From Novosphingobium sp. PC22D (GTDB lineage: Bacteria > Pseudomonadota > Alphaproteobacteria > Sphingomonadales > Sphingomonadaceae), in contig NZ_MWMO01000002.1 in assembly GCF_002556635.1 (NCBI RefSeq), forward strand, positions 1 to 64,000: a DNA stretch of 64,000 nt. Direction: 5' to 3'. Positions within the stretch are counted from its first letter, which is position 1. Every line of letters starts with the position of its first letter. The position numbers and the translations under genes are program-made. The notes under the pieces are model-generated. The model saw nothing but the letters and a program-made list of their open reading frames with translations, ran no database searches and was not told the DNA's origin. This document shows, piece after piece, positions 1 to 64,000 of this stretch.

Positions 1-175
1 CTCGGCAACGAACGCGTATCTCACTTTGCATCCCTGGCGGAACGAAGTGGCCAAAGGTCAAATACGCGGTGGCTTTTTTTAGGATGTCGCGCTCCTCGGT
101 CACCCGGTAGCCGCGCTCGGTGATCTGGGCCACCGCATCACGCTTGAACTCGTCGCTGAAATTAGCTTTCCCCAT
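1..175 (-). pseudogene. IS3-family transposase OrfA remnant with internal deletion
   Basis: The frame begins MGKANFSDEFKRDAVAQ, the typical helix-turn-helix start of IS3 OrfA proteins, and after ITERGYR jumps to VTEERDILKKATAY, which belongs to the C-terminal coiled part. The middle, about 40-50 residues in relatives, is gone. After ATAY the expected FARDAK-stop is displaced by about 20 extra bases, so the frame runs on out of the window. The first residues of OrfB (VRYAFVAE, GTG at 24) can still be read at the edge in the other frame. Two independent lesions make this a pseudogene. Confidence 0.65.
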
Positions 176-234
176 CGTCGCCTCCTGTCCTCAAATTTAG
201 GAAAGAAGGCGTCCACAAATCTAGGGGCTATTCA
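1..234 (-). mobile_element. IS3-family insertion sequence, 5' end of a broken copy
   Basis: The left part of the window is the start of an IS3-type element read on the minus strand. The outer end is probably at 234, where the minus strand begins TGAATAGCCC and runs through a spacer to a transposase orfA start at 175. The element continues past position 1. It is damaged: orfA has lost its middle, and about 20 bases are inserted just before the normal orfA/orfB overlap. It is therefore a relic, probably unable to move by itself. The exact end is inferred from the position of the gene and the TG...CA form, not from a matched second end. Confidence 0.6.
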
Positions 235-491
235 ACTGGAGAGCGACGGCGCAATAACCCACCCCGCTCACAACGCATGTCGGAAGACAAAATTCAGCGC
301 GAGACTCTCGCTCCGACCAGCCTCGCGCCGCTACATGTAATATCCGTACAAATTTCCCAAAAAGCCGACAGTCCGCAATCGGCCCAGTTTCTGTCACCAT
401 CGCTACGACAGTGATCCCGGAAAGCTTAGTACGGCGACACCTACCGATGACCTGAAAGCAACCGATAACAAGGGAGCCGGCGTCGGATCGC

Positions 492-1481
492 TTAATCGCG
501 CTGCGGTTTCTTGGCATCCCATCGTTCAAAATGCGGCTTCAATACTTCGGGCAGCTCTTTGCAGAATTCTTCATCCAATGGGTAATGCCGCATGGCAACC
601 CAGACTGCATCAAGCACGGCATTTCCTTGCTTGCGATCCTTGGGCTTCTTTTGCGGATCGCGCTCACGCTTTTCTGCCATCCACAGTTTCTGCAAGGCGA
701 ACCATCGCGGATCGGGAACAACCATGCGCGCAGCTTCGCCGTCGCGTACACCAACGACGCGGTCGACCGGTCGTCCATTCAACAGCCATTCCTGTTCGGG
801 TAGCGGTATGGGCCGAGGTCGGTCCTGCAAGACTTGTCCGCTAATGCGGCTAGGGGCCGAAAGAATTTCCACCTCGTATGCCTTGGCGTTGCGTGCCTGG
901 AAAGGCCGCTCGGTGTTCACCGAGTAGGTCAAGTCGGCTTCTTTAAGCACTTTCCATAAGGTTGGTCGGTCCTCATCAGCCTCGATTCCGGTCAACGCCA
1001 TGTCAAAATCCAGTGTTGTGTCGGGCGCATCTCGAATGAATCCATTTGCCTCCAAGGCATATGCAATCAGAGCGTTGGTGCCGACTACCATGGCCTGATG
1101 TCCAAGAAAACGAAGGCGGTCAGCTTCGCGCAGGATCTTGCCCGCCTCCGCCGGGAGCATTGGGAGACGCAGCGCGCGGTACAGGCTCGCTTGTTCCTTG
1201 AGCGCGTCCTTGCTTCCTGAAAGACGTTCCTTGAGCTCTGCCTTCTCAGCCTTGTAAACGTCGAATTCAGCCTGCTTTTCCTGATCGAGCGGGCCCTTGC
1301 TCTTCATCGATCCGCGCCGATCTGTAACCTCATAAAGATATTCTCGACCAGAAACCTCCTTAATGCGCATGTTGTAGGGCATCTCATTCAGCGCACGCAG
1401 GGCCTCCATCCAGACCTGGTAGGTCTGCTCGAGATTGACGATCACCCTTGCCTGTTCGTCGGAAAACGGTTTGAAGTTCAT
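492..1481 (-). CDS. GSU2403-family nucleotidyltransferase-fold protein
   Basis: A 329-residue protein. The N-terminal third is charged and probably helical (an EKAELKERL stretch near residue 80). From about residue 130 it carries a nucleotidyltransferase fold: VVGTNALIAYALEA followed by an acidic DFDMAL motif, as in the minimal polymerase-beta type enzymes grouped as GSU2403 family. These resemble the AbiEii class of toxins in fold, but no antitoxin-like partner lies next to it, so a toxin role is only a possibility. It stands alone between the IS remnant and a gene-poor stretch. The ATG at 1481 is chosen because three copies of an operator-like repeat lie directly upstream. Substrate is unknown. 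Confidence 0.75.
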   Translation of the reverse strand: MNFKPFSDEQARVIVNLEQTYQVWMEALRALNEMPYNMRIKEVSGREYLYEVTDRRGSMKSKGPLDQEKQAEFDVYKAEKAELKERLSGSKDALKEQASLYRALRLPMLPAEAGKILREADRLRFLGHQAMVVGTNALIAYALEANGFIRDAPDTTLDFDMALTGIEADEDRPTLWKVLKEADLTYSVNTERPFQARNAKAYEVEILSAPSRISGQVLQDRPRPIPLPEQEWLLNGRPVDRVVGVRDGEAARMVVPDPRWFALQKLWMAEKRERDPQKKPKDRKQGNAVLDAVWVAMRHYPLDEEFCKELPEVLKPHFERWDAKKPQRD

Positions 1482-1484
1482 GTA

Positions 1485-1581
1485 TTACCCTGCAATCTGC
1501 GATTTCACGAAAATGCAGGGTAAAGACCGGAAATGCAAGATTTACGCAGCATCTCCTCAATTCATACGAATTGCAGGGTAA
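1485..1581. promoter_or_regulatory. Three operator-like repeats upstream of the nucleotidyltransferase gene
   Basis: The word TTACCCTGCAAT occurs at 1485-1496, its reverse form ATGCAGGGTAA at 1513-1523, and again ATTGCAGGGTAA at 1570-1581. The first two form an inverted repeat with 10-base arms whose inner edge lies 3 bases from the start codon at 1481. This arrangement looks like a binding site for a repressor, possibly the gene product itself or a distant regulator. No regulator gene is next to it. Confidence 0.5.
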
Positions 1582-2072
1582 GTTGCCTAGACCGCTCCCC
1601 AAACTTCCCCAAGCGTGGCAATCGCTCAAGAGACAGGAAAGAGGCGTTCCTCACGGGAATGACGATGCGGGCCTCCTAATTCGGATTTTCAGAAGGCCCA
1701 TAGAAAGGCCCGCAAGAATTTCAAGCCAGAATGATCCGGGACTATCGATGATTCGAACGCTGGAGACCGATAGGCATTGAAAGAGAAGGGAAAAGACAAG
1801 CCGAGACAAGAATTTGGAGAACCAATGTGAGTCCTCAAAGTATCCCATTTTTCTATGTATTTCAATGCTTTAAGCTAATGGTGCCCAGAAGAGGCATCAC
1901 ATTCGAAATAATTTTTTACGTGTTATCAGATAGCTAGGAATTCGGTCGTCTCCAAAAAGCCCTCAAAAGGCCCTCAAAAGCCGTCTAATGCATTGGTTCG
2001 ATGCCTTTTTCGGGACTCCAAATTCAATTTCTCCCTATGCGAGTTGGGCGATATCAATGTCAGCTTTACGCC

Positions 2073-2234
2073 CGTATTGTGTTGAAAAAGTCGGCCCCGC
2101 CGCGCCGGAGGTTAATTTCGGGCAACAAAAATTCAGAGTGAGCTTGCCGCTTGAATCATTGTTACACTACGAGGCGTGCCAAAGTTCTAGTGTTACCGAC
2201 CAAAACGGGTGGCAGAGTTTTTCAACACAATACG
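2073..2234. repeat. 162-bp element with 17-bp perfect terminal inverted repeats
   Basis: CGTATTGTGTTGAAAAA at 2073-2089 is repeated in reverse at 2218-2234. The match may extend imperfectly outward (CCGGGCG against ACGCCCG). The interior has no gene. This has the form of a small non-autonomous element, or of the fused two ends of an insertion sequence that lost its transposase. The word GTGTTGAAAAA at both ends is of a kind seen at insertion-sequence termini, but the parent is not in the window. Confidence 0.55.
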
Positions 2235-2363
2235 CCCGGATTCTGGACGTAGCCCGCGCATAGCAAGGTGCCCGAAAGCGGACCGCTTGCTTTTCTGCTC
2301 TGGCAGGCTGAGTCAATTGTGAGTGTTGGATGGAACGTTGGTCCGTAGCTTGGATCTGCTGGA

Positions 2364-2753
2364 TTAGCCTTCGCCGGCTAAGCTTTCCAATACCGGGCAC
2401 CGATCATCACTGGTAGTGCCACACTGCCTGATCAATTTTGTCAGAGCAGTTTCCATGCGCGCGAGGTCCGCCAGCTTGGCGCGGACGTTCCCGAGATGCT
2501 GTTCCGCGATTGATTGCACTTGATCGCAATGCACATCGGGCCCCGGTGTGAGGTCGAGCAGCGCCCGCACCTCTTCAAGGGAGAAGCCGAGTTCGCGCGC
2601 ACGCCGAACGAAACGCAGCCGCTCGATGTCCCGAGGACCGTAGTCGCGGTAAGCGCCCCTTCGTGGAGGCGGGTCGATGACTCCTATCCGCTCATAATAT
2701 CGGATTGTCTCGATTTTGCATCCGGTCTGTTTCGATACATCACCGATTTTCAC
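2364..2753 (-). CDS. merR: MerR-family metal-responsive regulator, mercury type
   Basis: A 129-residue MerR protein: winged helix at residues 1-70 (MKIGDVSKQTGCKIETIRYYE), then the dimer helix and a metal loop. Cysteines at 76 (VHCDQ), 111 and 119 (QCGTTSDDRC) match the three mercury ligands of classical MerR (C82, C117, C126), except that the last pair is one residue closer. It is divergent from merT and faces a promoter with the 19-base spacer that MerR proteins twist on metal binding. Start is GTG at 2753. A lead- or cadmium-type regulator is possible, but the merT neighbour favours Hg(II). Confidence 0.85.
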   Translation of the reverse strand: MKIGDVSKQTGCKIETIRYYERIGVIDPPPRRGAYRDYGPRDIERLRFVRRARELGFSLEEVRALLDLTPGPDVHCDQVQSIAEQHLGNVRAKLADLARMETALTKLIRQCGTTSDDRCPVLESLAGEG

Positions 2754-2763
2754 ACGAAACCCC

Positions 2764-2794
2764 TTGAGTCTGTAGTTGCTACAGACTGTAAATA
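2764..2794 (+). promoter_or_regulatory. MerR-type promoter/operator for merT
   Basis: TTGAGT at 2764-2769 and TAAATA at 2789-2794 are separated by 19 bases, the over-long spacer typical of MerR-activated promoters. Between them is a perfect dyad, AGTCTGTAG and CTACAGACT around a TTG centre. Transcription would begin near 2802. This rules out the upstream TTG at 2796 as the merT start and favours GTG at 2829. Confidence 0.85.
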
Positions 2795-2828
2795 ATTGCG
2801 GGAATCGGGTTTTGGAAAGGGACGACTG

Positions 2829-3176
2829 GTGCGCAGCTTCAGCACTTGGTGGAACGGATTAGCGGCGGGCAGCGGTGTCTTTGCTGCCTTCGGAGCAGCT
2901 GCTTGCTGTGCACTCCCATTGACGCTTACGTCAGTTGGTGTGGGTTCCGCGTGGCTTGGCAGCATCTCGCCTGTCGTAGCCCCCTATCGCCTCCCCCTGC
3001 TGACCCTCGCGTCGGCTCTTCTCCTCGCTGCGACCCTCCGTTTGCTCTGGCAGTTTAGGCAGGCACAAACATGCCCGGCGGACAGTGCATGCGGATCACC
3101 GACCTATCGAGCGCTGACCGCCATAGGGATTGCCATCGGTGCTGCGCTGCTGACAGGTGCCTTCCTCTATGGCTGA
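2829..3176 (+). CDS. merT: Mercuric transport protein MerT-like
   Basis: An inner-membrane protein of 115 residues from GTG 2829, preceded by GGAAAGGGA. It has three hydrophobic helices. The first carries the vicinal cysteine pair (AAACCALPL) that takes Hg(II) from the periplasm, and the loop after helix two carries the second pair (TCPADSACG), as in MerT. Length matches MerT (about 116). No merP gene follows, so uptake would rely on MerT alone. It overlaps the next gene by 8 bases. Confidence 0.8.
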   Translation: MRSFSTWWNGLAAGSGVFAAFGAAACCALPLTLTSVGVGSAWLGSISPVVAPYRLPLLTLASALLLAATLRLLWQFRQAQTCPADSACGSPTYRALTAIGIAIGAALLTGAFLYG

Positions 3177-3381
3177 TCCGATCCTGATCTCGCGCTTGCG
3201 CTGCCCCGAATGCGGTCATGAAGAAGACATGGAAATGCCGACCAACGCCTGCATGTTCTTCTACACTTGCACGGGCTGCGGCGTGCGTCTCAAGCCGCTC
3301 CACGGCGATTGCTGCGTGTTCTGCTCCTACGGCACAGTTCGCTGTCCTCCGATACAGGAAGGGGACTGCTGCAATGGCTGA
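3169..3381 (+). CDS. GDCCVxC domain-containing small cysteine-rich protein
   Basis: A 70-residue protein starting inside the end of merT (ATG 3169). It has a CPECGHEE metal-knuckle, CTGCG, then the signature GDCCVFCSYG followed by RCPPIQ. The family is known as GDCCVxC domain (seleno)proteins and is regularly found in mer-type clusters; its exact role is unproven, perhaps passing thiol-bound Hg(II) from the transporter to the reductase. Ten cysteines in 70 residues, no signal peptide, so cytoplasmic. It overlaps the downstream flavoprotein start by 8 bases, indicating coupled translation. Confidence 0.8.
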   Translation: MADPILISRLRCPECGHEEDMEMPTNACMFFYTCTGCGVRLKPLHGDCCVFCSYGTVRCPPIQEGDCCNG

Positions 3382-4705
3382 GGCTTTCGATTTCATTGCG
3401 ATCGGATCGGGAACGGCTGCGCAGGTCGCGGTCCACCAGATGGCCGACGCCGGGAAGCGTTGCGCGGTTATCGATTACAGGCCCTACGGTGGCACATGCG
3501 CGCTCCGAGGGTGCGATCCGAAAAAGATGATGGTGAGTGGAGAGGAAGCGCTCGCTGCACACAGGCGATTGAAGGGGAAGGGTATCGAAGGTTCTGTTTC
3601 GATTGACTGGGGTGACCTCCAGGCATTCAAGCGCAGCTTCACCGACCCCGTCCCTGAAAAGCAGGAAGCTCGCTACGAGCGAAAGGGCGTCGCGACCTTC
3701 CACGGCACGGCTCGCTTCGCTGGCCCCGGCCGGATCGTGATAGGCGAGACCGAACTGTGTTTTTCCCACGCTCTTATCGCGACGGGGGCGGAGCCTCGAT
3801 CACTTGGCATCGAAGGCGAGCCGTTGCTGACCCACAGCGATGCATTCCTAGAACTCGAAACCCTTCCAGATCGGATCGTATTCGTCGGCGGTGGATACAT
3901 AGCTGCGGAATTTGCCCACCTCGCGGCGCGGGCAGGTGCAAAGGTGACCATCATCCAACGAGGCCGCATTCTGAAAGCCTTCGACCCTGACACGGTCGAT
4001 TGGCTCATGCCGAGTTTCGACGATCTCGGCATTGAAATCGTGGACGCCGAGGTGAACAGCGTAGCGAAGAGAGGCGGCGTTCTGACCGTCCATGCTGGCG
4101 ACCGCAGGATCGAAGGGGACTTGGTGGTGCACGCTGCCGGAAGAGTCCCTGCGATCGGTTCGCTCGATCTGGGGGCGGGAGACGTCGCCTGTGACGAGGG
4201 TCGCTTGGTGCTTACCGCTCAACTACGAAGCCAAAGCAACCCCAAAGTCTTCGCGGCGGGTGACGCTGCTGCAAATGGTCCGCCACTGACTCCGGTCTCC
4301 AGTCATGATGCCAAAGTGGTTCTTGAGAACATACTCGAAGATAGCGGCCGAGCTCCGAACTATTGTGGGGTTCCTAGTGCACTTTTCACGGAGCCGCCGG
4401 CGGCGCGGGTCGGAATGCTGGAAAGCGAGGCGCACGAGGCAGGTTTGGATTTCACGGTGAATGCTGGATCGCACCCAGGTTGGTTTTCGGCAAGGCGGCT
4501 GAACGAAGAGATCTACGGCCACAAGGTGCTGGTCGAAACTGGAACAGGACGCATCCTTGGGGCTCACCTGGTCGGCCCTGACGCTGACGAACTGATCAAT
4601 ATCTTCGGCTTAGCCATCCGACATGGGCTTAATGCGGACGATATTAAATCGACTATGTTTGCTTACCCTACAGCTGCCTCCGACGCCGGATCTATGTTGG
4701 GTTGA
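3374..4705 (+). CDS. MerA-like FAD/NAD(P) disulfide oxidoreductase lacking the C-terminal CC pair
   Basis: A 443-residue flavoprotein of the glutathione reductase / mercuric reductase class. FAD motif IGSGTAAQVA is at 9-20, the redox pair is GGTCALRGCDPKK (C42, C47), the NAD(P) fold begins at VGGGYIAAEFAH, and the dimer domain ends YPTAASDAGSML. Mercuric reductases carry a vicinal cysteine pair near the C-terminus and often an N-terminal HMA domain; both are absent here. It is co-translated with merT and the GDCCVxC gene, so it is clearly part of the mer cluster, but direct Hg(II) reduction is uncertain. It may reduce a thiol or a GDCCVxC-bound metal. Start at ATG 3374; a longer upstream frame only overlaps the previous gene. 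Confidence 0.8.
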   Translation: MAEAFDFIAIGSGTAAQVAVHQMADAGKRCAVIDYRPYGGTCALRGCDPKKMMVSGEEALAAHRRLKGKGIEGSVSIDWGDLQAFKRSFTDPVPEKQEARYERKGVATFHGTARFAGPGRIVIGETELCFSHALIATGAEPRSLGIEGEPLLTHSDAFLELETLPDRIVFVGGGYIAAEFAHLAARAGAKVTIIQRGRILKAFDPDTVDWLMPSFDDLGIEIVDAEVNSVAKRGGVLTVHAGDRRIEGDLVVHAAGRVPAIGSLDLGAGDVACDEGRLVLTAQLRSQSNPKVFAAGDAAANGPPLTPVSSHDAKVVLENILEDSGRAPNYCGVPSALFTEPPAARVGMLESEAHEAGLDFTVNAGSHPGWFSARRLNEEIYGHKVLVETGTGRILGAHLVGPDADELINIFGLAIRHGLNADDIKSTMFAYPTAASDAGSMLG

Positions 4706-4871
4706 GCAGCACCCGATCGCCGGAGTTCTCTCCATTCCAACCCAACGACTGCTTTCACACAGCGGTGTAATGCGACCAATGTCCGCTCACGGGTCGCAAG
4801 CCGAATGTCCGCTATCTGCGCCTTGTCGACCAGGACCGGACTGACCACTAGCGGACCCATCGCAGCCCAAC

Positions 4872-6590
4872 TTAGAAGTCGGCAGAGATGCTGGCTTTGA
4901 TTGTGCGCGGGGTTCCTTGCAGCAGTGCGGCAGAAAAGACGTCGAACGCGCTGGCCCAGTACTTTTCGTTCGTGATATTATCGGCCGAAAGGCGGAGCGT
5001 GACCGGCGTGTCGTCCGCCGCGAAGACGTAGCGCGCACCGAGATCGATACGCGTCCAGCTATCGAGTTCGAGCGTGTTGGCGGCATCGACCCACTGCGGA
5101 CCCGTGTGCACTGCACGCGCTGTGATCGTCGCGCCAGGCACAAAGCCCAAGTCCCACTCCAAGTCTGCATTGGCGGTGTATTCGGAAACGCCAGGTACCT
5201 CGTTGCCGCTGACGAGCTTCGCATCGGTCAGAGCTGCGCCGCCGATCAGTCTCAGGCTGGGTGTCAGATCGCCGTTGACCGTGAACTCGATGCCTTGGTG
5301 CGTCTGATCCCCGAGGTATCCGAAGCTGCCGTCGGCAAGCACACCCTCTCCCGGTCGCTCAAGGCGGTAGGCGCCGAGACCGACGAAGACATCGCCCAGT
5401 GCCAGCTTGCCTCCAACCTCGTACTGCAGCGACTTGCGGGGCGCGAGCACCTCTCCCGGATTGCTGACGAGCGCCGGATCGAGGGGCGCTGTCGGACCTT
5501 GCTGGAGCGCCTCGATCCGGTTGCCATATAGCGACAGGCCATCGAAGGGCTTGAGGACCACGCCGATTACGGGCGTGACTGCGCTTTCATCGTATTCGGT
5601 CGCCAGGTCGCCGCCGAAATAGCTGTAGCTCTTCACATTGATGGATTGCAGGCGCAGGCCCGCCGTGACCTGCAAACGGTCTTCGATCATCCCGATCGTG
5701 TCCGATGCGAAAGCACTCCAGAGCCGCGTCCGCGAAATCGGGAAGGGATCCTCAAGGTCGCCGCCGACGAGGGCCGAAGACGGCAGTTCGGCCTGCGGGG
5801 CGTCGTAGATATTGGTGGCGTAGCCGGCAAAACCAGGCCCGTAACGGAAATCATAGGCGTTGCGGTTCACCTGCCAGCTGGCATTGCCGCCGAAATTGAA
5901 CTCGTGGGTGATCGCTTCGCCCAACTTCACGCGGATGCCAGCTTCGACCGCTTCGTTATTGTCGGTCCGCGGGACGAACAGCGCCGTGCCGCTGGCAGCA
6001 CCGCTACCGGCATCGAGAACGGTAATGCCGCCGTAAATGCCTTCCTCGCGCCCGTCGCGCGCACCGGCCCTGAAGTATGCCAATGCATTGTCGGCAAGAT
6101 CGTATTCCACGGCCAGCGCGCCGAAAACATCGCGCAGTTCGGTGTAGGTGAAATCCTGCGCATAGTTCGCATCGCCATCGGGAACGGCGGGGATCGTTGC
6201 GCTTCCGACGGTGACCTTCGGCCGCAAGGCGTCGATCCGGACATTCTGGAACGCCAGGTCGAGAGCTGCCCGTAGCGGGCCACTGTCATAATCGATCGCA
6301 CCGCCCACGACCTGAGTGCGGCGATCTTCACGGTCGATCGACGTTTCGCCGTCACGATAGGCTGCATTCAGGCGAACGCCCCATTCGCCGTTCTGGCCAA
6401 AGCGGCGAGCGACATCGAAGCTGCCGCCGAAGTGGGCATTCTCGCTGGCTGAAACGGTTACGCGATTGAGGTCGGTGTCTCCGGCCCTCTTGAGCTGCAG
6501 ATTGACGCTTCCGCCAAGTCCCGATCCGCCCGGTGCTGCACCGTTCAGGAAGGCGCTGGCGCCGTTGAGGACCTGGACGCTTTCAAACAG
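4872..6590 (-). pseudogene. TonB-dependent siderophore-type receptor, 5' end lost
   Basis: The reading frame holds the rear of the plug domain (LFESVQVLNGASAFLNG, GGSVNL) and a full beta-barrel ending in the C-terminal phenylalanine (ASISADF), which marks an outer-membrane protein. The signal peptide, TonB box and first part of the plug, roughly 120 or more residues, are missing. Upstream the DNA changes in another frame into a PAS-domain kinase, so the two genes were joined by a deletion near 6590. Without signal peptide and TonB box it cannot work as a receptor. Ligand unknown; the sequence style is that of ferric-siderophore receptors. Confidence 0.75.
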
Positions 6591-7060
6591 TTTTGGAGGG
6601 CGGTGCGCTTCTGCTCGTCGATATCCGTACAAGTGCCGATCCAGCGCTGTATCTCACCCTGCTCGTTGAGGATCGGCAGCGCACGACCGATCATCCAGCG
6701 ATAATCACCGCTGTGATGCCTCAGGCGATATTCAACCTCGTACGGTTCGCCGGTAGCGAGGCTGTGGTTCCATTTATTCCATGCATCGGCCTGGTCATCC
6801 TCATGAAACATCCCGGCCCATCCTTCGCCGTCGGTTGATCCGACAGGGACACCCGAGAATTCATACCAGCGCGCATTGTAATAATCGTGGGAGCCGTCGG
6901 GAAGAGTCGACCAAACCATCTGCGGCATGGTGTCGGCGAGCGCATGGAAAGCAGCTCCGGCGGATTGCAGCGCATGCTCTGTAGCCAAGGGCAAGACATC
7001 CGGCGCCGAGGAGGATTCGCGGCTGCCAAGCTGGAAATTCGTGATGACTTTTGCATTCAT
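6588..7060 (-). pseudogene. PAS-domain sensor kinase, N-terminal fragment
   Basis: About 157 residues of a sensor protein: a leader, then one PAS fold of the PAS_3 type (ADTMPQMVWSTLPDG ... YEVEYRLRHHSGDYRWM ... GTCTDIDEQKR). The family usually continues into an HWE-type histidine kinase, but here homology stops right after QKRTALQN and the DNA passes into the TonB receptor relic in another frame. No kinase domain remains. Either a dead fragment or a stand-alone PAS protein with a short foreign tail. Confidence 0.7.
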
Positions 7061-7332
7061 GGCCAGCTTGTGACCTTCCCGGGATGAACAGAATCGGACC
7101 GATAGGATACCTGTCGTATCTTGTTGATTTTCAAACGCTGACGCTCATCGCACAGGTAGGATTGAGAGTAAATGCAGCGGATATCGCGAGAAGTGAGGTC
7201 CTACTTTTCGCAATACCAGATTCTCGGTCTGACTGACGGGAAGGAATTACTAGGTCCGAAATTCACCTCGGTCTCGGAGTCGAAAGCTCCATTCAGGTTT
7301 CGCCCTTCCGTAATACCGATTATCAGCCTCGC

Positions 7333-8286
7333 ATGCACCACGCCGACTCTAAACCGCTCGCCCATGATCACAACTTTCTGAGCGCTTCGCACGACGCGCA
7401 TGAGCAGCGCACGCGCTATGTTGTCGCGTTGACCGCCGCGATGATGGTGATCGAAATTGTTGCGGGGCTGTGGACTGGATCGATGGCGCTTCTCGCCGAT
7501 GGTATCCACATGGCGACCCATGCAGGTGCCTTGGGCGTCGCGGCCTTCGCCTACTGGTTTGCCAAGCGCCATGCGAACAACCCGCGTTTCACATTCGGTA
7601 CCGGCAAGGTGGGCGACCTCGCCGGCTTCGCGAGCGCGCTTGTCCTCGCCATCTTCGCAATCGGGATCGCGGTTGAATCGGCTCAAAGGTTCGTCAGTCC
7701 GCTCACGATTGCCTATACCGAGGCGATCTGGATCGCCGTGCTCGGCCTCGTGGTGAACCTCGCGAGTGCCTGGCTGCTTGGTGCCAATCATCACCATGGG
7801 CATGATCATGACCATCATCATCACCACGACCATGCGCATGCCGATAACAATCTGCGCTCCGCCTATTTCCACGTGCTTGCCGATGCCCTGACCTCGGTCC
7901 TGGCTATCGTGGCCCTTCTCGCCGGCATGTACCTCGGCTGGGCATGGATGGACGCGGCAATGGGGCTGGTGGGTGCATTCGTGATCGGGCGCTGGTCATG
8001 GTCACTGCTGCGCGATACCGCTGCCGTGCTTGTCGACGCCGAAGCGGCCTCTGAACGGTACACAGAGGTGCGCGAGGCGCTCGAGGACCGGGACGCCGCG
8101 ATCGGCGATCTGCACATCTGGCGGATCGGTCCCGGCAAGTATGCAGTCATCGCCTCGCTCATCGCCGATGATCCGCTCGCGCCCGACAATTATGCCAGCC
8201 GACTTTCAGAGCATGCAGAATATGTGCACGTCACGATCGAAGTTCATCGCTGCGAGCATCCGCATCCCGAGCTTCGCGCGGCCTGA
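7333..8286 (+). CDS. dmeF: CDF-family Co(II)/Ni(II) efflux protein DmeF
   Basis: A 317-residue cation diffusion facilitator with six membrane helices. Helix two carries LLADGIHMATHAGAL and helix five HVLADALTS, the metal-site helices; between helices four and five is a long histidine-rich loop (about 150-170). The N-terminal HxHDHNFL style, ALTAAMMVIEI and RFTFGTGKVGDLAGF match DmeF, which exports cobalt and nickel from the cytoplasm using the proton gradient. The usual DmeR repressor is not next to it. The ribosome site is weak. It precedes the czc operon with a 123-base gap that holds its own promoter features. Confidence 0.85.
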   Translation: MHHADSKPLAHDHNFLSASHDAHEQRTRYVVALTAAMMVIEIVAGLWTGSMALLADGIHMATHAGALGVAAFAYWFAKRHANNPRFTFGTGKVGDLAGFASALVLAIFAIGIAVESAQRFVSPLTIAYTEAIWIAVLGLVVNLASAWLLGANHHHGHDHDHHHHHDHAHADNNLRSAYFHVLADALTSVLAIVALLAGMYLGWAWMDAAMGLVGAFVIGRWSWSLLRDTAAVLVDAEAASERYTEVREALEDRDAAIGDLHIWRIGPGKYAVIASLIADDPLAPDNYASRLSEHAEYVHVTIEVHRCEHPHPELRAA

Positions 8287-8323
8287 TCGCGCCGTTCTAA
8301 AAGACCGAAACAGTATTCGAGGA

Positions 8324-8352
8324 CTGTTATACTATAACAAAAGACTTATACT
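8324..8352 (+). promoter_or_regulatory. Zur-like palindrome and -10 element upstream of the czc operon
   Basis: TGTTATA-C-TATAACA at 8325-8339 is a perfect 15-base palindrome that equals the core of the Zur box known from E. coli (TGTTATANTATAACA). A -10-like TATACT follows at 8347-8352, placing the palindrome over the -35 region. Either repression or activation by a zinc sensor is possible; Zur activating a zinc exporter has been described in Xanthomonas. No regulator gene is adjacent. Confidence 0.5.
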
Positions 8353-8409
8353 TCATCGTGTTACGGAGCTTGCAATCTTGATCCGGTTTGCTAGGAGCCG
8401 TCGGAATCC

Positions 8410-8784
8410 ATGACCACAAGCTATCGTCGCCTTGTCCTGCATCCTTTCGTCGTCCTGCTCATGCTGGTCGCGATGGTGTTCGTGACGGCGGCGGATGCTG
8501 CTGCTTGCGGCGCCGAAGTGGCGCCCGGAAGCACGCCCGTTCTGGTTTCGCTCGACAGCGCGTCCGCGTCATCCGCAGCTACTGACGAAGTTCCGGGCGA
8601 TCCGGATGCGCCGACCGAGCAACACGGCGTGTGTGGGCACGGCCATTGTCATCATGGGGCGAGCTTTGCCAGCACCGTGCAGAAGAATTCGGTTCCTCAC
8701 TTGGTTGTGGTTCCCGATGCGCCTCCCGCCGAAGCGCTCGCTTTCGACATTGCCGACCGACTGAAGCGCCCCCCTCGCGCCTGA
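8410..8784 (+). CDS. Small secreted His/Cys-containing protein heading the czc operon
   Basis: A 124-residue protein with an N-terminal signal segment (LVLHPFVVLLMLVAMVFVTAADA) and a mature part holding a compact metal-binding knot, CGHGHCHHG, near residue 74. Probably periplasmic. It lies 63 bases ahead of the TolC-type gene and is first in the operon. Similar short proteins head other RND metal-efflux operons, and a comparable one heads the cus operon in this window at 34685. Function unknown; metal capture or delivery to the adaptor is a guess from position and composition. Confidence 0.65.
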   Translation: MTTSYRRLVLHPFVVLLMLVAMVFVTAADAAACGAEVAPGSTPVLVSLDSASASSAATDEVPGDPDAPTEQHGVCGHGHCHHGASFASTVQKNSVPHLVVVPDAPPAEALAFDIADRLKRPPRA

Positions 8785-8847
8785 CGACCGTCACCGCGCT
8801 ACATGCCGCAGCGCAGTTCGGATCGTCAGCAGAGGAATATTCGAAAA

Positions 8848-10101
8848 ATGTCAGCCATTCATTGGCGAGGGGTCCTCCTTGGAGGGCTGTTCCTCGCCGC
8901 TCAAGCCACGACCGTGGCGGCGCAGGAGCGTGAGCTTCTGACGCTCGAAGCTGCGCTCGCTCGTGCGGGCATCGTCGACAGCGCAGATGAGCCCCCAGAA
9001 AATCCGCGCCTGATCGGACCGCGGGCCGAAGCCGACGCGGCGCGGGCCCTAGTCGACCAGGCGCGGCTGCGGCCCAACCCAGAAATTGCTTTCGAAGCCG
9101 AAAACATTGCCGGGAGCGGCGCGTTTTCGGGATTGCAGGCCACCGAGTATACTTTGTCCCTGAGCCAGCGGCTCGAATTGGGCGGCAAACGGGGAGCGCG
9201 CGTCCGCGCCGCCCAGGCGGAAGCGCGCGTCGCGACCCTTTCAGGAGCGCTCTCGGTTGCTCAGCTCGGGCGATCGGTGCGCGAACGCTATGTCGAAGCC
9301 GTCGCTGCGGCAGCCCGATTGGAACTCGCGCGGGACATAGTCGAGCGCAATCGCGAGCTTGCCAGGATCGCAGGCGTACTGGTCGATGTTGGGCGGGAGC
9401 CTCCTCTGCGATCGCTTCGTGCCGAAGCGGCACTTGCGGAGGCGCTCGCGGAGCTTGAAGCGGCCCTGGCTGCCGACAGTACGGCGAGGAACGCGCTCGC
9501 CGCGCTTTGGGGCGAGGCAACACCTGCTACGGACGTGCCTTCGGTGTTCCCCGAGATCGAACCTCCGGCGACGCTGCTCGCGTCACCTTCGGCCTTACGA
9601 CTTCAGGTCGCCCGTGCCGAACGCGAGGCCGCGGATGCCGCGATCGCCCGGGAACGCTCTCTCGGCATTCCGGATCCGGCAATATCCGCCGGAGTCCGAC
9701 GGTTCGAGGAAAGTCGAGACCAGGCGTTTCTCGTGGGGGTTTCGATCCCGCTTCCATTGCGTAATCGCAACCAGGGAAACATCGCCGCTGCCGAAGCGCG
9801 GCTTCGCGCCGCGACGGCGCGGGAAGCAATTGCCCGCACCGATTTCGAACTCGAGGTCACGCAGGCCCGCGGACAATTTCTGGCAGCCGAAGCGCGGGTC
9901 GAGACCCTCGCGGAGACGTCCTTGCCCCAAGCCGAAGAAGCCTTGCGCCTCGTTCGGATTGGCTACCGCAACGGCAGGTTTCCGCTGATCGAAGTTCTGG
10001 CTGCGGCCGAAGCGCGTGACACCATCCGTGAAGCTTTGATTCAAGCTCAGGAAGATCGTGGTCGCCTGGCGGCGACACTGATCTGGCTCGGTGCACAATG
10101 A
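8848..10101 (+). CDS. czcC: TolC-family outer-membrane channel of Co/Zn/Cd efflux (CzcC)
   Basis: A 417-residue outer-membrane factor from ATG 8848 (AGAGGA lies upstream); a longer frame to 8803 would spoil the signal peptide. Signal peptide ends near TVAAQE. Two TolC repeats of long alpha-helices follow, with the QRLELGGKRGARVRAA motif typical of CzcC proteins. It forms the exit duct of the CzcCBA complex across the outer membrane. The stop overlaps the next gene's first possible start (ATGA). Confidence 0.9.
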   Translation: MSAIHWRGVLLGGLFLAAQATTVAAQERELLTLEAALARAGIVDSADEPPENPRLIGPRAEADAARALVDQARLRPNPEIAFEAENIAGSGAFSGLQATEYTLSLSQRLELGGKRGARVRAAQAEARVATLSGALSVAQLGRSVRERYVEAVAAAARLELARDIVERNRELARIAGVLVDVGREPPLRSLRAEAALAEALAELEAALAADSTARNALAALWGEATPATDVPSVFPEIEPPATLLASPSALRLQVARAEREAADAAIARERSLGIPDPAISAGVRRFEESRDQAFLVGVSIPLPLRNRNQGNIAAAEARLRAATAREAIARTDFELEVTQARGQFLAAEARVETLAETSLPQAEEALRLVRIGYRNGRFPLIEVLAAAEARDTIREALIQAQEDRGRLAATLIWLGAQ

Positions 10102-10112
10102 GGTATTTTCCG

Positions 10113-11261
10113 ATGAACCGTAAACGTCTGGCCGTTGCGATCGGCCTTTCGATTCTCTTTGTAGTCGCGGCGCTCATGCTGTGGCCCGATAACGAAGCTG
10201 ACCAAATCGCCGAGGAGACGAGTGAGGAGGTCGAGCTTCCCGAAGGCCTTGTCCTGCTTGGCGCCGAACAAATTGAAGCGTCCCAGATAGTGGTCGAAAT
10301 CGTCGGCCAGGGATCGGCGGTCGAGCTGGTCTTCCCGGCCACCGTCGCGGCAAGCCCGACGGCAAGTGCCCGCATCGATGCCCGCGCGGCGGGCGTGGTC
10401 CGCAGTGTCGGCAAAACGCTGGGCGATTACGTGAGGCAGGGCGAGACGATTGCCCGCATCGAGAGCGCCGACGCGGCTGCTCTCGCAGCGCAGTTGAGCG
10501 CAGCGCGCGCGAGGGTCAACGAACTGTCCGCTGCCTACGATCGGGAGCGCCGCCTGTTCGAGGCCAATGTCACCGCACGGCAGGATCTCGAGGCCGCGCG
10601 AGCAAATCTGCAGGTCGCCCAGTCGGAACTTGCGCGCGCCCAGGCGGCAGTCTCCGCGGCGGGCGTTAGCGGCGACGGGCGCTCCCTTGCGGTCACGAGC
10701 CCGCTCGCAGGCCGAGTGACCTCGGCGCCTATCGTTCTCGGCTCCTTCGTCGATGCCGGGGAAGAACTCTATCAGGTCGTGAATCCGAGCGGCATGCAGG
10801 TCGAGGTTGCCCTCCCGTCGGCTGAAGCAAGCCGCATCGAGCCTGGCGACGAGGCGACGCTGGAAATCGCGGACAACCGGGAAGTGGGTGCGCGCGTGCG
10901 GTCTGTCACTCCCTCGCTCGATCCCGAAAGCCGCAGCGCTACGGCGGTCCTGTCGCTGGCAAGACCGATCCCCGGTCTGCAACCCGGGGCCTTCCTGCAG
11001 GCACGTATCCGCCCCTCGGGTGAGGTCGATACAGGCCGCATGTCGGTGCCGGAAAGTGCCGTCCAGACAATCGATGGCGCAGAAGTGGTCTTCGTTCGCA
11101 CGCGCCGCGGGTTTCAAGCCCGTCCGGTGGTCACCGGTGCGCGTTCGGGAGGACGCGTGGTCATCGAGTCCGGTCTCGAAGCGCAGTGGCGGATCGCCAC
11201 CGCCAATGCCTTTTTGCTGAAGGCTGAACTCGAGAAGGAGGAGGCCGAGCATGGACACTGA
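10113..11261 (+). CDS. czcB: RND periplasmic adaptor subunit (CzcB)
   Basis: A 382-residue membrane fusion protein. N-terminal anchor (RLAVAIGLSILFVVAALMLW), acidic linker, then lipoyl half-motifs flanking an alpha-helical hairpin (about 120-200), beta-barrel and membrane-proximal domain. The lipoyl halves show DARAAGVVRSVGKTLGDYV and SPLAGRVTSAPIVLGSFVD. It links the CzcA pump to CzcC. Start at ATG 10113 is preferred because GAGG lies at a usable distance; ATG 10098 inside the czcC stop is the alternative. The C-terminus is Glu-rich and ends His-Gly-His. Confidence 0.88.
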   Translation: MNRKRLAVAIGLSILFVVAALMLWPDNEADQIAEETSEEVELPEGLVLLGAEQIEASQIVVEIVGQGSAVELVFPATVAASPTASARIDARAAGVVRSVGKTLGDYVRQGETIARIESADAAALAAQLSAARARVNELSAAYDRERRLFEANVTARQDLEAARANLQVAQSELARAQAAVSAAGVSGDGRSLAVTSPLAGRVTSAPIVLGSFVDAGEELYQVVNPSGMQVEVALPSAEASRIEPGDEATLEIADNREVGARVRSVTPSLDPESRSATAVLSLARPIPGLQPGAFLQARIRPSGEVDTGRMSVPESAVQTIDGAEVVFVRTRRGFQARPVVTGARSGGRVVIESGLEAQWRIATANAFLLKAELEKEEAEHGH

Positions 11262-14200
11262 TCACATGCAGGACGCGGATCGCTCCCACCGCCATGGCCT
11301 GATCGGCGGGATCCTCGACGTCGCCGTGCGCTTTCGCTGGGCGATGGTCGTACTGACGCTCGGTGTGGCAATCTATGGCGTGGTGAATTTGCTGCGCCTG
11401 CCCATCGATGCCGTGCCCGATATCACCAATGTACAGGTGCAGATCAACACCGAGGCACCAGCCCTGTCGCCTTCGCAAGTCGAAACGCAGGTCACCTATC
11501 CCGTTGAAACCGGGCTTGCCGGTATCGAGGGTCTGGAGATGACCCGCTCAATATCGCGCAACGGGTTCAGCCAGGTGACCGCGATTTTCGAGGAAGGGAC
11601 CGACATCTATTTTGCGCGTCAGCAGGTCAACGAACGGCTGACGCCCATAAGTGCCTCCCTACCCGAGGGTGCCGAACCGGTGATGGGACCCATCTCGACC
11701 GGCTTGGGCGAAGTGCTCATGTATACCATCGAGTACGAGTTTCCTGACGGCAAGGAAGCACCGCTGGGCGGAGCGGTCGGTTGGCAGTCCGACGGGAGCT
11801 TTGTGACCGAACGTGGCGACCGGCTCGACAGCGATGTTGCCAAGGCTGCCTATCTGCGAACCATCCAGGACTGGGTGGTTGCCCCCCTCATGCGGTCGGT
11901 CGACGGTGTGGCGGGTGTCGACTCGATCGGCGGCTTCGAAAAGCAATACCTTGTCCAACCCGATCCCGCGCGATTGACCGGGTACGGTTTATCGTTCGAC
12001 GAAGTGATCGATGCGCTGGAAGCGGCCAATCTCGCCGAAGGGGCCAATTTCGTCGAGCGGGCAGGCGAAGCCCTCCTCGCCCGAGTTGATGCGCGCCTCG
12101 GCAGTGTCGAGGATATCGAGCAGGCGGTCGTTTCTACACGCGAAGGAGTCCCCATTCGCGTAGGAGACGTCGCCACGGTCAGCATCGGTGGCGACCTGCG
12201 AACGGGCGCGGCGTCGCTGAACGGCGATGAAGCGGTCGTGGGCACCGTGCTCATGCGCGCGGGCGAGAACAGCCGCACCGTGTCGGCCCAGGCGGCCGAA
12301 CGGCTCGAGGAAGTTCGCAGCTCCCTGCCGGAAGGAATTGTCGCGGAGATCGTCTACAACCGGTCTTCGCTGGTCGATGCGACGATCGCGACCGTCGAGA
12401 AGAATCTCGTTGAAGGCGCGCTTCTGGTGATCGCGATCCTGTTCTTGCTGCTGGGCAACATCCGGGCAGCGATCATCGCGGCGCTGGTCATTCCCTTTTC
12501 CATGCTGATGGCATCGATCGGAATGAACCGGCTCGGCGTGTCGGGCAATCTCATGAGCCTGGGTGCGCTGGACTTCGGCCTGATCGTCGATGGTGCCGTC
12601 ATCATCGTCGAGAACAGTGTCGCGAGGCTCGCGGCCCGGCAGGAACACGAAGGCCGGCTTCTCACACTGGGCGAAAGGTTGACGGAAACGCGGCTTGCCG
12701 CGCAGGAAATGATCAAGCCGACTGTGTACGGGCAGGCGATCATACTTCTCGTCTTCGCACCGCTTCTGACCTTTACCGGGGTCGAAGGCAAAACCTTCTC
12801 GCCCATGGCGATCACGGTCATGCTCGCGCTCGCCTCGGCGTTCGTGTTGTCGCTGACCTTCGTCCCGGCAATGATCGCCATCCTGCTCAACAAGAAGCTG
12901 ACGGAAAAGGAGGTCAAGCCGATCCGGATCGCCAAGGAGCGATACGGACCGCTGGTCCGCAGGGCGATCACCCGCCCTTGGCCGGTCATCGGCATGGGCG
13001 TCGGCATCTTCGCCTTTGCGGCCTTCGTGTTCAGCTTCCTCGGGAGCGAGTTCACACCGCAATTGGACGAGCGCGACATCGCCGTGCAATCGCTGCGTAT
13101 TCCTTCGACATCGCTCGAACGTTCGCTCGCGATGCAAAGGCGGGTCGAGGACCGGCTCGAGCAGTTTGAGCAGGTCGAGCTCGTCTTTTCGCGGACGGGC
13201 ACGGCGGAAGTGGCCAGTGACCCGATGCCGCCGAACGCTTCCGATGCGTACGTGATCCTCAAACCCCGTGAGGAATGGCCCGATCCCGACCTCGCCAAGG
13301 ACGAGTTGGTCGCGCAAATGGAGAGCGCCCTCAGCAGTCTCGTCGGCAACCTTTACGAGTTCAGCCAACCGATCGAATTGCGGTTCAACGAATTGATCGC
13401 AGGCGTTCGCGGAGATGTTGCCGTCAAGATCTACGGAGACGATCTCAGCGCCATGACCTCGGCGGCGAACGAGGTTGCGGGCGTGCTGCGCAATGTCGAC
13501 GGCGCCGCGGACGTCAAGGTCCAGCAAGTGACCGGGTTCCCCACCCTCGATATTGCCTTCGATCGGCCAGCGATTGCCCGTTACGGGCTGAAGGTCGAAG
13601 ACGTTGCGCAATCGGTGGCGATCGCACTGGGCGGTCGGCCTGCGGGCCTCGTTTTCGAAGGCGATCGCCGCTTCGATGTGGTTGTGCGGTTGTCGGACGC
13701 GACCCGCGACGATTTCGACCAGCTCGGTGCTTTGCCGGTGCTTCTCCCGAACGGGGCAACCATACCGCTACGCTCGGTTGCCGAGTTCCGTGTGGTGGAT
13801 GGTCTCGCGGAGGTACGCCGGGAACAGGGACGCAGACTGGTCATCGTCTCCTCCAATGTGCGGGAGCGCGATCTCGGGTCTTTCGTCGAAGAGGCGCAGG
13901 AAAGGGTTGCGGCGCAAGTCGAACTGCCCGCTGCCGCGTTTATCGAGTGGGGCGGTCAATACCAGAACCTCCAAGCTGCCCAGGAAAGACTTCAGATCGT
14001 CATTCCCATCGCGTTCGCGGTCATTCTCCTGTTGCTCTACATGGCGGTCGGGGGCTGGGTGCCGGCATTCGCCGTGTTCAGCGCGATCCCGCTGGCCCTG
14101 GCAGGCGGAATATTCTCCTTGGCCCTGCGCGGGATGCCATTCTCGGTTTCTGCGGCGGTAGGCTTTATCGCCCTGTCGGGCGTAGCGACCTTGAACGGGC

Positions 14201-14562
14201 TCGTGATGGTGACTGCGATCCGTCAGCGGCTCGACAAGGGCATGGCGCTCGATGACGCCATCGTGGCCGGTGGCCTGGCGCGCCTGAGGCCGGTTCTCAT
14301 GACCGCGCTCGTTGCATCGCTCGGCTTCGTGCCGATGGCGATTGCGACGGGGACCGGCGCGGAAGTGCAGCGTCCTTTGGCGACAGTGGTCATCGGAGGG
14401 TTGATCACCGCTACCGCTCTGACCCTCTTCGTCTTGCCCGCAATTTTGAAGCTGGTTTTCAGTACCAGAGAAGATGACCGGACCTGGCGACAGCGCTGGT
14501 GGGACCGGCTGCGGCGCAACGTGACAAGCGATGAGCAGCGCGAGCTGAAGGACATCGCATGA
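11251..14562 (+). CDS. czcA: Heavy-metal RND efflux pump, CzcA type (HME1)
   Basis: A 1103-residue inner-membrane proton/cation antiporter with 12 helices and two large periplasmic loops. Helix four carries D441FGLIVD447GAVIIVE454N, the DFG...D...E pattern of the HME1 group that exports Zn(II), Co(II) and Cd(II), unlike the copper/silver group. It starts 11 bases inside czcB with GGAGGAGG upstream, so it is translated with it. With CzcB and CzcC it carries metal from periplasm or cytoplasm out of the cell. Confidence 0.92.
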   Translation: MDTDHMQDADRSHRHGLIGGILDVAVRFRWAMVVLTLGVAIYGVVNLLRLPIDAVPDITNVQVQINTEAPALSPSQVETQVTYPVETGLAGIEGLEMTRSISRNGFSQVTAIFEEGTDIYFARQQVNERLTPISASLPEGAEPVMGPISTGLGEVLMYTIEYEFPDGKEAPLGGAVGWQSDGSFVTERGDRLDSDVAKAAYLRTIQDWVVAPLMRSVDGVAGVDSIGGFEKQYLVQPDPARLTGYGLSFDEVIDALEAANLAEGANFVERAGEALLARVDARLGSVEDIEQAVVSTREGVPIRVGDVATVSIGGDLRTGAASLNGDEAVVGTVLMRAGENSRTVSAQAAERLEEVRSSLPEGIVAEIVYNRSSLVDATIATVEKNLVEGALLVIAILFLLLGNIRAAIIAALVIPFSMLMASIGMNRLGVSGNLMSLGALDFGLIVDGAVIIVENSVARLAARQEHEGRLLTLGERLTETRLAAQEMIKPTVYGQAIILLVFAPLLTFTGVEGKTFSPMAITVMLALASAFVLSLTFVPAMIAILLNKKLTEKEVKPIRIAKERYGPLVRRAITRPWPVIGMGVGIFAFAAFVFSFLGSEFTPQLDERDIAVQSLRIPSTSLERSLAMQRRVEDRLEQFEQVELVFSRTGTAEVASDPMPPNASDAYVILKPREEWPDPDLAKDELVAQMESALSSLVGNLYEFSQPIELRFNELIAGVRGDVAVKIYGDDLSAMTSAANEVAGVLRNVDGAADVKVQQVTGFPTLDIAFDRPAIARYGLKVEDVAQSVAIALGGRPAGLVFEGDRRFDVVVRLSDATRDDFDQLGALPVLLPNGATIPLRSVAEFRVVDGLAEVRREQGRRLVIVSSNVRERDLGSFVEEAQERVAAQVELPAAAFIEWGGQYQNLQAAQERLQIVIPIAFAVILLLLYMAVGGWVPAFAVFSAIPLALAGGIFSLALRGMPFSVSAAVGFIALSGVATLNGLVMVTAIRQRLDKGMALDDAIVAGGLARLRPVLMTALVASLGFVPMAIATGTGAEVQRPLATVVIGGLITATALTLFVLPAILKLVFSTREDDRTWRQRWWDRLRRNVTSDEQRELKDIA

Positions 14563-14584
14563 CCGATCGGGAAAGGAAAAAACG

Positions 14585-14956
14585 GTGCTGGCACTGAAGG
14601 AAGAGAACGGACTGCTCTGGATACGCGCCGGAGGCAGGCTGGGGGATGAAGCCTATGACCGCTTTATTCCCCAATTCGAACATATCGCAGAGCGCGAGGC
14701 CGGTACCGTCCCGATGGTGATCGAGCTCGCGCCTGACTTTTCGGGTTGGAACTTCGGAGGTCTCTGGCGCGATCTCAAGTTCGACATCCGGCATAAGGAT
14801 TGTTTCGGCCGGATCGCCATGATCGGCGACAGCAAATGGGAAGAGCGGGGCTGGAAATTGTCATCCTCACTCTTCCGCGCCGAAATGAAGTTTTTCCGGC
14901 CATCACAGCGTAGTCATGCGGAAAGCTGGGTACAAACCGGGGAGGACGCAGCATGA
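14585..14956 (+). CDS. SpoIIAA-like (STAS/SEC14-type) protein
   Basis: A 123-residue soluble protein of the SpoIIAA-like family (PF11964 type): an alternating strand/helix fold with GRLGDEAYDRFIPQFE near the start and WNFGGLWRDLKFDIRH in the middle, then a cluster of aromatics and lysines (FRAEMKFF). GTG start at 14585 after GGAAAGGA. It sits between czcA and a short CDF gene with overlapping ends, so it belongs to the efflux operon. Members are thought to bind lipid-like or small ligands; its part in metal export is not known. Confidence 0.7.
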   Translation: MLALKEENGLLWIRAGGRLGDEAYDRFIPQFEHIAEREAGTVPMVIELAPDFSGWNFGGLWRDLKFDIRHKDCFGRIAMIGDSKWEERGWKLSSSLFRAEMKFFRPSQRSHAESWVQTGEDAA

Positions 14957-15582
14957 GTGGCGGACATGAGGTCGATGCCGGGTCGCCCGAAAAGCGCAAG
15001 ACCCTGTGGGTTGTCCTGTGGCTTAACGTCGCCATCGCGATCGGCTTCTTCGCGGTCGGATATTTTGCCGATTCCAACGCGCTGTTGGCAAACGGCCTCG
15101 ATAATTCATCGGATGCAATCGTTTATGCGCTCAGCCTGCTTGCGCTAACCCGCTCGCGGACTTGGAAACGCGGGGCCGCGCGTTTCTCCGGCATCATGCT
15201 GCTGGTCTTCTCCGCTGGGGTCATTTTCGATGCTTACCGACGGTTCGTGGAAGGTTCCGATCCGGGCGGCATGCTGATGATGGCGATGGCGTTCGTCGCG
15301 GGACTGGTGAATCTCTATTGCCTGCGCCTGTTGCAGAAGGTGGAGAACAAGGACGTCAATATGCGGGCGGCGACAACCTTCAGCTTCAACGACTTCATCT
15401 CCAATGGCGGGATCATCATCGCCGGCATCGTTGTGCTGATTACCGGTGCCAACTGGCCCGACCTAGTGGTCGGAATAGCGGTCGCCTGCATAGCGCTTTA
15501 CGGCGGAGTGCAGATCCTGCGCGATACGCATATGGATGTGCACGACGAGGCGGGAACCGTCCACGGCGAGAAGAGGAATTGA
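14953..15582 (+). CDS. Short CDF-family cation transporter (membrane domain only)
   Basis: A 209-residue protein with six hydrophobic helices and a CDF-type second helix, ANGLDNSSDAIVY (D-x3-D). The cytoplasmic C-terminal metal-binding domain of normal CDF proteins is missing; the chain ends shortly after helix six in HMDVHDEAG. Helix five has FNDFISNGG where full pumps have HxxxD, so the metal site differs. Overlaps its neighbours at both ends. It resembles the gene at 21142 in size and design. Substrate not predictable. Confidence 0.72.
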   Translation: MSGGHEVDAGSPEKRKTLWVVLWLNVAIAIGFFAVGYFADSNALLANGLDNSSDAIVYALSLLALTRSRTWKRGAARFSGIMLLVFSAGVIFDAYRRFVEGSDPGGMLMMAMAFVAGLVNLYCLRLLQKVENKDVNMRAATTFSFNDFISNGGIIIAGIVVLITGANWPDLVVGIAVACIALYGGVQILRDTHMDVHDEAGTVHGEKRN

Positions 15583-16448
15583 CGCTAATCGATACCTTGT
15601 TTGCCGCGCAGGACCTTTCGCGGGTCCTTGTCCTGGCGATGCTATCAGGCATCGGGGTCATGATTGACGGCAAATTGGCAAAAGGCAGTTGGAGCTTCCT
15701 GCATCCGCTCCTGCCGGGCGGCGTTTCGGGTGCTTTTGCCGCCCTTGCCGTCTTGCTAACTCTTCCGCTGGGACAATCTCCTCTCACCCGCTGGACACTC
15801 ACTGGTTTGATGCTGGCGGGCGGCCTGCTGCTTCTGATTTTCAACGAGCTTGGTCGATACGCAAAACTCAGACCGGATGATGACGGACCTGAGCGATGCT
15901 CCGATAGGCCAACCCTGGTACGTCGCATCTCGGTGTCGATGGCGTCCGATATCCTGCCTTACAGCGTTATCTTGGGTGCTGCCGCTGCTGCATCCGCGAC
16001 GACAGCAATGGCGGTGTCTGCAGCGCTTGTTTTTGCGAACCTGGAAATAGGACGCCAGGCGATCGATGAATACCGATCCGCCCAAGTGAGCAGGATGGAC
16101 CAGCTTGCGCTACTTGTCCTCTTTTCCCTGTTTTTCATCGGGATCGCTCTCTTGACCTTTTGGGCGCTGCACGGATTCACCGACAACGGGCGAGGTTGGC
16201 TAGCGGCTATTATCCCGGGCTTTCTTATAGTTGCATCGGCGCGCGCGCTGCTTCGCATGGGAACCGGATCGGTCGCCGCCAATCATATTACGCTCCTGGC
16301 ATTCGTCGGAGGGTTCGCGCTGCTCGGCCTCGCGATCTCGGCGCTTGGAGAACTGTCGCGCGAACTCGATGTCTCGAACAGCACGTTCCAGCATTCCCCC
16401 GCGCAGTCCGTTACGACGACCAAGAGAACAGAAAAAGGAGGCAGGTAG
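15579..16448 (+). CDS. Integral membrane protein of unknown function in the czc operon
   Basis: A 289-residue very hydrophobic protein, about seven or eight predicted membrane segments. TTG at 15579 is chosen because it overlaps the upstream stop (TTGA), and the stop overlaps the next gene's GTG, so the three are coupled. A small charged loop (RYAKLRPDDDGPERCSDRP) lies near residue 100. Helices after it contain MASDILPYSVILG and ALVFANLEIGRQAIDEY. Size and topology are compatible with a ZIP-like or other metal carrier, but no ZIP histidine motif is seen, so no function is assigned. Confidence 0.6.
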   Translation: MTLIDTLFAAQDLSRVLVLAMLSGIGVMIDGKLAKGSWSFLHPLLPGGVSGAFAALAVLLTLPLGQSPLTRWTLTGLMLAGGLLLLIFNELGRYAKLRPDDDGPERCSDRPTLVRRISVSMASDILPYSVILGAAAAASATTAMAVSAALVFANLEIGRQAIDEYRSAQVSRMDQLALLVLFSLFFIGIALLTFWALHGFTDNGRGWLAAIIPGFLIVASARALLRMGTGSVAANHITLLAFVGGFALLGLAISALGELSRELDVSNSTFQHSPAQSVTTTKRTEKGGR

Positions 16449-17407
16449 TGGCACAATCGGGCGGTCATGCCGGGCACAGTCACGGCGAAGAAAGCATGAG
16501 CGACGGCCGCCTTGTATTGGCCGTCGCCCTCAACGTCCTGCTGACTGTCGCCCAGATCATCGGGGGGATATTGTCGGGTTCGCTCGCACTGATCGCCGAT
16601 GCGCTGCACAATTTCAGCGACGCGGCATCGCTTGGACTGGCTCTGTTTGCGAGGCGGATCGGGCGCCGGCCAGCCGACAAGCTTATGACCTTCGGCTATG
16701 CTCGTGCGGAAGTCGTCGCGGCGCTCATCAATCTGACGACTTTGCTTATCATCGGTTTCTATCTGCTCGTCGAGGCGATCAACCGTTTCGCAGACCCTCA
16801 ACCCGTTGAGGGGTGGACCGTAATCTGGGTCGCCGGGATAGCGCTGGTGATCGACGTGGTTACGGCGGTGATGGTTTACGCCAGCTCGAAGAACTCCCTC
16901 AACATGAAAGCCGCCTTTCTGCACAATGTGTCCGATGCGCTGGCTTCGGTCGGTGTGATCGTGGCTGGCGTACTCATTCTGCGATACGAACTTTATATTG
17001 CCGATCTGATCATCACTGTGGTCATTGCTGCCTATGTGATCTGGCAGGGCGTCACTTTGTTGCCTCGCACGGTGCGGCTCTTGATGGGTGCGGTGCCGGG
17101 CGAAAGCGAGTTCGATCGCATTGTGAGCGACCTGCGTGACACAGAAGGCGTGGCCGACGTCCATCACGTCCATGTCTGGAGCATCAGTGAGCATTATCGC
17201 GCGCTTGAGGCGCATATCGTTCCTGCCGAATCTTCGCTGCAGGCTTTCGAGGATGTGAAGGCGCGGGCTCGCGGTATGCTCGAGACGCAGCACGCCATCG
17301 CCCATGCAACGTTCGAAGCCTGTCTCGCTGCGGAGTGTGATCCGGACATGATCCCGGACCATCAGGTCGAGAAGAACCATCACCACGACCATGACCACGA
17401 CCATTGA
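16448..17407 (+). CDS. CDF-family zinc-type efflux protein (CzcD/ZitB-like)
   Basis: A 319-residue cation diffusion facilitator. Helix two has ADALHNFSDAASL and helix five HNVSDALAS, giving the His/Asp tetrahedral site usual for Zn(II). A C-terminal cytoplasmic domain with VHHVHVWSIS follows, and both ends are His-rich (HAGHSHGEES and a terminal HHHDHDHDH). GTG start overlaps the previous stop. It would lower cytoplasmic Zn(II), Cd(II) or Co(II) and feed the periplasmic CzcCBA complex encoded upstream. Confidence 0.85.
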   Translation: MAQSGGHAGHSHGEESMSDGRLVLAVALNVLLTVAQIIGGILSGSLALIADALHNFSDAASLGLALFARRIGRRPADKLMTFGYARAEVVAALINLTTLLIIGFYLLVEAINRFADPQPVEGWTVIWVAGIALVIDVVTAVMVYASSKNSLNMKAAFLHNVSDALASVGVIVAGVLILRYELYIADLIITVVIAAYVIWQGVTLLPRTVRLLMGAVPGESEFDRIVSDLRDTEGVADVHHVHVWSISEHYRALEAHIVPAESSLQAFEDVKARARGMLETQHAIAHATFEACLAAECDPDMIPDHQVEKNHHHDHDHDH

Positions 17408-17499
17408 CAAGCGCGGCGATCGGGTCGGTCGCTGTGGGCAAGCAGCTTGGCAGCGCACGGCATAAACCGCCCTGCAACTCGTAAAATGAGGACCAACGA

Positions 17500-19140
17500 A
17501 TGAAAGCATCCGATCTCATGGTCGCCGCACTCGAAGCCGAGGGCGTCGAATATGTTTTCGCCGTTCCAGGCGAAGAAAACCTGGATCTTCTGGAATCGCT
17601 GCGAACTTCCGCCATCACGCTGGTTCTGGCCCGTCACGAACAGGGCGCTGGCTTCATGGCGACGACCTATGGCCGCCTGACCGGCAAGGCAGGTGTGTGC
17701 CTGGCGACTCTCGGGCCTGGGGCGACGAACCTGACCACACCGGCGGCCTATGCCGCGCTCGGGGCCTTTCCGCTTGTCATCATTACCGGACAGAAGCCGA
17801 TAAAGACATCGAAACAGGCCCAGTTCCAGATCGTCGATGTCGTTTCCCTGTTCACTCCGCTCTGCAAGGCTTCGACCCAGATTGTGAACGGCAACCGCAT
17901 CCCCTCTCTCGTTCGCGAAGGTTTCCGCCTGGCGCAGGAAGAAAGACCCGGAGCCGTCCTCCTGGAACTGCCCGAAGATATCGCTGAAGAGGAAACGATC
18001 GAACCGGTCATACCGCCGCATGACAGGCGTTATGCGGTCGCCGGAGATGCTGCGCTCGACGAAGCGGCCGAGCGCATCATCGCGGCTGAGCGGCCATTGC
18101 TCCTGATCGGTGCCGGAGCGAACCGCCGCCGCGCTTCGAAAGCGTTGCGCAAATTCGTGTCTGATACCGGCTTTCCCTTCTTCGACACCCAGATGGGCAA
18201 GGGCGTGGTCGATGAAGATAGCGAGCTCTATCTGGGCACCGCGGCGCTATCGTCGGGCGATTATGTTCACTGCGCAATCGAAAAGGCCGATCTGATCGTC
18301 AATATCGGTCACGACGTGGTGGAGAAGCCGCCCTTCTTCATGGAGCCGGGCGGGCAGACCGTCATCCATATCAATTACAAGGCAGCCGAAGTCGATCAGG
18401 TCTACTTCCCGCAGCTCGAGGTCATCGGCGACATCGCCGGATCGGTCGAGCGGCTGGGAAACCGCCTGGATGGCAAGCTGCAGTGCGACCGCAGCTATTA
18501 TACCGCCCTGCATCACGAGATTGCATCGCACATCTCCGAGACCAGCGACGACGAACGTTTTCCAATGGTCCCCCAGCGCGTGGTTGCCGACGTACGCAGC
18601 GTAATGGCGCGCGATGATATCGTTGCGCTCGACAACGGCATCTACAAGATCTGGTTCGCCAGAAACTACATCGCCCACGAGCCTGGCACCATCCTGCTCG
18701 ACAATGCATTGGCGACGATGGGTGCTGGCCTTCCATCCGCCATGATGGCTGCGATGCTGGCGCCGGGGCGCAGAGTGCTCGCGGTATGCGGCGATGGCGG
18801 GTTCATGATGAACTCGCAGGAACTGGAAACGGCCGTCAGGCTTGGACTGAACCTTGTCGTTCTCGTTCTGAATGATGCAGCATACGGGATGATCCGCTGG
18901 AAGCAGGACCAGCTTGGCTTTCCGGACTACGGCCTGACCTTTTCCAATCCCGACTTTGTCACCTACGCACAAAGCTATGGAGCGACCGGCCACCGTGTCG
19001 AGCGAAGTGCGGATCTGGTTTCGGTCCTGAACGCCGCATTCGAGGCTGGCGGCGTGCACCTTGTCGATCTGCCCGTCGACTATTCCGAAAACAAGAAGGT
19101 GCTGATTGATGAACTCGGCGCAAAGGTGTGTGAGCTATGA
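17500..19140 (+). CDS. Acetolactate-synthase-like thiamine diphosphate enzyme
   Basis: A 546-residue ThDP enzyme with three domains: PYR (catalytic E47 in ARHEQGAGF), central domain, and PP domain with the cofactor motif GDGGFMMNS ending LNDAAYGM (about 430-465). Overall closest in style to acetolactate synthase large subunits, including KPIKTSKQAQFQIVD. No small subunit lies beside it, so a catabolic or specialised role is likelier than branched-chain amino-acid synthesis. AGGA precedes ATG 17500. Its stop overlaps the aldehyde dehydrogenase start (ATGA), implying joint action on a keto acid or aldehyde. Why it lies in metal cargo is unclear. Confidence 0.8.
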   Translation: MKASDLMVAALEAEGVEYVFAVPGEENLDLLESLRTSAITLVLARHEQGAGFMATTYGRLTGKAGVCLATLGPGATNLTTPAAYAALGAFPLVIITGQKPIKTSKQAQFQIVDVVSLFTPLCKASTQIVNGNRIPSLVREGFRLAQEERPGAVLLELPEDIAEEETIEPVIPPHDRRYAVAGDAALDEAAERIIAAERPLLLIGAGANRRRASKALRKFVSDTGFPFFDTQMGKGVVDEDSELYLGTAALSSGDYVHCAIEKADLIVNIGHDVVEKPPFFMEPGGQTVIHINYKAAEVDQVYFPQLEVIGDIAGSVERLGNRLDGKLQCDRSYYTALHHEIASHISETSDDERFPMVPQRVVADVRSVMARDDIVALDNGIYKIWFARNYIAHEPGTILLDNALATMGAGLPSAMMAAMLAPGRRVLAVCGDGGFMMNSQELETAVRLGLNLVVLVLNDAAYGMIRWKQDQLGFPDYGLTFSNPDFVTYAQSYGATGHRVERSADLVSVLNAAFEAGGVHLVDLPVDYSENKKVLIDELGAKVCEL

Positions 19141-20531
19141 AAACGATCGTTCACAATCCTTTCGACCGCTCGCCGATTGCAGAAGTACCGCTTGTTGGCT
19201 GGGCTCAAATCGATGAATGGCTGAATGAAGCGCAGTTGCTCCACCGCGACCGCCATGGCTGGCTTGCCGTGCACGAGCGTGTCGCCATCCTCCGGCGGGC
19301 TGCGGATATCATGCGCGAACGAGCCGAGGATCTGGCTCTCCAGATCGTCAGGGAGGGCGGCAAACCCCTGGTCGATGCGCGCGTGGAAGCCGGTCGCGCG
19401 ATCAACAGCGTCGACTTGTGCGTTCAGGCGCTCAGCGATGGCGGCGGTCACGAGATCCCCATGGACCTGACAGAAGCGGGTGCGGGAAGGACGGCATATA
19501 CCTTCCGCGAGCCGATCGGTCCTGTCGTGGCGATCTCGGCATTCAATCACCCGCTCAACCTAATCGTCCATCAGGTTGGACCGGCGGTAGCAGCCGGGTG
19601 CCCCGTTCTCATCAAGCCTGCGCTGGAAACGCCTCTTTCATGCCAGAGCTTCGTGGGCATTCTCCATGAAGCCGGCCTGCCCGGGGCCTGGTGCCGGTTC
19701 GCTCCGTGCAGCAACAATGTCGCCGAAAGAATGGTAACCGATCCGCGCACGGCGTTCTTCTCATTCATCGGTTCTGCGAAAATCGGCTGGATGCTTCGCT
19801 CGAAGCTGGCGCCGGGAACCCGCATTGCTCTCGAGCACGGCGGTGCGGCGCCGGTAATCGTGGACAGCGGCGTGGAGCGCGCAGCAGTGATCGCCTCGTT
19901 GCTAAAAGGCGGGTTCTATCATTCGGGTCAGGTCTGCGTTTCCGTGCAGCGCGTATTCGTCCCTGCTGCAGAATTGAAAGACTTCGCCAATGACCTAGGG
20001 CGAGCTGCCGAAAAGCTGGTCGTGGGCGATCCCGCCGATGCTGAGACCCAATGCGGACCCCTGATCCGAACGGAGGAAGTTGACCGCGTCGAACGCTGGG
20101 TCGATGAAGCCATCGCAGCAGGAGGCACCCTGGTGTGCGGGGGAAGCCGTCTGAGTGACACTCTTTTCTCCCCGACCGTCATTGTTGATCCTCCGGAAAG
20201 CGCCAAGGTATCCCAGGAAGAAATCTTCGGCCCCGTGATCTGCGTGTATGGCTATGACGATATCGACCTGGCTATCGAGCAGGCCAATGCCCTGCCTTAC
20301 GCCTTTCAGGCCGCTGTATTCAGCGATCGGCTGTCAATCGCCAATCATTGCATCAGGTCTCTGACGGGATCGGCGGTGATGGTGAACGACCATACGGCAT
20401 TCCGCGTCGACTGGATGCCTTTTGCAGGGCTGCGCCGCTCCGGGCTTGGCGTCGGCGGGATCGCCTACACGATGGAGGATATGAGCATTGAAAAAATGGC
20501 CGTCTGGAACTGGCCGACAGCAGCATCATAA
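19137..20531 (+). CDS. NAD(P)-dependent aldehyde dehydrogenase family protein
   Basis: A 464-residue aldehyde dehydrogenase. Catalytic cysteine C267 lies in HSGQVCVS; the general-base motif reads LEHGGAAPVIV (E in place of the family's ELGG glutamate, followed by His). Cofactor-fold motifs SAFNHPLN and GSAKIGWML are present, as is the late EEIFGPV motif. Translation is coupled to the ThDP enzyme upstream. A likely role is oxidation of an aldehyde made by, or competing with, that enzyme. Substrate unknown. It ends facing merR-type gene 20668, with no clear terminator hairpin between them. Confidence 0.85.
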   Translation: MKTIVHNPFDRSPIAEVPLVGWAQIDEWLNEAQLLHRDRHGWLAVHERVAILRRAADIMRERAEDLALQIVREGGKPLVDARVEAGRAINSVDLCVQALSDGGGHEIPMDLTEAGAGRTAYTFREPIGPVVAISAFNHPLNLIVHQVGPAVAAGCPVLIKPALETPLSCQSFVGILHEAGLPGAWCRFAPCSNNVAERMVTDPRTAFFSFIGSAKIGWMLRSKLAPGTRIALEHGGAAPVIVDSGVERAAVIASLLKGGFYHSGQVCVSVQRVFVPAAELKDFANDLGRAAEKLVVGDPADAETQCGPLIRTEEVDRVERWVDEAIAAGGTLVCGGSRLSDTLFSPTVIVDPPESAKVSQEEIFGPVICVYGYDDIDLAIEQANALPYAFQAAVFSDRLSIANHCIRSLTGSAVMVNDHTAFRVDWMPFAGLRRSGLGVGGIAYTMEDMSIEKMAVWNWPTAAS

Positions 20532-20667
20532 CCCGTTCGACAGACCCGGGATGGCGACACGGGCAGCTTCGCACTCGTCGGCCTTCCCGAAGTTAAGTCT
20601 CTTAGGGGCGGCGGACAAAAGCCGTGCATCGGCGAGCCTGACCGAACTGGCGCACGAGGCGCGGGCA

Positions 20668-21066
20668 TCAAGGCTCGGTGGTACCGGCAAGTGCATCGAT
20701 GATGCGACAATCGCCTACCGTGTCTTGCTCGCAGGCAGCGATCATGCGCCCAAGCTCCGTCCGCAACGCCTCCAGGCTGGCGATCTTGCGCTCGACTTCG
20801 CCGAGATGGCTTCTGGCCAGAGCGTCAATGCCCGCGCAGGACCGGTCGGCATCATCGGAGAGATCGAGCAATTCCCTGATGCGTGCCATCGAGAAGCCGA
20901 GATCACGCGCGCGCCGTATGAAGTTAAGGCGCGCTTCCTCTGCAGGTCCATAGTCGCGATAATTGGCCTTCGTGCGCGGAGGGGCAGCGAGGATACCTTC
21001 GCGCTCGTAGAAGCGGATTGTTTCGGATTTGACGCCGGTTATCCGGGCAAGTTGACCAATTCTCAT
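20668..21066 (-). CDS. MerR-family divalent-metal regulator (ZntR/CadR/PbrR type)
   Basis: A 132-residue MerR protein: DNA-binding head MRIGQLARITGVKSETIRFYE, coiled dimer helix, and a metal loop with C77 (RSCAG), C112 and C120 (ACEQDTVGDC). This trio and spacing fit regulators of Zn(II), Cd(II) or Pb(II) better than CueR-type copper sensors, which lack the first cysteine. It is divergent from a CDF-type gene and faces a 19-base-spacer promoter. It differs clearly from the merR at 2364, so the two sense different ions. Confidence 0.85.
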   Translation of the reverse strand: MRIGQLARITGVKSETIRFYEREGILAAPPRTKANYRDYGPAEEARLNFIRRARDLGFSMARIRELLDLSDDADRSCAGIDALARSHLGEVERKIASLEALRTELGRMIAACEQDTVGDCRIIDALAGTTEP

Positions 21067-21084
21067 GACAAAGGCTCCTGCGGC

Positions 21085-21115
21085 TTGACCTTGTAGTTAC
21101 TACAAGGTGCATAGG
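21085..21115 (+). promoter_or_regulatory. MerR-type promoter/operator for the CDF gene at 21142
   Basis: TTGACC at 21085-21090 and CATAGG at 21110-21115 with a 19-base spacer. The spacer region carries a perfect dyad ACCTTGTAG / CTACAAGGT around TTA, a form widely seen for Zn/Cd/Pb-responsive MerR proteins. It shares the inner GTAG...CTAC with the operator at 2764 but differs outside it, so the two regulators may be only partly insulated. Confidence 0.85.
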
Positions 21116-21141
21116 GCGGATCGACGCAAGGAGTCGAGTAA

Positions 21142-21759
21142 ATGGGAAAGACCTGCTGCGGTCCCGATGAGGGCGGTGCAAACAACAACGATCCGACATG
21201 GCGGCGCATTCTGTGGATCGCGCTGGGCCTTAATGCAATCATGTTCGGTGTGGAGATCGTGGCAGGCATTGCTGCGGATTCGCGCGCCTTGCAGGCCGAC
21301 GCGCTCGACTTTCTCGGTGATGCGGCAAACTATGCTATCAGTCTCGGCGTAGCGGGCATGGCGCTCGTCTGGCGCGCGCGTGCGGCTCTCGTAAAGGCGG
21401 CGACCATGCTGGCTTTCGGCCTGTGGGTGCTCGGCTCGGCCATCTGGGGTTTTTTTGTCGGGGCGTCGCCCGACCCGGGAACGATGGGCGCCATCGGTTC
21501 TCTTGCTTTGGCGGTAAATCTCGCCGTCGCCGCGATGCTGTTCCGGTATCGCTCGGGCGATGCGAACATGCGCTCGGTGTGGATCTGTTCGCGCAACGAC
21601 GCGATCGGTAATATCGCCGTGCTGGCGGCAGCGATTGGCGTTTTCGGCACCGGCCGTGCGTGGCCCGATCTGGTTGTGGCGAGCATCATGGCAGGACTGG
21701 CGGTGTGGGGAAGTGCCGAAGTCTTCAAACAGGCACGTGGCGAACTGCGCTCTACCTAA
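21142..21759 (+). CDS. Short CDF-family cation transporter under MerR control
   Basis: A 205-residue membrane protein with six helices. N-terminus has a CCGPDEGG cysteine pair. Helix two is ADALDFLGDAANY (D-x3-D) and helix five CSRNDAIGNIAV. As with the gene at 14953, the C-terminal cytoplasmic domain of full CDF pumps is missing. AAGGAG precedes ATG 21142. Control by the divergent MerR protein and the cysteine pair suggest Cd(II), Pb(II) or Zn(II) export. Confidence 0.75.
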   Translation: MGKTCCGPDEGGANNNDPTWRRILWIALGLNAIMFGVEIVAGIAADSRALQADALDFLGDAANYAISLGVAGMALVWRARAALVKAATMLAFGLWVLGSAIWGFFVGASPDPGTMGAIGSLALAVNLAVAAMLFRYRSGDANMRSVWICSRNDAIGNIAVLAAAIGVFGTGRAWPDLVVASIMAGLAVWGSAEVFKQARGELRST

Positions 21760-21786
21760 ACTCCAGAATATGCCCGCGATTGCGGA

Positions 21787-21837
21787 TTGAGGGAAATACG
21801 TTTCCGTCTAGACTCTGCTATTGCGAATTAATTGCAA
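21787..21837 (+). promoter_or_regulatory. Sigma70-like promoter and Fur-like box before the FTR1 gene
   Basis: TTGAGG at 21787-21792 and TAGACT at 21809-21814 with 16 bases between give a plausible promoter. Just downstream, TTGCGAATTAATTGCAA at 21821-21837 is a near-palindrome close to the alphaproteobacterial Fur form TGCNAATNATTNGCA (one mismatch). Its place between promoter and the ATG at 21856 suits repression by iron-loaded Fur. Consensus is from family knowledge, not computed. Confidence 0.45.
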
Positions 21838-21855
21838 CAGATATAGAGACCCCTC

Positions 21856-23808
21856 ATGCATCGCATCGTCTCCGCCACCGTCCATCCGGCACTGCGGCTC
21901 ATTCTGCTGGCGCTTGCGCTGTGTCTGTCCGTCACCGCGAACGCGGAAGAACCCGATGTGCGAACCACCTGGCGTCTGCTCGATTATATCGCGGTCGACT
22001 ACGCCTCCGCGGTTTCCGAGGGACGTGTTGCCGACGAATTCGAATATCGCGAAATGGTGGAGTTTTCCGATGTCGTGGCGCGGCAGGTCGCTGCATTTCC
22101 GGACACTAAAGACAATCAAGCACTCATCCGCCGATCGGACCAGCTGCGAGCTCTGATCGCCAACAAGGAACCTGCCGAGCAAGTTGGGCGCTTCGCGCGC
22201 GCGCTGGCAGCCTCGTTGCTGACAGCCTACCCGGTTCCGCTCGCCCCTTCGCAGGCGCCCGACCTTGTCCGCGCCCGCACTCTCTTCGCGCAGAACTGCG
22301 CCTCGTGTCACGGCGCCGCCGGAAGTGCGCCACCGGCCGCAATGCAGGCGCTCGATCCCCCGCCGATAGACTTTACCGATATCGACCGGGCACGGCAGCG
22401 CAGTGCGTTCGGGCTTTACCAGGTCATCACGCAGGGGCTTGAAGGAACGTCCATGGCCAGCTTCGCATCGCTGTCCGACGAGGATCGCTGGGCGCTTGCA
22501 TTCTATGCCGGCAGCATTGCTTTTGAAGATGTGGCCAAAGGCGAGCGTATCTGGCGGGAAGATGATGGCATACGCCAGCTTGTCCCCGATCTCGAGACGC
22601 TCGCCGCGCTCACACCGGAAAGTCTGGCCGAGGAGATCGGAGAGGACCGTGCGCTCGCCGTCATGGCCTATCTTCGCGCCAATCCCAATGCGGTGGGACA
22701 GGCAAATGACACAGGTTCGCTCGCTTTCGTTCGCGATACGCTCGATCGCAGCCTGTCAGCCTATCGGGCTGGCGACCGTGAAGAAGCGCGGCAGCTTGCC
22801 CTTTCTGCCTATCTCGACGGGTTCGAACCCCTGGAGGCCCTCCTTGCAACGCGCGATGGCGGTTTGATGCGCGAGGTAGAACAGGCGCTCGGGCAATTTC
22901 GGGCCGGAATAGAGTCCGGTGCGGATCCATCCGAACTACAGCAACTAAGGGCTCGCATCGATAGTCTGCTGGCCAGAGCCGAGGGAGCGTTGGCTCCTGA
23001 GGCGGCCAGCGAAATCTCGACCTTTCTCGGGGCGTTCACCATCCTGCTGCGCGAGGGGATCGAAGCACTTCTGGTTGTGATCGCCATGATCGCCTTTGTG
23101 AAAAAGTCGCAGCGCTCCGAGGTATTGCCCTATATCCATGGTGGCTGGATCGCTGCTCTTTTCGCAGGTGTCGCCACCTGGGTCGTAGCAACCTACTTCG
23201 TAAGCATCAGCGGGGCGAGCCGCGAGATGACCGAAGGGATCGGCGCGCTGCTTGCGGCTGTCATTCTCGTATCGGTCGGGATCTGGATGCACGGCAAATC
23301 CCAGGCCGAGGAGTGGCGGCGCTATATCCAGGAAAAAATGGGCAAGGCGCTTTCGCGCGGATCGGCATGGTTTCTCTTCGGGCTCGCCTTTGTCGTGGTC
23401 TACCGCGAAGCTTTCGAGACTATCCTGTTCTACGCTGCCCTGTGGAACCCGCAGAGCAGCGGCATCATACTGTTAGGTGCCTTGTCGGCAGTAGCGCTGC
23501 TGGCGCTCATTGCTTGGGCCATGCTGCGCTACAGCCGCAAACTGCCGATCACCCAGTTCTTCCGCTACAGTGCTATCCTGATTGCGATCCTTGCGGTCAT
23601 TCTCGCGGGCAAGGGCGTGGGCGCTTTCCAGGAGGCCGGAGTTCTTTCCGCCACTTTCATCGCCGGCTTGCCGCGCCTCGCCGAACTCGGCTTCTTCCCG
23701 ACGGTCGAGACGATCGGCGCGCAATTGCTCACGCTGCTGGCCCTGATTGCCGGATTTCGGGTAAGTCGATCACCATCGGGACCGCAGCCGGCAGCTGTCG
23801 AGGGATAG
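21856..23808 (+). CDS. Cytochrome c-FTR1 fusion iron permease
   Basis: A 650-residue fusion. Signal peptide (to about 30), a periplasmic region with a c-type haem site CASCH at 148-152, a helical linker, then a seven-helix FTR1 permease with the two iron motifs REGIE at 399-403 and REAFE at 517-521. FTR1 proteins move Fe(III) formed by a ferroxidase; here the attached haem domain may oxidise Fe(II) or take the electron, as in other cytochrome-fused FTR1 proteins. The gene stands alone behind a Fur-like box and converges on the gene at 23826. Confidence 0.85.
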   Translation: MHRIVSATVHPALRLILLALALCLSVTANAEEPDVRTTWRLLDYIAVDYASAVSEGRVADEFEYREMVEFSDVVARQVAAFPDTKDNQALIRRSDQLRALIANKEPAEQVGRFARALAASLLTAYPVPLAPSQAPDLVRARTLFAQNCASCHGAAGSAPPAAMQALDPPPIDFTDIDRARQRSAFGLYQVITQGLEGTSMASFASLSDEDRWALAFYAGSIAFEDVAKGERIWREDDGIRQLVPDLETLAALTPESLAEEIGEDRALAVMAYLRANPNAVGQANDTGSLAFVRDTLDRSLSAYRAGDREEARQLALSAYLDGFEPLEALLATRDGGLMREVEQALGQFRAGIESGADPSELQQLRARIDSLLARAEGALAPEAASEISTFLGAFTILLREGIEALLVVIAMIAFVKKSQRSEVLPYIHGGWIAALFAGVATWVVATYFVSISGASREMTEGIGALLAAVILVSVGIWMHGKSQAEEWRRYIQEKMGKALSRGSAWFLFGLAFVVVYREAFETILFYAALWNPQSSGIILLGALSAVALLALIAWAMLRYSRKLPITQFFRYSAILIAILAVILAGKGVGAFQEAGVLSATFIAGLPRLAELGFFPTVETIGAQLLTLLALIAGFRVSRSPSGPQPAAVEG

Positions 23809-23825
23809 GAGATCCCGGTTTGCGA

Positions 23826-24302
23826 TCAGCGGGGTCCGGTGCCGAGACGGCGCGCGAGCCACAAGGTGGCGGTGGGAACCGCGACCCACATCACGATCGG
23901 TACCAGGCCGATTTTGGTCCCGGGCACAAGCGGCATGATTGCACTATAGGACCACCCCCAGTCGGCACCGACAGCCAGCACTTCGACCATGGCAGTAATG
24001 GCCAGGCCGATTCCCAGGAACACGACCAAACGCGAGATCGGCCAGTCTACGAGCCACGGCGTTTTACCACTGCCGACAGAGGCGCCGAGATAAGCGGCCA
24101 CCATGATCCCGGCATCGCCGAACGAGGCCAGGCCGCAGCGACGTGCTGCCTCGGCAGGCGACAGATCTCCCGACTGGTAGAAAGGAAGCTGAAGCATCTC
24201 CCAGGCGAATGCGATAAGAATTCCGAATATCGCGATCCAGAGCGCTGGATGAGCACCGCGCCATTCGCGCGATTTCTCAGAGATTTGGTTTTGATCCTGC
24301 AT
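23826..24302 (-). CDS. Four-helix membrane protein at the end of the copper operon
   Basis: A 158-residue protein with four membrane segments: one after a charged N-terminus (PALWIAIFGILIAFAWEMLQ), one at about 70, one at about 95 and one near 135. The stretch FAWEMLQLPFYQ followed by a lone cysteine (RRCGLASFGDAG) is notable, as Glu/Met/Cys in a helix edge can hold a metal. It lies 44 bases after the Cu ATPase gene on the same strand. No family function is recognised. Confidence 0.65.
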   Translation of the reverse strand: MQDQNQISEKSREWRGAHPALWIAIFGILIAFAWEMLQLPFYQSGDLSPAEAARRCGLASFGDAGIMVAAYLGASVGSGKTPWLVDWPISRLVVFLGIGLAITAMVEVLAVGADWGWSYSAIMPLVPGTKIGLVPIVMWVAVPTATLWLARRLGTGPR

Positions 24303-24346
24303 CGTCTAATCCGTCACTCTTGCCATCTCCCTCCCGTGCCCATCGC

Positions 24347-26686
24347 TCAGGTATCGAATTTGGGAAGAGCGAGGCCGCGCAGGCGCAGGGCGTTGCCGAT
24401 CACCGATACCGAGGACAGGCTCATCGCCGCGGCCGCGATCATCGGGTTCAAAAGCAACCCGGTCCACGGATAGAGAACACCTGCGGCGACCGGAATGCCG
24501 AGCGCGTTATAGGCGAAGGCAAAGAACAGGTTCTGCCTGATGTTGCGCATAGTGGCCCGAGACAGGACGAGCGCCTGAACAACGCCGACGAGGTCGCCGC
24601 GCACCAATGTCACGCCCGCGCTTTCGATCGCGACATCGGTACCCGTTCCCATCGCGATGCCGACATGCGAAGCGGCAAGCGCGGGTGCGTCGTTTATGCC
24701 GTCGCCGGCCATAGCGACCCGGCGACCCTCGCTCTTCAACTGCTCGATCTTGCGATGTTTGTCCTCGGGCGAGACATTCGCTTCGACTTCGTCGATACCG
24801 ACCTGGCTTGCTACCGCACGCGCGGTGGCTTCGCTGTCGCCGGTAAGCATCACGATCTTGATGCCGCGCTCATGCAGCGCGGTAATAGCGGTGCGGCTGG
24901 TTTCCTTGATCGGATCGGCGACAGCGATAAGGCCTGCCGGTGCCCCGTCCACGGCCACGAACATCACCGTCTGTCCGAGGCTTCGACCCTCATTGGCCGA
25001 GGACCGCCAGCTTTCTTCGAGCGCCCCTATGCGCTCCATCATCTTTTCATTCCCGATCGCGACCCGGCGCTTGTCGACATTTGCCTGGATGCCTTCGCCG
25101 GTCACTGACTCGATATCGGAAGCGTCGAGAATGGCAGCGCCTCTGCTTTGAGCCCCTTCGACGATCGCGTGGGCGAGCGGATGCTCGCTTCCTCTCTCAA
25201 CAGCAGCGACAAGGCTCAGCAACTCCTGCTCGTCGAAATCTGACTGCGGTTTTACGTCGACAAGATCGGGCTTGCCCCGGGTCAGTGTGCCGGTCTTGTC
25301 GACAACCAGCGTATCGATCTTTTCCAGCGTTTCGAGCGCTTCGGCGTTCTTGATCAGGATGCCGTGCTGGGCTCCCTTGCCGGTGCCGGTCATGATCGAC
25401 ATTGGCGTCGCCAGTCCGAGCGCGCAGGGACAGGCGATGATCAGAACGGCGACCGCGTTGACGAGCGCGTAGGCAAGGGCCGGTGCCGGTCCCCAGATGG
25501 CCCAGACGACAAAACTCACGATAGCGACAAGGACGACGATGGGCACGAACCATCCGGTGACCTGGTCGGCGAGCCGCTGGATCGGTGCCCGGCTGCGCTG
25601 CGCCTCCGCCACCATCTGCACGATCTTCGAGAGCATGGTGTCCGCGCCGACCTGCGTCGCGCGCATGGTGAAGCTGCCGGTCTGGTTGACAGTGCCCCCG
25701 ATTACCTGATCGCCCGCGCTTTTCTTGACGGGAATGGGTTCGCCACTGATCATGGACTCGTCGATGGCGCTGCTTCCATCCTCGAGCGTGCCATCGACGG
25801 GGACCTTGTCGCCCGGACGCACGCGCAGCAGGTCCCCAGACGTCAATTCATCGAGCGGTACTTCGCGCTCGTCTCCGCGACCGAAAATCTTCATCGCGGT
25901 CGGGGGCGCGAGTTCGAGAAGCGCTCGCAAGGCGCTCGATGTCGATCCGCGCGCCTTGAGCTCGAGCACCTGCCCGAGCAGCACGAGGGTCGTGATAACC
26001 GCTGCGGCCTCGTAATAGACGCCGACCCGGCCCGCATGATCGCGGAAAGCCTCGGGGAAGATGTCCGGGGCGAGGGTTGCCACAAGGCTGAACAGATAAG
26101 CGATGGCGACGCCGAAGCCGATCAGGGTGAACATGTTGAGGTTCATGGTCCGGACCGATTGCAGCGCCCGGGTGAAGAAGGGCCAGCCGCCCCAAAGCAC
26201 CACCGGAGTGGCCAGCAGGAGCTGCAGCCACTGCGCGAAAGCGGGTTCGATGACCTGATCGAACGGTCGCGACGGGATCGTGTCGCCCATCGCATAGGCG
26301 AAGAGCGGCAGGGTGAAGAGCGCGCTCCACCAGAACCTTCGCCGCATGTCGACGAGTTCGGGATCGGGGCCCTCGTTCAAGGTGACCGTTTCGGGTTCGA
26401 GGGCCATCCCGCATATCGGGCAGGAGCCCGGCCCCGGCTGCCGGATCTCCGGATGCATCGGACAGGTGTATATCGTACCTTCCGGGACATCCTCGACAGC
26501 ATCGAGGTGCGCCTTCGAAAGATACATCTCCGGATCCGCGCGGAACTTGTCGAGGCAGCGCGAGGAGCAGAAGTAATGGTCGCCACCCTCGTGTCGATCG
26601 ATGAAGCGGGCGCCGTCCATCTTCACGCTCATTCCGCAAACGGGGTCGGTCGCCGTACCCTCGATTGCATTGTGCCCATCGCTCAT
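24347..26686 (-). CDS. copA: Copper-translocating P1B-type ATPase with YHS and metal-binding N-domains
   Basis: A 779-residue heavy-metal P-type ATPase. N-terminus has a YHS domain (DPVCGM at 14-19, CSSRC near 40) and a heavy-metal-binding motif YTCPMHPEI...[10 protein letters not shown] (about 73-97) instead of the usual HMA repeats. Transport motif CPC at 419-421, phosphorylated D463 in DKTGTLT, the hinge GDGINDAPA, and late YNALG and MSLSS motifs define the P1B-1 Cu(I)/Ag(I) group. It pumps Cu(I) out of the cytoplasm for the oxidase and Cus system encoded upstream on this strand. Confidence 0.92.
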
Positions 26687-26699
26687 CTGTCGTTCTCCC

Positions 26700-28247
26700 C
26701 TAATTGGCCGTGACCACGAACTGCCCCATCATGCCTGCGTCCTCGTGCTCGAGGATATGACAGTGATACATGTAGGGATTGTCGGGATCGGTATTCTCTT
26801 CAAACCGCAACAGCAGCCTGACCTGTTCACGCGGGTTGACGATAACGGTGTCCTTGAAGCCCGCCTCTTCCGCCCGCGGAGGCCGACCGTCCCGGTCGAG
26901 CAAGCGGAACTGCACGTTATGAATATGAAAGGGATGCGCCATCATCGAAGCGTTAGCGATTTCCCATATTTCCCACTGACCCACCGGTACGCGTTGATTG
27001 ATGACGTCCATGTCCATGGTCTCGCCGTTGATCGACATGCCTCGACCCATCATGCCCATATCGAGCACGAAACGGCGGCTGCGAACGGCGAGCGAGGGGT
27101 CCGGCGCGGCAAGCGCGGCCAGGGTGGGCGGAAGCATAACTGAAGTCGACGCGCCGGAGGGACGCATATCGAGGATCGAAAAGGTGCGGCCCTGCCTCTC
27201 GCGACCGGTCCGGTTTCCCATCATTCCGCCGTCCATCATACCCCCGCCTTCTCCGGCCATCATGCCCATGGCGTTATCAGGACTGCTGGCATTCAGGCGC
27301 AGCGGGCGCCCTTCGGAAAGGTCGACGATCACTTGTGCGCGTTCGCCTGGGGCAAGGGTAAGACTTCGAACCTTCCGGGGTGCGGCAAGCAGGCCGCCAT
27401 CGCTTGCGATGAGTTGCATCGGACGATCACCTTCGAGCGAGAAGGTGTAGAACCGCGCATTCGATCCATTGAGAAGCCGCAGGCGCAGCGGGCCGGCGGC
27501 GCCGTCGAAAACGGCATTGGCCGTTCCGTTCACATAGATGTGCTCGCCCAGCACTCCCATCATCCGCGAGTGCATGTTGAGCGGGTAAACGAGGCGGCCC
27601 GAGCTGTCGATCACGCGATCCTGCACGATGAGCGGTATGTCATCCACACCGTACCGGCTCGGCAGATCGAGGCGATCCTCTTCCTCGTCGCGCACGTAGA
27701 TCGGGGCTGCGAGACCGGCATAGACCTGTGGTCCCGCCCGCTGATGTAAATGCGAATGATACCAGTATAGCGACGCGCGCTGGCGTATTTCGAAGGACGG
27801 GCTCCAGCGCTCGCCGGGCCGCACGAGCTGGTGCGGCCCGCCATCCGCGGTGGCGGGAAGTTCGAAGCCATGCCAGTGGACGGTCGCATCTTCGGCAAGC
27901 TTGTTGTCGATGTGAAATCGAACCTGTTCGCCGCGACGCATTTCGAGGGTCGGTCCGAGATAGGATGCGTCGATACCGATTGTCGGAGACGGAGTGCCAG
28001 GCACGAAGTCTTTCTCGCCCGATGTCAGGGACAGGCGAAAGACACGCTCCCCCCGTTCGATGGTTCCTGCCTGTAGCTCAGGTATGGCGAGGGGATTGCT
28101 AGCGCCTGATCGATCGAGCGACATCCTACTTTGCGTGTCGCAACCCACTAGCGGCAGCACCGCGAAACTCGTCGCCGCGAGGCCGACGCTCTTCATGAAG
28201 TCGCGGCGATCCTGAAAGTTGGGCCTGTCGATACCTGGCATATTCAC
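26700..28247 (-). CDS. Periplasmic multicopper oxidase (CueO-like)
   Basis: A 515-residue cuproxidase. Tat-type signal ([15 protein letters not shown]) running into LPLVGC, so it may be a Tat-exported lipoprotein. Copper ligands are in [27 protein letters not shown] and the T1/T2/T3 motif [14 protein letters not shown] methionine-rich insert ([17 protein letters not shown], about 305-325) recalls the Cu(I)-binding helix of CueO. It should oxidise Cu(I) to less toxic Cu(II) in the periplasm. Thirteen bases before the Cu ATPase gene, same operon. Confidence 0.88.
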
Positions 28248-28257
28248 CTGCTTTGGC

Positions 28258-28300
28258 GTGGGAGGCGCCGGCGCGACCGAGCACCTCCCACTTATTTTTC
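28258..28300. terminator. Hairpin between cusF and the multicopper oxidase gene
   Basis: GTGGGAGG at 28258-28265 pairs with CCTCCCAC at 28284-28291 and is followed on the plus strand by TTATTTTTC. Read on the plus strand it is a good Rho-independent terminator; on the minus strand, where the flanking genes lie, the T-run is on the wrong side, so it more likely processes or stabilises the cus transcript. It touches the cusF stop codon. Confidence 0.5.
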
Positions 28301-28686
28301 TATCGCGGCGTCACCGAGGTAACGACACTGCCTTCGGTTCCAGTACGAAATTCGAAGGCTATTCCCTCACCGATACTGACCTGTTCGAGGATCTGCGCGT
28401 CGGCTTCGAAGGCCATGGTCATTGCCGGCCATCCGATACTTTCGACCGGACTATGCTCGATGGTCACGGTGCCCGCCTCGGGATCGATGGCTGTAACCGT
28501 TCCCTCCGCGCTGGCGCTCTGCTCGCCGCCGGTCTCCTCCGCCATCGGCATTTCGCCTGACATGGGCATACTGTCCGAGTTCGCCATTTCGTCAGGCATC
28601 ATGGTCTCGGAGGTATCGTCCGCAGCATCGCAGGCTGCAAGCGCCAGCGGTGCCGCGAGCAGGATTATGTAGGTTAGGGTACGCAT
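28300..28686 (-). CDS. cusF: CusF-type periplasmic copper-binding lipoprotein
   Basis: A 128-residue protein with a lipobox (LALAAC at 14-19), a Met-rich linker ([14 protein letters not shown]) and a C-terminal CusF OB-fold. The Cu(I)/Ag(I) site is recognisable in [20 protein letters not shown]: His, the stacking Trp and the two Mets. It would hand Cu(I) to the CusCBA pump. The start overlaps cusA by 13 bases. A second CusF domain is fused to CusB upstream, so the system has two metallochaperones. Confidence 0.88.
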
Positions 28687-31600
28687 TCTTCTTCTCCTTG
28701 AGAATTGGCCGGTTTTTCCGGACGGGGGCGCCGCAACAACAGATAAGCGGCGGGAAGCAGGAACATGGACAGGAGCGGGGCGGTGATCATGCCGCCGACT
28801 ATCGGCGCGGCGATGCGGCTCATGACTTCCGAGCCCGCGCCCGTGCCGATCAGGATCGGAAAGAGACCGGCAAGGATGACTGCGACGGTCATCGCCTTGG
28901 GCCGCACGCGCAGGAGCGCGCCTTCCCGGATGGCCTCGTCTACTTCTTCGGCGCTCAGATCACCGCGCCGCCGCTCCAGTGCGGCTTTCAGGTAGATCAG
29001 CATCACCACGCCGAATTCGGCGGAGACGCCGGCAAGCGCGATGAAACCGACCGCAGTCGCCACCGACTGGTTGTAGCCCATCAGATAGAGCAACCAGTAT
29101 CCGCCCGTCAGCGCGAAGGGCAGCGTGCCCATGATCAGCAAGGCTTCGTCCCAGCGCCGGAAAATGAGATATAGCAGCAGGAAGATGATCGCGAGCGTCG
29201 CGGGAACCACGACCTTCAGTCGCTCATATGCGCGCGTCAGATATTCGAACTGGCCCGCATAGGACAGGCTGACGCCGGCAGGAAGATCGGCACCCGCGGC
29301 GACGACCTCCTGCAGATCGGCGACCACCGAGGTAAGATCGCGGCCCCGGACGTCGACGTAGATGTAGCTGGTCAGTCGGCCCTGTTCGCTCTTGAGCATG
29401 GGCGGACCGTCGCTGACGGCGATACGGGCGACAGTGCCAAGCGTGATCTGTTGGCCGGACGGCGTCAGAACCGGCAAGGCCCTGAGTTCCTCGACGCTGT
29501 CCCTGATTTCGCGGGGATAGCGCACATTGATCGGATAGCGCGCCAGCCCCTCGACGGTCCGTGCGACATTGGCACCGCCAACTGCACCAGAGACGATCTG
29601 CTGGATGTCGGCAATGTTGAGCCCGTATCGCGCGGCCGCCATCCGGTCGATATCGACATCGACATACCGACCGCCCGACAGCCGCTCGGCCAGGGCGGAA
29701 CTCACGCCAGGCACGGTCTTGGCGATACGCTCCACATCGAGTGCAACGCGTTCGAGTTGATCGAGATCGTCGCCTGAAACCTTGACCCCGATCGGGCTCT
29801 TGATCCCGGTCGCGAGCATGTCGATCCGGTTGCGGATCGGCGGCACCCAGACATTGGCGAGGCCCGGCACCTGGACGACCCGGTCAAGTTCCTCGACCAG
29901 CAGATCGGGCGTCATTCCCTCGCGCCACTCCTCGCGCGGCTTGAAGCGGATCGTCGTTTCGAACATCGTCAGGGGAGCCGGATCCGTCGCTGTATCGGCG
30001 CGCCCCGCCTTGCCGAACACCGTTTCCACCTCGGGGACCGACTTGATCAGGCGATCGGTGCGCTGCAGCAGCGCCGAAGCCTCGCCGGGGGAGAGGCCGG
30101 GCAGCGCGCTCGGCATATAAAGCAAATCGCCTTCATCGAGCGGCGGGAGGAACTCGCCGCCAAGCCGGGTGAAGGGGATCGCGGTGGTCAGGAAGATCAG
30201 CGCCGCGATCACCAGCGTTGCCTTTGGGCGCCGCATGACCCAGTCGAGCCCCGGACGATAGATTTTCGTCAGCCAGCGGTTGAGAAAATTGGAATCCTCC
30301 GAAGGGATCTTCCCACGGATCAGCCATCCCATCATTACCGGCACCAGCGTTACCGACAGAATGGCCGCGGCCGCCATGGCATAGGTCTTGGTGAAAGCGA
30401 GCGGAGCGAACAACCGCCCTTCCTGCGCCTGCAGGGTGAAGACCGGTAGGAACGACAGCGTAATGATCAGCAGACTGAAGAACAACGCCGGTCCCACTTC
30501 CTTCGATGCATCGGCGATGATCCGCCAGCGTTCCTTCACCGCGAGCACGGTATCGGGATTCTCGTGTTCCCATCGCTCGAGATGCTTGTGCGCGTTCTCA
30601 ATCATGACGACGGCGGCATCGACCATCGCACCGACCGCGATGGCTATTCCACCCAGCGACATGATGTTGGCATTGACGCCCTGGATGCGCATCACGATGA
30701 AGGCCGCGAGCACGCCCAAAGGCAGGGTGATGATGGCGACAAGTGCCGAGCGCGCGTGCCAGAGGAACAGCGCGCATACGAGCGCCACGACGATAAACTC
30801 TTCGATGAGCTTCGTGGTGAGGTTCTCTATAGACGCATCGATGAGCTGAGAGCGATCGTAGGTCGTGACGATCTCGACGCTTTCGGGAAGGCTTGCCTGC
30901 AAGTCGTCGAGTTTCTGTTCGACGGCCTGTATTGCGCTTCTTGCATCCGCACCCTGGCGCAGGACGATGATGCCGCCGGCAACCTCGCCTTCGCCATTGA
31001 GCTCGGCGATGCCTCGGCGCAGTTCGGGGCCGACCTGGATCGTCGCTACGTCGCCCAGCGTGACCGGAACGCCGCCGCTCACCGCGCGCAGCGGGATCGC
31101 CCTGAAATCGTCGAGGTCGCCGAGATAACCCGAGGCACGGACCATATATTCGGCTTCGCCCATCTCGACGATCGAGCCGCCCGCTTCCTGGTTGGCGGAC
31201 TGGATTGCGCTCACGATCTCGGCGTGAGTCACGCCGAGCGAGGCCATCCGGTAAGGCTCGAGCACGACCTGGTATTGCTTGACCATTCCTCCGACGCTGG
31301 CGACCTCGGCAATGCCGGGGATTGTCTTGAGCTCGTAGCGCAGGAACCAGTCCTGCAGGCTGCGCAGTCCGGCAAGGTCGTGTCCGCCGCTGCGATCGAT
31401 CAGCGCATATTCGTAGATCCACCCTACCCCGGTGGCATCGGGGCCGAGCGTGCTCGTCACGCCATCGGGCAGGCGGACCTGCACCTGGTTGAGATATTCG
31501 AGCACACGCGATCGCGCCCAGTAGAGGTCGGTACCGTCCTCGAAGATGATATAGACATAGCTGTCGCCGAACATCGAGTAGCCGCGGACGGTTTTCGCCC

Positions 31601-31832
31601 CCGGCACCGAAAGCATGGTCGTTGCCAGGGGGTAGGTGACTTGGTCCTCGACGATCCGGGGGGCCTGCCCCGGATAGTTTGACCGGACCACAACCTGCAC
31701 ATCGGACAGATCGGGCAACGCGTCGACCGGCGTCGTGCGCACCGCCCAGAAACCGGCCAGCGTTACCGCGACGGCGGCGAGAACGATAAACAGGCGGTTG
31801 GCGATCGAGGCATCAATTATCCGAGCAATCAT
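28674..31832 (-). CDS. cusA: Copper/silver RND efflux pump CusA (HME4)
   Basis: A 1052-residue inner-membrane pump. Proton-relay helix AVGAMVD405AAVVMIE412N matches E. coli CusA D405. The three methionines that bind Cu(I)/Ag(I) in CusA are each present in their motifs: [19 protein letters not shown] and [13 protein letters not shown] 31832 overlaps the cusB stop (ATGA); a longer frame to 31970 only runs inside cusB. It exports periplasmic or cytoplasmic Cu(I)/Ag(I) with CusB and CusC. Confidence 0.92.
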
Positions 31833-32740
31833 TGTCCGGCCCTCGTGATAGACTCGATCCGGGGGCCGGCATCCTGCTGGGTGAAGGTGAAGCGCACCCT
31901 GTCTCCCGTCTCGAGCCCGCGCATTTGCGCCGCGCTCTTCGTGCGGAAGGTCATGGTCATCGCGGGCCAATCGAGCCGGGGCACAGGACCATGCCGCAGC
32001 GTCACCGAACCATTGGCGATCGACTGGATCGTGCCGGTGGCACCGAAGGTCGCTGGTTCGTCCTCGCCGCCGGTGGAAGCGTCATCTGCCTGATCGACCG
32101 GACGGACGTCGAGTCCGGTAAGGCTTGCTTCGGAATCGAGCAGGAACTGACCCGATGTCACGACCTGTTCGCCGGCCGACAGACCGGCCAGAACCTCGGT
32201 CCTGCCACCCGCTTCGCGGCCGATCCGGACCTCGGCGGGCATGAAACCGCCCTCGTCCTGCTTCACCATCACGATGGTTCGACGTCCGGTCCTGATAACG
32301 GCTTCGGACGGCACCAGCAGCGCGCGGCGTGTGTCCGGGGTCAGCGAGACGTGTGCGAACATGCCCGGCTTGAGGCGACCGGATGCATTGGGCAGTTGCG
32401 CACGAACGGTGATCGTACGGCTTGCATCCTCCGCGCTCGGCAGGATAGCGACAATGGGTCCGGAGAAGCGTTCCTCGGGGAATGCGGTCAGCGTCGCGCT
32501 GATAGGTTGCCCGACGCGTACATTCGCCGCCTGCGTTTCAGGCACCGCGGCTTCGAGCCAGATCGGTGAGAAACCGGTTATCTCGGCGAGCGTCTGTCCG
32601 GCCATGACTGTCATTCCCGGACGCACGCCGAGCGATGTGATGGCACCTCCAATCGGCGCGGTAACGGTGATCGTGGACTGCGGACGTCCATTGCGCCCTA
32701 CCGATGAGATCAGGCCTGGAGGCATGCCCAAAAGGCGCAT
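31829..32740 (-). CDS. cusB: CusB adaptor, C-terminal part with fused CusF domain, behind an in-frame stop
   Basis: A 303-residue frame beginning [11 protein letters not shown], which is internal CusB sequence (second helix, then lipoyl half, beta-barrel and membrane-proximal domains). After a linker it ends with a CusF domain ([21 protein letters not shown]). It is in the same frame as the N-terminal part, separated only by TAA plus one codon; most relatives would read straight through. If restart at ATG 32740 occurs, this half lacks a signal peptide and would stay in the cytoplasm. See the matching N-terminal entry. Confidence 0.85.
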
Positions 32741-32743
32741 GCG

Positions 32744-33337
32744 TTAGCGCATGGCCTGCGCAAGTTCTTCATCACCGCTGTTCAGGACGGCCAGATACTC
32801 CTGCTGCGCTCCGCCCCATTCGGGAACCAGGATATCCGCGAGCGGCGCGCCCCGTCCAACGACATCGTCGGGCGCGCGGCCGTAGGTTCTTTGTACATAG
32901 CCTCCGGCACGTGGCTGGACGATCGCGACGTCGCGTTCGTTGTAGGCCAGAACGCCTGTGACGGTTATTTCCGGCTCGAGGACGCCGTACTCGGCTTCAG
33001 TGGTGCGGATGCCGAAATTCTGCACCAGGCCGGGATCTATCCTGACGCCTGCAGTGGCCTCCTCGCCCGCGCACTTGGGCACCAGCTGCATATCCATGAA
33101 GGGCGAATTGCCCGGCTCGTCGAAGTGCTGCCCCGGCACCATCGGGTCGTACCAGTAAAGGACCTCCTCGCATTCGGTCGCACTGCCGCCCGCGTCGCTT
33201 GCACCACCCTGGCCTTCGCCGAGCTGCGAGAGACCATAGCCGGCGGCAAGACTGATGAGCGCGACCGTGCCTGCCATCGTCCAGGATTTCTGGCGCGGCG
33301 ACAGCCTGTCCCACGCGGCTCCCATTGCGGCTCTCAT
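32744..33337 (-). CDS. cusB: CusB adaptor, N-terminal part cut by an in-frame TAA
   Basis: A 197-residue frame from ATG 33337, which overlaps the cusC stop. It has a membrane anchor (WTMAGTVALISLAAGYGLS), a heavy-metal-binding segment (YWYDPMVPG...FMDMQLVPKC), the first barrel strands and lipoyl half, and the first helix, ending EELAQAMR then TAA at 32746-32744. CAA to TAA would restore an unbroken CusB. Everything around it is intact, so this looks like a recent nonsense mutation, a readthrough site, or a sequence error. Confidence 0.85.
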   Translation of the reverse strand: MRAAMGAAWDRLSPRQKSWTMAGTVALISLAAGYGLSQLGEGQGGASDAGGSATECEEVLYWYDPMVPGQHFDEPGNSPFMDMQLVPKCAGEEATAGVRIDPGLVQNFGIRTTEAEYGVLEPEITVTGVLAYNERDVAIVQPRAGGYVQRTYGRAPDDVVGRGAPLADILVPEWGGAQQEYLAVLNSGDEELAQAMR

Positions 33338-34569
33338 CGGCCATACTCCCCATAGGTCAGTCGCAGGTTCGCGGCGGCTTCGACGGTCGCTTCCTCGCGT
33401 TGCAGAATGTCCACCCGCAGCACGGCGAGCGTTTTGATGGCGTCGATGACGTCGAGCAGTTCCGCGCGGCCCGCGGCAAAGCTCGCGCGCTCGAGGTCCA
33501 CGCGGCTTTCGGCAAGGGGAAGCAATTCGTCGGTCGCGCGCTGCCATTGTCGATAAGCGCTGCGCCATGCCGCGAGATCGGTTTCGAACCGGGCTTCGAG
33601 TTCACGCAGCCGATCGGCTCTGGCCGACTGTGCCGCAGCCGCTTCGGCTTCGGCGGCGGCTATACGCGGGTTTTGGCGCCGGTCCGCGAAAATCGGGAGC
33701 GTGATCGAACCCATCACCGAGATTGCATCGCCAAAATCGGGATCGCGCCGTCCATAGCTCACATTGACGCCGAAATCCGGACGCCTTTCCGATCGGGCAA
33801 GATCGCTTCTCGCTTCCGCTTGGCGGACCTGCGCAAGCGCCACGACGAGCTCCGGATTGCTTTGAAGCATGGTCCGCAAACCTTCGGGATCGAGATCGGC
33901 CGAAGGGATGGTTCCGGTCGCGGTGGCGGTCGGCAGAGCGGTATAGCGCGACAGCATGGCCTGAGCGGCCTCTCGGTCGGCCTCGATCCTGGTCCGCATA
34001 TCCTCGACTTCGAGCACGGCACGGCGTATTTCCAGACTTTCGGCGGGTCTGGCCGAACCGGCGGCGACAGCACTGCGCGCGAGTGGTACGAGCCCCTCGA
34101 TTTCAGCAAGTGCATCGTCGGCGACGGTCAGAGCCCGTTGGGCATAAGCCAACGAAATCCATGCCATTCCTGCTCCGACGCGTACCCTGTAACGGGTCTG
34201 ACGCAATTGTGCTGCGGCAAGGTCGATGTCGGCGTCCGCAATTCCGAACCGGGCCCGACGTTTCGCGAGATTGGGAATCTCCTGTTCGATACCGACTTGG
34301 ATTTGCGTAGGGAGCTGGCGACCCAGCTCGAACGCAGCCGGCCCGCTTACCGGCAGGTTCTGGATGCCCGCGCGAAGGCGCGGATCGGGCAGTTCATCGG
34401 CAGCGTCGGCGATCTCGCGCCGGGCGTCCAGTCGCAGCTCGCTTGTGCGAACCTGGGGCTGGTCGCTCGTTGCTGCTCGCAAAGCTTCTTCATAGCCCAC
34501 CGACTGGGCATTACTCGCCGGCGCGAGGGCCAGCAGGACCGGAATCGCGGTCCAAGTAATTCGTTGCAT
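33334..34569 (-). CDS. cusC: TolC-family outer-membrane channel of the cus operon
   Basis: A 411-residue outer-membrane factor with signal peptide (ITWTAIPVLLALAPASNAQS) and the two-repeat helical TolC architecture (GIEQEIPNLAKRRARFG in the first half, SITLPIFADRRQNPRI in the second). The stop overlaps the cusB start. Presumed exit duct for Cu(I)/Ag(I). It differs from the czcC at 8848, so each pump has its own channel. Confidence 0.88.
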   Translation of the reverse strand: MQRITWTAIPVLLALAPASNAQSVGYEEALRAATSDQPQVRTSELRLDARREIADAADELPDPRLRAGIQNLPVSGPAAFELGRQLPTQIQVGIEQEIPNLAKRRARFGIADADIDLAAAQLRQTRYRVRVGAGMAWISLAYAQRALTVADDALAEIEGLVPLARSAVAAGSARPAESLEIRRAVLEVEDMRTRIEADREAAQAMLSRYTALPTATATGTIPSADLDPEGLRTMLQSNPELVVALAQVRQAEARSDLARSERRPDFGVNVSYGRRDPDFGDAISVMGSITLPIFADRRQNPRIAAAEAEAAAAQSARADRLRELEARFETDLAAWRSAYRQWQRATDELLPLAESRVDLERASFAAGRAELLDVIDAIKTLAVLRVDILQREEATVEAAANLRLTYGEYGR

Positions 34570-34684
34570 GATCGTTCATCCGCAAAAGGAGCGCGTCAGA
34601 CACGCGTTCCGGATCACCGGCCCGCATCGAGCGCAGGTCGTCCATCCAGAGGCAGGAGCGCACAGGCTTATGCCTGCACGCGGG

Positions 34685-35041
34685 TCATGCCGGAAATTGC
34701 GGAGGTGGCGGTTCTGGCCCCAGCCTTGGGGCCGCGAGCGAATTGGAGACTAATCTGCTGAACTGAGAAGCCTGCGCCGGTATTTCACCGACCAGGGTCG
34801 CATCACCCCCTGGAACGAGGGGCGGGATGCAGCCGAATGCCACGAGACAATCCAGCCGAAGGTTCTTGCAAGGCACGCCGTCATGATCGTCCATGGAAGC
34901 TGCGCCCGCCATCATCTCCATCTCGGCGCAGGCCGGTTTGCCTGCATCGACCGCCTGAGGCAGGGCAGATGCATGCGCTGCCGACTGGACGAACAGCCCG
35001 CAGGCGATCAGTAGCAGTCCAAGGGTGCGCAAGACTCGCAT
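34685..35041 (-). CDS. Small secreted Cys/Met-containing protein heading the cus operon
   Basis: A 118-residue protein: signal peptide (LRTLGLLLIACGLFVQSAAHA), then ACAEMEMM...MDDHDGVPCK and a CLVAFGC pair, ending proline-rich (PEPPPPQF). ATG 35041 is chosen because it gives a standard signal sequence; the longer frame runs into the next gene. Cysteine, methionine and histidine pattern suggests periplasmic copper binding. It occupies the same position before cusC as the His/Cys protein at 8410 does before czcC. No named family recognised. Confidence 0.65.
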   Translation of the reverse strand: MRVLRTLGLLLIACGLFVQSAAHASALPQAVDAGKPACAEMEMMAGAASMDDHDGVPCKNLRLDCLVAFGCIPPLVPGGDATLVGEIPAQASQFSRLVSNSLAAPRLGPEPPPPQFPA

Positions 35042-35103
35042 AAAAAAAGCGTAAAGCTTTGAAGAGCGCAAGACAAGGACCTCGCATCGGGTGCGATGGT
35101 TCA

Positions 35104-36453
35104 TCACGACGCGTGCTGCCAGGCACCCATCGAGCCCAGATATATATCGAGCTTGCCAAATCCTTTGCTTTGCAGCCAGCCCGCCGCCACACTCGCACGC
35201 ATTCCACTGGCACACATGACGGAATAGGCGCGTTCGCGATCGAGCTCGGCGAAGCGGGAATTGAGCTCGCCCACGTAGATGTGGTCCGATCCCTCGATCG
35301 CGCCGCTGCGCCGCTCATCGAGGTCACGCACATCGAGCAAGGTCCAGTCGTCGCGCTTGCGCTCGAGACGATCCTGAACCTCGTTCGTCCCGATCATCGG
35401 AAGGCTCGCCATCTTCATTCCTTGCGCTGCAGCCGGCACGATACCGACATAGCCGCCGACGATCGAGTCGAGCCCGATCCTCACAAGGTGCGTCATGGCC
35501 GAAGCCAGCTGGTCTTCCGCCGATCCGACGAGGGCGATTGTTTCACCCTCCCTGATGAACCAGCCCGCAAACGCCGAAATCATGCCGACCGGAAGGCATA
35601 TCGAACCAGGCAGATGCCCGCTTGCGTATGCAAGCGGATCCCGCACGTCGACGACATGGTCGGCGTCGATTTCGCGGATGTCCGAGAGCATGAGACGTTT
35701 TGGTCGCAGGATCCGTGGCGCAGGAGATGTTCCCTCGACATTCAGACGCTCCATCAGTCTGAAATAGGGTGGCTGGTAATGATGCTCGGCGAGCTTCGCC
35801 TCGATGAATTCCTCGCGATCGGCTATCTGGAGCCGCGGATTGTTGCGACGTTCGTGGCCTATGGTCGAGAATTCCCGGTTCGCCATTCCCGAACCGCAGA
35901 CCGAGCCTGCTCCATGCGCGGGGTAAATGATCGCCTGGTCACCCAGACCGCAAATCTTCTGCAGTGAATCGTACAGGAGGCCCGCGACCTCCCGCGCGCG
36001 CTCGGGATAGAAATCGGTGCGTCCGACGTCGCCAACGAAGAGCGCATCGCCGGTGAACACGCCGACCGGTCCTTCGGGAAAATCGTCGTCATGGAGGACG
36101 AAGGCGAGATGATCGTCGGTGTGACCGGGAGTTTCGAGCACCGAAATCCGCAACTTCCCGATCTCGAAAACGTCGCCCTCTCGCGCGGTGTCGGCGAAAA
36201 CAATCTCGTCCGCAGGGTTTGGACCGTGCAGAACGCGGGCACCGGTCATTTTGGCCAATACCGGCGATCCCGTGATGAGATCCTCATTCCTGTGCGTTTC
36301 GAAGATATGCGTGATCTCCAGCCCTTCGGCGCGGGCACGCTCGACATAAATCTCGCAGTCCCGGCGCGGATCGATGACCGCTGCCTTGCCCTGCGAACCA
36401 ATCAGATAGGAAAGGTGGGAGAGGCCGGGGGTCTTTATCTTCTCGAGCAGCAT
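35104..36453 (-). CDS. MBL-fold protein with two rhodanese domains (persulfide dioxygenase-like)
   Basis: A 449-residue fusion: metallo-beta-lactamase domain (1 to about 240) and two rhodanese domains. The first metal motif reads FETHRNEDLITG instead of the usual HxHxDH; later ligands PGHTDDH, FTGDALFVGD and YPAHGAG are normal. Rhodanese one has no catalytic cysteine (VGSAEDQ); rhodanese two has it in MCASGMRAS. Such fusions oxidise glutathione or enzyme persulfides and move sulfane sulfur. In copper cargo it may protect from sulfide and thiol stress. Start ATG 36453; a longer frame overlaps the neighbour. Confidence 0.82.
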   Translation of the reverse strand: MLLEKIKTPGLSHLSYLIGSQGKAAVIDPRRDCEIYVERARAEGLEITHIFETHRNEDLITGSPVLAKMTGARVLHGPNPADEIVFADTAREGDVFEIGKLRISVLETPGHTDDHLAFVLHDDDFPEGPVGVFTGDALFVGDVGRTDFYPERAREVAGLLYDSLQKICGLGDQAIIYPAHGAGSVCGSGMANREFSTIGHERRNNPRLQIADREEFIEAKLAEHHYQPPYFRLMERLNVEGTSPAPRILRPKRLMLSDIREIDADHVVDVRDPLAYASGHLPGSICLPVGMISAFAGWFIREGETIALVGSAEDQLASAMTHLVRIGLDSIVGGYVGIVPAAAQGMKMASLPMIGTNEVQDRLERKRDDWTLLDVRDLDERRSGAIEGSDHIYVGELNSRFAELDRERAYSVMCASGMRASVAAGWLQSKGFGKLDIYLGSMGAWQHAS

Positions 36454-36496
36454 GTTTTGCCTCGTCGTTAGAGTGTTTCCGCGAGCCCGCGTCGAT

Positions 36497-37216
36497 CTAG
36501 TCGATCCCGAATTCGGCTTTGAGCGCCGAGACGTTCTCGAAGCGGTCTGCTTCTGGCCGGGCGATAGCGGGTTTAGCGTTGACCCAGGTGTTCTCGCAGA
36601 CGAATTCGAGCATGGCTGCCGCGAGGTCGGCGTGCCTGCAACGAAAGCAACCCTCGGCAAGACGCTCGTCGGTAATGACGGCTTCACCCGTATAGGGTTC
36701 GTCGAGGAGCCAGCCCGGTCGCGCAGCCGTCCATTTCAGGCCTTTCGCGCGCTCCAGAAGATCTTCCATGGCGCGCATCTGTTCGAGAATATTGTGCAAG
36801 GCTGGTCTTGCCGTGAGCTCGAACCATGCAGGAACGCTGGGTTGCGGCTCTACAAACGCCGCCGATATCACGACGATCTGGGAAATGCCGGTCGTCGACA
36901 TCGCTTCCACCAGCCTGCGGGTTCCCTCCGTGTAAAGCGGAGGCGGATCGATCGTCGTGGATGGACTGAACCCTATACCGAGTGCGGAAATGACCGCACG
37001 ACAACCTTCAAGCTCGCTGCTGAAGTCGTCATTGAGAACGTCGCACTGGAAATACTCGACATTGTCGACCCTGTCCGATGGTTCGGGCAGGGTGTGTTCG
37101 AACGCTCGTACCGCGATGCCCTTGCGGACCGCATGGCGCAATATTTCCGTGCCGGTCTTTCCTCCGGCACCGAAGACCGCAAGGGGGGCTGCATCGGTCA
37201 CAGGCTCAGCTTCCAC
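36497..37216 (-). CDS. NAD(P)-binding atypical SDR protein
   Basis: A 239-residue Rossmann protein with the nucleotide motif VFGAGGKTGTEIL at the start and a QCDVLND segment typical of NmrA / NAD(P)-binding atypical short-chain dehydrogenases. Active-site YxxxK is not evident; ARPGWLLDEP is the usual late motif. Could be a redox-sensing or isomerase-type protein. It lies 44 bases before the MBL-rhodanese gene on the same strand, probably one transcript with it. Substrate unknown. Confidence 0.75.
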   Translation of the reverse strand: MEAEPVTDAAPLAVFGAGGKTGTEILRHAVRKGIAVRAFEHTLPEPSDRVDNVEYFQCDVLNDDFSSELEGCRAVISALGIGFSPSTTIDPPPLYTEGTRRLVEAMSTTGISQIVVISAAFVEPQPSVPAWFELTARPALHNILEQMRAMEDLLERAKGLKWTAARPGWLLDEPYTGEAVITDERLAEGCFRCRHADLAAAMLEFVCENTWVNAKPAIARPEADRFENVSALKAEFGID

Positions 37217-37269
37217 TGTAGCACCTCATTGTAAATTCGGCCGCGCTTGCCGGGCCGATCATGATTATG

Positions 37270-37301
37270 GAGCGGGCACCGACGGAAGCCGGCGCCCGCT
37301 C
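37270..37301. terminator. Hairpin after the lipoprotein gene
   Basis: GAGCGGGC at 37270-37277 pairs with GCCCGCTC at 37294-37301, extended by inner GCC/GGC pairs. It lies 9 bases beyond the stop of the minus-strand gene at 37310 and before the SDR gene. There is no long T-run, so it is a weak terminator or a stabilising stem separating two minus-strand units. Confidence 0.45.
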
Positions 37302-37309
37302 GCTCGTGT

Positions 37310-37798
37310 TCACGCTTCGCTGTTGCCGCAAGTCGTGTACCCCCAGAACCCGAACTCGTCCTTCATCCGGGGGCCGGCGACGATGAGCTCCTGCATTTGC
37401 AAGCCCGCGTCTCCTTCGTCATCGAGAATGCGCGTACGGATACGAAGCTCACCATTCGCATACTCACCCGAGGCGCTTGCCGTAACAGGGATCAGCTTGC
37501 CGTTGATCTTGATGGCCCCGCGACCGCTGTTGTCGTAGACGAATGACGGAAAAGCGACCTCGGTCAGGCGGAACTGGCACGTGTTTTCGGCTCCCAGCGC
37601 GGCGAGGTCCGCCTCGCTCATGGTCTCGGGCAGCATGAGGCCGGGGCTGAGGTTGGCAAGAGCGCTCGCAGCACTCTCTATCGGAGCTGCCGTCGCCGGA
37701 GGATCGAGCTGCGCTTCGCGATCATTGCCGACCGCGGTATTGGTGTTGCAGGCCGCCAGCGGGAGGGCTGCAAGCGTCAGAAGTGCGATCTTGTTCAT
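37310..37798 (-). CDS. Lipoprotein of unknown function
   Basis: A 162-residue protein with a clear lipobox (LPLAAC, Cys17). The mature part has a short low-complexity linker, then a compact domain with cysteines in ENTCQFRLTE and a terminal YTTCGNSEA that could form a disulfide. No family recognised. Its start overlaps the stop of the DUF305 gene (ATGA), so it is the last gene of the operon channel/DUF305/lipoprotein. Confidence 0.65.
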   Translation of the reverse strand: MNKIALLTLAALPLAACNTNTAVGNDREAQLDPPATAAPIESAASALANLSPGLMLPETMSEADLAALGAENTCQFRLTEVAFPSFVYDNSGRGAIKINGKLIPVTASASGEYANGELRIRTRILDDEGDAGLQMQELIVAGPRMKDEFGFWGYTTCGNSEA

Positions 37799-38322
37799 TG
37801 CTGCATCTCCTCGGGCAGGCGTTCTTCGGTGCGTGGACCGTTCTCCTCGATGTCCTCGATGAGATATTTCATCTCGGCGATCTCACGCCGCTGCGCGACG
37901 ATGATGGCCTGCGCAAGTTCGCGAACCCGCGGATCCTTCAGGCTCGCCCTCTCGCTGGTCATGATCGCGATCGAGTGGTGCGGGATCATCGCGGCCATGT
38001 ATTCGGTGTCGTCGACCGTGGTCTGGCTGCGTACGAGCCATAGCGCGAGTGCGAATACGAGGGCTCCGACGCCCAGGATGATGAAGTTCTTGGTCCGGTC
38101 CTTGTACATGCCCCACATGAAGAGAAGCATGACCACCATCATCATCGCGCCCATGACGAACATCATCCAGAAGCGCGTCTCGCTCCAGAACACGTCGTCC
38201 ATGTCGAAGCTGTTGGCGTACATCAGGAAGAACATGATCACGGTCGAGGTCGATACCATGGCCATGAATCGCCAGTAGTTCCCGCCCCCTCCCTTATCCG
38301 AGTGGGATGTGCTTTCAGTCAT
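37795..38322 (-). CDS. DUF305-domain membrane protein
   Basis: A 175-residue protein with three membrane helices in the first two thirds, several Met-rich (MMFVMGAMMMVVMLLFMWGM), then a short DUF305 segment carrying the signature MIPHHSIAIMTSERA and the later IVAQRREIAEMKYLIEDI. DUF305 proteins are common in copper and heavy-metal clusters and bind metal through the HH pair and Met residues; biochemical role is not settled. ATG 38322 overlaps the upstream stop. Confidence 0.8.
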   Translation of the reverse strand: MTESTSHSDKGGGGNYWRFMAMVSTSTVIMFFLMYANSFDMDDVFWSETRFWMMFVMGAMMMVVMLLFMWGMYKDRTKNFIILGVGALVFALALWLVRSQTTVDDTEYMAAMIPHHSIAIMTSERASLKDPRVRELAQAIIVAQRREIAEMKYLIEDIEENGPRTEERLPEEMQQ

Positions 38323-38732
38323 GCGTTTTCTCCTTCCTTCATCATGGTCCAGAACAATTGTGCCGAGCAGCTGATGAGCGCGAAGCCGGTCAAGGCTTCG
38401 ACGCCGGCAATGACGCGCAGGTGCTCGGTCGGGTAGATGTCGCCGAGCCCCAGCGTGGTCACGTTGATCAGCGAGAAATAGAAATAGTCCATCGCACTCA
38501 TCGCCGGCGTCTTGTCGAACCCGCCGAGGCCCAGCTCCGCGCCCAGCCAGAAACCGCCAGCGAAGAGCGTCGCGACAAGCAGGTGCGATGCCAGGACGAG
38601 AAGCGCGACCCCAAGTTTGGCGGAGAAATTTCCGGGTGCGTCGAGCATGCGATGCCCTGCGCCGAGGATCGACAGATGCACGCCGACCGAGGCCAGGAAA
38701 AGTGCAATGGCGAGAATTAGTGCGGCGATCAT
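38319..38732 (-). CDS. Two-helix ion channel, potassium-channel pore family
   Basis: A 137-residue protein with an N-terminal helix, a middle helix and a C-terminal helix framing a pore loop with TTLGLGDIYP, close to the potassium selectivity filter TxGYGD (Tyr replaced by Leu). Such short channels occur as single genes in bacteria. It overlaps the DUF305 gene and the permease gene at both ends, so it is coupled to them. Whether it passes K+ or another cation is unclear given the filter change. Confidence 0.75.
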   Translation of the reverse strand: MIAALILAIALFLASVGVHLSILGAGHRMLDAPGNFSAKLGVALLVLASHLLVATLFAGGFWLGAELGLGGFDKTPAMSAMDYFYFSLINVTTLGLGDIYPTEHLRVIAGVEALTGFALISCSAQLFWTMMKEGENA

Positions 38733-40078
38733 CGATGATCTCCATCGTGTGTGGCGGGCATTTCACGCAGCGCAGGATTCCGACGGAGATAGAACCATTC
38801 GGCTCCGAACACTGCGGCAATACCTGCGACCGCATAGGCGACGACCGCAGGGTCGGTTTTGAGCTTGGCGAGGGCAAAAGCTGTCAGGACTACGCCGTCC
38901 GCCATGAGCGCCGACCAGAGGATCCAGGCACGCGCGCCTATTTCTTCCCGCAAACCGCGCAGCACGCCCCAATGCACGAGCATGTCCATTACGAGATAGA
39001 AGAACGCTCCGAGCGAGGCGATCCGCGAAAGATCGAACAGGACCGCGAGCGTGCCGGCGACCACGACGGTATAGACCAGCATGTGACTGCGGATCGGTCC
39101 CTTCATCCCAAAATGGCTATGCGGGATCATCTTCATTTCGGTCAGCATCGTCAGCATTCGCGAAACGGCGAAAACGCTGGCGATGACACCCGAGGTCGTG
39201 GCTGCGATCGCGATTGCGACTGTGAAATAGAACCCAAGCTCTCCGAGCGCGGGGCGCGCAGCTGCCGCAAGCGAGTAATCGCGCGCTTGCGCTATTTCCG
39301 AAGTGCTGAGGCTGGCTCCGACCGCCACCGCGACCAGAAGGTAGACGACCACGCATACTGTGATCGAAATGATAATAGTTCTGCCAACATTTCGGTGCGG
39401 ATCGATGATTTCGCCGCCGCTGTTGGTGATGGTGGTGAAACCCTTGAACGCGAGGATCGAGAAGGCGACCGACGCGAGCAACGCGTCGAGACCCGAAAGC
39501 GCGACTGGCTCTGAGAAGGCGCCGCCCGAAAAGCCGCTGGCCCAGATCGCCGCAATCGCGAACAGGGCGATGCCGCCGATCTTGATCGCCGACATGACGA
39601 GAGAGAAACCGCTGACCGATTTGTTGCCTGCCGCATTCACGAAATAGGCGAAGACGATGAGCGCCAGTGCCGCGACGGAAACCAGAATGCCGCTGCTCTC
39701 GAGCCCAAAGGGCCGCAAGGCATAGGTCGCGAAGGTCCGAGCGACCAGGCTTTCGTTGATGACCATCGACAGCGCCATCAGGAGCGATGCCGATGCTGCA
39801 ACAACACCCGGTCCGTAGGCCTTCTGAAGAATCATCGCGATGCCGCCAGAGGAGGGCCAGCGGTTCGACATCTTGATGTAGCTGTAGGCGGCTAGGGAAG
39901 TGACCAGGGCGCCGACTATGAAAGAAAGCGGAAATAGCGGTCCAGCCAGTTCGGCAATCTGGCCGGTCAGTGCGAAAATACCAGCGCCGATCATGACGCC
40001 GGTTCCCATTGCGACACCGCCAAGCAGCGTTATCGATCCAGCACTCTTCCCATGTTGATCGTTGCCATCTGTCTGCAA
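38729..40078 (-). CDS. APC-family amino-acid/polyamine-type permease
   Basis: A 449-residue transporter with 12 predicted helices; the first has the APC signature GTGVMIGAGIFALTGQIAELAG and helix six the SVAFSILAFKGFTTITNSGGE segment. It is the first gene of the operon permease-channel-DUF305-lipoprotein. An ECF-type promoter pattern lies about 50 bases before ATG 40078, linking it to the copper sigma-factor circuit. Substrate cannot be told; export or uptake of a thiol or amino acid under metal stress is possible. Confidence 0.8.
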   Translation of the reverse strand: MQTDGNDQHGKSAGSITLLGGVAMGTGVMIGAGIFALTGQIAELAGPLFPLSFIVGALVTSLAAYSYIKMSNRWPSSGGIAMILQKAYGPGVVAASASLLMALSMVINESLVARTFATYALRPFGLESSGILVSVAALALIVFAYFVNAAGNKSVSGFSLVMSAIKIGGIALFAIAAIWASGFSGGAFSEPVALSGLDALLASVAFSILAFKGFTTITNSGGEIIDPHRNVGRTIIISITVCVVVYLLVAVAVGASLSTSEIAQARDYSLAAAARPALGELGFYFTVAIAIAATTSGVIASVFAVSRMLTMLTEMKMIPHSHFGMKGPIRSHMLVYTVVVAGTLAVLFDLSRIASLGAFFYLVMDMLVHWGVLRGLREEIGARAWILWSALMADGVVLTAFALAKLKTDPAVVAYAVAGIAAVFGAEWFYLRRNPALREMPATHDGDHR

Positions 40079-40128
40079 GTCTTTCCCCTGTCGATGTCCT
40101 CCCGTCCGAGAAACATCACGACAAGCAG

Positions 40129-40156
40129 TACGTTGCGAAGCGGCTCACCCCTCAAA
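40129..40156 (-). promoter_or_regulatory. ECF-type promoter before the APC permease operon
   Basis: On the minus strand TTTGAGGGGTGA (40156-40145), 12 bases, then CGTA (40132-40129). It has the same core RAGGGR-N15-CGTA as the sites before the ECF sigma operon, copA, the methyltransferase and the DUF2231 gene. Start codon lies about 50 bases downstream. Confidence 0.65.
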
Positions 40157-40317
40157 AAATTTTCTGGCGGGGCATGAGCCATCCTTGGGCTGGCCCCGAA
40201 ATCGCGTTGAGCTATCGATTTCCGGCGGCGCGCTCTTTCTTCCTGCAGCGATGCCGATGGCGGCGCGTCAAGGCACGGCAGTCCACGCTGAGTGCGCCTA
40301 ATATTCAGCGCGTCAAA

Positions 40318-40590
40318 TCAGGAAAACCGGGCCTGGAAAAACCGGTGCAGCGGGACCGCGATGAGTGCGATGTACCAGCCGTAGAGAAAACTGCCCACCG
40401 CTCCTGCAAGAAATCCCGACAGGGTCAGCCATTCGAACCATGGCAGCAACGGAGCCCAGGCTTGGTGCATGTGAAACCGCTCGGGTGCGAGGACTCCGAA
40501 GGCAATGCATAGGAGGTAGCTGACAAGCAGGAACACGCTGAGCGTCCAGCCCCATGCGAATATCGAGTTCTTGATTGATCCTTTTACCAT
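40318..40590 (-). CDS. DUF5676-type small membrane protein
   Basis: A 90-residue protein with two membrane helices (AWGWTLSVFLLVSYLLCIAFGVL and a second one ending LYGWYIALIAVPL) and a short periplasmic loop FHMHQAWAPLLP. The pattern matches DUF5676 family membrane proteins, which often occur in metal-resistance regions. ATG 40590 preceded by GGGAGAA. It stands alone; hairpin sequence lies upstream between it and the DUF411 gene. Function unknown. Confidence 0.72.
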   Translation of the reverse strand: MVKGSIKNSIFAWGWTLSVFLLVSYLLCIAFGVLAPERFHMHQAWAPLLPWFEWLTLSGFLAGAVGSFLYGWYIALIAVPLHRFFQARFS

Positions 40591-40634
40591 CGCATTTCTC
40601 CCACTTCGTGCGTCCTAAAATTATGCAAACGGAA

Positions 40635-40670
40635 GGGTCCGGGACCGTCGGGGCAGCCGGCCCCGGACCC
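40635..40670. terminator. GC-rich hairpin between DUF411 and DUF5676 genes
   Basis: GGGTCCGGG at 40635-40643 pairs with CCCGGACCC at 40662-40670. It follows the minus-strand DUF411 gene (stop at 40802) and precedes the DUF5676 gene. No strong T-run, so termination strength is uncertain. Confidence 0.4.
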
Positions 40671-40801
40671 AGCGGGATGATCGACAGGCATCTTAGCGCC
40701 CGTCCCGGTGTCCCGGGCTTCTGTGTTATTCCCGCGCGATTGTTCTTCAACGAGACATCGCCCTTATTTCTCGCGCGGCCACTGGCGTCAGTTCCTTACA
40801 A

Positions 40802-41266
40802 TCACCGATAAGATGCGAAGACGCTCTGTCCGGTCGGACCAAAGGCGATGACCTCATAGGGCTGGATCCGGTTTCCGGCCTCCATGCCGGGCGATCCCAG
40901 AGGCATTCCCGGAACCGCTAGACCGGCAACGCCGTCGGGCCGCTCGCGCAAAAGTCGGGCGACGGCTTCGGCGGGCACGTGACCTTCGATGATGTATCCA
41001 TCGACCTCCATCGTGTGGCACGACCACAATTCTTCCGGTACGCCGCGCGCTGTCTTGATCGCCGCCATGTCGTTGCTATCGACCGATGCCACCTTCGCGT
41101 TCATCCCATCTTCAAGATGGCCTGCCCAGTTGAGACAGCATCCACATCCGGGGTCCCTGAACATCGTATAGGTCGCTGCCTGAGCCACGTTCGAACAGGC
41201 TGCCAGCACGAGCAAGGCCGCGCCGCTAATCGATCGCCGGAGCAGCGAAGGCTTTTTCAAATTCAT
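40802..41266 (-). CDS. DUF411-family metal-binding lipoprotein-like protein
   Basis: A 154-residue exported protein: signal segment with a lipobox-like LAAC near 23, then the DUF411 fold with DPGCGCCLNWAGHL and SCHTMEVDGYIIEGHVPAEA. The CGCC and CHTM motifs suggest a thioredoxin-like fold that binds Cu; the family is met in copper and silver clusters. ATG 41266 lies inside the end of the methyltransferase gene (ATGA overlap), so it is expressed from the ECF-type promoter upstream of that gene. Confidence 0.82.
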   Translation of the reverse strand: MNLKKPSLLRRSISGAALLVLAACSNVAQAATYTMFRDPGCGCCLNWAGHLEDGMNAKVASVDSNDMAAIKTARGVPEELWSCHTMEVDGYIIEGHVPAEAVARLLRERPDGVAGLAVPGMPLGSPGMEAGNRIQPYEVIAFGPTGQSVFASYR

Positions 41267-41967
41267 TGTGCAATTCCTTTCTTGTATCCGCGCCATAGCG
41301 AGATCGTCCCGGTTGCCGTCGGGAACCGTTGGAGCAGGCATGGCTCGGTGAAGATTTCGGCGAATAGTTTTTCGACCTCGCCGTCGGCGCTGGGCTGCGT
41401 GTCGCTTATGCCGTCAAGAGACTGGACGGTCGCCCGGAAGAGGCTCCGCATGAGTGGGCTATCCTGCTTCATATAATCGGAGATCAACACGGTTCCGCCT
41501 GGCACGAGCAAGCTTTCGATGGTTTCCAGGATTGTCTGCTTCTTGCGCAAGGGGACCTGGTGCAGGACGAGGCTGCTGACGATCTTGTTCGGCTGCCACC
41601 CTGCGGGCAGCTTGAGGCTTTCGAGAAAGCCATTGTGCCATTTCACGAGATCGGCTCCCGCGCCAAACTTGCGCCGCGCAAGCGCGAGCGCATCCGGGTC
41701 GGGTTCGACACCGATCAGACCCGCTTCCGGACAATCCGTCATCAAGGCCTTGAGAAGAGTGCCGGTTCCGCTGCCAACATCGATCACCCGGTCGCCGGGG
41801 ACAAGGTGCAGTTCTTCGACAATCCTTTGTCGCCAGAGATGTTCGCGGGTGAACAGACCGATCGCCCGGTCGTAAAGGGGCGTCAGAAAGCTCTTGCCAA
41901 GAAGAGGCGTAAATTCGCCGTGATCTTCAGGTGCGGTGATATTGTTCACGAGCTGGTTCCCATTCAT
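41263..41967 (-). CDS. Class I SAM-dependent methyltransferase
   Basis: A 234-residue methyltransferase with motif I VIDVGSGTGTLL near residue 62, acidic motif II GVEPDPDALALAR, and post-I HNGFLESL, then VLHQVPLRKK and PGGTVLISDY. The family covers UbiE-like and small-molecule enzymes. Substrate unknown; it could methylate a thiol or a metal ligand. Divergent from the ECF sigma operon, with a matching promoter 37 bases before the start, and translationally coupled to a DUF411 gene. Confidence 0.8.
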   Translation of the reverse strand: MNGNQLVNNITAPEDHGEFTPLLGKSFLTPLYDRAIGLFTREHLWRQRIVEELHLVPGDRVIDVGSGTGTLLKALMTDCPEAGLIGVEPDPDALALARRKFGAGADLVKWHNGFLESLKLPAGWQPNKIVSSLVLHQVPLRKKQTILETIESLLVPGGTVLISDYMKQDSPLMRSLFRATVQSLDGISDTQPSADGEVEKLFAEIFTEPCLLQRFPTATGTISLWRGYKKGIAQ

Positions 41968-42004
41968 CCCGGGTTCGACCCGATTCTGACAGACCCGTCT
42001 CGGT

Positions 42005-42032
42005 TACGTATGGCGCTGGACATTCCCTCAAA
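42005..42032 (-). promoter_or_regulatory. ECF-type promoter before the methyltransferase-DUF411 operon
   Basis: On the minus strand TTTGAGGGAATG (42032-42021), 12 bases, then CGTA (42008-42005). The start codon at 41967 lies 37 bases further on. It is back to back with the promoter of the sigma operon at 42041, so one short region serves both directions. Confidence 0.7.
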
Positions 42033-42040
42033 AAAAGAAG

Positions 42041-42068
42041 TTTAAGGGATTGTGCAGGCGAGCGCGTA
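42041..42068 (+). promoter_or_regulatory. ECF-type promoter before the anti-sigma/sensor/sigma operon
   Basis: TTTAAGGGATTG (42041-42052), 12 bases, CGTA (42065-42068); the start codon at 42101 follows 32 bases after CGTA. The copA promoter has exactly the same layout and the same 32-base leader, which suggests autoregulation by the sigma factor encoded here. Confidence 0.75.
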
Positions 42069-42100
42069 TAGGACACGTGCAACCCACAGGAGTTTTTCGG

Positions 42101-42397
42101 ATGCGTGACAATCACTCTCTTGATGCGGTGCTCGGAACGCTTTCCACCACCGCCGCCAACGAGGTCCCAGCCGACTTCATGGATGGCGTTTGGCAGCGCG
42201 CCGGACAGCTTGGCGAAATCGCCGACCGACGCCGCCGGACGGCCCTTTTCGTCGGTCTGTTCGTCGTCGGGCTTGGAGCTGGCGCCGGAACGAGCGGTTG
42301 GCCCGGCGGCTATGGCACGTCTTCCGCGTCATTTGGCGAGGGTCTTATCCTCGGCGAACAGCTGTCCCCATCGGCGCTCCTCCATGTGGAGCAATAG
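42101..42397 (+). CDS. Small membrane anti-sigma-like protein (CnrY-like)
   Basis: A 98-residue protein: cytoplasmic N-terminal part (about 1-45) with DAVLGTLSTTAAN and FMDGVWQRAG, one membrane helix (TALFVGLFVVGLGAGAG), and a short periplasmic tail. Order and design match CnrY/NccY, the membrane anti-sigma factor that holds an ECF sigma until a periplasmic metal sensor signals. AGGAG precedes ATG 42101. It is followed by a CnrX-like gene and a sigma gene. Sequence identity to CnrY is not claimed; assignment rests on topology and order. Confidence 0.7.
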   Translation: MRDNHSLDAVLGTLSTTAANEVPADFMDGVWQRAGQLGEIADRRRRTALFVGLFVVGLGAGAGTSGWPGGYGTSSASFGEGLILGEQLSPSALLHVEQ

Positions 42398-42400
42398 GGT

Positions 42401-42835
42401 TTGAAGACGACGCATATCGTTCTCGCGGTGCTTCTCGCAGCACTTGCAGGATGCCTCGGCGCGATTGCCGCGGATCGCTGGGCCAATCACGAGGCCGGCT
42501 CCGGCCTCCACGATTTCGTGCACGACGAGCTCACCCTGACGGCCGACCAGGAGCAGCGTCTCGATGCGCTCGAGGCCCGTTTCGCTGTCGAAAGGGCACG
42601 GCTCGAAGGATCGGCGCGCGCAGCCAATGCCCGGCTCGCCCAGGCGATGGAAAATGAGCACGAGTACGGTCCCGAGGTTTCGGCCGCGATCGACGAGGTG
42701 CATGCGCGTATGGGCGATCTGCAGAAAGCAACGGTACGGCATGTCTTCGACATGCGTGAAATTCTCGAACCCGAGCAGCAACGCCAGTTCGACCGCAAGG
42801 TCTCCGACGCCCTGACCCGCGACCCGCGCGACTGA
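42401..42835 (+). CDS. Periplasmic heavy-metal sensor (CnrX/CzcX-like)
   Basis: A 144-residue protein anchored by an N-terminal helix (THIVLAVLLAALAGCLGAIA), then a helical domain with the LTLTADQEQRLDALEARF start and EILEPEQQRQFDRKV end typical of the metal-resist/CnrX four-helix family. Candidate metal ligands are His in ADRWANHEAG, HDFVHDEL and VRHVFDM. TTG start at 42401 just after the anti-sigma stop. It should sense periplasmic metal and release the sigma factor; copper is likely because of the regulon. Confidence 0.78.
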   Translation: MKTTHIVLAVLLAALAGCLGAIAADRWANHEAGSGLHDFVHDELTLTADQEQRLDALEARFAVERARLEGSARAANARLAQAMENEHEYGPEVSAAIDEVHARMGDLQKATVRHVFDMREILEPEQQRQFDRKVSDALTRDPRD

Positions 42836-42841
42836 AGCGCC

Positions 42842-43402
42842 ATGTCGGGGGCGGGCGACAATCCGGATGAGGCCCTTGTCTCGCAGGTGAGGGCCGGTAA
42901 CAAGCGGGCTTTCAGCAAGCTCGTCGAGCATGAAACCGGTCGGCTTCTCGCGCTCGCGACACGCATGCTTTCCTCTCCTTCTCAGGCGGAGGACGTTGTT
43001 CAGGACAGCCTCGCTTCGGTGTGGCTGACGCGCCATCGGCTCGATCCGGACAAGCCGATCGGACCCTATCTGACAACCGTCGTCCTCAACCGCTGCCGGG
43101 ACCGTTTGCGCAGGCGCAAGGTCGCAGGCTTTTTCGGACTGTCGGGTGATGACGAACTCCATTCCATCGCCGACGATTTGCCGGGTCCTGAAGCGTTGGC
43201 CGTTTCCAGGGAAGAGCTCAATCTCGTTCAGGCCGAGATCGCGCGAATGCCTTTAAGGCTGCGCGAAGCGCTTGTGCTCGTGACCATCGAGGGGCGTAGC
43301 CAGGCCGAGGCGGCCGATCTTCTCGGAACGACCGAAAAGGCGATCGAAACCCGCGTATATCGCGCGCGCAACAGGCTGAAGGAGCGCTTCGAAAAACTTT
43401 GA
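42842..43402 (+). CDS. ECF-type RNA polymerase sigma factor (CnrH-like)
   Basis: A 186-residue ECF sigma factor: region 2 (FSKLVEHETGRLLALATRML...AEDVVQDSLASVW), linker, and region 4 (LRLREALVLVTIEGRSQAEAADLLGTTEKAIETRVYRARNRLKE). With the two upstream genes it forms a sigma/anti-sigma/sensor circuit of CnrYXH form. The same promoter pattern in front of its own operon, copA and three other units marks its probable targets. Stop lies 55 bases before copA. Confidence 0.85.
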   Translation: MSGAGDNPDEALVSQVRAGNKRAFSKLVEHETGRLLALATRMLSSPSQAEDVVQDSLASVWLTRHRLDPDKPIGPYLTTVVLNRCRDRLRRRKVAGFFGLSGDDELHSIADDLPGPEALAVSREELNLVQAEIARMPLRLREALVLVTIEGRSQAEAADLLGTTEKAIETRVYRARNRLKERFEKL

Positions 43403-43425
43403 GGGGTTGGCTGGGCGCGCGCGTA
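43398..43425 (+). promoter_or_regulatory. ECF-type promoter before copA
   Basis: TTTGAGGGGTTG (43398-43409), 12 bases, CGTA (43422-43425). It begins within the sigma gene's last codons and leaves a 32-base leader to ATG 43458, identical in layout to the sigma operon's own promoter. Confidence 0.75.
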
Positions 43426-43457
43426 AGTAACGGTAAACGCCAAGTCAGGAGCCCTTT

Positions 43458-45266
43458 ATGATCGCCGTCAATCGACGCAAGTTTCTCGGAGCCGGAGCAG
43501 GAGGAATGGGTCTGCTCGGCCTTGCCGGGGCGATGCCTGCCTGGGCACGGGGCGCGGACATCCTCGCAGGTAACGCCCGCAAGGGGCTGGACGAGATATC
43601 CGGCCCCAATATCGACCTCACCGTTGCCCGATCGGCCTTCGCGACCGGCAACAGGCGCGGCGGCGCGATCGCCGTCAATGGCACGATCCCCGGTCCGCTG
43701 TTGCGTTTGCAGGAAGGCACGACCGTCCGGCTCAATGTCCATAACCAGCTCGAGGAAGATACTTCGATCCACTGGCACGGTCTGCTCGTGCCGTTTCAGC
43801 TCGATGGAGTGCCCGGCGTGAGCTTCCCCGGTGTCAAACCGGGAGAGACCTTCACCGCCGAGTTTCCGGTTCGCCAATCGGGCACTTACTGGTGGCACTC
43901 GCATAGCGGCCTGCAGGAACAGGCCGGGCATTACGGCGCGATCGTGATCGATCCCGCCGGACCCGATCCGGTTCAGGCCGACCGCGAATATATCGTGGTG
44001 CTGAGCGAATTCAGCGCCATGTCGCCCCACACCATTTTCGACAAGCTCAAGAAGGGCGAAGGCTACTTCAACTACAACCAGAACACCTGGACCGACGATT
44101 ACCCGCTTTCGGGCGAGGATCGCCGGATGTGGGCGAAAATGCGCATGATGCCGACGGACATCCTCGACGTGTCGAGCGCGGCTTATACCTATCTTCTGAA
44201 CGGCCATGGCCCGCTCGACAATCTGGAATACCTCTTCCGCCCGGGCGAACGCGTGCGGCTGCGCTTCATCAATGCCGGCGCCATGACCTTCTTCAATATT
44301 CGCATTCCCGGCCTGCCGATGACCATCGTTCAGGCGGACGGGCAGAACGTCGAGCCGGTGGAGGTCGACGAGTTCCAGATCGGTGTGGCCGAGACATACG
44401 ACGTCGTCGTGACGCCGGGCGCGCAACAAGCCTACACGCTGGTCGCGGAGTCGATGGACCGCTCGGGCATGGGTATTGCCACACTCGCGAGCGCACCCGG
44501 CGCTCGCGCCGCCATTCCGCCGCTGCGCGATCCGCCGCTTCTGACCATGGCCGACATGGGCATGAGCGGCATGGACCACGGCTCGTCTGGCGATGCCGGC
44601 ATGTCGGGCATGGACCACGGAAGTGGCGGCGACATGGCGGGGATGGATCATGGTTCGTCCGGCCAATCCGAGATGGCAGGCATGGCCGGCATGTCGGGGA
44701 TGCAGATGCGCGACACGTCGCTTCTGCCGCCCGATGTGAAGGTCGGGCCCGGTCTCGACATGGTCTCGATGAACCCGGTCGACCGCATGGGCGATCCCGG
44801 CATCGGTCTCGCCGATGTGCCGCATCGTACGCTCGACTATCGCAAGCTGCGCGCGCTGACTCCACACCGCGAGGGCCGCACGCCGTCCCGGCGAATGGAA
44901 ATTCATCTGACCGGCAATATGGAGCGCTACATGTGGTCGTTCGACGGCAAGAAGTTCTCCGCCGTCTCAGACGAGCCGATCCGTTTCGCCTATAACGAGC
45001 GCGTGCGCGTGAAGCTCGTCAACGACACGATGATGGCGCACCCCATTCACTTGCACGGTCATTTCTTCGAGCTGGTCAATGGCGCGCCGGCCGATCGTCA
45101 ACCGCTCAAGCACACGGTAATCCTGCAGCCGGGTGGCAGCGCGCAGTTCGACCTGACGGCGGACGAGCCGGGCGACTGGGCCTTCCACTGTCACCTTCTC
45201 TACCACATGCATGCCGGGATGTTTCAGATCGTCACGGTCGCCAATCCCGACGGGAGCGAAGCATGA
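43458..45266 (+). CDS. copA: Copper-resistance multicopper oxidase CopA/PcoA
   Basis: A 602-residue periplasmic oxidase with a Tat signal (NRRKFLGAGAGGMGLLGL ending PAWA). Copper ligand motifs HWHGLLVP, WWHSHSGLQEQAG, HPIHLHGHFFEL and FHCHLLYHMHAGM are complete. The middle holds a Met/His-rich block with MSGMDHGS-type repeats (about 360-415), which stores Cu(I). Different from the CueO-like enzyme at 26700. It oxidises and sequesters copper together with CopB. The stop overlaps copB (ATGA). Confidence 0.92.
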   Translation: MIAVNRRKFLGAGAGGMGLLGLAGAMPAWARGADILAGNARKGLDEISGPNIDLTVARSAFATGNRRGGAIAVNGTIPGPLLRLQEGTTVRLNVHNQLEEDTSIHWHGLLVPFQLDGVPGVSFPGVKPGETFTAEFPVRQSGTYWWHSHSGLQEQAGHYGAIVIDPAGPDPVQADREYIVVLSEFSAMSPHTIFDKLKKGEGYFNYNQNTWTDDYPLSGEDRRMWAKMRMMPTDILDVSSAAYTYLLNGHGPLDNLEYLFRPGERVRLRFINAGAMTFFNIRIPGLPMTIVQADGQNVEPVEVDEFQIGVAETYDVVVTPGAQQAYTLVAESMDRSGMGIATLASAPGARAAIPPLRDPPLLTMADMGMSGMDHGSSGDAGMSGMDHGSGGDMAGMDHGSSGQSEMAGMAGMSGMQMRDTSLLPPDVKVGPGLDMVSMNPVDRMGDPGIGLADVPHRTLDYRKLRALTPHREGRTPSRRMEIHLTGNMERYMWSFDGKKFSAVSDEPIRFAYNERVRVKLVNDTMMAHPIHLHGHFFELVNGAPADRQPLKHTVILQPGGSAQFDLTADEPGDWAFHCHLLYHMHAGMFQIVTVANPDGSEA

Positions 45267-46576
45267 AAATTCGTATTGTCAGCCTGCTCGCATCGGTCGC
45301 AGCCGGCTCAGTTCTCGCCTCCCCCGCGGCGGCGCAGCATGCCGGTCATTCGCCGGCGGAGCCGCAGCAAAGCGCCGAGGCGCAGGCTGACGCGAAGACG
45401 AAGTGCGAGGAAGAAGCCGAGCGCCACCGCGCGATGGGGCATCCGGTTGCAGATGGAGCATGCGAACCGGCTGCTCAACCTGAAGCCGCCATGGACCGCT
45501 CGCAGATGGATCACTCAACCATGGATCATGGTGCGATGACCGCTCAGGATGGCCATTCTGGCATGACAATGCCTGTGGACGCTGCCCGTCCACAGGCATC
45601 GCCCGAAAGTCATGAAGGAATGGATCACGGCTCGATGCCGCAGGGCAAGCCCGCCGAAGGCGCGATGGATCATTCGCAGATGAATCACGGCGAGATGGGT
45701 CAGGCGGAGGCCAGTTCGTCGATGGACCATGGGCAGATGGATCACAGCCAGATGAACCATGGGGAGACGCCTTCGCAGGACAGGCAGGGCATGGACCATT
45801 CGGCGATGCAGATGGGCTCGGACGATGATATCCCGCTGCTGCCGCCTCCTCCAGAAGCAGGGAGCGGCCCAGCGCGCGCGGCGGTCGCCATCTGGGGCGA
45901 GGAAGCCATGAACGAAGCGCGCCGCGAGCTTGTCCGCGAGACCGACGGAGGAATGCGCTTCTGGTTTCAGGGCGACCGGCTCGAGTACCGCGCCCGCGAG
46001 GGGAAGGATGGATATCTGTGGGACATCCAGGGATATTATGGCGGCGACATCGACAAATTCTGGTTCAAGTCCGAGGGTGAGGGCAGCTTCGGCGAACCCA
46101 TAGAAGGCGCCGAGGTCCAGGCGCTCTGGAGCCGCGCCATTGCGCCCTTCTTCGATTTCCAGGCGGGTGTTCGCCAGGACCTGACCGGTCCGGAACGCAC
46201 GCACGCGGTTATCGGTATCCAAGGGATCGCGCCTTACCAGTTCGAGGTCGATGCCGCGGCCTTCGTCTCCACCAAGGGCGATGTGACGGCGCGTTTTGAG
46301 GGCGAACTTGATCAGCGCATCACGCAGCGGCTGATCCTTCAACCGCGTGCCGAAATCGCACTTTCCGCTCAGGATATTCCCGAACTCGGCATTGGCGCTG
46401 GCCTCGACCGGATCGAGGCAGGTCTGCGTCTTCGCTACGAGTTCGCACGCGAATTCGCGCCCTATGTCGGCGTTTCCCAGGAATGGCGCATCGGCGACAG
46501 CGCGGATTTTGCGCGGGCCGCCGGAGAGGATCCGAGCGTCACCAATTATGTCGTCGGTGTGCGATTCTGGTTCTGA
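45263..46576 (+). CDS. copB: Outer-membrane copper-resistance protein CopB/PcoB
   Basis: A 437-residue protein: signal peptide (ending SPAAAQ), a long Met/His/Asp-rich region of about 160 residues with DHSQMNHGE-like repeats that can bind many Cu ions, then a CopB beta-barrel starting IWGEEAMNEARREL and ending in the aromatic tail GVRFWF. The barrel sits in the outer membrane and the repeat arm lies in the periplasm. Translation is coupled to copA. Confidence 0.9.
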   Translation: MKIRIVSLLASVAAGSVLASPAAAQHAGHSPAEPQQSAEAQADAKTKCEEEAERHRAMGHPVADGACEPAAQPEAAMDRSQMDHSTMDHGAMTAQDGHSGMTMPVDAARPQASPESHEGMDHGSMPQGKPAEGAMDHSQMNHGEMGQAEASSSMDHGQMDHSQMNHGETPSQDRQGMDHSAMQMGSDDDIPLLPPPPEAGSGPARAAVAIWGEEAMNEARRELVRETDGGMRFWFQGDRLEYRAREGKDGYLWDIQGYYGGDIDKFWFKSEGEGSFGEPIEGAEVQALWSRAIAPFFDFQAGVRQDLTGPERTHAVIGIQGIAPYQFEVDAAAFVSTKGDVTARFEGELDQRITQRLILQPRAEIALSAQDIPELGIGAGLDRIEAGLRLRYEFAREFAPYVGVSQEWRIGDSADFARAAGEDPSVTNYVVGVRFWF

Positions 46577-46600
46577 AATCTCAAAAAGGATAGAACTTCC

Positions 46601-47119
46601 ATGACCAAGCCTTTGACACGCATCGCGGCGACTGCGCTTGTTGCCACGCTGATACCGCTGCCAGCCTTCGCGCAGCAGATGGACCACTCTTCCCATGCGA
46701 ACCATCAGATGCACGCGATGGACGCTTCGGCGGACGATGTCGCGGGCGCTGAAGAAACCCTCAAGGCCTATCGCACCGCTCTTGAAGCGCGCGACGCGCA
46801 GGCAATGCGCGCGCTCTTCGCCGAGGACTCGGCGATCTTCGAGAATGGCAAGGCCGAAGGAAGCTTTGCCAATTACATGGAGCACCATTTGGGCCCCGAG
46901 CTCGACGCGATTGTGAGCTTCACCTTTACCGACCCCACGCTGACCGTCACCCGGATGGGGCACATGGCCCATGCCTATGAGACGTATGGCTATCGCATCG
47001 AACTTAGCGATGGCCGGGTGATCGAGCGCGACGGCGTGGCGACATCGGTGCTTGCTCACGATGCGGACGGGTGGAGAATCGTCCAGTACCATTCCTCGTC
47101 GCGCGCGCCGCGCAACTGA
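46601..47119 (+). CDS. Secreted NTF2/SnoaL-like protein
   Basis: A 172-residue exported protein: signal peptide (ending PAFAQQ), a short Met/His strip (MDHSSHANHQMHAMD), then an NTF2-like fold (AEETLKAYRTALEARDAQAMRALFAED ... DGWRIVQYHSS). Such domains bind small ligands or serve as scaffolds. The N-terminal copper-like strip and its place 24 bases after copB suggest a periplasmic copper helper. No catalytic site can be named. Confidence 0.75.
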   Translation: MTKPLTRIAATALVATLIPLPAFAQQMDHSSHANHQMHAMDASADDVAGAEETLKAYRTALEARDAQAMRALFAEDSAIFENGKAEGSFANYMEHHLGPELDAIVSFTFTDPTLTVTRMGHMAHAYETYGYRIELSDGRVIERDGVATSVLAHDADGWRIVQYHSSSRAPRN

Positions 47120-47146
47120 TTACGGCTTTCGAAGAGGTAGCACCGG

Positions 47147-47878
47147 TTGGCAACGCCGTCGCTGAAGCTGCGCCTGCATGTGCTCGGCAGCAAGATCCAC
47201 AAATGGCTGGCGATTTTCGTCGGTGTCCAGGTTCTCTTGTGGATGGGAACCGGCGCCCTCATGTCGTTTCTCGACCTGGAAGAAGTTCGCTCCGAACATG
47301 TCGTTTCGCGTGAACAAGAGGCGCTGCCCGCCGATGCCCCGCTCCCGGCCTGGGTCGCAAACGACGGTACTCTTGCAGCGGTAACGACACGTTCGCTCGA
47401 CGGCGATGCCGTGACCGAGGTCCGCAAGGTTGACGGTAGCGTGAGCCTCCACGATCCGGTGACTGGGCGTAAACTCTCCCCCATCTCGGCGGCAACGGCA
47501 AAATCCATCGCCTTGCGCGCATGGACCGGGCCGCGCACGACCATCGAGGCCGCACGGATCGTCGATGACCCCATCGGAACCGAGTTTCGCGGCCCTTTTC
47601 CGGCCTGGCAGGTCACCTATGCTGACGAGGCTTCGACGCGCATCTACATCGATGCCGCCAGCGGCACGCTCGGGGCGGCGCGCAGCGATACATGGCGCCT
47701 GTTCGATTTCATCTGGGGCCTCCACATCATGGACTGGACCGAGCGCGACCGCATCAACAGTTGGTGGCTGCTGCTGTTCGGCATTGGCGGCACGATCATA
47801 GCCCTGTCGGGTTTCGTCCTGCTGGCGAACCGGATGCCGAGGCTGCGCCGCCGCGCAAAGAAGAGCAAGCTCGCCTGA
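47147..47878 (+). CDS. PepSY-domain membrane protein
   Basis: A 243-residue protein with an N-terminal helix (IFVGVQVLLWMGTGALMSFL), a periplasmic PepSY-type domain, then a second helix (WWLLLFGIGGTIIALSGFVLLA) and a basic tail RRRAKKSKLA. PepSY membrane proteins are often linked to metal reduction or electron transfer to periplasmic carriers. TTG start at 47147 preceded by GAAGAGG. Twenty-seven bases after the NTF2-like gene, probably same transcript. Exact role unknown. Confidence 0.72.
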   Translation: MATPSLKLRLHVLGSKIHKWLAIFVGVQVLLWMGTGALMSFLDLEEVRSEHVVSREQEALPADAPLPAWVANDGTLAAVTTRSLDGDAVTEVRKVDGSVSLHDPVTGRKLSPISAATAKSIALRAWTGPRTTIEAARIVDDPIGTEFRGPFPAWQVTYADEASTRIYIDAASGTLGAARSDTWRLFDFIWGLHIMDWTERDRINSWWLLLFGIGGTIIALSGFVLLANRMPRLRRRAKKSKLA

Positions 47879-48030
47879 GCCCATGGGGCTTATTCGCGTG
47901 GGCGAACGCCTTACCCTCGTTCGCCAGGCCGAACGCGGCCAGGAGCCGAATGCGTTCGACGATCGCGATGATGCCGCCAGCAAGCGTGACCACCCGGGCG
48001 CACTTCAGTCGCGCTGAACTATCAAATTAA

Positions 48031-48058
48031 TGCGAGGGGCACGCGGCTGCCGTGCGTA
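48031..48058 (+). promoter_or_regulatory. ECF-type promoter before the DUF2231 gene
   Basis: TGCGAGGGGCAC (48031-48042), 12 bases, CGTA (48055-48058). It keeps the RAGGGR-N15-CGTA core but not the leading TTT. Its position shows that the frame opening at 48052 cannot be the true start; ATG 48109 with a signal peptide fits. Confidence 0.6.
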
Positions 48059-48108
48059 TCAGGCACATAGGTCGCACTTTAACTGCAGGGTCGGGAGACA
48101 TACGAGAC

Positions 48109-48780
48109 ATGAAAGCCCCCTCATTTCTGGCGCTGCTCGCCGCAAGCCTGCTCTTCGTCGGACCCGTTCAGGCTCATGGCGACGAAAAGCACGGCGAAGA
48201 GGCGAGCGCCGCGCCTGCTGCCACCAATGGCGATGTGCACGACCAGGCGGCCATGGCGCAGATGGGCGAGACTGCGGATGCTGGCGAGTCCTCCGGCGCG
48301 CACGATGAAGCGGGCGCAGCCCATGACGAGGCCGGTGGCCATGCGGATGAGAGCGAAACCGGCGTCATGGCCGTACTGAAAAAGCTGCATCCGGCAACGA
48401 TCCACTTCCCGATCGCCTTGTTTTTCATGGCTGCGGCCACCGAATTGTTCGTGATGCGCCGGAAAGGAGCGGGCCTGGAAAGTGCGGTGCGCGTACTCGT
48501 CTACGGCGGAGCAATCGGCGCAGTCGTCGCAGTTCTGTTCGGATGGATTCACACCGGTCTGTGGTTCGGCGGCGATACTGTCATGCAAGTCCATCGATGG
48601 ACCGGTATGCTGATCGCGGTTCTCGGTATTGCGATGGCATACCTCGCGAGCAGGCCGAGCCAGAGCCGCGCATGGTTGCGCGCGTCGATCTTCTCCATGG
48701 CGGCACTCGTTCTCATCCAGGGGTTCCTTGGCGGCGAGCTCGCGCACGGACCGGACCATCTTGGCGTTTCGTGGCTCTGA
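48109..48780 (+). CDS. DUF2231-family membrane protein with His-rich arm
   Basis: A 223-residue protein from ATG 48109: signal segment (SFLALLAASLLFVGPVQAHG), a periplasmic arm rich in His, Asp and Glu (HGDEKHGEE to HDEAGGHADESE), then a four-helix DUF2231 domain that opens LHPATIHFPIALFFMAA, the family's hallmark His pair. The His pair may bind haem or metal. Controlled by an ECF-type promoter in front. Followed 14 bases later by a lipoprotein gene. Confidence 0.75.
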   Translation: MKAPSFLALLAASLLFVGPVQAHGDEKHGEEASAAPAATNGDVHDQAAMAQMGETADAGESSGAHDEAGAAHDEAGGHADESETGVMAVLKKLHPATIHFPIALFFMAAATELFVMRRKGAGLESAVRVLVYGGAIGAVVAVLFGWIHTGLWFGGDTVMQVHRWTGMLIAVLGIAMAYLASRPSQSRAWLRASIFSMAALVLIQGFLGGELAHGPDHLGVSWL

Positions 48781-48794
48781 AGGAGTTGAATAAC

Positions 48795-49202
48795 ATGCGA
48801 ATTCTGAAATCGAACACCGCGATAGCATTTCTCGCGACCGCGCCATTGACGTTCGCTCTCGCCGCTTGTGACCAAGCGCAGGAGAGCACACCGGCTGCTG
48901 AGGTTTCGCCTATGGGCGAAGCTGCGGTGGTGGCTGGCACGGCACCCGAGGCGGGTCTTGCCGATCCGGCAGCCTCTCCCTCCAAAGATGAGGCAGCGAC
49001 CGCTCGGGAGGACGCTCTTTCGACAAATGGCGCCGCCACGCCCGCCTCACGGCACGCTGCCTCTCCCGCATCACGCGCAACTGCCACACCCGCACCTCCA
49101 GCAACACGCACGCAACCCGCGAGCGAGGCGACCCAGCCGGCCGATCCCCATGCGGGTCATGACATGTCCTCGATGGCCGATCACGACATGGAAGGTATGT
49201 GA
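48795..49202 (+). CDS. Ala/Thr-rich lipoprotein with Met/His tail
   Basis: A 135-residue lipoprotein (lipobox LALAAC). The mature chain is low-complexity, rich in Ala, Pro, Thr and Ser, ending in a copper-type tail HAGHDMSSMADHDMEGM. The tail motif resembles those in CopA and CopB here. GGAG precedes ATG 48795 (the longer frame to 48543 lies inside the upstream gene). Probably tethers copper near the membrane; no named family. Confidence 0.7.
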   Translation: MRILKSNTAIAFLATAPLTFALAACDQAQESTPAAEVSPMGEAAVVAGTAPEAGLADPAASPSKDEAATAREDALSTNGAATPASRHAASPASRATATPAPPATRTQPASEATQPADPHAGHDMSSMADHDMEGM

Positions 49203-49342
49203 TCGGACGCGTTTCCCGGTGACACGGCTATCCAGGAGATACCCTCGGCAAAAACACAAACGAACATCGCAAGATCAGGAAAGGACGGCCCCGCCTCCCC
49301 CCGACGCCCTGCGGGTCGCAGGTGCCCCCAAGGGGCCGTTCA

Positions 49343-49381
49343 GGAACCCCGCGTGCAAACCAACCCGACGCGCGGGGTTCC
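49343..49381. terminator. Strong hairpin at the end of the metal cargo
   Basis: GGAACCCCGCG at 49343-49353 pairs perfectly with CGCGGGGTTCC at 49371-49381 and is followed by GTTTGCC. It lies between the last metal gene (stop 49202) and the gene at 49488, so it probably ends the metal-resistance transcript. Confidence 0.6.
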
Positions 49382-49487
49382 GTTTGCCCGGCTTCGCTGT
49401 CGCCGTGCCAGGCGCGTCCCGGCATGGCTTTGTGCTATGTGAGCAGCGCGCAGACAATCGCCTCGGTGCTTATGAAAGGAACCGCAT

Positions 49488-49859
49488 ATGTCGGAAACGG
49501 GAAAAGCCGGTGCGCTGTCGCGCTGGGAAGACGAAGGCGGGGCATTGCCCTGCGGGCCGCAGGAAGCGCTCGCTGCCGATTGTGAGAAATGGGATATTCC
49601 GCCACTTTCCGATGCCGAAATGATCCAGTTGCGCATCAGGGTGATCGCCCTTGAGAACATGGTGCTCGGCCTTCTGTCGAAGGCCAGCGCCAATCAGCTG
49701 GCAGCAATCGAAGAAATCGCGGAATTCATATCCCCGCGTGCCGATGCGAAGCCGCATCCGCTTACCTTGCACGCTGCCACGCAGATGGAGCATTTTGTCG
49801 AACGCGCCCGCCGGCTTCGCGAGGCACCCTCCCCAGCTGATCAATCTACTGCACGGTAG
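49488..49859 (+). CDS. Conserved small protein of unknown function near the transfer genes
   Basis: A 123-residue soluble, acidic protein. N-terminus has LSRWEDEGGALPCGPQEAL, and the middle a helix pair with MIQLRIRVIALENMVLGLLSKAS, likely coiled. The C-terminus is helical and charged. GAAAGGAA precedes ATG 49488. Its position before the conjugation regulators suggests an element-borne accessory gene. No family assigned. Confidence 0.6.
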   Translation: MSETGKAGALSRWEDEGGALPCGPQEALAADCEKWDIPPLSDAEMIQLRIRVIALENMVLGLLSKASANQLAAIEEIAEFISPRADAKPHPLTLHAATQMEHFVERARRLREAPSPADQSTAR

Positions 49860-49900
49860 CTGGGCTCTTTCTATTGGTCACAGGGGATACGTCGAGGTGG

Positions 49901-50125
49901 CTATGTCGAGTGCTTAATACGATCGGCCACCCACCCGTCGATCTCGCTTTCCGCCCACGCAACCGAGTATCCTCCGAGCTGCACAGGCCTCGGAAACTTG
50001 CCCTCGGCCATCCAGCGATAGATCGTTGAACGGCCAAGCCCGACGCGGTGCTGCACTTCGGGCAAGCGAACGAGACGCGTCACCCGACGGGGCTCTGTTG
50101 CCTCCTTGTCGATCTCTTCACCCAC
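49901..50125 (-). CDS. AlpA-family helix-turn-helix protein
   Basis: A 74-residue AlpA-type excisionase-like regulator (LVRLPEVQHRVGLGRSTIYRWMAEGKFPRPVQLGGYSVAWAESEIDGWVADR split over the fold). GTG 50125 is chosen: AAGGAGG lies just before it and it overlaps the stop of the XRE-type gene. ATG 50155 is the alternative. AlpA proteins act as excisionases or activators of mobile elements, so its place beside the tra operon points to an integrative or phage-like control circuit. Confidence 0.75.
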   Translation of the reverse strand: MGEEIDKEATEPRRVTRLVRLPEVQHRVGLGRSTIYRWMAEGKFPRPVQLGGYSVAWAESEIDGWVADRIKHST

Positions 50126-50609
50126 GATGGCCTCCTTCGGTACCGGCGAAGACATCGCCAATCAGGGCGTCCTTGCGTTCAAGCTCGTCGATGTGATCGG
50201 AAAGCAGGCGGGCGACACGATGCGCCGTGCCCTTAGCCCAGCGCGGCTTCACATCGTGAACCTGGTTGCCCAGGACACGTTCGAGCGCTGAAGGCAGTTC
50301 GCCGGAAAAGTCCTCGAAGAATTGCGCGAGGTCCGATTGCAGCCACGCAATCGCGTGATCGCCGCTGCTGACGAGAAACAGCAGCAAGTGCGCGTGCGGC
50401 GCGACGCCGCACGCTGCAAGAATGCGCAAGGCTTCGCCGAGGCTGGCCGACCGTTCGCCGGCAAGGACGCGGCGCAGGGCATCCTTATGGATCTGCGCGT
50501 CGCGCGCGATGTCGCAGCGGGCACGGCCGCTGGCTTCGACGGCGGCCAAAAGCAGCCGGGCGAGGTCGGCGCGAACTTGTTGTTCTGCAAAGAGCGCCAT
50601 GTTGGTCAT
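50118..50609 (-). CDS. XRE-like DNA-binding regulator next to the tra operon
   Basis: A 163-residue protein. Residues 10-65 form a lambda-repressor-like helix-turn-helix (LLAAVEASGRARCDIARDAQI...LRRVLAGERSASLGEALRIL), with a C-terminal region ending GTAHRVARLLSDHIDELERK. Start at ATG 50609 gives a complete domain; the longer frame passes through the intergenic region. Divergent from traA and probably its repressor. Repeats at 50679 and 50919 may be its sites. Confidence 0.7.
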   Translation of the reverse strand: MTNMALFAEQQVRADLARLLLAAVEASGRARCDIARDAQIHKDALRRVLAGERSASLGEALRILAACGVAPHAHLLLFLVSSGDHAIAWLQSDLAQFFEDFSGELPSALERVLGNQVHDVKPRWAKGTAHRVARLLSDHIDELERKDALIGDVFAGTEGGHRG

Positions 50610-50977
50610 CGGCGAATCCTTTCCGGTGGAGGTGATCGAATCACCGGCTAAACGCGAAGGAAGCCTGTAGGAAAACGAAAAGAACATTAAGAGAACATAG
50701 AGGAAGGAACGAATCAGCTTCCTTCGGTGATTCGCGCGAATTCCGGTCGTGTTCGCGCATATGACGGCACGCTTCGCGCCAAAGCCGGCACAGTCGGCGC
50801 TGCAGCGCAATTGGCCGGCGCAAATCCCGGCCATCGCACCTTCAGATGTCGCTTTTTACTTGATCGGCAGCCCCAAAATCCAGTTCCCGATTTCCTACAG
50901 CCCGGCTCCGGGAAGAGGAAAGAACATACAGCGAACGCATCGCTGGCTGATGTTCAATTCCTCGAAAGGTTCCATCC
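50610..50977. promoter_or_regulatory. Control region between the XRE gene and traA
   Basis: A 368-base gene-free stretch. Two similar words, AAAGAACATTAAGAGAACAT at 50679-50698 and AAAGAACATACAGCGAACGC starting at 50919, lie near each end. CGAATCACC occurs near 50637 and in reverse near 50730, forming inverted elements, with GAATCA / TGATTC around 50720. These suggest binding sites for the XRE protein or an origin-like structure. No oriT nick site could be identified. Confidence 0.4.
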
Positions 50978-51307
50978 ATGACCAAGACTGCCCTTCCGGC
51001 CCAGCAGCGCACGCTCAACCGTGCTCATGGCCGCGACTACATTCTTCCCGCCTGCGTGGCGCTGGCCTGCGCCGGTGCCGCATTTGCCGGCGCCGACACC
51101 ACCTTCGACCCCGCGTTGACCAAGTTCACCGACTTCCTCGAAGGCTCGGGCGGCAAGATCATCACCGTGCTCAGCCTTGCGGGCGGTTTGATCGGTCTCG
51201 CCTCCGGGCGCTTCTCGCTCGGCCAGGTCGCGGTGCCGGTCGGCGTCGGGATCGGTGTCGGCACCGGCGTGCCGATCGTCACCTCGGTCGTGACCGCGGT
51301 CATCTGA
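50978..51307 (+). CDS. traA: F-type conjugative pilin TraA
   Basis: A 109-residue prepilin with a long leader ending at a signal-peptidase site (AGAAFAGAD) and a mature part with two hydrophobic segments (IITVLSLAGGLIGLASG and VAVPVGVGIGVGTGVPIVTSVV) joined by a short loop, as in F pilin. First gene of the transfer operon, so it likely sets transcript start. Weak AAAGG ribosome site. Overall size and two-helix form support TraA. Confidence 0.75.
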   Translation: MTKTALPAQQRTLNRAHGRDYILPACVALACAGAAFAGADTTFDPALTKFTDFLEGSGGKIITVLSLAGGLIGLASGRFSLGQVAVPVGVGIGVGTGVPIVTSVVTAVI

Positions 51308-51338
51308 TCAGCGGATCCGGTCACGACAGGAGGGCGGC

Positions 51339-51626
51339 ATGGCCGACAGGTACCTCGTTCCACGGCGGCTCGACGACCCGGAGCTCATCGGCTTCTGGAC
51401 CATCGACGAGTTTGCAGGGATTCTCATTCCCTTCGCCTGGGGCATTCTCTCGCAGCATATCTTCATCGGTATCGGCCTGGCCGCCGGGGCCTGGCTTGCC
51501 TTGCGGAAGGCAAAGGCACGCGGCGCCGGTTCGGCACTGGTGCATGCTGCGTACTGGTACCTGCCCGGGAGCTTTCTCGGGCTGAAAGCCACGCCGCCCT
51601 CCCACTGCCGCCTGCTGGCGGGCTGA
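51339..51626 (+). CDS. traL: Conjugal transfer protein TraL
   Basis: A 95-residue inner-membrane protein starting with the TraL signature RRLDDPELIGFWTIDEFAG, followed by helices LIPFAWGIL and IFIGIGLAAGAWLAL. TraL belongs to the F-type pilus assembly base. Thirty-one bases after traA, preceded by AGGAGGGCGGC. Order traA-L-E-K-B is that of F. Confidence 0.85.
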   Translation: MADRYLVPRRLDDPELIGFWTIDEFAGILIPFAWGILSQHIFIGIGLAAGAWLALRKAKARGAGSALVHAAYWYLPGSFLGLKATPPSHCRLLAG

Positions 51627-51638
51627 GGGAGGCAAACC

Positions 51639-52208
51639 ATGCGAGCAGAATTCGCGCACGAACAGGCGCAGACTTACCTTCGACAACGCAACCGCTTTGC
51701 CGTGCTGGCAAGTGTCCTTGGCCTCACCACGCTGGTCAGCCTTGGCGCCGCCGTGACCCGCGACGAGCAGGTTGTGCTGGTGCCGATCACTGCCGAGCGG
51801 ATCACCGTTTCGAGCGGCGGGATCGACGCGCCCTATCTCGAGCTCGTCACCCGCGACACGGCGCTGATGCTCCTCAACCGGGCACCCGAAAGCCTCGACT
51901 ACTGGATGGCGAACATTCTGAAGCTCGCCGATCCCGCCGCGCACGGCCGCCTCAAGGCCGAGCTCGTCAGAATCGTCGAGGAACAGCGCGGCTCGGACAT
52001 CAGCCAGGCCTTCGTGATCGCGGAAATGCATGTCGATCCCAAGGACCTGACCTCGACCGTTACCGGCACGCTCAAGACTTTTGTCGGCGCGCAGGTGATC
52101 GCGAGCCAGCGCCGCTCCTTCCGTTTCCGCTGGGCGAAGCGTGGCCTCAGCCTCGCGCTCGCCGGCTTCGAGCAACTTCCCACCGATAAGGAGGAACCCG
52201 GCCAATGA
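51639..52208 (+). CDS. traE: Conjugal transfer protein TraE
   Basis: A 189-residue protein with one N-terminal membrane helix (FAVLASVLGLTTLVSLGAAV) and a periplasmic VirB8-like domain (PYLELVTRDTALMLLNRAP, and VTGTLKTFVGAQVI). TraE is the VirB8 counterpart of F-type systems and joins the inner-membrane complex. Preceded by GGGAGGC; overlaps traK start (ATGA). Confidence 0.85.
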   Translation: MRAEFAHEQAQTYLRQRNRFAVLASVLGLTTLVSLGAAVTRDEQVVLVPITAERITVSSGGIDAPYLELVTRDTALMLLNRAPESLDYWMANILKLADPAAHGRLKAELVRIVEEQRGSDISQAFVIAEMHVDPKDLTSTVTGTLKTFVGAQVIASQRRSFRFRWAKRGLSLALAGFEQLPTDKEEPGQ

Positions 52209-53020
52209 GCCTTCTCCCATCTCCCCTCGCTGCTGCGCTTGCCGGAACCGGCCTTGCCTGTTTCGCGATCGGCGCGACACGGCGCCCCGATCACGGGCTC
52301 AAGCTGACCGGCCTCGCCTTCCTTGCCTTCGCGCTCGCGCCGGTCCCGGCACATGCCGACCAGTTCGTCGAAGCGGCCGACAACGCGACCATCGACTGCG
52401 AACTCGCCCGCGGCGAACTCACCCGGATTGCGCTCATCGATGACGGCTTTGCCAATGTCTCGAAGATCGCGAGCGGCTTTCCCTACAACGATTTCCAGGT
52501 GACGCACGAGCCGGTGCGCGGAGACATCTATATCTCCGTGCCCCCGCAATTTGCCGCTGCCCGGGTCAGCTTTTTTGCGACCAGCAAGGCGGGCTATGTT
52601 TACAAGTTCGCCTGCCGCCTCGGCGGCGAAGAAGCGCCCCAGCTCTTCATCACCAATCCCGCGCTCGCTAAATCCGCAGCTACCGAATGGGAGACCGAGA
52701 CCGGACTCGAGGGCGCCGCGATCCGCTTGATCGAGGCGATGGCAAGCGATGCCGTCCTGCCCGGGTTCACGGCTCGCGCTGAACTCTCCGCTCCGCGCCG
52801 CACCGGCGGGATCGAGGTCCAGCTGGTCGCCGAATACCAGGGCGATGAACTCACCGGACAGCGCTTCCTCGTGCGCAACCTCGGCAAGGAGAGCCTTGCG
52901 CTTGGCTCCGAGCGAGAGGGTCCCGCAGGCGCGCTCGCCTTTGCTTATGGCCGCGATGCACTCGCTCCCGGTGAAGCGACCAGTGCCTTCCTTGTCTTTG
53001 CCAAGGGAGGGCTCGACTGA
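52205..53020 (+). CDS. traK: Secretin-like protein TraK
   Basis: A 271-residue periplasmic/outer-membrane protein, VirB9-like. The exported domain starts after APVPAHADQ and has a DGFANVSKIASGFPYNDFQVTHEPVRGDIYI run and many beta strands, ending PGEATSAFLVFAKGG. It links TraB to lipoprotein TraV in the outer-membrane core. The N-terminus contains two hydrophobic stretches, longer than a usual signal. TGATG overlap with traB. Confidence 0.85.
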   Translation: MSLLPSPLAAALAGTGLACFAIGATRRPDHGLKLTGLAFLAFALAPVPAHADQFVEAADNATIDCELARGELTRIALIDDGFANVSKIASGFPYNDFQVTHEPVRGDIYISVPPQFAAARVSFFATSKAGYVYKFACRLGGEEAPQLFITNPALAKSAATEWETETGLEGAAIRLIEAMASDAVLPGFTARAELSAPRRTGGIEVQLVAEYQGDELTGQRFLVRNLGKESLALGSEREGPAGALAFAYGRDALAPGEATSAFLVFAKGGLD

Positions 53021-54336
53021 TGGCCGAGGCAACACAGAAGGACGCCGAAAAGAGGCCTCTGCCGGGCTCGCCGGAAGCGCGTGAAAGCGGACGGCGCAAC
53101 CTCAATTCGCAGATCGCGCAGCGCCAGAAGATGCTGCTCGCCGGGATCGGGGCCATCGCGCTCATCGGCGGCGGGATGTTCATCTTCGGCGGCGACGGCG
53201 ACGAGGGCGGCAGTGATGCCAATGGTGCGGCGACGATCGACACCGGCGGCCTCGTCAATCGTAACCTCTCGCAGCGCGAGTTCGTCGCGAGTTACGGTAA
53301 CCGGCTCGATGCACAAGGCCGCGCGATCAAGGATCTGCAGCAAGCCCAGCTGCCGCGCCCCGAAATCGAGCAGGAGCTCGAAGCCCTGCGCAGCGAGAAC
53401 GCCCAGATGCGCTCCGACGGCCAGGCGGCGATCGACGCGATCTCGGCCGAGAACGCTAATCTGCGTTCACAGCTGAGCGACGCTGCGAAGGCGCCGGCCG
53501 CTGCGCCGCCGCTGCCACCACCACCGGCCTATGGCCCCGGTGTCGGCACCGGCGGGGCTGTCCAGCCTCCGCAAGGAGCACCGGAGGCGCAGGGCGGGCA
53601 GCTCAGCCTGATGAGTTTCGGCGCGGAGACGGGCAAGGACGGCAAGCCGCGTGCGGCAGAGACTGCGCCAGCCTTGCTGCTCGAAGCGAGCCGCGATTAC
53701 CTGCCGCCTAACAGCTACGCACCGGCAACGGTCATCGTGGGCGTCGACGCCTCGACCGGCGTTGCCAGCCAGAGCGATCCGCTTCCCGTGGTGCTCCGGA
53801 TCACCGGACCGGCCCGCTCGGTGATGCGCGGCAACAAACTGCTCACCACCGACATTACCGGCTGCCTCGTCAATGGCGCGGCGCGCGGCGATCTCTCGGC
53901 CGAGAAGGTCTACGTCAAGCTGGTGCGCATGACCTGCGCGCAGCCCGGTGGCCGCTTCGCGGTCAGCGAGGTCAAGGGGTTCATCTCCTTTGCCGGAAAG
54001 TCGGGTGTGCGTGGCCGCGTGGTCAGCCGCGAAGGTAGCCTTGTCAGCCAGGCGCTGCTGGCCGGGATCGTTGGCGGCTTCGGGCGCGGATTTTCCGCCA
54101 ACGCCAACAGCATCTTCACCGGCCAGGTCGGCGCCAACGGTCAGCGCGAGGCGCTGTCGCCGACCGACATCCTCGCCGGCGGCTTTGGCCAAGGTGCCGG
54201 CGAAGCCGCCGACACCGTCAGCCGATACCTCATCGAACGCGCCGAACAATACCAACCCGTCGTCGAGATGCCGACCGGCATCGAGGTCGAGATCGTCTTT
54301 CTCGACGGCGTCCACGTCAGGAGCCCCTCCAAATGA
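53020..54336 (+). CDS. traB: Conjugal transfer protein TraB (VirB10-like)
   Basis: A 438-residue core protein: cytoplasmic start, one membrane helix (LLAGIGAIALIGGGMFIFGG), a coiled-coil and Pro-rich linker (PPLPPPPAYGPG), and a C-terminal VirB10/TrbI domain (DYLPPNSYAPATVIVGVDAST ... GFGRGFSAN). It spans both membranes and couples ATP use to the outer gate. Stop overlaps the DsbC-like gene. Confidence 0.88.
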   Translation: MAEATQKDAEKRPLPGSPEARESGRRNLNSQIAQRQKMLLAGIGAIALIGGGMFIFGGDGDEGGSDANGAATIDTGGLVNRNLSQREFVASYGNRLDAQGRAIKDLQQAQLPRPEIEQELEALRSENAQMRSDGQAAIDAISAENANLRSQLSDAAKAPAAAPPLPPPPAYGPGVGTGGAVQPPQGAPEAQGGQLSLMSFGAETGKDGKPRAAETAPALLLEASRDYLPPNSYAPATVIVGVDASTGVASQSDPLPVVLRITGPARSVMRGNKLLTTDITGCLVNGAARGDLSAEKVYVKLVRMTCAQPGGRFAVSEVKGFISFAGKSGVRGRVVSREGSLVSQALLAGIVGGFGRGFSANANSIFTGQVGANGQREALSPTDILAGGFGQGAGEAADTVSRYLIERAEQYQPVVEMPTGIEVEIVFLDGVHVRSPSK

Positions 54337-55205
54337 ACTACAATAACCACCGGCCGGGCCTGAAGGCCCGCGCCGCCCACCTTGCCCTTGCCCTTTCGAG
54401 CGCCGCCGCCGTGCTGACGCTCGGCGTCTCGGCCGTCACAGCCATGCCTGCGAGCGCCGCCGGCATGGCAAGCGATGTCGCGCAGGCGCTGAAACTGCGG
54501 CTGCCCAAGACCCCGATCGATGCGATCAGCTGCGATACGCTTGGCCCCTGGTGCGAAGTCGTCTCGGGCGACACGCTGTTCTACATCGACGAGACCGCCC
54601 GCTACCTTTTTGTGGGCCGTCTCTACGACATGGAAGAACGGCGCGACGTGACCGCCGCCCGCCTGCTCGAACTCAATCCCGACCTGCTTGCGGCCGGTGC
54701 GGCACGCGTAGCCAGCGACGCGCCGGCGGGACGCGACGAAGCACCGATCCAGGCGGCCGCCAGCCATGTCGACCTCTCGTCACTTCCGGCTGCGGGCGCG
54801 ATCCACTGGGGCAACCCCAAGGGCGAGCGCCTGGTCGTCTTCTCGGATTTCCAGTGCGGGTATTGCCAGCGCCTGGCGGGCGAACTCGCCAAGGCCAGGG
54901 TCCATGTCGAAGAGCGACCGATCTCGATCTTCGGCGCGGCAAGCCGCAAGATTTCCGAGGCGGTGCTGTGCGCGAAGGATCCGCCAAAGGCGCTCCATGC
55001 GGCCTACGCCGGCCAGGTGCCGGCGACCGGCAAAACCTGCAAGGACGCCAAGGCGCTCGATGCCAACGAAGCTTTTGCGAGAGCCAACGGGTTTGCCGGA
55101 ACTCCGGTCATCGTGCGCGCCCGCGATGGGGCGGTGCTTCATGGCTACCGCGATGCCGCGGCGATCCGCCGCTTCGTCGCCGAAGGCAAGGGAGTGGCGC
55201 AATGA
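54333..55205 (+). CDS. DsbC-type periplasmic disulfide isomerase of the transfer operon
   Basis: A 290-residue exported protein with an N-terminal dimer part (KTPIDAISCDTLGPWCEVVSG) and a thioredoxin domain with active site FQCGYCQRL (near residue 174) and the cis-proline GFAGTPVIV. F-type systems use such DsbC proteins to fold the cysteine-rich TraU and TraN, both encoded downstream. Start ATG 54333 inside traB. Note two cysteines in the dimer domain. Confidence 0.85.
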   Translation: MNYNNHRPGLKARAAHLALALSSAAAVLTLGVSAVTAMPASAAGMASDVAQALKLRLPKTPIDAISCDTLGPWCEVVSGDTLFYIDETARYLFVGRLYDMEERRDVTAARLLELNPDLLAAGAARVASDAPAGRDEAPIQAAASHVDLSSLPAAGAIHWGNPKGERLVVFSDFQCGYCQRLAGELAKARVHVEERPISIFGAASRKISEAVLCAKDPPKALHAAYAGQVPATGKTCKDAKALDANEAFARANGFAGTPVIVRARDGAVLHGYRDAAAIRRFVAEGKGVAQ

Positions 55206-55774
55206 GCCGGCTTCCGATCCTTCGCACCATGGTGCTCGCTGCGCCGCTCCTTTTGGCCAGTGGCTGCGCCAGCCTTGGCGGCAACGTCAAAGGCAGCTTT
55301 GCCTGCCGCGCTCCCGAAGGGACCTGCGCGCCGACTTCCGCGATCGATGCCGGGGCGACCGGCATCGAAAAGGCTGACACGGTTGACGCGCATTGGACGG
55401 TGACCCCGACCGGCGAAGCGGTTCGCCGCCTGCAGGTCGTGCTGACAGGCTACCGTGACGCGGCGGGCCGCGACCATGAGGCGCGCGTCGTTCACCTGAC
55501 GCTGCCCGAACAAGCAGGGACAGGCTGGCGCGCCCCGCAGGGCCGCCGCGAAGTCCTTCGCTCGCTGGCATCGACTATTGCCGCGACGCGCGAGAGCAAC
55601 CCCGCAACCGATTTCCAACCAACAGACACATTGCCGGAACAGCTGTTCATCCCCTCGCAGCCCGTTCCGGCGATGCCCGGCGCTGACGTGCCGGAACCCG
55701 GGGGACCTGGCTCGTTTTCCCCTCCCCGCGAGCCGGTCCCCCACCCTGACATGACCGAAGGAGAGAGCCAGTGA
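55202..55774 (+). CDS. traV: Outer-membrane lipoprotein TraV
   Basis: A 190-residue lipoprotein (lipobox LLASGC) with the TraV-type cysteine pair FACRAPEGTC soon after. The C-terminal half is Pro-rich. Start ATG 55202 overlaps the DsbC-like stop (ATGA). TraV anchors the TraK-TraB core in the outer membrane. Frames extending upstream only overlap the previous gene. Confidence 0.82.
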   Translation: MSRLPILRTMVLAAPLLLASGCASLGGNVKGSFACRAPEGTCAPTSAIDAGATGIEKADTVDAHWTVTPTGEAVRRLQVVLTGYRDAAGRDHEARVVHLTLPEQAGTGWRAPQGRREVLRSLASTIAATRESNPATDFQPTDTLPEQLFIPSQPVPAMPGADVPEPGGPGSFSPPREPVPHPDMTEGESQ

Positions 55775-58314
55775 CGCTATCCCTTGCTGCCGCGCGCGAC
55801 GCACTCTCGCGGGGCCTGTTTGCCGACACGGCTCGGCCTGAAAATCCGCAAGCACATTTCGGGCTCGACATGCTCTCGGACTGGCTGCCTTACCGGGTTT
55901 ATGACGAGGGGGCGAAGTTCTACCGCAATGCCCGCTCGAAGGGCTTCGTGCTCGAAGTCACCCCGCTGATCGGGGCCGACGAACGGACCGGCGAGATCCT
56001 TGGCCAGTTCTTCTCCGAAGGTCTGCCGCAGGGCGCCTGCCTCCAGGTCCTGAACTTCGCATCGCCGCGGATCGGCAGCGTGGTCGGCCCCTGGTTCGCT
56101 CCGCGCTACGAGCAGGGCGGTATCTACGAGGCGATCGCCAGGGCGCGCACCAGGCGCCTTTACGATCTCGTCTGGAATTCGGGCTCAGCGCATGCGCCCT
56201 TCCACGCGCGCAACGTCCGGCTGATCGTCTCGCTTGGCGTGCCGGTGCCCGGCAGCGTGACCGATGCCGAACTCTCCGAATGCCGCGAAGGGTTGATGGG
56301 CATGCTCCATTCGCTCGGACTCCACGCGCAAGAGCTGCGCCCGGGCGGATTGCTGGCGCTGATCGACGAGCTCACCTCGCCGACCACCGCGCACGAGACC
56401 GCTATCCATGCGTGGAACCCGCATGATACGCTCGATGTCCAGGCCATCCGCCGCGACATCGAGCTCGAGGTCCAAGACGATCGCCTGATCCTCAGGACCG
56501 AGCGCTTTCGCGAGACCGGCCGCGACGAAGAGGGCAATCCCGAAGTCGGCGAATGCTATCCCGACCATTTCGACGTGCGGCACTATGCCGTGCGCTCTAC
56601 CCCTGAGCGCTGGGCACCTTGGGAATGCGCGCGGCTCATCGGCGACATGTTCACCGACAAGCTGCGCTTCCCCTGTCCGACGGCGACCATGCTGTGCCTC
56701 GTCTACCCCGACCAGGAAGCCGCATCGGCGCGCGCGGGCTTCAAGTTCATGCGCACGACCAGCCTCAGCCAGACCAAGAGCGCGCGCTTTCTCCCCAAAC
56801 TCGCCGAACAGTCGGCAGAATGGCGCCACGTTCAGGCAGAACTCCAGGCCGGCAAGAAGCTCGTGAAGCTGTTCTACGGGCTCACCAGCATCTCGCCGCT
56901 CGGCCAGGGCGACGCGCACGAACGCATCATCAAGGCGATCTACAAGGCAGCGGGCTGGGATTTGGCAGACGAGCGCTTCCTCCAGCTGCAGGGCCTCGTC
57001 GCTGCCTTTCCCCTGAGCCTTGCCGATGGCCTCGCCGACGACATGGCGCGGCTGAAGCGTCTCAAGACCATGCTCTCGACGACAGCGGCACATATCGCGC
57101 CGATGCAGGGGGAATATCTCGGCGGCGTGATCCCGCACCTTCTGCTGGTTGGCCGCCGCGGCCAGCCCTTCTGGTGGTCGCCGTTCGAAAACACTGCCGG
57201 CAACCACAATATCGCGATCTGCGGCAAGTCGGGCTCGGGCAAGTCGGTGCTGCTGCAGGAACTCTGCGCCGCCTTGCGCGGTGCGGGCGCCAAGGTCGTG
57301 GTGATCGACGACGGGCGCAGCTTCGAGCATTCGGTCAAACTGCAGGGCGGACGCTTCGTCGAGTTCACGCTCGCCTCGGGCTTCTCGCTCAACCCCTTCT
57401 CGATGATCGACGATGCCCGTGCGCACGAAGACGAGGATTACCGCCTCGACTGCTTCGCCATGATCAAGGCGATTGTCGGCCAGATGGCGCGACCGGGCAC
57501 TGCACCGAGCGACACCGAGCGCGGACTGATCGACCGGGCCGTAACCGCGACCTGGGAGGCCCTCGGAAGCGGCGCATCGGTCGACGATGTCGCGCATGCA
57601 CTCCATGGCTCGGAGAGCGAGGCGGGCCGCGATCTCGCCACCGCGATCGCGCCCTTCTGCCGCGGCGGCAGCTATGGCGGGTTCTTCGCAGGCAAGGCGA
57701 GCTTCGCACTCGACGATGATTTCACCGTCTTCGAGATGAGCGATCTCGCGTCCCGCGAGGAACTGCGAAGCGTCGTCCTTTCGGCGATCATGTTCATGAC
57801 CAGCCAGGCGATGACGCGCTCATCGCGGGCGACCAAGAAGTTGCTGCTGATCGACGAGGCCTGGGCCATGCTCAAGGGCGGATCGATGGGTGAGTTCGTC
57901 GAGACCTACGCCCGCACCGCGCGCAAATATGGCGGCGCGCTTGCGACCGCGACCCAGTCCCTCAATGACTACTACAAGTCCGATGGCGCGCGCGCCGCGC
58001 TCGAGAACAGCGACTGGATGCTGGTGCTCCAGCAGAAGGCCGAGACGATCGCCGACTTCAGGGCGAACGCGCGGCTCGACATGGACGACCGCACCGAAAC
58101 GCTGATCCGCAGCCTCAAGCGTTCGGGCACCGAGTACAGCGAGGTCTTCATCAAGGGTCCCGAGACCGAGGCGGTCGGCCGGCTCGTGCTCGATCCCTTC
58201 TCGGCGACGATCTACTCCTCCGATCCCGACACTTATGCAGCGATCCAGGACTGCGAGCGGCGCGGACACAGCCTCGCCGATGCCATCCGCATCGTGGCGG
58301 GAGGCGGACAATGA
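55771..58314 (+). CDS. traC: Conjugal transfer ATPase TraC (VirB4-like)
   Basis: An 847-residue ATPase driving pilus assembly. Walker A GKSGSGKSVLLQE is near residue 485-497, Walker B LLLIDEAWAML near 690, and a TraC-type N-domain comes first (LSDWLPYRVYDEGAKFYRN). GTG start at 55771 overlaps the traV stop. Peripheral inner-membrane enzyme. Intact and of usual length for TraC. Confidence 0.9.
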   Translation: MTLSLAAARDALSRGLFADTARPENPQAHFGLDMLSDWLPYRVYDEGAKFYRNARSKGFVLEVTPLIGADERTGEILGQFFSEGLPQGACLQVLNFASPRIGSVVGPWFAPRYEQGGIYEAIARARTRRLYDLVWNSGSAHAPFHARNVRLIVSLGVPVPGSVTDAELSECREGLMGMLHSLGLHAQELRPGGLLALIDELTSPTTAHETAIHAWNPHDTLDVQAIRRDIELEVQDDRLILRTERFRETGRDEEGNPEVGECYPDHFDVRHYAVRSTPERWAPWECARLIGDMFTDKLRFPCPTATMLCLVYPDQEAASARAGFKFMRTTSLSQTKSARFLPKLAEQSAEWRHVQAELQAGKKLVKLFYGLTSISPLGQGDAHERIIKAIYKAAGWDLADERFLQLQGLVAAFPLSLADGLADDMARLKRLKTMLSTTAAHIAPMQGEYLGGVIPHLLLVGRRGQPFWWSPFENTAGNHNIAICGKSGSGKSVLLQELCAALRGAGAKVVVIDDGRSFEHSVKLQGGRFVEFTLASGFSLNPFSMIDDARAHEDEDYRLDCFAMIKAIVGQMARPGTAPSDTERGLIDRAVTATWEALGSGASVDDVAHALHGSESEAGRDLATAIAPFCRGGSYGGFFAGKASFALDDDFTVFEMSDLASREELRSVVLSAIMFMTSQAMTRSSRATKKLLLIDEAWAMLKGGSMGEFVETYARTARKYGGALATATQSLNDYYKSDGARAALENSDWMLVLQQKAETIADFRANARLDMDDRTETLIRSLKRSGTEYSEVFIKGPETEAVGRLVLDPFSATIYSSDPDTYAAIQDCERRGHSLADAIRIVAGGGQ

Positions 58315-58691
58315 TGGTCTCGCATCTCGCCGACCGGACCCCTCCTGCCAACATCCGCAGCCTGCTGCCGTTCCTGCAAGGGAGCTGCTTCATCCTCATT
58401 GAGACCGCGCGCTTTGCCGCGACCTCGCTGCTGATCGTGCTGGGATTGCCGCTCGCGCTGTTCCTGTTCGTTGCGGGCTGGGACCTTGGCGGCCTCTTCA
58501 CCCAGCTCGCCAATCTGTCGGACCGATATCTCGAAGCCGACGGCCTGCGCCGCAGCCTGTTCAGCCAGGACCTCAAGGGCTGCTTCCTTGTCCTCGCTGG
58601 CGCGGTGACGCTGTTTCGCATGCCGCGCTTCCTCAAGCGGCTCGCGGCCGATCTCGACAACCATCCGGCCCGGGAGGCAAACCGTGACTGA
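58311..58691 (+). CDS. Unknown membrane protein between traC and trbI
   Basis: A 126-residue protein with one strong helix (AATSLLIVLGLPLALFLFVAGW) near residue 40-60 and a weaker one (GCFLVLAGAVTLF) near 95, with basic ends. It overlaps genes on both sides (ATGATG and GTGACTGACACG region), so it is part of the operon. No F-plasmid homologue could be recognised; it may be a clade-specific assembly factor. Confidence 0.6.
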   Translation: MMVSHLADRTPPANIRSLLPFLQGSCFILIETARFAATSLLIVLGLPLALFLFVAGWDLGGLFTQLANLSDRYLEADGLRRSLFSQDLKGCFLVLAGAVTLFRMPRFLKRLAADLDNHPAREANRD

Positions 58692-59070
58692 CACGCGCAG
58701 ACTACCATCCTTCAATCGCCCGCTCTTGCTGAGAATTCTTGGCGTGCTCGCGCTCGTCGCCGCACTGCTCTGGGTAACCTGGGTCAGCCGCGAGCTTTCC
58801 GAGCCGCGCCAGCAGATCGTCACCGTCCGGCTTGCCGAGACCATCGCCGCATTCGTCGATGCCGAAGCGCGCGGGCAGCAGGATCCCGAAGCCAGTCAGG
58901 CGCGCGTGCTCGCCTTCCTCCAGGCCTCCGAGCGTGCCGTTGCAGAAATGGGAACCGATGGCCGCGTGGTGCTGGTCGGCGAAGCGGTGCTCGCGGGCGA
59001 TGCCCCCGATGCCACCGACGAACTGCGCGCACGGATCGCCCGCCAGCTTCAGCAGGGAGGCGGTCAGTGA
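58684..59070 (+). CDS. trbI: F-type transfer protein TrbI
   Basis: A 128-residue protein, same length as F TrbI: one N-terminal membrane helix (LLLRILGVLALVAALLWVTW), then a periplasmic helical part with VTVRLAETIAAFVDAEA. TrbI affects pilus outgrowth and retraction. Called by size, topology and position between traC and the peptidase/traW, since motifs are few. GTG-like region precedes; start ATG 58684. Confidence 0.72.
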   Translation: MTDTRRLPSFNRPLLLRILGVLALVAALLWVTWVSRELSEPRQQIVTVRLAETIAAFVDAEARGQQDPEASQARVLAFLQASERAVAEMGTDGRVVLVGEAVLAGDAPDATDELRARIARQLQQGGGQ

Positions 59071-59588
59071 CGCACTTTGCCTCTCGTCTTGTCCGCACGA
59101 TCAAACGGCCGCTTGTCCTGACCGCGCTGGTGCTGCTGCCGCTCGGATGGGGCGCGGTTGACGCCTTCGCAAAAGACCATGCCTTCCTCATCAACGCTAG
59201 CCCGAGCCTGCCCAACTGGGCCTTCTGGCTCGACAAGCATGCGCGGATCGAGCGCGGCAGCCTGATCTTCTTCGAGCCGCCGGCAGGCAGGCTCGTCGAA
59301 GTGCATTTCGGAAAAGGCACGCAGCTCTTCGGCAAACGGGTGCTGGGCGTGCCGGGCGATGTCGTGAGCCACCGTGGCCACGAGGTCTTCATCAACGGTC
59401 GCAAGATCGCCGCGCGGCTCGATGAGACCCGTCTCGGCATTGCGCTACACAAAGGCCCCGAAGGCCCGATCCCCGACGGCTGCTTCTACACCGGGACCAG
59501 CCATCCCCGCGGCCTCGACAGCCGCTACGCCGAGATCGGTTTCGTCTGCCGCGGCCAGATCCTCGGCAGCGGGAGGGCGATCCTGTGA
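59067..59588 (+). CDS. traF: S26-family signal peptidase (TraF peptidase type)
   Basis: A 173-residue membrane-anchored protease with one helix (PLVLTALVLLPLGWGAVDAF), the catalytic serine in NASPSLPNW and the lysine in FGKRVLGVPGDVV, as in TraF/LepB peptidases of conjugation systems. It likely matures the prepilin TraA. Not the same as the TraF assembly protein at 63709. ATGA overlap with trbI and traW. Confidence 0.85.
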   Translation: MTHFASRLVRTIKRPLVLTALVLLPLGWGAVDAFAKDHAFLINASPSLPNWAFWLDKHARIERGSLIFFEPPAGRLVEVHFGKGTQLFGKRVLGVPGDVVSHRGHEVFINGRKIAARLDETRLGIALHKGPEGPIPDGCFYTGTSHPRGLDSRYAEIGFVCRGQILGSGRAIL

Positions 59589-60223
59589 GCAAACTCATCC
59601 TCCCCGCAGCCATGCTTGCAGTGCTGCTCTGCCCTGCCGAGGTGCTGGCGCGCGACTATGGGCAGCGCGGCACGGTGTTTCCCGTGATCGAGCGCGACCT
59701 CCTCGAGCAGATCCATTCGCGCCTGACGCAGATGGAACGTTCGGGCGAGACCGCGCGGCTCAATGAAGATTTGAAGCGCCGCACGATCGCGCGGGTGAAC
59801 CGGCCCGACCCCGTCGCCGGGATCGTCCGGGCCAGCGAAGCGCGGCGCTGGCACTTCGATCCGACGATCACGCTCGCTGCCGATATCCGCGGGGCAAAAG
59901 GCGAGCTGATCCATGCCGCTGGCACGAGGGTCAATCCGCTCGACAGCGTCGGCCTTCGCGCTGATCTCCTGTTTCTCGACGGCGACGATCCCGACCAGCT
60001 CGCCTGGGCGCTCAAGCAGGACGCCAATGCCAAACTGATCCTGGTGAAGGGTGCGCCGCTCGAGCTCATGAAGGCCCGCCAGCGCCGCTTCTATTTCGAC
60101 CAGGGCGGCAAGCTCACGGAGAGGTTCGGGATCAGGTCGGTGCCTACACGCGTGCGCCAGGAGGGCCGCCTGCTCGAAATCAGCGAAATCGCGCTGCCAC
60201 CGAAAAGGAGGACAGCCCAATGA
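59585..60223 (+). CDS. traW: Conjugal transfer protein TraW
   Basis: A 212-residue exported protein with signal peptide (LPAAMLAVLLCPAEVLARDYG) and the TraW pattern DYGQRGTVFPVIERDLLEQI, DPTITLAADIRG, and a late YFDQGGKLTERFGIRSVPTRV. It acts in F pilus assembly with TrbC and TraU. GTG start at 59585; stop overlaps traU. Confidence 0.87.
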   Translation: MSKLILPAAMLAVLLCPAEVLARDYGQRGTVFPVIERDLLEQIHSRLTQMERSGETARLNEDLKRRTIARVNRPDPVAGIVRASEARRWHFDPTITLAADIRGAKGELIHAAGTRVNPLDSVGLRADLLFLDGDDPDQLAWALKQDANAKLILVKGAPLELMKARQRRFYFDQGGKLTERFGIRSVPTRVRQEGRLLEISEIALPPKRRTAQ

Positions 60224-61233
60224 TGCACTTAAGAAAGCTGGCGCTCGTGCTGGCCGCCATTCTTGGTCTCGCCACCGCAACGCCCGCCATGGCCGATGCC
60301 GGTCCTGGTCGCTGCACCGGCAGCTTCGTCAACCCGATCACCGACATCTGCTGGTCGTGCCTGTTCCCGATCTCGATCGGCGGGCTGGACATCTGGCCGT
60401 CGAGCCGGCCCGATCCCGACAACCCCGATCTGCCGGTGTGCCTGTGCGGTCTGAGGCCCGGGATCGCGATGGGCTTCTGGGAGCCGGTGCGGCTTGCCGA
60501 TGTCAGCATGAAGCCGTGGTGCTTCGTGAACCTCGGCGGCATGAAACTCGATCCGGGTTTCGATATCGGCTTTCGCTCGATCTCGGGTCCGTCGGCGGTG
60601 GGCGGCGCGAGCCAGTATTATTCGAGCTGGCACGTCCACTGGTATGCCTATCCGCTGATCTACTGGATGGAGATCGTCGCCGATTTCCTGTGCCTGGAAT
60701 CGGGCTCGATCGACATTCTCTACATCTCCGAGATCGATCCGCTGTGGCAGGATTCCGAGCTTACCGCGATCATCAACCCCGAAGCCGTGCTTTTTGCCAA
60801 CCCGCTGGCGCTCGCTGCCTGTGCGGCCGACTGCGTCGCCTCGACCGCGAAGCTGCCGATCGACGAGATGTTCTGGTGCGCGGGCTGCCAGGGATCGATG
60901 TATCCGATGAACGGCAATGTCTCGGCCAGCATAGGCCACGTCCAGGCATCGCGGCTCGTGCTCTCGCGCTTTGCCTACAAGCTCCACCGCGAACTCGTGT
61001 CGTGGGGGACGATGGGGTCCAAGGGACTGTGCGGCAAATATTTGATGCCGGTGATGCGCAAGCAGCAATACCGCTTCCAGGCCACCAACCCAAACCCGGC
61101 GACCTCGGGCCGTTACGCCTGCCCGCCTATCGGCGCCTCCACCACCTTTCAATCGGCCGGACAGGTCATCCCCGCCATCGGCGAAGACATGGGATATCTC
61201 GTCTGGCGCAAGCGGAACTGCTGCGCGCTATGA
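60220..61233 (+). CDS. traU: Conjugal transfer protein TraU
   Basis: A 337-residue periplasmic, cysteine-rich protein with signal peptide (LVLAAILGLATATPAMA) and the TraU pattern GRCTGSFVNPITDICWSCLFPISIGG, WHVHWYAYPLIYWMEIV and CAADCVAS. More than ten cysteines, folded with the operon's DsbC. Needed for DNA transfer, less for pili. Ends RKRNCCAL, overlapping trbC. Confidence 0.9.
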   Translation: MMHLRKLALVLAAILGLATATPAMADAGPGRCTGSFVNPITDICWSCLFPISIGGLDIWPSSRPDPDNPDLPVCLCGLRPGIAMGFWEPVRLADVSMKPWCFVNLGGMKLDPGFDIGFRSISGPSAVGGASQYYSSWHVHWYAYPLIYWMEIVADFLCLESGSIDILYISEIDPLWQDSELTAIINPEAVLFANPLALAACAADCVASTAKLPIDEMFWCAGCQGSMYPMNGNVSASIGHVQASRLVLSRFAYKLHRELVSWGTMGSKGLCGKYLMPVMRKQQYRFQATNPNPATSGRYACPPIGASTTFQSAGQVIPAIGEDMGYLVWRKRNCCAL

Positions 61234-61982
61234 ACAAGCACCTCCTCCTTTTGCCCGTCGGCCTTGCCGTCACCCTCGGTGGCCTCGCTCTCGCCCAGAG
61301 CGCGCCCGAAGGCATCGATCTCGAAGCGATCCGCGAGCGCGCGGCCGAACACGCCGACGATGCGCAGGCGCTCAGCACCAATGTCCGCCAGCGCGCCGAG
61401 GCACTGACCGAGGATGCACAGGCTATCCAGGCGCAAGCGCAGGCCAATCGCGCAGCCTATGCGGACAGCATCGAGGCAATCGAGACCGACGCCGTCCTCG
61501 ACTTCGACGCGATGATCGCGGGGCAAGCTGCCGCCGAGAAGGCATCGCTCGGGGGAGCCCCGCGCTTCATTGCCTTTGCCAGCCTGTCGATGCCGCCCGA
61601 GGCGCTGAAAGCACTGGTCCAAGACATGACCAGGGCGGGAGGCGTCACCGTGCTGCGCGGCTTCCCGCAAGGAAACAGCGAGGCGTTCAAGAAGCGTTTG
61701 GCTGCCATCTGGAGCACCCGCAACGAGGCCGGTTCGCTCGGGATTGATCCAAGGCTGTTCCGCGCGTTCAACATCGATGCCGCACCGAGCTTCGTCATGC
61801 TGAGCACCGAGTTCAGTCCCTGCGATGGGTTCGATTGCACCAGCGAGGTGCCGCCGCACGACCGGATCGCCGGCAACATCAGCGTAGGCGAAGTCCTCGA
61901 GACCTTTGCCTCGGGGAAGGGTCCGGGCGCCGAGCTTGCCCGCCTCCATCTGCGCCAGCTCTCCAGGGAGGAACGGCCATGA
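61230..61982 (+). CDS. trbC: Pilus assembly protein TrbC (F type)
   Basis: A 250-residue exported protein: signal (LLLLPVGLAVTLGGLALAQS), a coiled N-terminal arm (about 25-90), and a TrbC domain with FIAFASLSMPPEALKALVQDM and VTVLRGFPQGN, AAPSFVMLS, which resembles a thioredoxin fold without CxxC. Works with TraW in pilus assembly. Start ATG 61230 overlaps traU. Confidence 0.85.
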   Translation: MNKHLLLLPVGLAVTLGGLALAQSAPEGIDLEAIRERAAEHADDAQALSTNVRQRAEALTEDAQAIQAQAQANRAAYADSIEAIETDAVLDFDAMIAGQAAAEKASLGGAPRFIAFASLSMPPEALKALVQDMTRAGGVTVLRGFPQGNSEAFKKRLAAIWSTRNEAGSLGIDPRLFRAFNIDAAPSFVMLSTEFSPCDGFDCTSEVPPHDRIAGNISVGEVLETFASGKGPGAELARLHLRQLSREERP

Positions 61983-63712
61983 CCGGCAGAACCCTCGCCA
62001 ATCTCCTTGCGGCACTCGTCGCCCTCACAAGCGCGGCTTCCCTTCACGCTCAGACCCGCGATGAAGCCCGGGCCGATGGGAAAGACTTTGCCACCGAGCT
62101 GCTGGGCGAGGCGCGCGATGCCGCAACGACCAATCCTGACGCGGCGCGCGTTCCCAATTTCGATCCGCAAGCGACGCGCGACCTGCAGGATCTTGCGCGC
62201 GATCCCGACCAGATCGAGGCCCGCGGACGCAGCGCCGCGACGACCAGCACGCCTATGCGGACGATCCGCGACAGCATGGCCAATCGCGCAAGGTTCGAGC
62301 CGAACGAGATCGAGGACGTGATTGCCCGCAGCCTCGCGATCAACGAGACGCCGCTCGACTACACCAGCGGCATGGCAATTTCGGGCCGCCAGGGATCGTG
62401 CGTGCCGCTGCCGCCCGGTTCGGGGTCGGCGGGCACATATACCGCAACCTGCAATACGGGCACACGGATCGATCAGTCGGCAGGCCAATGCACGGTCCCG
62501 CTCGTCGCCAGGGTCAGCCAGCAACCGCAGTATCATTACCTTTGCAGCCCATTGGGCAGCTTCAACCTGTCAGGTGAGCCGGATTGCGAAGAATTTTCGG
62601 GCGCTCTTTGCCGGGTTACCGGACACCGCAATGGTCCTTGCCTACAGTGGGGTTGGTCCGGCGGGCGCAAGTGGTGCACCGAGCCGGGCGATCCGCTTAC
62701 CGAGCTAACCTGCGACGAAGAGGTCGCAGGACAAACGCCCTACCGGATAACCACCGCGACCACCGTCACAACGACCCCTGACGAAAGCCAGTGCACAGGT
62801 CTTGCGGACAATAGCGATTGCACGCTGGACGCAGAGATCTGCACCGATAGCGATCCGCAGACGCGCGTGATCGACGGCGTCTCTGTCACCAGGCCCTGCT
62901 GGGAATGGCAACGTAGCTACACCTGCATTGCGCGCGAAGCGGCGACCGACTGCTCCGACCTCGAAAGCCAAGGAACCTGCCGCTTTGTCCGTGAGGAATG
63001 CCTTACCGACGAAGACCCTTGCGAGACCTGGGAGCGCATCTACGAGTGTCCGCTTCCCGGTACCGACAGTTCCACCCAGTATGTCTGCGACGGCGATGTC
63101 TATTGCATCGATGGTAGCTGCGAAACGATCGAGCGCACTGCGAACGACGAGTTCAAGGATGCGGTCACCGCGCTCCATGCGATGGACGAGGCCCGCGGCC
63201 AGTTCGATCCTGAGACGCTGACGCTGTTCCGCGGCACGCGCAACACCTGCTCATCCAAGGTTTTCGGGGTGCTCAACTGCTGCAAGGGCAAGGGCTTCCC
63301 ACTCATCCCCGGGATCAGCCTTTTGGTCGCGCTTGGCTGCAGCCGCGAGGAGGTGCTGCTCCACGAACGCGATGCGCAAGGGCTGTGCGCTTATGTCGGG
63401 ACCTATTGTTCGGACAAGTTCCTCGGCGTCTGCCTGACGAAGAAGAAGGTCTACTGCTGCTTCGAGAGCAAGCTTTCGCGGATCCTGCAGGAACAGGGCC
63501 GACGCCAACTGCCCAAGCCGTGGGACAAGCCCAAGGAAGAGCAGTGCGAGGGTTTCACGCTCGACGAATTCGCCCGGCTCGACCTCAGCCAGATGGATTT
63601 CAGCGAGGTCTATGCCGAGTTCACCGAGGCTGCGCGGCTCCCCGACGAGCTCGAGACCAGCATCCTCATCCAGCAGAAAATCGAAGACTATTACGCAAGG
63701 AGTGGCCAATGA
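61979..63712 (+). CDS. traN: Mating-pair stabilisation protein TraN
   Basis: A 577-residue outer-membrane protein, signal peptide to about 24 (SLHAQ), and very many cysteines spread through the C-terminal two thirds (CEEFSGALC, CTDSDPQ, CCKGKGF, YCCFESKLSRIL). TraN holds donor and recipient together. Compared with F TraN (about 600) it is of normal length. ATG 61979 overlaps trbC; stop overlaps the last gene. Confidence 0.88.
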   Translation: MTGRTLANLLAALVALTSAASLHAQTRDEARADGKDFATELLGEARDAATTNPDAARVPNFDPQATRDLQDLARDPDQIEARGRSAATTSTPMRTIRDSMANRARFEPNEIEDVIARSLAINETPLDYTSGMAISGRQGSCVPLPPGSGSAGTYTATCNTGTRIDQSAGQCTVPLVARVSQQPQYHYLCSPLGSFNLSGEPDCEEFSGALCRVTGHRNGPCLQWGWSGGRKWCTEPGDPLTELTCDEEVAGQTPYRITTATTVTTTPDESQCTGLADNSDCTLDAEICTDSDPQTRVIDGVSVTRPCWEWQRSYTCIAREAATDCSDLESQGTCRFVREECLTDEDPCETWERIYECPLPGTDSSTQYVCDGDVYCIDGSCETIERTANDEFKDAVTALHAMDEARGQFDPETLTLFRGTRNTCSSKVFGVLNCCKGKGFPLIPGISLLVALGCSREEVLLHERDAQGLCAYVGTYCSDKFLGVCLTKKKVYCCFESKLSRILQEQGRRQLPKPWDKPKEEQCEGFTLDEFARLDLSQMDFSEVYAEFTEAARLPDELETSILIQQKIEDYYARSGQ

Positions 63713-64000
63713 CGCGCCGCCAATCACTGCCGATGCTGGCCCTCCCAGCACTGGCCATGTGTCTCGCTGCACTGCTTCCCGTTCGGGCAGTTGCCCAGGA
63801 AGCGCGCCTGGCAGAGCCAGCTGCGTCAGCAGACAGCCTCTACTGCGAGCAGCGCAGGCTCGGCTATTGGTTCTATTGCGTAAAGCCGGTGCCGGCAGAG
63901 GAGCCGCAGATGGCGCAGCCACCGGCCCAGTTAACCGCAACGCAAGAACTCGACGCGGTCACGGGGGAACTGCGCGAACTCAAAGCGCGTGCAATCCTCT
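63709..64000 (+). CDS. traF: Conjugal transfer pilus assembly protein TraF, 3' end outside window
   Basis: The first 97 residues of an exported protein: signal peptide (LALPALAMCLAALLPVRAVA) and the TraF-type motif YCEQRRLGYWFYCVKP, then a helical linker. TraF is a thioredoxin-like assembly factor of F-type systems. ATG 63709 overlaps traN. The gene is cut by the window edge. TraH and TraG are expected next but lie outside. Confidence 0.75.
   Translation, partial: MTRRQSLPMLALPALAMCLAALLPVRAVAQEARLAEPAASADSLYCEQRRLGYWFYCVKPVPAEEPQMAQPPAQLTATQELDAVTGELRELKARAIL

Follow-up and report, generated by a model that had tools for sequence, protein, structure and literature searches.

Are the promoter-like sites that precede copper genes and their neighbors in Novosphingobium sp. 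PC22D read by a single ECF sigma factor, and to which metal would such a circuit answer? The window, i.e. the whole stretch of DNA that was analysed, comprises positions 1-64,000 of the forward strand of contig NZ_MWMO01000002.1 (assembly GCF_002556635.1). A preliminary description had placed the pattern RAGGGR-N15-CGTA before five transcription units in it and had read them as one sigma-factor regulon. We consider it very probable that a single ECF sigma factor (42842-43402) uses all five sites as promoters and responds, most likely to copper, via an anti-sigma and a CnrX-like sensor. All five positions and strands were confirmed, and the longer form TTTRAGGGRWTG-N12-CGTA was read from the sequences of three sites, as claimed. 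The consensus is a -35 box RAGGG, mostly preceded by T, a spacer of 16 bases and a -10 box CGTA. The predicted promoters and one further match are listed with their weight-matrix scores:

42041..42068, plus strand: promoter of the anti-sigma/sensor/sigma operon, TTTAAGGGATTG-N12-CGTA; score 31.1; predicted start 42077
42005..42032, minus strand: divergent methyltransferase-DUF411 promoter; score 22.1; predicted start 41996
43398..43425, plus strand: copA-copB promoter; score 28.5; predicted start 43434
48031..48058, plus strand: DUF2231-lipoprotein promoter; score 25.3; predicted start 48067
40129..40156, minus strand: APC permease-channel-DUF305 promoter; score 22.4; predicted start 40120
28344..28368, minus strand: sixth match, in frame at the 3' end of a cusF-like ORF; score 13.5

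The methyltransferase and sigma promoters stand back to back, their RAGGG boxes 14 bases apart, and the -35 box of copA overlaps the stop codon of the sigma gene (TTTGAGGGG). Leader lengths are 37 bases for the methyltransferase, 50 for the APC permease (TTG start), 50 for DUF2231 (ATG at 48109) and 32 for both the anti-sigma and copA; the latter two, previously called identical, agree in length and differ in sequence. The surrounding genes are:

37310..37798, minus strand: DUF6692 protein
37795..38325, minus strand: DUF305 protein
38319..38732, minus strand: ion channel (PF07885)
38729..40078, minus strand: APC-family permease
40318..40590, minus strand: small membrane protein (DUF5676 match slightly below cut-off)
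40802..41272, minus strand: DUF411 protein, CopG-like
41263..41967, minus strand: class I methyltransferase
42101..42397, plus strand: putative membrane anti-sigma (98 aa, SPxxLL at the C-terminus and, by eye, a single hydrophobic segment)
42401..42835, plus strand: CnrX-like periplasmic metal sensor (Metal_resist, PF13801)
42842..43402, plus strand: CnrH-like ECF sigma factor, 186 aa
43458..45266, plus strand: copA multicopper oxidase (TIGR01480 above cut-off)
45263..46576, plus strand: copB (PF05275)
46601..47119, plus strand: SnoaL-like protein
47147..47878, plus strand: PepSY membrane protein
48109..48780, plus strand: DUF2231 membrane protein (ATG start downstream of the promoter)
48795..49202, plus strand: small lipoprotein-like protein (no family match)

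The target genes are mostly copper genes, namely copAB, DUF411 (which we take to be CopG) and DUF305, with copCD on two plasmids. The small membrane protein at 40318..40590 would close the methyltransferase operon.

The order anti-sigma, periplasmic sensor, sigma is that of CnrYXH, the Ni/Co resistance regulator of Cupriavidus metallidurans pMOL28, and the suggestion of a CnrYXH-like arrangement was borne out by homology of two of its parts. The sensor matches CnrX (3zg1, E 4.1e-22) and NccX (4clv, E 4.6e-22), and the best of 16 matches of the sigma factor in solved structures is CnrH (E 1.7e-28; 40.9% identity over 93%). In a tree whose comparison set included five other ECFs of this genome, the sigma factor and CnrH fall in one fork (94/90, just below the tool's star; order within the fork not resolved), and the other five fall outside it. 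The first gene was called an anti-sigma from its place, size and membrane segment only. Its 98-aa product gave no Pfam match, and hhalign detected no sequence kinship with CnrY (probability 0.45%); place, size and the single hydrophobic segment, judged by eye, are alike, and a C-terminal [SA]PxxLL is present in CnrY and in 34/34 rows of an alignment of the window, the second copy of the system on contig C54 of the same genome and 32 relatives.

Sensor residues H37, H41, E58, H114 and M118 align with the five positions that we take to be the metal ligands of CnrX (H42, H46, E63, H119 and M123). They are invariant in the 34 rows and kept in 12/12 sequences of a second alignment. Three further residues, H87, H101 and M104, are invariant among the sensors and absent from CnrX and NccX, and on alignment they stand out as candidates for copper ligands. 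A point against the copper reading is that the closest sensor of established function responds to Ni/Co rather than to copper. CnrX and the window sensor form a natural pair for studying metal choice by periplasmic sensors.

The pMOL28 promoters cnrY and cnrC read RAGGG-N17-CGTA, one base longer than the N16 of the window. In both, the published start is 12 bases downstream of the C in CGTA, i.e. 9 bases after CGTA, although a later table (TSS_53286, in the available part of PMC11647585) labels one of the two as RpoD. CnrH drives transcription of both its own operon and the resistance genes downstream, according to the available text of PMC4803752, and the same is predicted here, with the first target promoter directly after the sigma gene in both systems. 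The differences are that the targets in the window are copper genes rather than the cnrCBAT efflux genes, that they form several dispersed operons, that in systems of the window type the sigma promoter usually has a back-to-back partner promoter, and that the sensor carries three more invariant His/Met and the anti-sigma is not alignable to CnrY. The RND pump genes cnrCBA were not found as a target; copA-copB come after the sigma gene. Given a CnrX-type sensor, CnrH-type promoters and copper targets, the system therefore appears to be of CnrYXH type, rewired so as to control copper genes.

In the proposed mechanism, periplasmic copper most likely binds the CnrX-like sensor and would act as the inducer. 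The anti-sigma would then release the sigma factor, by analogy with CnrYX, and the freed sigma would raise its own operon and, by reading all five promoters directly, methyltransferase-DUF411, copA-copB, DUF2231-lipoprotein and APC permease-channel-DUF305. The methyltransferase, permease and channel would thereby have roles in the circuit. As a matter of sequence, the boxes, the fixed spacer, their conservation, the tie to sensor and sigma, and the cnrY/cnrC promoter type are established.

It is unlikely, though of the alternatives the one to be taken most seriously, that the sigma factor reads these sites while the circuit senses Ni/Co, several metals or metal envelope damage, with the copper genes as part of a general response. 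The retention of all five CnrX positions would fit such sensing, as would Cus-like RND homologs (33-34% identity) in relatives' loci L102, L106, L109 and L117. The placement of sites argues otherwise. The weight matrix was trained on relatives' loci with sigma factors 35-73% identical, and of its 103 hits in 35 loci, 76 lay within 160 bases ahead of homologs of window genes, all of the copper island and none an RND pump; 27 had no assignment and none lay solely inside such a homolog. In this count sigma-near sites had helped to train the matrix, and only window proteins served as queries. The three extra His/Met and the gene content of plasmid relatives (copCD, copAB and a copper ATPase) also point to copper.

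Three sphingomonad plasmids carry the system, and the circuit is mobile among sphingomonads. N16 sites were found in 3/5 non-cnr plasmid loci examined; a Caulobacter plasmid locus had only an N17 site, ahead of an ATPase, and an Agrobacterium plasmid locus with a different gene order and no copper genes had no such promoter. We tentatively suggest, as a bolder version that we hold with less than even confidence, that a Ni/Co-type circuit was retuned to copper by addition of H87, H101 and M104 to the CnrX fold and serves many sphingomonads as a main periplasmic copper response in place of CopRS/CusRS, being mobile and self-regulated from back-to-back promoters that are probably mutually exclusive.

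The preliminary description had proposed a scan of the whole genome for the pattern, and its outcome was divided. In the window RAGGGR-N15-CGTA occurred six times against a shuffle mean of 0.26, and 0/100 shuffles reached six, but genome-wide there were 17 matches against 15 for the backwards control, i.e. no enrichment. Because of the latter count the bare pattern is not specific by itself, and as a genome-wide test it was too weak and was replaced by matrix and co-occurrence tests. The 17 matches comprise six in the window, five on C54 and six elsewhere, which scored 21.0, 18.3, 13.8, 10.7 and, for two, below 8. Apart from the five sites and the sixth match, no score in the window exceeded 8, and the top score over 20 Markov-shuffled windows was 10.8.

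Across 32 relatives' loci, RAGGG-N16-CGTA occurred 116 times, compared with a total of 61 for 17 other spacers (8-25) and six for the backwards pattern at 16, which peaked at other spacers (22 at 13, 16 at 22). At least one site was present in 29/29 relatives' sigma loci, and 22 of the 29 had all three of the sigma-operon, divergent and copA sites; in one of these 22 a spacer exceeds the usual length by one base (this count allowed 14-16 bases and any base at the sixth position). The position of the sigma-operon site is conserved in relatives, back-to-back pairs occur in 31/37 loci, and after rearrangement the sites still head the same genes. A copA homolog was found in 29/32 relatives' loci and none in the other three. 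These counts are not independent, since the compared genomes are related and L088-L091, which also have the DUF2231 site, are near copies of the window.

Among 149 genomes of the family, carriers were initially defined by the sigma factor only (32 genomes), which gave 67 sites (8 backwards) against 23 (15) in the other 117. This definition missed carriers whose sigma factor is more distant (e.g. G050, L119, 35% identical), so carriers were redefined by alignment of the sensor, found in 60 genomes. The pattern TTTGAGGG-N16-CGTA then gave 85 sites (11 backwards) in the 60 sensor-positive genomes and 5 (12) in the 89 sensor-negative ones, and GAGGGRT-N13-GCGTAT gave 65 (2 backwards) and 5 (3), respectively. 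Clear enrichment was thus seen only where a CnrX-like sensor is present. With the CnrX/NccX and CnrH matches and the cnr promoter type, this tracking of sites across genomes supports the reading as one regulon.

That dependence on the sigma factor is confined to the three sites at its own operon, those of APC (40129) and DUF2231 (48031) being due to chance or another sigma factor, is quite improbable. The long form is incomplete at each of the latter two, and no T run lies ahead of the DUF2231 site; however, a matrix trained without them scores them at 22-25, and relatives have sites of their own ahead of APC (7) and DUF2231 (12, some divergent from sigma). On C54 the APC-channel genes lie downstream of copA-copB and share the copA site; DUF2231 there has a site too and runs divergently from the second sigma operon. 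We regard it as very improbable that a DNA-binding regulator (e.g. of MerR or CopR type) uses the boxes as operators. Operators, too, can be short and paired back to back, but the boxes are identical to those of cnrY/cnrC promoters with starts at the right distance, their spacer is fixed, leaders are short, the presence of sites tracks that of sensor and sigma from genome to genome, and none of 40 hits to TIGR01387 (CopR/CusR/SilR) in this genome attains the cut-off (best 210.4 vs 279.2 bits).

In Gram-negative bacteria the response to periplasmic copper is generally attributed to two-component systems. M. tuberculosis SigC (PMC7924339) and an Acinetobacter sigma factor (PMC12153292) are reportedly linked to copper, judging by titles or word counts. 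Our literature search, with the ECF classification 10.1093/nar/gkaa1229 outside its scope, found no description of a copper-linked CnrH-type system, and unpublished status is not claimed. The available text of the review PMC10141476 names a single copper ECF factor, CorE of Myxococcus xanthus (ECF238/ECF44), which likewise serves copper genes including a multicopper oxidase. According to that text, control of CorE lies in a C-terminal extension rich in Cys, not in an anti-sigma, whereas the window sigma factor (186 aa) has one Cys, a C-terminus RLKERFEKL without such an extension, and a putative membrane anti-sigma and sensor. SigF of Caulobacter crescentus is also an alphaproteobacterial ECF sigma factor tied to metal stress, but in the available part of PMC3511200 its promoter is GTAACC-N16-CGAA, in contrast to RAGGG-N16-CGTA at the five window sites, and its target genes differ. 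What the locus adds is an anti-sigma/sensor/sigma circuit of CnrYXH type adjoining copper genes, a testable promoter code (RAGGG-N16-CGTA), and a putative tie to copper for genes of obscure role (the methyltransferase, APC permease, channel, DUF2231 and a cytochrome c).

The sixth match in the window had been omitted from the earlier list; the second system, on C54, lay outside what that reader saw. The sixth match is located about 97 bases ahead of a multicopper oxidase gene (26700-28247), and its candidacy as the promoter of that gene is doubtful because it lies in frame in conserved codons for EGIAFEFRT and scores low. L124 and L125 keep these residues with synonymous changes, and the match is probably a coding coincidence.

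All five sites with the pattern RAGGGR-N15-CGTA that the preliminary description had placed before five transcription units were found at their places and on their strands:

42041 to 42068, forward: site before the sigma operon, with a putative anti-sigma gene (42101 to 42397), a CnrX-like sensor gene (42401 to 42835) and a CnrH-like ECF sigma gene (42842 to 43402), all forward
42005 to 42032, reverse: site before methyltransferase-DUF411
43398 to 43425, forward: site before copA-copB
48031 to 48058, forward: site before DUF2231-lipoprotein
40129 to 40156, reverse: site before APC-channel-DUF305

The window holds six matches to the pattern where 0.26 were expected, and none of 100 shuffles gave six; the sixth match (28344-28368, reverse strand) is in frame with a cusF-like ORF, at its 3' end. 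The proposed scan of the whole genome (5.02 Mb) did not set the bare pattern apart, as it barely exceeded its backwards control (17 vs 15). The window and contig C54, which carries a second anti-sigma/sensor/sigma copy, together account for 11 of these 17 matches (6 and 5, respectively). The anti-sigma and copA leaders, described as identical, do share a length of 32 bases, but differ in sequence. At window 43398-43402 the sigma gene ends in a TGA that forms part of the copA -35 box (TTTGAGGGG), and the TTTGAGGGG letters at the copA site are found again in many relatives.

With the window left out, a weight matrix was built on loci L092-L119 of relatives, whose sigmas are 35-73% identical, using 63 distinct sites close to the gene for the sigma (54 after dereplication). 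The consensus was T-[GA]AGGG-N-T ... G-CGTA-T, preceded by an A/T-rich stretch; because training sites were gathered by core pattern, its core letters were preset, and the matrix tests the ranking of window sites. The five sites scored 31.1, 28.5, 25.3, 22.4 and 22.1, the sixth 13.5 and all else in the window at most 8, with a top score of 10.8 in 20 shuffled windows. Six pattern matches outside the window and C54 scored 21.0, 18.3, 13.8, 10.7 and, for two, below 8.

The spacer is conserved. RAGGG-N16-CGTA occurred 116 times in 32 relatives' loci (19.5 kb each; L088-L091 nearly duplicate the window), and the 17 other spacers within 8-25 summed to 61. The backwards pattern gave 6 at spacer 16, with its own peaks at 13 (22 matches) and 22 (16 matches). 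With any sixth base and spacers of 14-16, every relative's sigma locus (29/29) had at least one site and 22 of 29 had three, one of these with a spacer longer by one base. Among 103 sites scoring at least 18 in 35 loci, to whose matrix sites near sigma had contributed, 76 lay within 160 bases upstream of homologs of window genes (copA 26, anti-sigma 20, DUF2231 12, APC 7, methyltransferase 6, DUF411 3, channel 1, P-type ATPase 1), and none lay only inside such homologs (40-base margins). Many of the 27 unplaced sites are sigma-operon or divergent sites of distant loci, where the anti-sigma was missed by BLAST.

The sites also track the sensor, which is present in 60 of 149 family genomes (matches to sensor alignment A1 with E no higher than 1e-15). 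TTTGAGGG-N16-CGTA occurred 85 times (11 backwards) in these carriers and 5 times (12 backwards) in the 89 others; for GAGGGRT-N13-GCGTAT the counts were 65 (2 backwards) and 5 (3 backwards). Either site type was found in 53/60 carriers vs 8/89 others, counts that are not independent, the genomes being related. Defining carriers by the sigma first gave 67 sites (8 backwards) in 32 genomes and 23 (15) in 117, a less clean split because carriers with a more distant sigma were omitted.

Divergent pairs within 60 bases were present in 31 of 37 loci examined, with the RAGGG boxes 8-14 bases apart in 26 of the 31. Two polymerases could hardly occupy both back-to-back promoters simultaneously, and competition between the two is predicted.

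The closest solved structures are CnrX and NccX for the sensor and CnrH for the sigma. On a tree, CnrH shares one fork (94/90) with the copper-linked sigmas, to the exclusion of the five further ECFs taken from the source genome, its position within that fork being unsettled. The region-4 helices look similar by eye (KAIETRVYRAR in the window sigma, KAVEGRIGRAR in CnrH). On pMOL28, the cnrY (AAGGGG...CCGTATA) and cnrC (GAGGGG...CCGTATA) promoters both read RAGGG-N17-CGTA. By the positions given in PMC9045368, both transcripts start 12 bases beyond the C of CGTA, and therefore the RAGGG box begins at -34; earlier primer extension, as cited there, falls within one base of both starts. That paper describes both an RpoD-dependent and a CnrH-dependent cnrY promoter, and a later table labels the cnrY start RpoD (PMC11647585).

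Sensor residues H37, H41, E58, H114 and M118 are invariant in 34/34 sequences (window, C54 and 32 relatives), as are H87, H101 and M104. The first five align with the CnrX ligands, whereas the latter three are without counterparts in CnrX and NccX and are a candidate copper site. The anti-sigma (98 aa) has a single hydrophobic segment by eye; it matched no Pfam family, and hhalign found no kinship with CnrY. All 34 anti-sigma rows from the same set carry a C-terminal [SA]PxxLL, and CnrY likewise ends in SPFGLL.

The system works like CnrYXH and by most features belongs to that kind, differing in its targets, its spacer and the extra sensor residues. A metal, most likely copper, would be bound by the sensor, the anti-sigma would then release the sigma, and the freed sigma would upregulate the copper operons together with its own; the regulator part is as in CnrYXH, for which PMC4803752 describes the release. 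Copper is taken as the signal because of gene content: copA scores above the TIGR01480 cut-off, copB, DUF411 and DUF305 genes are among the window's copper set, a copA homolog occurs in 29 of 32 relatives' loci, and plasmid loci carry copCD and a copper ATPase. All 40 matches listed for TIGR01387 (CopR/CusR/SilR) in the whole genome fell below the cut-off, the best at 210.4 of 279.2 bits. CorE and Caulobacter SigF were considered as matches and do not fit. Literature searches, at the level of their listings, showed no description of this copper-linked CnrH-type system.

Targets are rearranged between loci. APC-channel has its own site in the window; on C54, where the sigma is 46% identical to the window's, copA-copB-APC-channel follows a single site and DUF2231-lipoprotein-DUF411, under another site, diverges from the sigma operon. 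One Sphingobium and one Sphingomonas plasmid have copC-copD as the divergent operon. N16 sites were found in 3/5 non-cnr plasmid loci. On Caulobacter sp. FWC26 plasmid p1, the sole site (L129, 2515, reverse) has the longer Cnr spacer, RAGGG-N17-CGTA, precedes a heavy-metal P-type ATPase and adjoins a similar sigma operon. An Agrobacterium plasmid locus, with a different gene order and without copper genes, had no such promoter. In family genome G122, sites about 2.4 Mb from the first sensor locus precede a TonB-dependent receptor, a cytochrome c and a P-type ATPase, and a second sensor lies near them.

Further matrix matches (scores 19-28) on C54 (locus L009, about 45-50 kb), at 8956 (reverse), 9217 (forward), 12025 (reverse) and 14166 (forward), precede a DUF411-like protein (box GAAGGA), a small protein, a cytochrome c and a PAS histidine kinase; a site in L122 is followed by a cytochrome c resembling this one. 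Sites lie upstream of TonB-dependent receptors (Pfam) in two relatives (L122, 9595, forward; L114, 16624, reverse), and on contig C5 of the source genome a site (L011, 8934, reverse; score 21.0) overlaps the start codon (ATG) of a 703-aa ORF, TonB-dependent receptor-like by eye. The copper block (window 36842-49300, 12.46 kb) is 100.0% identical in Croceicoccus pelagius Ery9 and Qipengyuania sp. XHP0207 and, in 35 more of the 39 loci compared, 78-99% identical where it aligns; it may have moved recently between genera. Beside it (window ~51000-64000) lie ORFs that by eye resemble a conjugative type IV secretion (tra) set.
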